DNA of 24,671 nucleotides. It comes from an uncultured Chitinophagaceae bacterium. GTDB taxonomy: Bacteria > Bacteroidota > Bacteroidia > Chitinophagales > Chitinophagaceae. Under the pieces are notes generated by a model that had not been told where the DNA came from, ran no database searches, and was given only the letters and a program-made list of their open reading frames with translations. The stretch spans positions 1-24,671 of the forward strand of contig CAKSVK010000032.1 of NCBI GenBank assembly GCA_934502905.1, in the 5' to 3' direction. Made by a program: the position numbers and the translations under genes. This document shows, piece after piece, positions 1-24,671 of the stretch; positions within the stretch are counted from its first letter, which is position 1; each line of letters begins with the position of its first letter.

Positions 1-243
1 TGCTCCTTTAAAAATGTCGGCAAATGTTGACCAATCGGGTTTGTCAGCATTTACATTAAGTTTCATATTGTCGTAATAACCTTGAATATCTTCTGTGTAT
101 GCACTCAAAGCTTCTAAAAAGTCGGGCAATGTTTTGTTTTCCCAGTTTTCAGGATTGTCCAACAAATCCTTGCGTAATAAGTCGAGAAACTTAATGAAAG
201 TGTGTCTGTCCGTTACTTTAAAGTCATTAAGCATATCGTTCAT
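1..243 (-). CDS. DUF7660 family protein, C-terminally truncated by the window edge
   Basis: The minus strand is open from an ATG at 243 to the window edge (81 codons, no stop reached). The protein begins MNDMLNDFKVTDRHTFIKFL and continues with the pattern WENKTLPDFLEALSAYTEDI, then a WSTFADIFKGA segment. The order (V-T-D near the start, W-E-N-x-T-L-x-x-F-L-E-A, then W-x-x-F-A) is what I know of the small DUF7660 family, whose biochemical role is unknown. The frame stays open upstream to a TGA at 295-297, but ATG 243 is preferred because it lies 14 bases after the GTTATACC junction of the attC-like repeat, as expected for a cassette ORF. A second in-frame ATG is three codons later. There is no recognisable ribosome-binding site. 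It is the next cassette-like gene after the 214-residue unknown. Family call fairly confident, function unknown. Confidence 0.7.
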   Translation of the reverse strand, partial: MNDMLNDFKVTDRHTFIKFLDLLRKDLLDNPENWENKTLPDFLEALSAYTEDIQGYYDNMKLNVNADKPDWSTFADIFKGA

Positions 244-250
244 AAAATCT

Positions 251-443
251 GGTATAACGTTTTGGGGCTTTCGGCTGTGCTGATATTCTGTGATTCATCC
301 GGCCCGAACTAAAGTCTAATATTGTTAATGATATATTCTTTTGCAGACCAGCGGACATTCAGCCGGAACTGAAATTGAATAACGGTATAATGTTGATGAT
401 TTATTCTTCTGCCAGCATAGCAGAAAACCGCCTGTTACCTGCC
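251..443 (-). repeat. attC-like imperfect inverted repeat (putative integron recombination site)
   Basis: Read on the minus strand, the left arm is GGCAGGTAAC (443-434) followed by AGGCGGTTTTC and TGCTATGCTG (to 413). The right arm is CAGCACAGCCGAAAGCCCC (282-264) followed by AAAACGTTATACC (263-251). The arms pair imperfectly over about 30 positions (GGTAAC with GTTATACC; GGCGGTTTTC-TGCTATGCTG with the complement of CAGCACAGCCGAAAGCCCC). An attC site has outer R''/R' boxes with AAC and GTT cores, inner L boxes and a long variable middle; this element has that layout. The upstream gene's TAA stop lies inside the R''-like box, a frequent feature of cassettes. The predicted crossover is between 258 and 257. 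At about 190 bp it is longer than most attC sites. Inference from layout; no integrase is visible. Confidence 0.55.
319..408 (-). repeat. Imperfect direct repeat pair inside the attC-like element
   Basis: The 22-base stretches at 319-340 and 387-408 differ at only three positions and are 68 bp apart. Similarity continues more weakly on the side of lower coordinates (a GTTC-GG-TGAAT-like segment after each copy on the minus strand). They occupy the loop (variable) part of the inverted repeat, suggesting internal duplication or a fusion of two related spacers. Confidence 0.6.
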
Positions 444-1079
444 GTTTATTTCATCGTAGTTCCAGTCAAATGATTCAGTGTCAAAGGGCGAGTCATATCT
501 TTCCTTCCAACCATCTAAACAGATCTGTTTCATACTTTTTAGCATCAGCGTTTTTAGTTCAAATACCTTTTGTGAAAAAATATCGTTATCCAAAAATGGT
601 GAATAGTAGGTCAACGATTGAATTCCGTTCCGTATATATAAGTTATAGTCTTTGTTTTGATTGCTTCTTTTAATGTTTGCAACATCTCTTTCAAGACTTA
701 TTCCTAAAGATTGAAATGTAAGCTTAGGAATACAATTTTGGATTTTAATTATTGCGTCATTCAATGGGTTAAATAATTCTTCATCGATATACCCAAGAAA
801 GATTCGTACATCTGGAAATTTTATTTCATTCCTCTTTTCCAAATCATTTTTCCTTTCCCAATGGGCAAACCTTATCACCGGCTTAAAAAAATTACTGTCT
901 TTGTTTATGGTCGAATCACTCCATAAAGAGATTTCTTCAATTCTGACTTCAGGAAAATCATTTGTGTAAATGGAAATATCTTTTTCAAGCCAGCAATTTC
1001 CAACATTTGGTGGTATAATCGATCTCGGACCGTCCAACAGTCTTTGGCCAATATTTCGAATTTGTAATATTTTATTCAA
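435..1079 (-). CDS. Hypothetical protein of a cassette-like unit (214 aa)
   Basis: I do not recognise this protein. It is 214 residues, soluble-looking, with no signal peptide or membrane segment, rich in Asn, Asp, Ile and Lys and in aromatic residues; the C-terminus is acidic and Trp-containing (SFDWNYDEINGR). The base composition is clearly more AT-rich than that of genes from 1320 onward, which suggests acquisition. The only start giving the full frame is TTG at 1079, since an in-frame TAA lies 15 bases upstream and the next in-frame ATG is far inside. A five-codon ORF (ATG at 1093) ends in a TGA that overlaps this TTG, so translation may be coupled. The gene fills the space between a GTTACCTGCC box (1109-1100) and its inverted copy, with its stop codon inside the latter. 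Immunity or defence function is possible for such genes but nothing in the sequence shows it. Confidence 0.6.
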   Translation of the reverse strand: MNKILQIRNIGQRLLDGPRSIIPPNVGNCWLEKDISIYTNDFPEVRIEEISLWSDSTINKDSNFFKPVIRFAHWERKNDLEKRNEIKFPDVRIFLGYIDEELFNPLNDAIIKIQNCIPKLTFQSLGISLERDVANIKRSNQNKDYNLYIRNGIQSLTYYSPFLDNDIFSQKVFELKTLMLKSMKQICLDGWKERYDSPFDTESFDWNYDEINGR

Positions 1080-1093
1080 GTTAATAGAGTCAT
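1076..1093 (-). promoter_or_regulatory. Five-codon leader ORF overlapping the TTG start of the unknown gene
   Basis: ATG ACT CTA TTA ACT TGA (minus strand, 1093 to 1076) encodes MTLLT. Its TGA overlaps the proposed TTG start at 1079-1077 by two bases. Class 1 integrons use a similar minicistron (ORF-11 in attI1) to help translate cassettes lacking a ribosome-binding site; whether this one does so is inference. A one-base indel in a formerly ATG-started gene would give the same picture. Confidence 0.3.
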
Positions 1094-1099
1094 TTTAAT

Positions 1100-1109
1100 G
1101 GCAGGTAAC
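1100..1109 (-). other. Putative 5' boundary of the gene cassette
   Basis: The minus strand reads GTTACCTGCC here, the exact reverse complement of GGCAGGTAAC at 443-434, so the two boxes bracket the 214-residue gene. In integron cassettes the first bases (TTRRRY) complete the R' box of the circular cassette and therefore match the cassette's own R'' box; that is what is seen. The flanking DNA up to 1319 is AT-rich and has no attC-like arm, so it could be an attI-like or secondary insertion site. Confidence 0.45.
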
Positions 1110-1319
1110 ATTTGTATTACTGCTATTACCTGAAATTACTCACTTTGCTTCAATATTGATAATCAGTATTTCAGCATTATATATTTTGTATTGTTTATAG
1201 CACCAATATAACTTTTTATCCGTGTACAAACGTTTATAAACTATTTTCTGCCGGCTGATTACCGGATCGGATTAATCAACGGATACTTATATAATCAACA
1301 GGTTTATTCCAGCAACAGA

Positions 1320-1775
1320 TCAGATCACTTTAAAGCTCATTGCCGGGGCCATCATCTTCTTGCCATCTTTCAGGCGGACGATGATCTCGTCAATGATCAT
1401 TTCATCACCTTTGGAGATATTGTCTTTAATGCTTTCACGCCAGTTTTGGCTCATTACGGGCTCCGTGAAATCGTTCACCCGCATATCGTTAACGATTTTT
1501 GTCTGCCCGGTTTCCGGGTCGGAGTAGCTGCTTTTGAATTTGTAGAAAACCCGGTACCGGATCACGGGATAGGTGTTACCCTTGTCATCCCGCACCACTA
1601 CGGCAGAGTCCACTGCACGGGATAATAAGTCCTGTGTTATGTTGCCTCCTTTAAACCCACCGATAGCCACCCATATCTTCGGAACGGCATTTGTCGCCGC
1701 GGACTTCGTGGTCTTCTGCTGGGCATTTACACCCAGGGCGGCCAAGAGGAACAACAATAAAAACAGGCGCTTCAT
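1320..1775 (-). CDS. Secreted protein resembling the C-terminal domain of gliding/secretion protein GldM
   Basis: The 151-residue product starts with a clear Sec signal peptide (MKRLFLLLFLLAALGVNA, likely cleaved before QQKTT), so it should act in the periplasm or outside. The mature part begins PKIWVAIGGFKGG and ends with GDEMIIDEIIVRLKDGKKMM followed by a hydrophobic strand. This ending resembles the last strands of GldM, where a G-D-x-x-x-x-x-x-I segment and a D-G turn precede the terminal strand. GldM is a full-length membrane protein of the type 9 secretion/gliding motor; this product has only one such domain and no membrane anchor beyond the signal peptide. No gldK/L/N gene is nearby. 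The ATG at 1775 directly starts the signal peptide. Secretion is confident; the GldM relation is by eye only. Confidence 0.6.
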   Translation of the reverse strand: MKRLFLLLFLLAALGVNAQQKTTKSAATNAVPKIWVAIGGFKGGNITQDLLSRAVDSAVVVRDDKGNTYPVIRYRVFYKFKSSYSDPETGQTKIVNDMRVNDFTEPVMSQNWRESIKDNISKGDEMIIDEIIVRLKDGKKMMAPAMSFKVI

Positions 1776-1969
1776 GTATTATAGCAGGTTTAATATGAAT
1801 ACAACAACGTATGCAAGATAGAATTTAGTATACTGAACTTTTGTTAAATATCAGGCTAGGGTGCATTGGGTCTCGGTGAAAAGCTTAAATCTTTGCTTTA
1901 TAATTAATGGGCTTTTTGATTGGTAAAAGTTAGAATGTTGCATCATCGAAACATTATCGTCAGCCAGCC

Positions 1970-2096
1970 GTATGTCCACCCCGGGAGGAGAGTCCGTCAG
2001 TATCGTCAGTAAATTTACAAAGGGGAGGATCTCCACCCCCCTCGCGTGTAACATTGATGTAGCTCTATGCTTTACTACCGCCAGCGGGGGACATAC
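1970..2096. repeat. 127-bp element with inverted ends and an internal palindrome
   Basis: The left end GTATGTCC (1970-1977) is perfectly inverted at the right end, GGACATAC (2089-2096), and each is followed inward by a run of C or G. Inside, 2022-2039 (GGGGAGGATCTCCACCCC) is itself almost palindromic. There is no ORF for a transposase, so this may be a small non-autonomous or REP-like element. Dispersed copies elsewhere in the genome would be expected. Confidence 0.45.
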
Positions 2097-2132
2097 CAGT
2101 TACTTCCTTATGCCGGCTGGTTGTATGTTTTT

Positions 2133-2215
2133 GAGAAGATGTGAACTTTATCGCGATATTTGTTTATCTCTTATTTTGTCGCGATGGGAATAGTTTTCAC
2201 CGAAGGCAACTTCTC
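2133..2215. repeat. Nested three-arm hairpin downstream of miaE
   Basis: Three complementary pairs nest in order: GAGAAG (2133-2138) with CTTCTC (2210-2215), GTGAA (2141-2145) with TTCAC (2196-2200), and ATCGCGA (2150-2156) with TCGCGAT (2179-2185). It lies just past the 3' end of miaE (minus strand) and could stabilise or end that transcript. No T-run typical of a simple terminator follows. Confidence 0.4.
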
Positions 2216-2234
2216 TCACCGTGGGTAAATGTGC

Positions 2235-2840
2235 TTAGTGGATGCGGTCACCCCTTACCTCGAGGTTTTTCATCACTTCCGCTTCGTATTGCAGCCATTC
2301 CTGCCAACGCTTCCTTACTTTTTCCTTATCTATATAGGTTTCTGCCAGGTCGATGAACAGGGTGTAATGTCCCGCTTCGCTTTCCATAAACCGGCGATAG
2401 AATTTCCGCAGGTAGGCATCCTTCAGTCCCTCGCTGAGCCGCTTGAAACGTTCGCAGCTACGGGCTTCTATCAGCGCCATGGTAAGCAACTGGTCCAGGA
2501 AACGATCCCCGGGGCTTCCGCCTTTTTGCTGGAATGCGATCAGCTTGTTGACGTATTCGTCTTTCCGCTGTTTCCCCAGCTTCAGGTTCCGTTTTTGCAG
2601 TTCCAGCAATACCAGCCGGAAATGTCCCCATTCTTCCGTAACAATCGGCGCCAGCTCTGTTACCAGCTTTTCTTTGTCATTGTATTTTTGTATCAGGCTG
2701 ATACAACTGGTGGCGGCCTTTTGCTCGCAATAGGCATGATCGGTAAGTATCTCCTCCATGCTCATGCCCGCCAGGTCTGTCCAGCGCGGGTCTGTTGGCA
2801 GTTGCAGCCCCAGAATATTTTTTACGTCCTGTTCATTCAT
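2235..2840 (-). CDS. miaE: tRNA-(ms2io6A)-hydroxylase MiaE
   Basis: MiaE is a di-iron monooxygenase that hydroxylates the isopentenyl group of ms2i6A at position 37 of certain tRNAs, giving ms2io6A. The 201-residue protein has the ferritin-like ligand pattern: E39 in HAYCEQKAA, E70 and H73 in TEEWGHF, E125 in LIEARSCERF, and E155 and H158 in ESEAGHY. The length matches the family. The ATG at 2840 begins MNEQDVKNILGL, a normal start for the family; no ribosome-binding site is apparent. It stands alone, about 400 bp from the divergent S45 gene. The substrate assumes a miaA/miaB pathway encoded elsewhere. Identification is confident from the metal-binding helices. Confidence 0.88.
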   Translation of the reverse strand: MNEQDVKNILGLQLPTDPRWTDLAGMSMEEILTDHAYCEQKAATSCISLIQKYNDKEKLVTELAPIVTEEWGHFRLVLLELQKRNLKLGKQRKDEYVNKLIAFQQKGGSPGDRFLDQLLTMALIEARSCERFKRLSEGLKDAYLRKFYRRFMESEAGHYTLFIDLAETYIDKEKVRKRWQEWLQYEAEVMKNLEVRGDRIH

Positions 2841-2890
2841 ATATCAATGGCTATTAGTATTGTGTTAATGAAAATGCGGCGAATAAATCT

Positions 2891-2918
2891 CCCGCAGATC
2901 CCGCGGATGTTCGCAGAA
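2891..2918. repeat. Short CGCAGAT-type tandem repeat
   Basis: Three near-copies, CGCAGAT (2893), CGCGGAT (2902) and CGCAGAA (2912), occur at a period of about 9-10 bp upstream of miaE. Similar CGCAGATT-rich intergenic strings are frequent in Bacteroidota genomes. Function unknown. Confidence 0.4.
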
Positions 2919-3072
2919 GTTGCTTAATAAAATCAGTATTTATCTGCATAACCTGCCGGAAAAGGAACATATAGTATTGAATTGACTTGGCATTAGCTGG
3001 TTTTTACCTGCAATATGGTTATTATTGTGCAAAAGTAATAAACCGGGTAATGACAGGGCATATCTACCTTCG

Positions 3073-3177
3073 ATGAAAAAGTTCGAATCTTCACAGGTGG
3101 GTGAAGATGCCCGGCTGCAGTGCCCGCTACCGGTTGGCATCTCACCGACCGGAAAATTGGTAGGTGCGAAAAACTGA
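3073..3177 (+). CDS. Possible 34-residue small protein or leader peptide
   Basis: An ATG at 3073 opens a 34-codon frame ending TGA at 3175-3177. The product begins MKKFESSQVGEDARL and has a CPLPVGISP middle; no known family is recognised. The frame coincides with a set of strong overlapping hairpins, and it ends 75 bases before the S45 acylase start, so it could be a leader ORF for that gene. An open frame of this length can also arise by chance, and other frames here are open too. Low confidence as a gene. Confidence 0.2.
   Translation: MKKFESSQVGEDARLQCPLPVGISPTGKLVGAKN
3087..3166 (+). promoter_or_regulatory. Overlapping, mutually exclusive hairpins upstream of the S45 gene
   Basis: ATCTTCAC (3087-3094) and GTGAAGAT (3101-3108) form a perfect 8-bp stem with a six-base loop. 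GATGCC (3106-3111) can instead pair with GGCATC (3136-3141). CCGGTTGG (3130-3137) can pair with CCGACCGG (3145-3152, with a G-T wobble). CACC and ACC (3143-3150) can pair with GGT and GGTG (3159-3166). Because the partners share bases, the stems compete, as in an RNA switch or attenuator. I could not match it to a known riboswitch consensus. Confidence 0.35.
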
Positions 3178-3252
3178 CATATGCCCGGGCATGACAAACC
3201 GTATGATGCCGTAGAATTTGTATTATACCCTGCAACCCAGTAATTTTAAATT

Positions 3253-5697
3253 ATGAAAATCCTTTATTGCTGTATATCCTTGCTGATCACCATTGCCTTA
3301 ATTGTATTGCTGGGCACCCGGTACGTGGCCCCGTTGCCGCTGGGTGAATTTTTAAGTCCCCAGCACGGTGTATGGTACCATGCCGAACCTTTCGACAAAA
3401 ACTTTGATGAAACCCTGGTAATACCGGCATTAAAGAATGATGTTGCTGTATATTTTGATGACCGGCTGGTGCCGCATATCGTTGCGGAAAGTGAAGAAGA
3501 TGGATTTTTCGTGCAGGGCTACCTGCATGCAAAGTTCCGGCTATGGCAGATGGAATTCCAGGTGTTTGCTGCCGGGGGAAGGATCAGTGAAATAGTGGGA
3601 GATGCGGCGCTGGACTTCGACCGGGGCAAAAGAAGGCTGGGCATGGTGTATGCCGCCGAAAATCTTTTAAAGGAAGCCGAGGCCAACCCACAAACCAGGA
3701 TGATGATGGATGCCTATACGGCAGGGGTGAATGCCTATATCGCTTCGCTGAAGAATGTAGCGCTTCCGGTAGAATACAAGCTGCTGGATTACCGGCCGGA
3801 ACCCTGGACAAACTTCAAGACTGCTTTGTTTATAAAGGAGATGACCCGGACACTGGCCGGCGGCGCAGATGACCTGGGACTGACAAAGCTCCGGGATTTC
3901 TTTGGTGATGCCACCGTACGCCTGCTTTTTCCGCAGGTGCAGGATTCTTTATCTCCCGTTGTTCCTCCGGGAACCGTATTCCCGCCACCCGCCGTGGTAC
4001 CGCAGCCACCTGCCTCTGCTGATTCGCTGTATTTTAAGACTGTAGCGTCGAACGGTGGTGCGCTGCACGAAATAGAAAAACCTGACAAGGATAACGGAAG
4101 CAATAACTGGGCGGTAAGCGGCAGCAAAACCGCCAGCGGCGCCCCGATCCTTTGCAATGATCCTCATCTCAATCTGACGTTGCCGGCTATCTGGTACGAA
4201 ATGCAATTGACCACACCTACCATGAATGCCTATGGCGTCAGCTTTCCGGGTACACCGGGCGTTATCATCGGGTTCAATGAAGACATTGCTTTCGGCTTTA
4301 CCAATTCATCCCGCGATGTGATGGATTTTTACGGCATCCGTTTTAAAGATGAAAGTAAAAAGCAGTACTATTTTGACAGTGCGTGGCTGGATAGTGATAT
4401 CCGCATCGAAGAAATAAAAGTAAAAGGCAAACCTGCCGTATATGATTCTGTAGCGTATACTGTTTTCGGTCCGGTGATGTATGATGCTGCTTTTCCCTCA
4501 AAGGAAAACGGCAGGGAAGCGCTTGCTGTTCGCTGGAAAGCACACGATCCTTCCAATGAGCTGCTGTTCTGGTATCACCTGGATCGCGCAAAAAACTATG
4601 ACGATTATAAAGCGTCCTTACAATATTTTACGGCGCCGGCCCAGAACGTGGTATTCGCTTCCCGGACGGGTGATATTGCCATCTGGCAGCAGGGAACTTT
4701 CCCGGCAAGGTGGAAAGGGCAGGGGCTCTATATCATGCCGGGCGAAGACAGCAGCTACATGTGGCAGGGGATGATACCAATGGAGGAAAATCCACACAGC
4801 GTTAACCCCGAGCGGGGGTTTGTGAGCAGCGCTAACCAGCGTCCGGCGGACAGCACTTATCCTTACTTTATTCCCGGGAATTATGACCTGTACAGGGGAA
4901 TAGCCATCAACAGGCATCTGAGTGAAATGCAGCATATAACGGTGAAGGATATGCTCAACCTGATGAATGATAACTATAATGTTTTTGCCGAGACAGCCCG
5001 CCCCGTTTTGCTGAAGCATATCAATGAAAATGTGCTGCAGGGAAAAGAGGTAGTATACCTGGAAGCCGTGAAGAAATGGTCGTTGCGGAATGATATAGAA
5101 GAGAAAGGTGCAACCTTGTTCCATATATGGTTTGATAAGTTTAAGAAGCAGGTATGGCAGGATGACCTGGAGCAGGCAGGGATGACAGAATATCCCTCCG
5201 ATGGCACATTAACGGAGATGCTGCTGCGGAATGATACTACCTTTGCTTTCGCGGATAATATCAATACTACTGAAACAGAAACGCTGTCGGATGTGGCAAC
5301 GGCGGCATTTAAAGAGATGGTGCCGGTTGCCGATTCGCTGGATGCGGCGGGGAGCCTGGCATGGGGTAAAAGTAAAAATACTTCGGTGTATCATTTGCTG
5401 GGAGACCGGGCGCTGCCTTTTGCAAGGACCGGGCTGCCGGTAGGTGGCGGAAAGCATATCATCAATGCCACTGCGCATAGTCACGGTCCCAGTTGGAAGA
5501 TGATCGTGCACTTACTGGAAACACCGGAAGCTTATGTAGTTTATCCCGGCGGACAATCCGGCAATCCCGGCAGTGTATACTACGACCAGTTTGTGGACAA
5601 ATGGGCTGCCGGTGAGCAATATGAAGCGTGGTTTTTAAAGAGGGGGGATAAGGTCCCGGAAAAAAAGGTTTGGGAAATGAATTTTAAGAAAAAATGA
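3253..5697 (+). CDS. Penicillin acylase family (peptidase S45) hydrolase, membrane-anchored
   Basis: S45 enzymes are N-terminal-nucleophile amidohydrolases that cleave acyl-amide bonds (beta-lactam side chains, acyl-homoserine lactones or other N-acyl compounds) after autocatalytic splitting into alpha and beta chains. The 814-residue protein has an N-terminal hydrophobic segment (about residues 4-22), so it is exported or anchored facing the periplasm. The alpha-chain region contains the GYLHAKFRLWQMEF signature (89-102). The processing site is G282/S283 in DNGSNNWAVSGSKTASG, with S283 the predicted nucleophile, followed by the conserved NDPHL (302-306). The C-terminus has the family's GQSGNPGSVYYDQF segment. 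Length is normal. The ATG at 3253 immediately precedes the anchor. It is followed after 10 bp by a small membrane protein and then a flavin monooxygenase, probably one operon. The substrate cannot be read from the sequence. Confidence 0.9.
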   Translation: MKILYCCISLLITIALIVLLGTRYVAPLPLGEFLSPQHGVWYHAEPFDKNFDETLVIPALKNDVAVYFDDRLVPHIVAESEEDGFFVQGYLHAKFRLWQMEFQVFAAGGRISEIVGDAALDFDRGKRRLGMVYAAENLLKEAEANPQTRMMMDAYTAGVNAYIASLKNVALPVEYKLLDYRPEPWTNFKTALFIKEMTRTLAGGADDLGLTKLRDFFGDATVRLLFPQVQDSLSPVVPPGTVFPPPAVVPQPPASADSLYFKTVASNGGALHEIEKPDKDNGSNNWAVSGSKTASGAPILCNDPHLNLTLPAIWYEMQLTTPTMNAYGVSFPGTPGVIIGFNEDIAFGFTNSSRDVMDFYGIRFKDESKKQYYFDSAWLDSDIRIEEIKVKGKPAVYDSVAYTVFGPVMYDAAFPSKENGREALAVRWKAHDPSNELLFWYHLDRAKNYDDYKASLQYFTAPAQNVVFASRTGDIAIWQQGTFPARWKGQGLYIMPGEDSSYMWQGMIPMEENPHSVNPERGFVSSANQRPADSTYPYFIPGNYDLYRGIAINRHLSEMQHITVKDMLNLMNDNYNVFAETARPVLLKHINENVLQGKEVVYLEAVKKWSLRNDIEEKGATLFHIWFDKFKKQVWQDDLEQAGMTEYPSDGTLTEMLLRNDTTFAFADNINTTETETLSDVATAAFKEMVPVADSLDAAGSLAWGKSKNTSVYHLLGDRALPFARTGLPVGGGKHIINATAHSHGPSWKMIVHLLETPEAYVVYPGGQSGNPGSVYYDQFVDKWAAGEQYEAWFLKRGDKVPEKKVWEMNFKKK

Positions 5698-5707
5698 TCA
5701 GCTTACA

Positions 5708-6082
5708 ATGAAATACTTTTTCTCGTTTGTGTTAATTGTCCTGTTTAGCTTTTTGCTTTCCTTGTACATGTCCTGGTGGTCTGTTGCCGTAGTGGCATTT
5801 TGCGTGTGTATGTGTTTGATAAAAAAGCCGCTGTGGGCCTTTGTTACCGGGTTTGTCTCTATCCTGCTGCTATGGGGAGGACTCGCCTGGTATATCAGCG
5901 CCGGTAATAATCATGTACTGGCTCATAAAATATCTTTATTGGTTTTGCGACAGGATAATCCTGTTATGCTGATTGGGTTATCCGCTTTTATAGGTGCGCT
6001 TACCGCCGGTTTTGCAGGGTTAAGCGGTACCCTGTTAGGCAGACTGGTATTTGAAAAAAAGCTGGAGACCACGGAGGTTTAA
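5708..6082 (+). CDS. Small integral membrane protein, function unknown
   Basis: The 124-residue product is mostly hydrophobic, with about four membrane segments (roughly 4-20, 23-38, 43-63 and 86-110) and a short charged C-terminal tail (FEKKLETTEV). No enzymatic motif is visible and I do not recognise the family. The ATG lies 10 bp after the S45 stop and the stop lies 12 bp before the monooxygenase start, so it is very likely cotranscribed with both. Confidence 0.7.
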   Translation: MKYFFSFVLIVLFSFLLSLYMSWWSVAVVAFCVCMCLIKKPLWAFVTGFVSILLLWGGLAWYISAGNNHVLAHKISLLVLRQDNPVMLIGLSAFIGALTAGFAGLSGTLLGRLVFEKKLETTEV

Positions 6083-6094
6083 CATTATGCATCC

Positions 6095-7231
6095 ATGGGA
6101 GGATCTATAGCGATAGTGGGAGCGGGAATAGGCGGGCTGACTGCCGCGCTTATGCTGCGGCAAAAAGGTTTTACGGTATCGGTATATGAAGCGGCGCCGG
6201 AAATAAAGCCGGTGGGAGCGGGAATTGTAATGGCAAACAATGCCATGCAGGTGTTTAAGAAGCTGGGCATACAGGACCGTATCGAATATGCCGGCAATAA
6301 AGTATCGGTGATGGAGATCACGGATGAACAGCTAAGACCGCTGTCAATGATGCGGCCGGAAAAATTCGGGCAACAATATGGTGTGTGTAATATAGCTATT
6401 CACCGGGCCGACCTGCAAAAGATCCTGGCTGAAACGTTTGGAAATGAAAATATCCACCTGTCAAAAAGACTTTCTTCTATTGAGCAGGGCAACAGATTAA
6501 AATTACATTTTGAAGATAATACGTCGGCGACGGCCGGTGTACTGATCGGTGCGGATGGCATCAGGTCTGTGGTCAGGCAGCATATCCTGGATGGTACCGT
6601 CATACGCGGCAGCGGACAGGTCTGCTGGCGGGGCATTTGCAAAACCGGTGTCCCGGAAAAATACCGGCATACAGCGGTAGAGGCCTGGGGCAGGGGCAAA
6701 CGGTTTGGGTTTGTGCAGTTGGACGGTGAAAAGGTATACTGGTATGCCGTGATCAACAAGGGCCTGTTGAAAGAACAAAAGGATATACCTGCCTTATTCA
6801 CCGGGTTTCACCCTGATTTGCTTGACATGGCAGAGAAGACAGGCATGGAAAATATTCATTTCAGTGAAATTGCAGACCTGAAGCCGCTCAGCAGGTGGAG
6901 CGCCGGTAATATATGCCTGTTGGGTGATGCGGCACATGCTACCACACCTAACCTGGGACAGGGTGCCTGCCAGGCAGTGGAGGATGCTTATGCATTGGGA
7001 GTGTTGCTTTCTCCCGGTAATAATATTGAAAATGCTTTTCGATCATATGAGAAGATGCGGGTCAAAAAAGCGCATGCTGTTGTAAGCAGAAGCCGGATAC
7101 TGGGGCAAATAGCACATATCGAAAATGGCGCGGGCAGATGGCTCCGGAATGCGTTGATGAAGCTGACGCCTTCGTCTGCTGCTGACCGGCAGTTGCAATG
7201 GCTGTTCGATATCGGGTATATAAAGGAATAG
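6095..7231 (+). CDS. FAD-dependent monooxygenase (aromatic hydroxylase / salicylate hydroxylase-like)
   Basis: Class A flavoprotein monooxygenases use NAD(P)H and O2 to hydroxylate aromatic or related substrates. The 378-residue protein has the three family signatures: the dinucleotide-binding GAGIGG (residues 9-14), the DG motif GADGIRS (152-158), and the second FAD motif GDAAHATTPNLGQGA (277-291). Its size and the run QAVEDAYALG fit the FAD_binding_3 group (salicylate hydroxylase, 3-hydroxybenzoate 6-hydroxylase, zeaxanthin epoxidase-like). ATG 6095 is chosen because it leads straight into the FAD-binding beta strand; an upstream ATG at 6087 is in another frame. It is third in the S45 operon and converges on an extradiol-dioxygenase-family gene. 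The substrate is unknown. Confidence 0.88.
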   Translation: MGGSIAIVGAGIGGLTAALMLRQKGFTVSVYEAAPEIKPVGAGIVMANNAMQVFKKLGIQDRIEYAGNKVSVMEITDEQLRPLSMMRPEKFGQQYGVCNIAIHRADLQKILAETFGNENIHLSKRLSSIEQGNRLKLHFEDNTSATAGVLIGADGIRSVVRQHILDGTVIRGSGQVCWRGICKTGVPEKYRHTAVEAWGRGKRFGFVQLDGEKVYWYAVINKGLLKEQKDIPALFTGFHPDLLDMAEKTGMENIHFSEIADLKPLSRWSAGNICLLGDAAHATTPNLGQGACQAVEDAYALGVLLSPGNNIENAFRSYEKMRVKKAHAVVSRSRILGQIAHIENGAGRWLRNALMKLTPSSAADRQLQWLFDIGYIKE

Positions 7232-7248
7232 CAGGTCACAAGTTGCAG

Positions 7249-7264
7249 CTTGCGCGACCGCGAG
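7249..7264. terminator. Hairpin between convergent genes (weak terminator candidate)
   Basis: CTTGCG (7249-7254) pairs with CGCGAG (7259-7264) around a four-base loop. It lies 18 bases past the monooxygenase stop and 42 bases before the convergent ygiD stop. There is no strong T-run, so termination is only suggested by position. Confidence 0.3.
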
Positions 7265-7305
7265 ACGGAACTTCTTACTATTTTATGGTCCTGACATTTT
7301 ATCTT

Positions 7306-8139
7306 TTACCCAAACCTTACCGATGTCATATTCAGGGACCCGGCTACCAGCTTATCATTAAAGAAGGATATTTCATCTTTATTATCCTTCAGACTGAGTG
7401 TGTACAGCAGCGGGTAATAGTGATCCGGCGTAGGAATAGCGAGTTTGGCTGATTTGCTCAACGATTCGTAATGGATCAGCGCTTTATCATCCCGGTCCAT
7501 GATTTTGTTTTTGAACAGTTCGTGCATTTCTATCGCCCAGTCATAACCGTAGTTGGGTACATCAAATTTATCCCAGGCTATCATGCGCAGGTTATGCACC
7601 ATGTTGCCGCTGCCGATGATCAATACGCCTTTTTTGCGTAATGTTACCAGCTCCCTGGAAAGGTTATAGTGATATGCCGCTGGTTTGGAATAATCAATGC
7701 TCAGCTGCAGCACCGGTATATTGGCATCCGGATACATCCATTTGACTACTGTCCAGGCGCCATGATCCAATCCCCAGTCATGGTCCAGTCCTATGTTTGT
7801 GGATTTGACCAACTCCTGTGTTTCTTCCGCAAGCCCGGGATTGCCCGGTGCAGGGTATTGCACTTTGTACAGCTCTTCCGGGAAACCACCGAAGTCGTGT
7901 ATGGTTTTGGGAGCGTTCATGGCGGTTACCTGTGTGCCATTGGTAAGCCAGTGAGCGGATATCACCAGCACTGCTTTGGGAACCGGCAATTCCTTACCCA
8001 ACTGCTGCCAATAGCTGCTGAACTCGTTATATTGTATACCATTCATGGGGGAACCATGCCCTACAAACAGCACCGGCATCCGGATACCCTGTTCATCCAT
8101 GTTTTGTGTAAAAGCATTAAAAGCTGATATGCTGCTCAT
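7306..8139 (-). CDS. ygiD: 4,5-DOPA-extradiol-dioxygenase-type protein YgiD (LigB family)
   Basis: The 277-residue protein belongs to the class III extradiol dioxygenase (LigB) superfamily, YgiD branch. Members open aromatic rings of catechols such as L-DOPA; the bacterial physiological substrate is poorly known and the metal may be zinc or iron. Expected ligand histidines are present: H28 in FVGHGSP, H63 in ISAHW, H182 in GNMVHNLR and H240 in TPDHYYP, plus H126 in GLDHGAW. Length matches E. coli YgiD. A shorter start at M14 or M21 is possible, since the family core begins RMPVLFVGHGSP. A TATCTTTG -7 box lies at 8182-8175. It is convergent with the aromatic monooxygenase, which hints at a shared substrate class but proves nothing. 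Confidence 0.87.
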   Translation of the reverse strand: MSSISAFNAFTQNMDEQGIRMPVLFVGHGSPMNGIQYNEFSSYWQQLGKELPVPKAVLVISAHWLTNGTQVTAMNAPKTIHDFGGFPEELYKVQYPAPGNPGLAEETQELVKSTNIGLDHDWGLDHGAWTVVKWMYPDANIPVLQLSIDYSKPAAYHYNLSRELVTLRKKGVLIIGSGNMVHNLRMIAWDKFDVPNYGYDWAIEMHELFKNKIMDRDDKALIHYESLSKSAKLAIPTPDHYYPLLYTLSLKDNKDEISFFNDKLVAGSLNMTSVRFG

Positions 8140-8174
8140 TACCGGTAATCCTTTTTTATAATTGTAATTACAGG

Positions 8175-8182
8175 CAAAGATA
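8175..8182 (-). promoter_or_regulatory. Bacteroidota-type -7 box for ygiD
   Basis: The minus strand reads TATCTTTG, a perfect TAnnTTTG match, 35 bases upstream of the ygiD ATG. No TTG element at the usual -33 spacing is evident, so this rests on the -7 box alone. Confidence 0.4.
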
Positions 8183-8305
8183 CTATGCCAGCAAAGGGAG
8201 CATATTGATGCAGGATAAGAAATCCAGGATTGCGAAAGGCTGATCAGAGATCGCCTGTTTCTAAAGAGAACCTATCAGAAATCCCAGGTTCAGAAATCAG
8301 CAATT

Positions 8306-9691
8306 TTATCCTTTCTTCATTTCCGCAAAAAACTTATGAAAATAGGGGATGGTTTCAATGCCTTTGTAATAGTTGAACACATCGTATTTTTCATTGGGCG
8401 AATGCAGGTTATCGCTGTCGAGCCCGAAGCCCATGAATACGATCTTGATCCCCAGCTCCTGCTCAAACAGGGCGCAAATGGGAATACTGCCGCCGCCCCG
8501 TACCGGGATGGGGGATTTTCCAAACGTGGTTTCAATAGCTTTGGCTGCTGCCTGGTAGGCAGTGGAATCAATGGGCGTCATATAAGGCTCCCCGCCATGG
8601 TGCTCGCTGGCCTTTACCGTAACCCCTTCAGGAGCAATGCTGGTGAAATATTTCAGCAGCTTCTCCGTGATATCTGCTGAAGACTGGTTGGGTACCAGGC
8701 GCGCCGATATTTTGGCATATGCCTTAGCAGGTAAAACGGTTTTGGCACCTTCACCTGTATAACCACCCCAGATGCCGTTTACTTCCAGGGTAGGACGGAT
8801 ACCGGTCCTTTCATTGGTGGTATACCCTTTTTCGCCCCACAAGGCCGGGATCCCCAGGTCTTTCCTGTATTCCTCTTCGCTGAACGGCGCTTCCGCCATC
8901 AGCTTTCTTTCTTCCGGTGTTGCCTCCACCACATCGTCATAAAAACCCGGAATGGTAATATGGTTATTTTCATCGTGGCAGGACGCGATCATTTTTGCGA
9001 GCATCGTAGCCGGGTTGGCGACCGCACCGCCATATACACCACTGTGCAGGTCCCTGTTGGGGCCGGTCACTTCCACTTCTATATAAGACAATCCCCTTAC
9101 ACCAATGTCGATGGAGGGCGTGTCCATGCTGATCATAGCCGTATCGCTGATCAGTATCACATCCGCCTTCAGCAGGTCTTTGTGCTGTTTTACAAATTTT
9201 GCAAGATGGGGTGAGCCGATCTCTTCTTCCCCTTCTATAATGAACTTGATATTGGTAGAGAGGCTGTTGGTTTTTACGAGGGTCTCCAGTGCCTTCACAT
9301 GCATATAGAACTGACCCTTATCATCACAGGAGCCACGGGCAAATATCTTGCCGTCTTTGATCACCGGATCGAAGGGGCCGCTGTTCCAAAGCTCCAGCGG
9401 ATCTGCAGGTTGCACATCGTAATGACCATATACCAGCACCGTTGGTTGGGAGGCATCGGTTATTTTTTCCGCATACACTACCGGGTGCCCCTCTGTCGGA
9501 TATACCTCGGCTTTACCGGCGCCCGCTTCCAGCAATCTCTGCCGGACTACTTCCGCACAGGCAACCATATCATTCCTGTTTTCTGTTTTCGCGCTCACAG
9601 ACGGTATCCTCAGCAATTCCAGTAATTCTTCCAGGAACCTTTCTTTATTAGCTGTCTGGTAATCTTTCCACTCTTTCATAGTAACAATCAT
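8306..9691 (-). CDS. M20 family dipeptidase
   Basis: M20 metallopeptidases use two zinc ions to hydrolyse dipeptides or related amides in the cytoplasm. The 461-residue protein shows the ordered motifs: VLVYGHYDVQPAD (H90, D92), GSCDDKGQ (bridging Asp 123/124), EGEEEIGSP (catalytic Glu/ligand Glu, 153-157), ISDTAM (D183), the lid-domain DLHSGVYGG, and a C-terminal LHSPNEKYDV with the last ligand His. This is the carnosinase-like (CNDP) branch typical of Bacteroidota. The start at 9691 gives MIVTMKEW; M5 is an equally good start. It lies 22 bp downstream of ppc and is probably in the same transcript, without an obvious functional link. Confidence 0.9.
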   Translation of the reverse strand: MIVTMKEWKDYQTANKERFLEELLELLRIPSVSAKTENRNDMVACAEVVRQRLLEAGAGKAEVYPTEGHPVVYAEKITDASQPTVLVYGHYDVQPADPLELWNSGPFDPVIKDGKIFARGSCDDKGQFYMHVKALETLVKTNSLSTNIKFIIEGEEEIGSPHLAKFVKQHKDLLKADVILISDTAMISMDTPSIDIGVRGLSYIEVEVTGPNRDLHSGVYGGAVANPATMLAKMIASCHDENNHITIPGFYDDVVEATPEERKLMAEAPFSEEEYRKDLGIPALWGEKGYTTNERTGIRPTLEVNGIWGGYTGEGAKTVLPAKAYAKISARLVPNQSSADITEKLLKYFTSIAPEGVTVKASEHHGGEPYMTPIDSTAYQAAAKAIETTFGKSPIPVRGGGSIPICALFEQELGIKIVFMGFGLDSDNLHSPNEKYDVFNYYKGIETIPYFHKFFAEMKKG

Positions 9692-9713
9692 TTTAAGTCA
9701 TTAAATACCTGCA

Positions 9714-12290
9714 TCAGGCAGAGTTCCTTCCGGCGTTGATGATACCGAAAGAACACCGCATCACCAGCTTTTCATATGTTTTCTTCAGGGGAGAGGCTCC
9801 CTGCTCTTCTTCCAGCTCCTGCACGCGCCTGATGGCATATTGCTGGATGGTCACCAGCGGCAACACGATCCTTTCCCGCATCTCTACCGACAGCTGCTCT
9901 ACCGGGTAGTCTGCCATTAGCTCGTTCTTGCCGGTCAGCTTAAAGATATAACGTTTGGTGAGTTCATACTCATCGTGAATTTTATTCCATATCTCTCCAT
10001 ACCGGGGATCTTTGGAAAGGAAAGTGGTCATGGGGAAATAACATTTCTTCATAGACATCTCGCAGTTCCCTATCAGCGTTTTGAAGAAAGTGGAATTGTC
10101 ATACAGTGCCTTTACCTCACTCCATCGACCGGCTTTATCCAGCGCTTTAAATGCAGCGCCTACTCCGTAATAACCGGTAACATTCTGTTTGAGCTGGCTC
10201 CATGCGCCTACAAAAGGGATCGCCCTCAAATCTTTCAGCGACAGTTTACCGGAGCCTCCCCTTTTTGCCGGGCGACTGCCGATATTGGTCTCCGCGTAAA
10301 AGCGAAGCGGGCTGGCATATGCAAGGTAGTCCAGGAATTTCGGATCGTTCTTTAGATCTGCGTATGCTTCTAATCCTATCTCCGACAACTGCTGGATCAG
10401 CTCTTTTTCATTTTCTTTTAAAATGGTTTTCGGTGACGAGAATACCTCATTGGATATACCCGCGTTGATCAGCTGTTCGATGTTGAACTGTGCAGAGTCG
10501 ATGGTACCGAAGTTGGAGCTGACCGTTTGCCCCTGTATCGTCAGTTGTATTTCTTCATTCTCTATATTTTTCCCTAGCGAGGCGTAAAATTTGTGGGTTT
10601 TACCACCACCGCGGGCCGGGGGACCACCGCGACCATCGAAGAAGACCACGTTCACACCGTTTTGTCTTGAAATGGCTGTCAGCTCTTCCTTTGCTTTGTA
10701 GATACTCCAGTTGGCCATCAGGTAACCGCCGTCCTTGGTACCGTCGGAGAAGCCCAGCATAATGGTTTGAATATTATTCCGGCGTTCCAGGTGCTGCCGG
10801 TAAGCCGGCAGGTTATACAGCTTTTGCATGATGCCTGCTGCATGCTGCAGGTCGTCTATCGTTTCAAAAAGAGGTACAATATCGATCGTCAGGTTTTCAG
10901 GCTTCCATCCGCTCATCAGGAACAGTCCATATACTTCAATGGCATTCAACGCACTGTTGCACTGGCTGATGATGTAGCGGTCGCAACCTTCTTCCCCGTT
11001 GGAGGCCTGGATCTGCTTAAGCCGTCCCATTACTTCCAGGGTATCTTTATGTACAGGGTCTTCGAGCACTTCCGGCTTCACCGTTTTCTTTACTTTCAGG
11101 AGTAGCTGTATCTTCCCGTCTTCATTTTGCTCCGTATAACCGGGTAATACGTTTGTGCTTGTGGCAATTTTTTCCACCATCCTGCTGTGTACGGTGCTGT
11201 CCTGCCGGATGTCCAGCGATGCGAAATGGAATCCGAATACTTCCACCTTGTTGATCAGGGTCTCCACCATTTCTACAAACAGTCCGTTGTGTTCGTGGAT
11301 CAGGGTTTGCCGGATATCGTTGAGCGTACCCAGTATTTCCGCTTTGGTGAGGTCGCTGATATGCCCGGGGATAAAGACATTATTATAGAGCTTCGTTTCC
11401 AGCTCCTGCAAAGGCATTTCAACACCCTTGAAAGTAAGTCTTCTTTTCAGGCGGCGTACTTCCCTGAAATATGATTTCAGGATGCTTTCCCTGAGGGCGC
11501 CGGCCACTTTAACGGTTGTATCTGTGGTTACAAAAGGATTACCGTCACGGTCGCCACCCGGCCAAAAACCCATCCGTATGATCGGGTTCTCTGAGCTCAC
11601 TTCCGGCATATTTGCCTTTATTCCCGAAAGGATGCGGCCGGCAGCAGGATAAAAAATATTTTCGAGGTACCAGATGAGGCTCACCGCCTCATCATAGGGC
11701 GTTGGCTTTACCTTTTTAAAGAAAGGTGTTTTTCCCAACTGCTGCAGGTACATGTTTATGTTATTGAGGTTATTTTCCGCCATTGCCTTGGTAAGGTCAT
11801 GTATGATGCCCAGCACAGCACCCGGATAAAACTGGGTAGGATGTGCCGTTAGTACCAGCCTTATATTGAAGGATTCAATTTTCTTTTTAACCTCTTCTTC
11901 TTTTTCGAATTTGGTAATATCGGAGAAAAGGCTTTTCAGCGTGCCCGCGCCATTCATGTCGTTCACCGACGTAAATGCTGCATCTTCCAGGGCGTCAAAA
12001 AGCACCACCTGCCTTTCTACGTACTGTACAAAGCGGAACAGCAGGTCCAGCCTCTCTTCTTCCTGGGTATAGGAAGTATGCTTACGAAAAAAGTCGTCTA
12101 TAATCTTAGCCGGGCTTTTCTTTTTGGCATATTCTTCTTCACAGTAGCTCAATAACAAAGCCAGTAAAATGCCCGTTTTTTCAATACGGTGGAAGGGAAG
12201 CGAGGTAAAAAGACTGTTATACAACTGAAATTTTCTGCCAACCAGATTCCAAAACTGCCCTAAGGGAGACACTGAAGAACTAATAGTCAT
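9714..12290 (-). CDS. ppc: Phosphoenolpyruvate carboxylase
   Basis: PEP carboxylase forms oxaloacetate from phosphoenolpyruvate and bicarbonate, refilling the TCA cycle. Family signatures are present in order over 858 residues: LVLTAHPTQ with catalytic H150, the GGDRDGNPFVT segment (245-255), LGFSDGTKDGGYLMANW (512-528), and the glycine-rich catalytic loop FDGRGGPPARGGGKTH (551-566). Length is normal. The C-terminus, usually an invariant RNTG, here reads AGRNSA. The ATG at 12290 is followed by MTISSSVSPLG. A 227-bp gap separates it from the upstream kinase gene, so it may have its own promoter; I could not identify one. The M20 peptidase follows at 22 bp. Confidence 0.95.
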   Translation of the reverse strand: MTISSSVSPLGQFWNLVGRKFQLYNSLFTSLPFHRIEKTGILLALLLSYCEEEYAKKKSPAKIIDDFFRKHTSYTQEEERLDLLFRFVQYVERQVVLFDALEDAAFTSVNDMNGAGTLKSLFSDITKFEKEEEVKKKIESFNIRLVLTAHPTQFYPGAVLGIIHDLTKAMAENNLNNINMYLQQLGKTPFFKKVKPTPYDEAVSLIWYLENIFYPAAGRILSGIKANMPEVSSENPIIRMGFWPGGDRDGNPFVTTDTTVKVAGALRESILKSYFREVRRLKRRLTFKGVEMPLQELETKLYNNVFIPGHISDLTKAEILGTLNDIRQTLIHEHNGLFVEMVETLINKVEVFGFHFASLDIRQDSTVHSRMVEKIATSTNVLPGYTEQNEDGKIQLLLKVKKTVKPEVLEDPVHKDTLEVMGRLKQIQASNGEEGCDRYIISQCNSALNAIEVYGLFLMSGWKPENLTIDIVPLFETIDDLQHAAGIMQKLYNLPAYRQHLERRNNIQTIMLGFSDGTKDGGYLMANWSIYKAKEELTAISRQNGVNVVFFDGRGGPPARGGGKTHKFYASLGKNIENEEIQLTIQGQTVSSNFGTIDSAQFNIEQLINAGISNEVFSSPKTILKENEKELIQQLSEIGLEAYADLKNDPKFLDYLAYASPLRFYAETNIGSRPAKRGGSGKLSLKDLRAIPFVGAWSQLKQNVTGYYGVGAAFKALDKAGRWSEVKALYDNSTFFKTLIGNCEMSMKKCYFPMTTFLSKDPRYGEIWNKIHDEYELTKRYIFKLTGKNELMADYPVEQLSVEMRERIVLPLVTIQQYAIRRVQELEEEQGASPLKKTYEKLVMRCSFGIINAGRNSA

Positions 12291-12517
12291 TGTTTTATTT
12301 CTTAATAATTTCTACTTGTTTTTATTTGGTGTGCATTGAACCTGCGATATACTGGTATCAGCCAAAAACAGGCGCTGCAACAAGGATGCAATCGTACTGC
12401 CGTCACTTTCGTTGTCGACGGCTCATATGTTAACATGGCAAACAGGTATTGTATAAGGCGCGTGAAATTAACTAAAAAAGAGGAAATATAGGCCTGGACA
12501 GAAGAATTTGCTGAAAC

Positions 12518-13927
12518 TTATCCTCCTGTTTGGGACAGGGGTATTTCAAAAAGAATGCTGACCCCGTTCTGGCTAATGATCTCCAGCCTGCCTTTTAAAT
12601 ATCCCATTCTTTTTTTCATGTTCCGCAGGCCATTTCCCCCGATCCTGCTCAGGTCGCTGTCTATTCCCCTGCCATTATCCTGTATGGTTATTTGCAGGGT
12701 ATCTGTTATCGTACAATCAATATCCACCCGGGTGGCGCCCGAGTGTTTTACAACATTGTGAAGCGCCTCTTTAACAGAAAGAAAGATATGCCTCCTGGTT
12801 TCGCCGGAAATGCTGACAGGCGGAATATGTTGCGGCACAGACATATTGCATTCAAAACCAAACTGGTCCATAAAATTCATGGCATATTCCCTTATATAAG
12901 AGATCAGCCCGGGCAGGTCGTCGTTGAGGTGGTTAAGCGACCATACAATCTCGTTCATGGACTGCACCAGCCGTTCCGAATTTTCTGAAATACGCTTCAG
13001 TTCCTGTACCGGGGTATCTCCCATTTTCTGCTGCACCATATCGCTCAGCAGCTTGATGCCGGCCAGCCCGTCTCCCAGCTCTACTTTAAGTTCGTGCGAA
13101 ATCTCGTCCCGCACCGCATTCAGGTTCAGCAGTTGCTTTTCGTTCTCTGCCAGCTGTTTATTGATGAGTTGCCCCGACTGGAGGGAAGAGTCAAATATCT
13201 TTTTCGACTTGTATATCAGTCCTATGTTCAGGCAGATCAGCTCCAGTATCACCCCGATCTGTAAAAAGAAAAAGCTGGACAGCTTTGGCTGATGCATCTG
13301 CGGCTCAAACAGGCGGAAGATCATGGCGCCGATGGCGCCGGTCCCTACTATTATGCTGCCTGTCACCAGGTATTTTGCCAGTGCTGTTCCTGTCATTAAG
13401 ATCAGTATAAGGACGTACAGAAAGAACACAAAAAAAGAAAGGGAAATGAAAAGGTGGATCAGCCGTTCGGTGAAATGGACTTCTCTTGAAATAAACCAGA
13501 ATGCAGTAAAGACCGCATATACAAGCATGAAACGGCTGACGATCCTGATCCATTTATCCAGCCCTGGAACAATGCTGGGGGCATCTACAAACAACCGTCC
13601 GAAACCGATATAAAAATAAAGCGCTATAAATACGACGGTACTGTTTAACACCGATTCGGGCAGCCGAAGATTTCCGACCGGTAAAAAATGAGTTTCTACC
13701 CGGTATTGCAGGAAAAAATACACCCCCATGATCACTGAATACAGGGCATAAAACAGATACTCCCGCCGGCGGAAAAAATACCATTGCACAAGCGAATACA
13801 ATACCTGGAAGGTCAATATGCCTAAAATGAGGGGCTCTGACAGCATTTCAATAGGTTGCCGGTTGAAAATAACGGTGGTACGAAAGTAGTCATTTCCTGT
13901 CACCAATGACGGATAATCATCCTGCAT
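12518..13927 (-). CDS. 7TM sensor histidine-kinase-like protein with Lys at the phosphoacceptor position (paralog 1)
   Basis: The N-terminal half carries about seven membrane helices (residues about 32-240, counting from a GTG at 13930), similar to 7TMR-DISM sensors. A linker coiled coil (about 245-272) and a HisKA_3-type dimerisation helix follow. ATP-binding motifs look complete: N box KEALHN (387-392), G1 DNGRG (418-422) and G2 GGNGLRN (431-437). The family's ELHDELG-like phosphoacceptor box reads ELKVELG, placing Lys 282 where His should be; another His (279) lies one helical turn earlier. The paralog shares this. ATG 13927 is used; GTG 13930 is adjacent, and the MLSEPL start common to both paralogs would be ATG 13846. 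No response regulator is adjacent. Likely a pseudokinase, or a kinase using another residue. Confidence 0.82.
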   Translation of the reverse strand: MQDDYPSLVTGNDYFRTTVIFNRQPIEMLSEPLILGILTFQVLYSLVQWYFFRRREYLFYALYSVIMGVYFFLQYRVETHFLPVGNLRLPESVLNSTVVFIALYFYIGFGRLFVDAPSIVPGLDKWIRIVSRFMLVYAVFTAFWFISREVHFTERLIHLFISLSFFVFFLYVLILILMTGTALAKYLVTGSIIVGTGAIGAMIFRLFEPQMHQPKLSSFFFLQIGVILELICLNIGLIYKSKKIFDSSLQSGQLINKQLAENEKQLLNLNAVRDEISHELKVELGDGLAGIKLLSDMVQQKMGDTPVQELKRISENSERLVQSMNEIVWSLNHLNDDLPGLISYIREYAMNFMDQFGFECNMSVPQHIPPVSISGETRRHIFLSVKEALHNVVKHSGATRVDIDCTITDTLQITIQDNGRGIDSDLSRIGGNGLRNMKKRMGYLKGRLEIISQNGVSILFEIPLSQTGG

Positions 13928-14157
13928 CACAACTTACCGATTTGTGCTGCAAAATCAGTGACGTGATGAACTACCCGATGGCAGAAGGGACGGGCTGTAG
14001 CGGATAAATTCAACTGCTGCCGACGACGTGTGGGGCAGCGGCCGCCCGGTTACCTATCCTCACACCACTTTCCCAGGGTACTGATTCATAAGCGCTTATT
14101 CCATAGGTGTTGTCTTTCCTTGCGCCGTATTGACGGGCTGTGTGTGTTGCATTGCCC

Positions 14158-15480
14158 TTACTTTTGCGGGGACAGCGGTATTTCAAAAACAATAGTGACC
14201 CCGTTCTCATGAAGGATATGGATGTTGCCTTTTAAAAACCCCATTCTTTTCTTCATATTCCTCAGCCCGTTTCCCATAGAGGAATGTGTACCCGGCTCCA
14301 TCCCCTTCCCGTTATCCTGTATGGTAATTTTGAGCATCTCCGATATTTCAAGAGCGATATTGATATGGTCGGAAGCAGAATGTTTTACGGCATTATTCAA
14401 TGCTTCCTTTACTGCCAGGAAGATATGCCTCCTGGTATCGCCGGGTATGTTGACATCAGGAATATGATCAGGTTCCGAAAGGGTGCATTTCAAACCCACC
14501 TGATCCATAAAACCCACCGCATATTCCCTGATATAGGATATCAGTCCCGGCAGGTCGTCGTTGAGGTGGTTGAGCGACCATACAATTTCATTCATAGACT
14601 GTACCAGCCGCTCCGAGTTTTCTGAAATTCTTGCCAGCTCTTTTACCTCGTTCCCCATTTTCTGCTGTACCATATCGCTCATCAGCTTGATACCGGACAA
14701 GCCGTCTCCCAGCTCTATTTTCAGCTCATGGGATATTTCGTTTCGCACGGCGTTCAGGTCTGAGAGTTGCTTTTCATTTTCAAGCATCTGCTTGCTGATG
14801 AGCTGGCTGGTGACTGTTGTGGCGTCCAGTATTTGCTTGGACTTATATACAAGTCCCACATTCAAACAGACAAGCTCCAGTATTACACCCATTTGCAGAA
14901 AGGAAATGCCTTTCAGTTCCCCGGGCATGGGGGCGGGGTTCAGATAACGGTATACAAGTCCGCAAACGGCACCTGTAGCCATCAGGAAGCTGCCTGTTAC
15001 CAGGAACTTTCCCCATACGGAACCTGTCTTCAGCACTTTATACAACACGTATACAAAAAAAACAAAAAAACAAAGGGATACAATAAGATGGGTGATCCGT
15101 TGCAGCTGAAGGTTGTCTGCAAAAATGATCCATAACAAATCTGTCATCAGGTAGGCCAGCATGAGATTGCTGACGACCTTGACCGTTTTGTTCAGGTGGG
15201 GCAGGATCCTGCCGGCATCTACAAACAACCTTCCGAACGTGATGTAATACACCAGCGCCAGGTAAATGATCGTGCTGTTTAATACCGACTCGTGCAACCG
15301 GTAATGCCCGATCAAAAGATAACGGTTCTCCACCCTGTATTGCAGGAGGAAATAAATGCCCATGATAACAGAATACACGGCATAATAAAGATATTCCCTC
15401 CGGCGGAAGAAATACCATTGTACCAGCGAATAAAGTACCTGGAACGTTAATATACCCAGAATTAGCGGTTCAGACAGCAT
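14158..15480 (-). CDS. 7TM sensor histidine-kinase-like protein with Lys at the phosphoacceptor position (paralog 2)
   Basis: A close tandem paralog of the gene at 12518, alike along its whole length, with long identical runs (ISENSERLVQSMNEIVWSLN and the segment after it). It has seven membrane helices, a coiled-coil linker, a HisKA_3-type helix and an HATPase domain with KEALNN, DNGKG and GNGLRN motifs. The phosphoacceptor box reads ELKIELG: Lys 254 (from ATG 15480) replaces His, with His 251 one turn before. ATG 15480 starts MLSEPLILG, homologous to the first paralog; a TTG at 15498 adds six residues, and the frame is open further upstream. The gene follows the SRPBCC gene after 38-56 bp, suggesting one operon with the permease. 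A 230-bp non-coding gap without a recognisable element separates it from paralog 1. Confidence 0.82.
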   Translation of the reverse strand: MLSEPLILGILTFQVLYSLVQWYFFRRREYLYYAVYSVIMGIYFLLQYRVENRYLLIGHYRLHESVLNSTIIYLALVYYITFGRLFVDAGRILPHLNKTVKVVSNLMLAYLMTDLLWIIFADNLQLQRITHLIVSLCFFVFFVYVLYKVLKTGSVWGKFLVTGSFLMATGAVCGLVYRYLNPAPMPGELKGISFLQMGVILELVCLNVGLVYKSKQILDATTVTSQLISKQMLENEKQLSDLNAVRNEISHELKIELGDGLSGIKLMSDMVQQKMGNEVKELARISENSERLVQSMNEIVWSLNHLNDDLPGLISYIREYAVGFMDQVGLKCTLSEPDHIPDVNIPGDTRRHIFLAVKEALNNAVKHSASDHINIALEISEMLKITIQDNGKGMEPGTHSSMGNGLRNMKKRMGFLKGNIHILHENGVTIVFEIPLSPQK

Positions 15481-15536
15481 AGATACCAGCTTGTGCAACC
15501 CCGTAAAGATATTGATATCGCGTTGAATGTCTCCGA

Positions 15537-16067
15537 TTATTGGAGAGGCAGGTATGTTTTTTCCAGGTATTGCTTCAATACCTGCAGGCTGTTTTCGAGG
15601 TATTCCTCCTTAAGACTTTCCGTAAAAAGCCCATAGAACTTATTCCAGGGCAGCCAGCCCAGGTCTTCGTGTATCCACCAGTCTATCTTGACAAAATTAT
15701 TTTCGCCGGTATTCTGCACAACAGAAAACCCGGACTCAAAAGCCTGTTCGTTATCAGTGGTGATGAAGGCATAGATGCTGTCGCTGGAAAGCGGACTGAG
15801 CGTAATCCTGTTTATCTTATTATTATGCGTTGTCCACTGCACTTCCCGGTTGGTTTCAAAAGAATAGGTCGTATTGCTGTCCTGCAACAACGGGTTCCAG
15901 TACTTCCATGCATGCAGGTCGAGGAGGGAAGCGAGGACGGTATCTTTAGGAAGATTTACGAGTATGGATTTTGAAACGTTTACGGTAGAAGGGAGCGGAA
16001 AGGATAATAAGAACAGCACGATGCTGATGCCGGTAAATCCGATAAGTAATTGTTTGATCAGGCGCAT
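15537..16067 (-). CDS. Membrane-anchored SRPBCC (polyketide cyclase/START-like) protein
   Basis: The 176-residue product begins with one hydrophobic segment (about 5-25) followed by VNVSKSILVNLPKDTVLASL and LHAWKYWNPLL, the usual opening of SRPBCC ligand-binding domains. It continues with the WWIHEDLGWLPWNKFYGLF stretch and a long C-terminal helix (EEYLENSLQVLKQYLE), also typical. Such domains bind hydrophobic ligands; the ligand here is unknown. The domain should sit outside the cytoplasmic membrane. It starts 7 bp after the ABC-2 permease stop and precedes kinase paralog 2, so cotranscription with both is likely. Confidence 0.75.
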   Translation of the reverse strand: MRLIKQLLIGFTGISIVLFLLSFPLPSTVNVSKSILVNLPKDTVLASLLDLHAWKYWNPLLQDSNTTYSFETNREVQWTTHNNKINRITLSPLSSDSIYAFITTDNEQAFESGFSVVQNTGENNFVKIDWWIHEDLGWLPWNKFYGLFTESLKEEYLENSLQVLKQYLEKTYLPLQ

Positions 16068-16074
16068 ATGAAAT

Positions 16075-17184
16075 TTATTCCCATTTAAAAAGTTTAACAG
16101 CCAGCAGGTAACCTATGATGCCCCAGACCGCCAGAACGGCCAGTTGCTTATAACAGCCGGTGATGTGCGCTCCTTCAAAAGCTACATTGCGCATAGCGTC
16201 ATTCAGGTGGGTCAACGGTAATATCTTACATATCGGCTGCAGCCATGCCGGAAAATTATCAATCGGGAAAAAGGTGCCGGCCAGCAGGAACTGCGGCAAC
16301 GTTACGATATTGGCAAGAGGAGGGATGGCGCTGTCTGTTTTAGCCAATCCACTCACAACAAAACCGAACGACATGAATACGATCAGCCCGATAAAGCTCA
16401 GGACCAGCAGCTCCAGGAAAGTCAGCCATCCATATACCAATGTGAAATTGAAAAAGAAATATCCTATGCCGAGTATGACCACGGATGTGATCAGCTGGAA
16501 GATCACCCGGCTGAGTCCTTCACCGAGAATGATGAATGTTTTGCTGACGGGGGTTGCAAAAAAGCGTTTCATTACCAGTGTCTGCCGCAAATGATAGAAT
16601 AAAAAAGCCACTCCGAAAACGCCGGCGCTCAAAAGGGAAAAGCCAAGCTGTCCCGGCAGGATAAAGTCTATGGTGCTGTATTTTCTGCCGGCTATCTTTT
16701 CAACATTTTCACTGATATCGGCAACGGTGGGTGCATCGGGAAACTTTTTTTTATCAAACCCGTCTATCAGGGAGCGGAGGACCGATCGGAGTATTTCCAG
16801 GTTCTGCGGACTGACGGCTTCCGAACTTTTCAGGTGTATATGATATTCAGGGTAGCTGCCGGCTCCGTTCTTTTCTATGGAGATAATTGCTGTGAGCCGT
16901 CCCTTTTCCAGATCATTTATAAGTTCCTGCTGGCTTTTATCCACCACTATTATGCCCGGCACACTTTTGATGCCCTTGTAGAGGTATCCTGTAGTATCAG
17001 AATTGCCGTCAAAGGCTGTTCGCAATGAGATCTTATTCCCCGAACCTAAAAAACCAAAGACCAGGATAAATATCAGCGGAAAAGCAAAGCTGAAAGCCAC
17101 GGCAGAAGGACTTCTGAAAATGGAGATCAGTCCTGCACGGGTAATGGCAAACATGGCCTTTAGCTGGCTATAAGGTTTCGACAT
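16075..17184 (-). CDS. ABC-2 type transporter permease
   Basis: The 369-residue protein has the ABC2_membrane_3 layout: one N-terminal membrane helix (about 25-46, FAFPLIFILVFGFL), a large extracytoplasmic domain (about 50-180), then five to six helices to the C-terminus with the motif LPQFLLAGTFFPIDNFPAWLQ and the LPLTHLNDAMRN segment typical of DrrB/YhhJ-like exporters. It should export drugs, lipids or polysaccharides together with an ATPase, but no ABC ATPase gene is in this window. A TACCTTTG -7 box lies just upstream, so it probably begins a transcript including SRPBCC and the two kinases. The substrate is unknown. Confidence 0.85.
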   Translation of the reverse strand: MSKPYSQLKAMFAITRAGLISIFRSPSAVAFSFAFPLIFILVFGFLGSGNKISLRTAFDGNSDTTGYLYKGIKSVPGIIVVDKSQQELINDLEKGRLTAIISIEKNGAGSYPEYHIHLKSSEAVSPQNLEILRSVLRSLIDGFDKKKFPDAPTVADISENVEKIAGRKYSTIDFILPGQLGFSLLSAGVFGVAFLFYHLRQTLVMKRFFATPVSKTFIILGEGLSRVIFQLITSVVILGIGYFFFNFTLVYGWLTFLELLVLSFIGLIVFMSFGFVVSGLAKTDSAIPPLANIVTLPQFLLAGTFFPIDNFPAWLQPICKILPLTHLNDAMRNVAFEGAHITGCYKQLAVLAVWGIIGYLLAVKLFKWE

Positions 17185-17203
17185 CAGCTTTTTTTTTGCG
17201 CAG

Positions 17204-17211
17204 CAAAGGTA
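17204..17211 (-). promoter_or_regulatory. Bacteroidota-type -7 box upstream of the ABC-2 permease
   Basis: The minus strand reads TACCTTTG followed by CTGCGC, an exact TAnnTTTG match in the 38-bp gap after sppA, 20 bases before the permease ATG. No -33 TTG at standard spacing is seen. Confidence 0.4.
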
Positions 17212-17222
17212 ACAGTATGCTA

Positions 17223-18989
17223 TCAGTTTACCGTAATATCAAACGGTAATCTTGCCTGGACACCCTGCGTAGCCTGCCTGATGCGTTTCAGCTGGTTGTA
17301 TACCTCAAACCCGGTTTCCCCCAGCTCTTCTTTTATAGATTGTGTTTTGATGTTTTTGCTATAACCGGATTTCAGCATATCCAGCAGGCTCAATGGTTCC
17401 GGGTATTCCCGGATGCTGTATTTCTCAATATCCGCCATCCTTGCTGCGCAGGCTATCGCATCGCTTAGCCCTCCCAGTTTGTCTGCCAGCCCTATTTCCA
17501 CCGCCCGCCTGCCTGTCCATACCCTGCCCTGGGCTATGCTGTCTACATAATCCATATCTTTTTTCCTGCCTTCCGATACCCTTGTTTTAAAATCGTGGTA
17601 TATAGAGTCGATCGTTGCCTGCATGAACTTCTTTTCCACTTCTGTCAGCGGTCTTGAAACAGATCCAAATGTAGCATGTTCCGCTGTTTTTACTTCGTCG
17701 AAGGTAATTCCAAGCTTGTTTTTAAACAGCCCTTCCATATTGGGCAAAATACCGAAAACACCTATGGAGCCTGTAAGGGTATTGCCCTGGGTGAATATGC
17801 TGTCTGCGGGTGCAGAAATGTAATATCCGCCTGAAGCAGCAAGATCGCCCATGGAAACGACCAGCGGCTTACCTTCTTTTTTCAGCAGCTCCGCTTCCCG
17901 CCAGATAATTTCGCTGGCCAAAGAGCTGCCGCCCGGTGAATTTACGCGTAATACCACCCCCTTTATATTTTTATCTGTTCTTAGCTTGGTAAACAAGGCC
18001 CGGTATTCATCCGAGCTTACCTGTCCCATCTCCGCTTTTCCATATATAATATCGCCTTCGGCGTACACAACAGCGATCCTGTCTTTTTGAAAGCTGCTCA
18101 ATGAAACCGCTTTTGCATAGTTGCCGATCTGCACAAATTTTATTTTCTCATCTTTTTCTATATCCAGCCTTTCTCTTATTTCCGATTTTACTTCGTCGTC
18201 GTATTTTATTCCGTCAATCAGGTTGTATTTTGCCGCATCCCAGGCAGTTTGCAGCAGGTTTTTATTGGCATATTCATGCAGGGTGGCGGTGTCTATGCCA
18301 CGGGTGGCTGAAGTGGTCAGCAACAGCTGTGTGTATAAATCGCCCAGCCAAACCATCGTTTGCAACCTGTTGGCATCGGTCATTTTTTCCTCGCGCAATG
18401 GTTCTGTAGCACTTTTGAATTTGCCGGCATAAAAGATCTGGGGTTCGATTTCCAGCTTCTTTAAGGTGTTTTTCAGGAACATCAGCTGGCTGGCGTATCC
18501 CATCCATTCCAGCAGTCCCTTGGGATTGCAGTAAATTTTATCCGCCGCATTGGCAACGTAATATGCTTTCTGGTCAATATAATCCCCATAGGCAATGATG
18601 AACTTGTTGCTTTCTTTGAAATTCACGAGTGCGGACCTAAGCTCTTCGCTGGTACCGAACCCGTTGCCGTTGCCGTTGCATTTAAGGTATATGCCCCTGA
18701 TGGAGGAATCCGTTTTTGCATGCTCGATCAACCGGATGGCGTCATACAATGAAGGTGTTACCACTTCGTCTCCCTGCAGTATTTGCTCGAGTGTATTATC
18801 ACTCTTGCGATCTTTGAAAGATTTGCTTAAATCGATATATAAGACGGATTTAGCGGATACGGTTACTTTTTCCGTACTCAGACTGCTGGCCAGTCCGCCC
18901 ACCACGGACATAAGGATGATAAAACCTAATACGGTGAATATTACCAGGGCCAACAACGAGGCGAAGAAGAATTTAAAGAAGCTTCTCAC
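17223..18989 (-). CDS. sppA: Signal peptide peptidase SppA, long (67 kDa) type
   Basis: SppA is a membrane-bound serine protease that degrades cleaved signal peptides using a Ser-Lys dyad. The 588-residue protein has an N-terminal membrane helix (about 8-33), a first domain with the catalytic Lys in GKFKSATEPL (K192), and a second domain with LRVNSPGGSSLASE (348-360) and the nucleophile S386 in GDLAASGGYYISAPAD. This duplicated-domain length is the E. coli-like long form. Its 5' end is 58 bp from the divergent folK gene, so the two share a control region. Confidence 0.92.
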   Translation of the reverse strand: MRSFFKFFFASLLALVIFTVLGFIILMSVVGGLASSLSTEKVTVSAKSVLYIDLSKSFKDRKSDNTLEQILQGDEVVTPSLYDAIRLIEHAKTDSSIRGIYLKCNGNGNGFGTSEELRSALVNFKESNKFIIAYGDYIDQKAYYVANAADKIYCNPKGLLEWMGYASQLMFLKNTLKKLEIEPQIFYAGKFKSATEPLREEKMTDANRLQTMVWLGDLYTQLLLTTSATRGIDTATLHEYANKNLLQTAWDAAKYNLIDGIKYDDEVKSEIRERLDIEKDEKIKFVQIGNYAKAVSLSSFQKDRIAVVYAEGDIIYGKAEMGQVSSDEYRALFTKLRTDKNIKGVVLRVNSPGGSSLASEIIWREAELLKKEGKPLVVSMGDLAASGGYYISAPADSIFTQGNTLTGSIGVFGILPNMEGLFKNKLGITFDEVKTAEHATFGSVSRPLTEVEKKFMQATIDSIYHDFKTRVSEGRKKDMDYVDSIAQGRVWTGRRAVEIGLADKLGGLSDAIACAARMADIEKYSIREYPEPLSLLDMLKSGYSKNIKTQSIKEELGETGFEVYNQLKRIRQATQGVQARLPFDITVN

Positions 18990-19047
18990 GTAAAATAATT
19001 TTAACCTGAAATTAGAGATATTTGCCGGGGTAATTTACGTACTATAT

Positions 19048-19524
19048 ATGAATAAAGCATATTTGCTGATAGGCGGTAACATGGGAGATCGTGAAAAGAA
19101 CCTTGCGGCGGCACGCGCAGGTATTGCCGGATATGCAAAAATAATATCCGTTTCAGGAATATATGAAACGGCAGCCTGGGGAAAGACGGACCAGGATCGC
19201 TTTCTGAACCAGGCTATAGAGAAAGAAACCGGGTATACAGCGCCGGTATTGTTGAAAAAGATGCTGGGCATAGAAACGAAAATGGGCAGGAAGCGGGAGC
19301 AGAAATTCGGTCCGAGGGTCATAGATATTGATATTATTTTCTATAATGACAGCATTATTCATAAACCCGGGCTCACGATACCGCATCCGCAACTTCAATA
19401 CCGGAGATTTGTGCTGGTGCCGCTACATGATATCGCACCGGGATACGTACATCCTGTTCTCCAAACAACAGTCAGCAGCTTACTGGAGCAATGCAATGAT
19501 CCGCTGGACGTGACTAGATTGTAA
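19048..19524 (+). CDS. folK: 2-amino-4-hydroxy-6-hydroxymethyldihydropteridine diphosphokinase
   Basis: FolK transfers pyrophosphate from ATP to 6-hydroxymethyl-dihydropterin in folate synthesis. The 158-residue protein has the opening IGGNMGDREKNL, the signature FGPRVIDIDIIFYND with the magnesium-binding D93 and D95, and the HPQLQYRRFVLVPLHDIAP segment. Length is normal for the family. The ATG at 19048 is immediately before the first beta strand. A 130-bp gap follows before the deoxynucleoside kinase, which has its own putative promoter. Confidence 0.95.
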   Translation: MNKAYLLIGGNMGDREKNLAAARAGIAGYAKIISVSGIYETAAWGKTDQDRFLNQAIEKETGYTAPVLLKKMLGIETKMGRKREQKFGPRVIDIDIIFYNDSIIHKPGLTIPHPQLQYRRFVLVPLHDIAPGYVHPVLQTTVSSLLEQCNDPLDVTRL

Positions 19525-19617
19525 GAGGGAAAGACCGCAAGCGCAAAAGACGAAAGTTTTTTTGTCATGGTATCATTTTGAATCTTTTACTTTTTCTGGT
19601 GTGCAAAACCCGATTTT

Positions 19618-19645
19618 TTGATTACGGGTGTGTTGACTAAGTTTG
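19618..19645 (+). promoter_or_regulatory. Putative Bacteroidota promoter for the deoxynucleoside kinase
   Basis: A TTG at 19618-19620 (end of a TTTTTTG run) is followed after 17 bases by TAAGTTTG (19638-19645), an exact TAnnTTTG box. The consensus spacing is a little longer, but no other pair is as good. The box overlaps the alternative TTG start at 19643, favouring ATG 19655 as the real start and implying a very short leader. Confidence 0.4.
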
Positions 19646-19654
19646 ACCTGGTTT

Positions 19655-20287
19655 ATGGATCATCATTTTATTACTCTTGAAGGAAATATCGGGGTTGGAA
19701 AAACAACACGTGCCCATCTTTTGGCCAAACATTACAATGCCAGGCTGGTGTTGGAGCAGTTTGCTGATAACCCTTTCCTGGAGCGGTTTTATGAAAACCC
19801 GCAGCAGAATGCTTTTCCGCTGGAATTGTTTTTTATGGCGGAACGATACAAGCAGATGAAGGACCTGGTATATGCCAGGGACCTGTTTCAAAGCATTACC
19901 ATATCGGATTACCTGTTTACAAAATGCCTGTTGTTTGCCAAAATAAACCTGCCGGAAGAAGAATATTTATTGTACCAGCGGTTGTTTGACATTATATACC
20001 AGCAACTGGTGCAGCCTGATATTGTGGTATATCTTCATGCACCGGTTCGGAATCTACAGGCAAATATCCGGAAGAGGGGTCGTCAATATGAGCAGAAGAT
20101 CGGAGACGATTATCTTTTCAGGATACAGGATGTATATACCCACTATATTAAGCAGCATAACATAAAAACCATTTTTGTGGATGCCGGCAATGCCGATTTT
20201 CTGGGTAATGACGCACACCTGCAGGCAATAGTGGAGGCGCTGGAAAATGATGTTGACTCCGGGCAACGACTGGTTACCCTGCCATAG
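19655..20287 (+). CDS. Deoxynucleoside kinase (dNK family)
   Basis: dNK-family enzymes phosphorylate deoxyadenosine, deoxyguanosine or other deoxynucleosides for salvage. From ATG 19655 the protein is 210 residues: MDHHFITLEG leads into the P-loop GNIGVGKTT (10-18), followed by the catalytic Glu region LVLEQFADNPFL (32-42), the FFMAERYKQ stretch (59-67) and the lid-like RKRGRQYEQ segment. The usual DRS-type motif reads ISDYLFTKCLLFA here. A TTG at 19643 would add four residues but overlaps the predicted -7 box. Nucleoside specificity cannot be told. The neighbouring folK gene is unrelated in pathway. Confidence 0.9.
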   Translation: MDHHFITLEGNIGVGKTTRAHLLAKHYNARLVLEQFADNPFLERFYENPQQNAFPLELFFMAERYKQMKDLVYARDLFQSITISDYLFTKCLLFAKINLPEEEYLLYQRLFDIIYQQLVQPDIVVYLHAPVRNLQANIRKRGRQYEQKIGDDYLFRIQDVYTHYIKQHNIKTIFVDAGNADFLGNDAHLQAIVEALENDVDSGQRLVTLP

Positions 20288-20323
20288 ATTTTTTTATTGC
20301 TGGTGCAGGAATTTAAGAAAAAG

Positions 20324-20353
20324 TCGGCAATCAGTAATCGAAAATCGGCAATC
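20324..20353. repeat. Short period-21 repeat (TCGGCAATC twice)
   Basis: TCGGCAATC occurs at 20324-20332 and 20345-20353, with a related AGTAATCGA in between. Such AATC-rich strings are common filler between Bacteroidota genes. It lies between the kinase stop and the MFS start. Confidence 0.4.
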
Positions 20354-20395
20354 GCATATGTGGAATGATACCAGGCCAAAAGCAAAGCGTTAAGA

Positions 20396-21646
20396 ATGGA
20401 TGAGTTAAGATACGGGACCACTGGTCCGTTTGAAGCTGTTAAAATACCTGAGTTCAGGCACCTGATCGCAGGACGTTTTTTCTTTATTTTCTCCCTGAGG
20501 ATGATGAGCACGCTAGTAGGATGGTGGATTTATCAGCTTACCTCGGCGCCATTTGCCATCGGGCTGATCGGGTTGTCGGAAGTGATCCCTGCATTATCCC
20601 TGGCACTATATGCCGGTTATGTTATTGATATGAGTGAAAAGCGAAGATTAATGCTGCGCGGCGTTTCCTTTTATTTTTGTGCCGCTGCCGTTTTACTGCT
20701 TTTTTCTACGGGTTACGGCAGTACCACTTTTACAGATCCCGGCATTGTTATCGGCATATATGCCGTGATATTCTGCACAGGGATCATCCGTGCCTTTACC
20801 GGCCCAACTTTTAATGTGATGCTGGCGATGATAGTACCCAGGGTTATACTGCCCAATGCCACCACCTGGAACCAGGGCACCTGGCTGATAGCATCTGTTA
20901 CCGGGCATGCCATGGGCGGGTTGTTTATTGCACATATTGGGAACACCGGTACGCTGGCTGTTATTTGTTGCAGCTTTTTACTATCCCTTTCGGCTTTATG
21001 GCGACTGAAAAAACACGCACCAGAAAAAAAGCAAACTGAAAAAAAAGGCTGGGACAGCGTGAAGGAAGGCCTGCAGTTTGTATTTAAGACAAAAGACCTG
21101 CTTGGTGCTATTTCGCTGGATATGTTTGCTGTTTTCTTTGGCGGCGCGGTGGCAATGGTACCTGTATTTGCGAGTGATATTCTGAAGGTGGGACCAGAGG
21201 GGTTTGGTATCCTGAATGCTGCCAATGATATCGGCGCTATCTGCAGCGTGCTGCTGCTTACATTTTTTCCCATGAGGAGGAATCAGGGGAGAAGAATGAT
21301 CGCAGCAGTGGCTGGATTTGGCATCTGTATTATTGTGTTTGCCGTTTCAGAGTGGTTTTGGCTTTCCTTTTTTGCGCTGATGGTTGCCGGGGTACTGGAT
21401 GGCATCAGTATGGTGATCCGGGGCACCATCATGCAGTTGAAGACACCGAATGAAATGAAAGGCAGGGTGATGAGCGTAAATTCAATGTTCGTTAATTCCA
21501 GCAACGAGCTGGGGCAGTTTGAAAGCGGTCTGATGGCCAGGCTGATGGGGGTTATTCCGTCCGTTATTTTCGGAGGCTGCATGACCTTTGTAGTGGCCAC
21601 TGCCACCTGGATAAAGGCTAAGAAATTAAGACAGCTTGAATATTAA
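20396..21646 (+). CDS. MFS transporter (MFS_3-like exporter)
   Basis: The 416-residue protein has around twelve hydrophobic segments and the motif-A-like loop GYVIDMSEKRR (74-84) between helices 2 and 3. The central cytoplasmic loop (KKHAPEKKQTEKKGWDSVKEGLQFVF, about 204-229) and the second-half RGTIMQLKTPNEMKGRVMSV stretch match the enterobactin-exporter/macrolide-efflux-like MFS_3 group. It should move a small molecule out across the inner membrane using the proton gradient. ATG 20396 precedes MDELRYG and a short soluble N-terminus. The substrate is unknown and no regulator is adjacent. Confidence 0.88.
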   Translation: MDELRYGTTGPFEAVKIPEFRHLIAGRFFFIFSLRMMSTLVGWWIYQLTSAPFAIGLIGLSEVIPALSLALYAGYVIDMSEKRRLMLRGVSFYFCAAAVLLLFSTGYGSTTFTDPGIVIGIYAVIFCTGIIRAFTGPTFNVMLAMIVPRVILPNATTWNQGTWLIASVTGHAMGGLFIAHIGNTGTLAVICCSFLLSLSALWRLKKHAPEKKQTEKKGWDSVKEGLQFVFKTKDLLGAISLDMFAVFFGGAVAMVPVFASDILKVGPEGFGILNAANDIGAICSVLLLTFFPMRRNQGRRMIAAVAGFGICIIVFAVSEWFWLSFFALMVAGVLDGISMVIRGTIMQLKTPNEMKGRVMSVNSMFVNSSNELGQFESGLMARLMGVIPSVIFGGCMTFVVATATWIKAKKLRQLEY

Positions 21647-21671
21647 TGCCGGTTGTATATCCGTAACCGTC

Positions 21672-21730
21672 ATCCCGACCGGGGCAAATTTTCGTAACGA
21701 AGTGCAGAAAAATTTGAGAAGCGGAGGGAT
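21672..21730. repeat. REP-like palindromic intergenic repeat
   Basis: The arms ATCCC/GGGAT, CCG (21679-21681)/CGG (21722-21724) and CAAATTTTC (21685-21693)/GAAAAATTTG (21707-21716) form a long hairpin with one bulge and a 13-base loop. The ends CGTCATCCCGACC and GAGGGATCTGCTG resemble a dispersed intergenic repeat I know from Sphingobacteriales and Chitinophagales genomes. It lies about 25 bp after the MFS stop and may act as a terminator. Confidence 0.6.
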
Positions 21731-22039
21731 CTGCTGAAGTGGAAAGCAGATTACCTGTTCCTATCCAGCTTTGCTGGTGTGCCAATAAAATAAGCGTTTG
21801 TAATCAGTGTCCCGGGAAAGTTGCCTGAGGATACGCAGCCTGGTGACCCCTGGCTCCTGCACATGTCCTCACGTACAGATTGTAATCTATCAGTGACGCC
21901 CACCCGACTGAATATCAGGCGGCGTTCCATATGTCACAGCCCGATGATTGGGGGCAGACTAATGGGTACCCCCGAATGACCGGAAAAAATGACTGGTTGG
22001 GAGATGGCTGATGTATGATCTTACATGCAGCCGCATCAG

Positions 22040-22057
22040 GCTCCGAACGTTCGGAGC
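22040..22057. promoter_or_regulatory. Perfect 18-bp palindrome (operator candidate)
   Basis: GCTCCGAACGTTCGGAGC is fully self-complementary. A perfect site of this length is expected by chance about 0.1 times in a window this size. It lies about 315 bp upstream of the right-edge gene. A dimeric regulator site is a reasonable guess; none is identified. Confidence 0.35.
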
Positions 22058-22302
22058 TCAATCCAACATCAGCAGTTACGCTTCCCGCTCATGTATGCGG
22101 TAACAAACGGGGCTTTTCCTGTTATATGGTCAGGCGCTGTCCCTGGTAACCGAATAATCAAACTTTTTCACCAAATACTAAACATTAAAAGCAGCTTTTG
22201 TTTTATATGTTTAATATTACTGTCACCCTCCCTGAGTAAGGTCCATAAAAAATTGTTACCTATCACCTCCTGTCCGTATCGCCTGGAAATTATCGCATAG
22301 CA

Positions 22303-22323
22303 AGGTCATCCATCAATTGACCT
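22303..22323. promoter_or_regulatory. Inverted repeat AGGTCA-N9-TGACCT near the right-edge gene
   Basis: AGGTCA (22303-22308) and TGACCT (22318-22323) are perfect inverted copies nine bases apart, ending 49 bases before the ATG at 22373. The position would suit an operator. The T-rich stretch just before the ATG has no Shine-Dalgarno sequence. Confidence 0.3.
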
Positions 22324-22372
22324 GATCCTTTTGCTAAACCTGGCATTGTTTTATACAATAAATTTTTTTTTG

Positions 22373-24671
22373 ATGACAAAGGCACAATTGTCTGCCATGC
22401 TGGAAAGCATGACCGGACATCTGACAGCAACCGGCGACGCAGCACAAAAGCAACTGCAGGAAGCCAGGAAAATAGTAGCATCGTCATTGATCAATCAGCC
22501 GGTAGAAGATACAGGTGCTGAACAATTATTTTATAAAGCCAGTCTTTACGACCGGCAGGCCATAAAGGAAGAAACGCTTAAAAGCATCGACGCTATTACA
22601 TCCAGGATAGTGGGCAATATTAAGCCTGATACGGCAGCGTCGGAAAATGTTTTTGTGAGAAGTGTGCCTGTACTGAACGCTTCTATGGCCGGCAGTAAGC
22701 CCGATTGGGCGGCAGGCATATCTCCCAGCCAGAGCTATGGTCCTTTTTTGAACAATGAAGGGCGCGAGATATGGATCGACGTCTACCGGGTAGAAAAGCT
22801 CATCACCATTTATCATGGCACACAGCCGGTTTTATTGTTTAAGACAACGCTCAGGGGGATCTTGCAGCCCGCGCAGTTGCTTACATCTTACAGGATCTCC
22901 GCCGGCAGCGTATGGATACATGCAAAGATGTTTTCGAATGGCGCACCCGCTGATCATTTCGTTGGTGTGCAGGTAAAGAGCGGCACGCTTACCCTGAGTG
23001 CCAAGCCTACATTGCAGAACAACCATATTACCCTCGGCGCCGGCAGCCGTTTTGAAATGTCACTGCAATTGGTGCAACAGGAAGATGCCAACAGCGCAGA
23101 GAATGCTCCCTGCGGAACAGATGCAAGGGATGCACAATATTTTTTGCCGGAAACCTGGTCATTCTCATGGCAGAACGGCAAAGCAGCAATTACCCAGGTT
23201 ACTCCGGCTTCCTGTATCATGTTCGGACAACCTATCATGTTCAACTTTACACCGGCAAACAACCTGGCGGTGACGTATGTGAACGGCGCTTTGCTGATAC
23301 CCTGGAAAGCAGATATAGGACAGTTCTCTATTTCAACGAATAAAAGTCCGTGGCTTGGCATTGCTGAAAGTGCCGGCATTGAAAAATCCTTCTGGGCGTT
23401 GCCTACCGCGGTATTGAATATAACCAGCCCTGTGACTGTGTCGGGAAACGGCGGAGTGATGTTGCAGTGCGGAAATGGATTGCGTTTAAGCTGGACTGGT
23501 CTGGAGCAGGAAGATATCCGGTTAATGAAGCCGGCCATTGCGGGCAAGCCGGGAGAGATCAGCATCATTGACCTGGAGGCAGACGGGCTGGGCGCCACAC
23601 ATCATTTTGAGCTCTGGACCGATAAGTTGAACCCGCACGGAACCATGGCCGATACCCGGCTGCTTAAAAAATCACCCCTCATATGTATTATCAACAGCAA
23701 TGTCACTGAGCTGGTGAGCATTTTTTGTGCTGCTGTGATATATACCGACCGTCCGGTAAAAGTGGACGGTGCTCCTTTTAAGGTGGAATCATCATCTGCT
23801 GTTCTAATGCTTTCTGCCGGCAAAAACGGCCGGAGAATGCTGCTGATGGAAGACGATGTGCTGGCAGACACAACCAATACCGCTGTATTGGCGCCTGCAA
23901 TAAAATTACATTCAATCGCCCTTGAGAATGCATTGTTTACCGTATCGCCGGTCAGGACATTTATCCTGATAGGCGAGTGTGGGGAAGACATGATAAGTGT
24001 CAGGCGGGGAAACTGTATACTCGCTTTTACCTTATATAAATACCTGCCCATTTTGCCGGATCCTTATGTGGCCAAATTGGGTTTGAGACGTGGCTACAAG
24101 GAAAGGTACGAACAGGTGGCGGGCGCAGCGGGTTTAAACAGCCTGCTCATTTGTTTTATCACATTCATTGAAGATGGTGAGCTGGATGACGTGAATGTGA
24201 ATTTTTATTTTGGAGGTGCCGAATTGCCGGCGCTGCTGGAATTGCCGGAAAACAAGCCCGTACAAAAAGCCAGGAGGTCTGCCAGGAGTTCGGTTACCAA
24301 AGCCAGGACCATTGTCGCACCGGTAAGGAGCCGGATAACGGCAAAGTCTGTGATCTTCAGCAATCTTCGTACTGCCGGTAAAATAAGTTCAGATCAGTTC
24401 CTGCCGGAAGTAATAGATAAGATACCCGGCGGTGTTTCGGTGATGCCACAACCGGAAATGAACGACAACCTGCTGGCCGGGTTCAAAAAGAATGAAAAAG
24501 AAATATACCAGCCGGAAGAGCTGGTGAAGCTGGGCAGGGACCTGGAAGATATGTGGGATGCCGGCGTGGGCACCAGGAACGAGCTTTTTTCATTGCTGGA
24601 TGTCAGTAGTAATGCCAACCAGTTGGGGGTAAGTTTTGGTGCGGAATGGCAGGTGATCAAAACCGGTAGCA
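22373..24671 (+). CDS. Large hypothetical protein, C-terminus beyond the window
   Basis: The frame is open from ATG 22373 to the window edge (766 codons, no stop), so the protein is longer than that. I do not recognise a family. There is no signal peptide. Residues about 1-85 look helical (MTKAQLSAMLESMTGHLTAT, then a Glu/Lys-rich stretch). Residues about 110-560 are strand-rich with many short polar repeats (for example WIDVYRVEKLITIYHGTQPV and LTLSAKPTLQNNHITLGAGS). An Arg/Lys-rich stretch follows at about 637-665 (KARRSARSSVTKARTIVAPV), then a helical, acidic tail. Possible internal starts at M9 and M13 are less likely. Base composition is like that of neighbouring core genes. A long structured leader region precedes it. 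Coding status is certain; function unknown. Confidence 0.85.
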   Translation, partial: MTKAQLSAMLESMTGHLTATGDAAQKQLQEARKIVASSLINQPVEDTGAEQLFYKASLYDRQAIKEETLKSIDAITSRIVGNIKPDTAASENVFVRSVPVLNASMAGSKPDWAAGISPSQSYGPFLNNEGREIWIDVYRVEKLITIYHGTQPVLLFKTTLRGILQPAQLLTSYRISAGSVWIHAKMFSNGAPADHFVGVQVKSGTLTLSAKPTLQNNHITLGAGSRFEMSLQLVQQEDANSAENAPCGTDARDAQYFLPETWSFSWQNGKAAITQVTPASCIMFGQPIMFNFTPANNLAVTYVNGALLIPWKADIGQFSISTNKSPWLGIAESAGIEKSFWALPTAVLNITSPVTVSGNGGVMLQCGNGLRLSWTGLEQEDIRLMKPAIAGKPGEISIIDLEADGLGATHHFELWTDKLNPHGTMADTRLLKKSPLICIINSNVTELVSIFCAAVIYTDRPVKVDGAPFKVESSSAVLMLSAGKNGRRMLLMEDDVLADTTNTAVLAPAIKLHSIALENALFTVSPVRTFILIGECGEDMISVRRGNCILAFTLYKYLPILPDPYVAKLGLRRGYKERYEQVAGAAGLNSLLICFITFIEDGELDDVNVNFYFGGAELPALLELPENKPVQKARRSARSSVTKARTIVAPVRSRITAKSVIFSNLRTAGKISSDQFLPEVIDKIPGGVSVMPQPEMNDNLLAGFKKNEKEIYQPEELVKLGRDLEDMWDAGVGTRNELFSLLDVSSNANQLGVSFGAEWQVIKTGS

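Follow-up and report, generated by a model that had tools for sequence, protein, structure and literature searches.

The first 1,109 nucleotides of a 24,671-nucleotide stretch of DNA from an uncultured Chitinophagaceae bacterium (contig CAKSVK010000032.1; the whole stretch is referred to here as the window) probably form the proximal end of a mobile gene cassette array that belongs to a divergent integron-like system; on the basis of sequence comparison, we put the probability of this reading at roughly 0.8. The first-pass annotation of this DNA proposed an integron-cassette-like organisation, and that proposal is supported by matched boxes, by homology of the attC-like element to elements in other genomes and by a cassette rule that holds in related arrays. 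We also favour, with less assurance, a broader reading: a second cassette-capture system, independent of IntI, in Chitinophagaceae and probably in more Bacteroidota. It would have attC and attI types of its own and a separate lineage of recombinase, which manages without the IntI domain that is regarded as essential; its arrays, labelled XerD and in some cases plasmid-borne, would occur in perhaps a third of family genomes, and it may have been the first packager of tet(X3). Searches for integrons depend on IntI and on known attC shapes, and the recombinase described here fails the IntI model; the family nonetheless bears the positional marks of cassette capture. If the broader reading is true, a large unseen reservoir of mobile genes is added, and the need of the IntI insertion for folded-site recombination comes into question.

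A complete cassette and its attC-like element

All features of the array lie on the minus strand. One complete gene cassette of 851 bp runs from a GTT at 1109 to the last base ahead of the next GTT (1109–259), delimited by the matched boxes GTTACCTGCC/GGCAGGTAAC and by element homology. Its first bases, GTTACCTGCC (1109–1100), are the R′ box of the junction and agree at 10 of 10 positions with the R″ box GGCAGGTAAC (443–434), an exact inverted copy. The two boxes bracket an ORF of 214 amino acids with a TTG start (1079–435), the TAA stop codon of which falls within the R″ box. The attC-like element of about 190 nt (443–251), which was identified with a profile built without the window and by arm covariation in the family, consists of an R″-spacer-L″ arm, a long middle and an L′-spacer-R′ arm. 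The L″ arm with its spacer, AGGCGGTTTTCTGCTATGCTGGC, lies at 433–411 and the L′ arm with its spacer, ATCAGCACAGCCGAAAGCCCCAAAAC, at 284–259, both delimited from the sequence, an alignment of 22 elements and covariation; the R′ box GTTATACC (258–251) forms the first bases of a second cassette. Only the start of that cassette is present (258–1), with a DUF7660 gene (PF24693, E = 1e-27) that begins with ATG 15 bases on, at 243, and is cut by the contig end. The window thus ends inside this gene, and the GGTATAAC box expected as the partner of GTTATACC would lie after its stop codon, beyond the window. Ahead of the first cassette, the sequence AATTTCAGGTAATAGCAGTAATACAAAT|GTT (1137–1110) forms an attI-like junction, recognized with a junction weight matrix and by alignment to the junction of the closest relative.

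Much of this outline had been drawn in the first-pass annotation. We confirm the positions of the two boxes around the ORF, the stop codon within the 443–434 box, an imperfect inverted repeat of about 190 nt that ends AAAAC|GTTATACC, the identity of the next gene as DUF7660 close to the junction, and the count of one complete cassette and the start of a second. On the fold that was proposed there as a check, neither strand of 251–443 folds unusually well (z = −1.45 and −1.31). An exact 10-nt box pair alone is also not rare by chance: GTT…AAC pairs 300–1500 nt apart were observed once per strand of the window versus 0.38 expected. The window element lies far beyond chance because of its homology to elements of other genomes. 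A profile of 31 such elements matches the window element end to end at 442–255 (E = 3.7e-20), and does so at E = 1.9e-21 when the closest genome is also left out; elsewhere in the window the best match reaches only E = 0.07, and in the reversed window, used as a control, E = 0.58. An Rfam search of window positions 1–2000 returned nothing at E ≤ 1, and blastn of the element against plasmids and phages gave only matches at E of about 0.6. Searches with DNA patterns had 0, 0 and 1 matches in viral contigs, the last judged by eye to be chance, and 0 matches in genome contigs.

The MiaE gene next door (2235–2840) was used to fetch 80 loci, mostly from Chitinophagaceae, of which 71 reach at least 2.5 kb past MiaE on the array side. 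The closest relative (L002, from the metagenome-assembled genome ACE_BAC12; 92% in MiaE) matches the window piecewise from 1311 to 15655. On the same side of MiaE it has short genes over several kilobases, and the elements among them lie at 12258, 13020 and 15909; this array occupies the same chromosomal place as that of the window with other cassettes, and the L002 genome is without DUF7660. The window contains one complete attC-like site and L002 three, and no IntI-profile match is listed in that stretch of L002. In L003 (86% in MiaE), three long open frames stand at this place (11337–15447), and no element was found there. Elements at E ≤ 1e-3 occur in two of the 80 loci, L002 and L010, the latter with its element on the other side of MiaE. 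Conserved synteny and a lack of further repeats of this shape had been named in advance as arguing against cassettes; instead, only L002 has elements at this place, so the array is a polymorphic island rather than conserved synteny, and dozens of such repeats occur in relatives.

Elements, the cassette rule and cargo in related arrays

A BLAST search with one L002 element found matches in 10 of 11 relatives. Query positions of about 5–73 and 240–265 correspond to other repeats, so matches to these parts are to be disregarded as elements. With a four-member profile, 115 matches were obtained over 1.78 Mb (overlapping loci included), and a 32-member profile gave 136, or 143 with filters off. Matches keep one orientation per array, with 16/16 in L132, 22/22 in L133 and L134 together and 9/9 in L135, although some of these matches are halves of one element. 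The consensus boxes of the family are GCCAAC and GTTGGC.

Across 22 aligned elements, we found the inverted arms that characterize attC sites (R″-L″…L′-R′): AAC/GTT boxes and a covarying arm of 17 pairs, interrupted in several elements by a spacer of 3 and 4 unpaired bases. Standard pairs fill 86.5% of arm cells versus 79.5 in shuffled alignments. The covariation score is 0.206 versus 0.095 ± 0.013, and 25 arm cells are doubly changed versus 8.0, neither value being reached in any of 500 shuffles. Two weaker measures are less striking: pairs changed on both sides (10 versus 5.9; reached by 7 of 500 shuffles) and further pair types (20 versus 16.4; reached by 31 of 500). Slid registers, used as controls, all give far lower covariation than the true arm register. 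Because the arm structure was read from the sequences themselves, the weight rests on these shuffles and slides rather than on the raw percentage, with the caveat that related sequences can exceed such shuffles.

The start of an integron cassette matches its own downstream R″ box, which is a hallmark of such cassettes. For each element, the bases that follow its GTT were set against the R″ box of the next element, read as its reverse complement. Pairs separated by more than 3.5 kb, and those in which an element end is cut off, were excluded; poor pairs (0–3 of 7) were kept. Among 53 neighbouring pairs, 5.34 of 7 variable bases agree versus 2.99 ± 0.17 after random re-pairing (maximum of 3.66 in 10,000), and the same bases agree with the element's own box at only 3.05 positions (64 elements). 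The result was replicated in 30 pairs from seven other arrays (6.13 of 7 versus 3.43 ± 0.24, maximum of 4.43; own-box control of 3.51 in 37 elements). Box pairs are exact at all 7 scored bases in 18/53 and 17/30 cases, respectively. A matched box pair thus belongs to each individual cassette, as in integrons.

In 14 arrays with gaps of 250–2,500 bp between elements, the longest ORF lies on the element strand in 69 of 70 cassettes, and the median gap is 836 bp. A Pfam scan of 31 cassette proteins (that of the window and 30 chosen from L132, L135, L215 and L219) matched 16 families with one member each, including Shedu SduA_C, a YhcG nuclease, a beta-lactamase-fold protein, AraC and peptidase S41. 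The 214-amino-acid ORF of the window matches no Pfam family over cut-off. Only 10 proteins, itself included, reach E ≤ 1e-5 in a word-limited search of 5.8 billion, and the gene was not found in 185 family genomes. Relatives of the DUF7660 protein that are up to 85% identical occur in named Elizabethkingia and Chryseobacterium, which belong to another order; this likeness fits with movement between orders. DUF7660 genes are present in 14 of 294 family genomes, mostly outside the element type of the window: among the 15 loci concerned, weak element matches are confined to L181 and L120, and nothing convincing was seen when box pairs were sought around them. No DUF7660 was found in viral contigs.

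A tyrosine recombinase beside related arrays

In a search for IntI (TIGR02249) in 11 relatives, several of the best sub-threshold proteins adjoin arrays. These recombinases are mostly 385–410 amino acids long (about 395) and have Pfam Phage_integrase and SAM_4 domains; their roughly 100 N-terminal residues match no Pfam family over cut-off. Of 7,999 candidate proteins that were scored, 7,789 have E ≤ 1e-20, and the names among 120 listed matches are tyrosine-type recombinase, site-specific integrase or XerD, bar one that is garbled. Against NCBIfam, the proteins score 175–186 bits with the IntI model (cut-off of 265) and 195–206 bits with the XerA model NF040815 (cut-off of 220). The additional domain specific to IntI, the role of which is treated in PMC9668308, was not found in the recombinase of relatives: alignment to 2a3v skips the insertion, and the region of about 181–240 of the TIGR02249 model is unmatched. 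The spacing between the KGxKDR and HxLRH motifs is 59–61 residues in 17 of 18 recombinase rows (one is not measurable), versus 100 in two measurable IntI and 63–64 in two Xer proteins. According to PMC8138268, the insertion is not fully conserved in an integron-like subgroup, yet is essential for integron function.

In a phylogenetic tree, 17 recombinase rows group together (96/96); six IntI (100/100) and three Xer sequences (98/97) fall into clades of their own. The row labelled L235_IntI1, which groups with Xer, is a second ORF of that locus that passed the motif filter, and L208 and L172 stand on long branches and are of unsure placement. The closest solved structures by sequence are 5hxy (E = 2.7e-37) and 4a8e (E = 6.6e-37). 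A structure model of the recombinase (m10e6c475b744) has a mean pLDDT of 77.6 and a pTM of 0.47; a fold search ranks XerA first and IntI4 fifth, and because of the pTM value this search is only supportive. The suggestion in the first-pass annotation that the system may be divergent proved right, and the non-IntI recombinase adjoining related arrays was invisible from the window, in which no recombinase was found beside the array in 24 kb.

Linkage between recombinase and array was assessed in a sample of 294 family genomes (element at E ≤ 1e-6, recombinase at E ≤ 1e-70, two element places scored per genome). Of these genomes, 110 carry the element and 98 the recombinase, and 56 carry the two together (odds ratio of 3.5, Fisher P = 1e-6); 42 of the 98 have no element match and 54 of the 110 no recombinase match. 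In 22 cases a listed element stands on the same contig as a listed recombinase. The distance is no more than 15 kb for 18 of these elements, on 15 contigs, and every one of the 18 is downstream of the recombinase and on its strand; for the other four it is 53 kb to 1.7 Mb. The more distant recombinase loci L163, L165–L171 and L173 gave no or only weak element matches. L127 has a recombinase without an array downstream, and one weak element upstream on the other strand.

Relatives also have an attI-like junction beside the recombinase gene; the window has the junction and no recombinase. Measured from the recombinase stop codon, or from the last matched base where the recombinase is broken, the box of the first cassette recurs in at least 9 of 10 bases at 103–244 bp after the recombinase in 12 of 14 scored recombinase–array loci (L121, L124, L128, L129, L161, L162, L164, L174, L216, L217, L218 and L219). 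It lies farther off in two loci: 1,441 bp away in L215 and 2,025 bp away in L122, where another element end appears to precede it. The L161 junction has TAC instead of AAC, and the expected position was used for its box; L165 is outside the scored loci. A motif like GCGTATWTTTACGT|GTT is common, by eye, to many junctions. With a matrix made from the junctions of other genomes, the window junction scores highest among the 315 GTT sites of its strand, and it still does so without L002 in the matrix (6.45 versus 2.1 for the next). Leave-one-out scoring likewise ranks 13 of 14 other junctions best, and the L219 junction scores like background. The junctions of the window and L002 align without gaps from AATTTC on, with 14 of 28 bases identical.

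The following mechanism would account for these features. A cassette would comprise one gene and one attC-like element, from a GTT to just before the next GTT, its first bases being the reverse complement of the R″ box that starts its own element; such a match, which is statistically supported in relatives, is expected if the cassette was once a circle closed at that site. By their position, cassettes would join at the attI-like junction, which in related arrays is mostly 0.1–0.25 kb downstream of the co-oriented recombinase. Insertion (attI × attC) and excision (attC × attC), with crossover at the GTT, are most likely catalysed by this non-IntI recombinase. The distance of about 150 nt between the arms and their hairpin-like covariation make it probable that the attC-like site acts as a folded single strand or as a cruciform, which would resemble integrons. 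The arrays of the window and L002 keep a junction and have no recombinase beside it, so we read them as recombinase-less cassette islands that start at attI-like junctions and that may depend on a recombinase in trans or be fossil.

Alternative explanations and known systems

The system appears to work like an integron. Since the recombinase of relatives is without the feature that defines integron integrases, we do not class the system as an IntI integron. An ordinary integron array (CALIN), with a classical IntI elsewhere in the genome or one that acted in another host, would have the same cassette logic, and other Bacteroidota often have true IntI (over cut-off in 84 of 296 genomes of a phylum sample). 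It is nonetheless improbable here: at E ≤ 1e-60, a single one of the 294 family genomes has IntI, in a copy with an internal stop, and none of 11 near relatives has it over cut-off; 15 IntI loci of other Bacteroidota contain no element of the window family at E ≤ 0.01; and arrays of this family adjoin another recombinase. Shuffling by XerC/XerD in the manner of dif modules, with the recombinase of about 395 amino acids incidental, is very unlikely. Xer-like proteins are also present in these genomes and the recombinase scores high with XerA. The pdif modules of Acinetobacter plasmids are likewise site-bounded mobile gene modules moved by tyrosine recombinases. Their XerC/XerD sites, however, are 28 bp long and in inverse orientation (PMC7530245), whereas the sites here are about 190 nt long with a single orientation per array, and the position of the recombinase is tight.

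Hardly credible, in our view, is that the elements are dispersed repeats (REP/MITE or terminator hairpins) lying by chance between orphan genes. The elements are long inverted repeats, some with small palindromic repeats inside, but a MITE or terminator predicts neither strict co-orientation nor downstream bases that match the box of copy i + 1 rather than that of copy i; the matched pair bounds a gene and its element and follows the cassette rule. We regard as unlikely, if worth keeping in mind, that the arrays are real but extinct, with degrading recombinases and cassettes that are now immobile. Broken or partial recombinases do adjoin arrays in L124, L128, L129 and L164, but intact frames do so in L121, L122, L161, L215–L218 and L219, many box pairs are still exact (fractions given above) and array content differs between close relatives.

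The divergent integron-like system that we favour resembles sedentary chromosomal integrons and CALINs in several respects: single-orientation cassettes of about one gene, matched R″ and cassette-start boxes, a GTT junction, arms split by an unpaired spacer, an attI-like junction beside a tyrosine recombinase and orphan cargo. It differs in its recombinase, which lacks the IntI insertion, has an extra N-terminal part of about 100 residues and is transcribed towards the array, whereas classical intI is transcribed away from it. It differs also in its sites of about 190 nt, which have their own arm sequence and do not keep the classical core boxes RYYYAAC/GTTRRRY: AGGTAAC and GTTATAC of the window both fail this core. 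Archaeal XerA and the NF040815 family, named 'site-specific tyrosine recombinase/integron integrase', provide the closest solved structures by sequence (5hxy and 4a8e) and bit scores of 195–206, but the recombinase stays below the cut-off of NF040815, has an extra N-terminal domain and adjoins arrays. Tyrosine recombinases paired with IS91, such as that of the Rhizobium plasmid locus L208, have a related catalytic domain and also lack the IntI insertion (59 residues), but that of L208 precedes an IS91 transposase and the locus has no element of the window family. A literature search over titles and the beginnings of abstracts, with most subscription papers and all bioRxiv preprints out of scope, returned no description of the system.

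Several further observations concern integrases, plasmids and repeats. The IntI count in our phylum sample can be set against the one complete integron for Bacteroidetes proper, in Salinibacter ruber, that is reported in PMC9024848; Bacteroidota are among the phyla listed with integrons in PMC8618304. In the region 7980–17029 of L206, a plasmid of Chryseobacterium sp. SNU WT5, a recombinase is followed by genes between matched boxes (GTTATACGAT at 9300 and ATCGTATAAC at 10378; GTTACCTACC at 10506 and GATAGGTAAC at 11094) and by other long hairpin elements, as judged by eye. The element profile of the window family gives no match in this locus, which by eye looks like a plasmid-borne relative of the system. 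In the region 4034–6060 of L207, a plasmid of Acinetobacter sp. YH16056_T, a truncated member of the recombinase family (50% identity over query residues 179–387) lies directly upstream of tet(X3) and in the same orientation. The sequence GTTATGTGCC (4799) stands 18 bases ahead of the tet(X3) start codon, and the left part of a window-family element follows right after the stop codon (profile E = 0.0024), with a 7/10 box match; the right half of the element was not seen there. The order xerD–tet(X) is already known (PMC7530245). The cassette likeness at tet(X3), which is not part of that known description, is a lead only.

In the region 10359–19901 of L172, a distant recombinase (36% identity) precedes a series of same-strand repeats of its own, together with short genes. 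A hairpin repeat of about 65 bp (TTCTCCGCAG…CTGCGG) lies beside elements in L002 (12169–12233, 14458, 14723 and 15820) and also elsewhere in related genomes, and a REP-like sequence, GCCCGCCTGACCGGACGGGC, occurs inside elements. Farther along the window (12518–15498), two adjacent histidine-kinase-like genes of 470 and 446 amino acids, similar by eye, stand in tandem.
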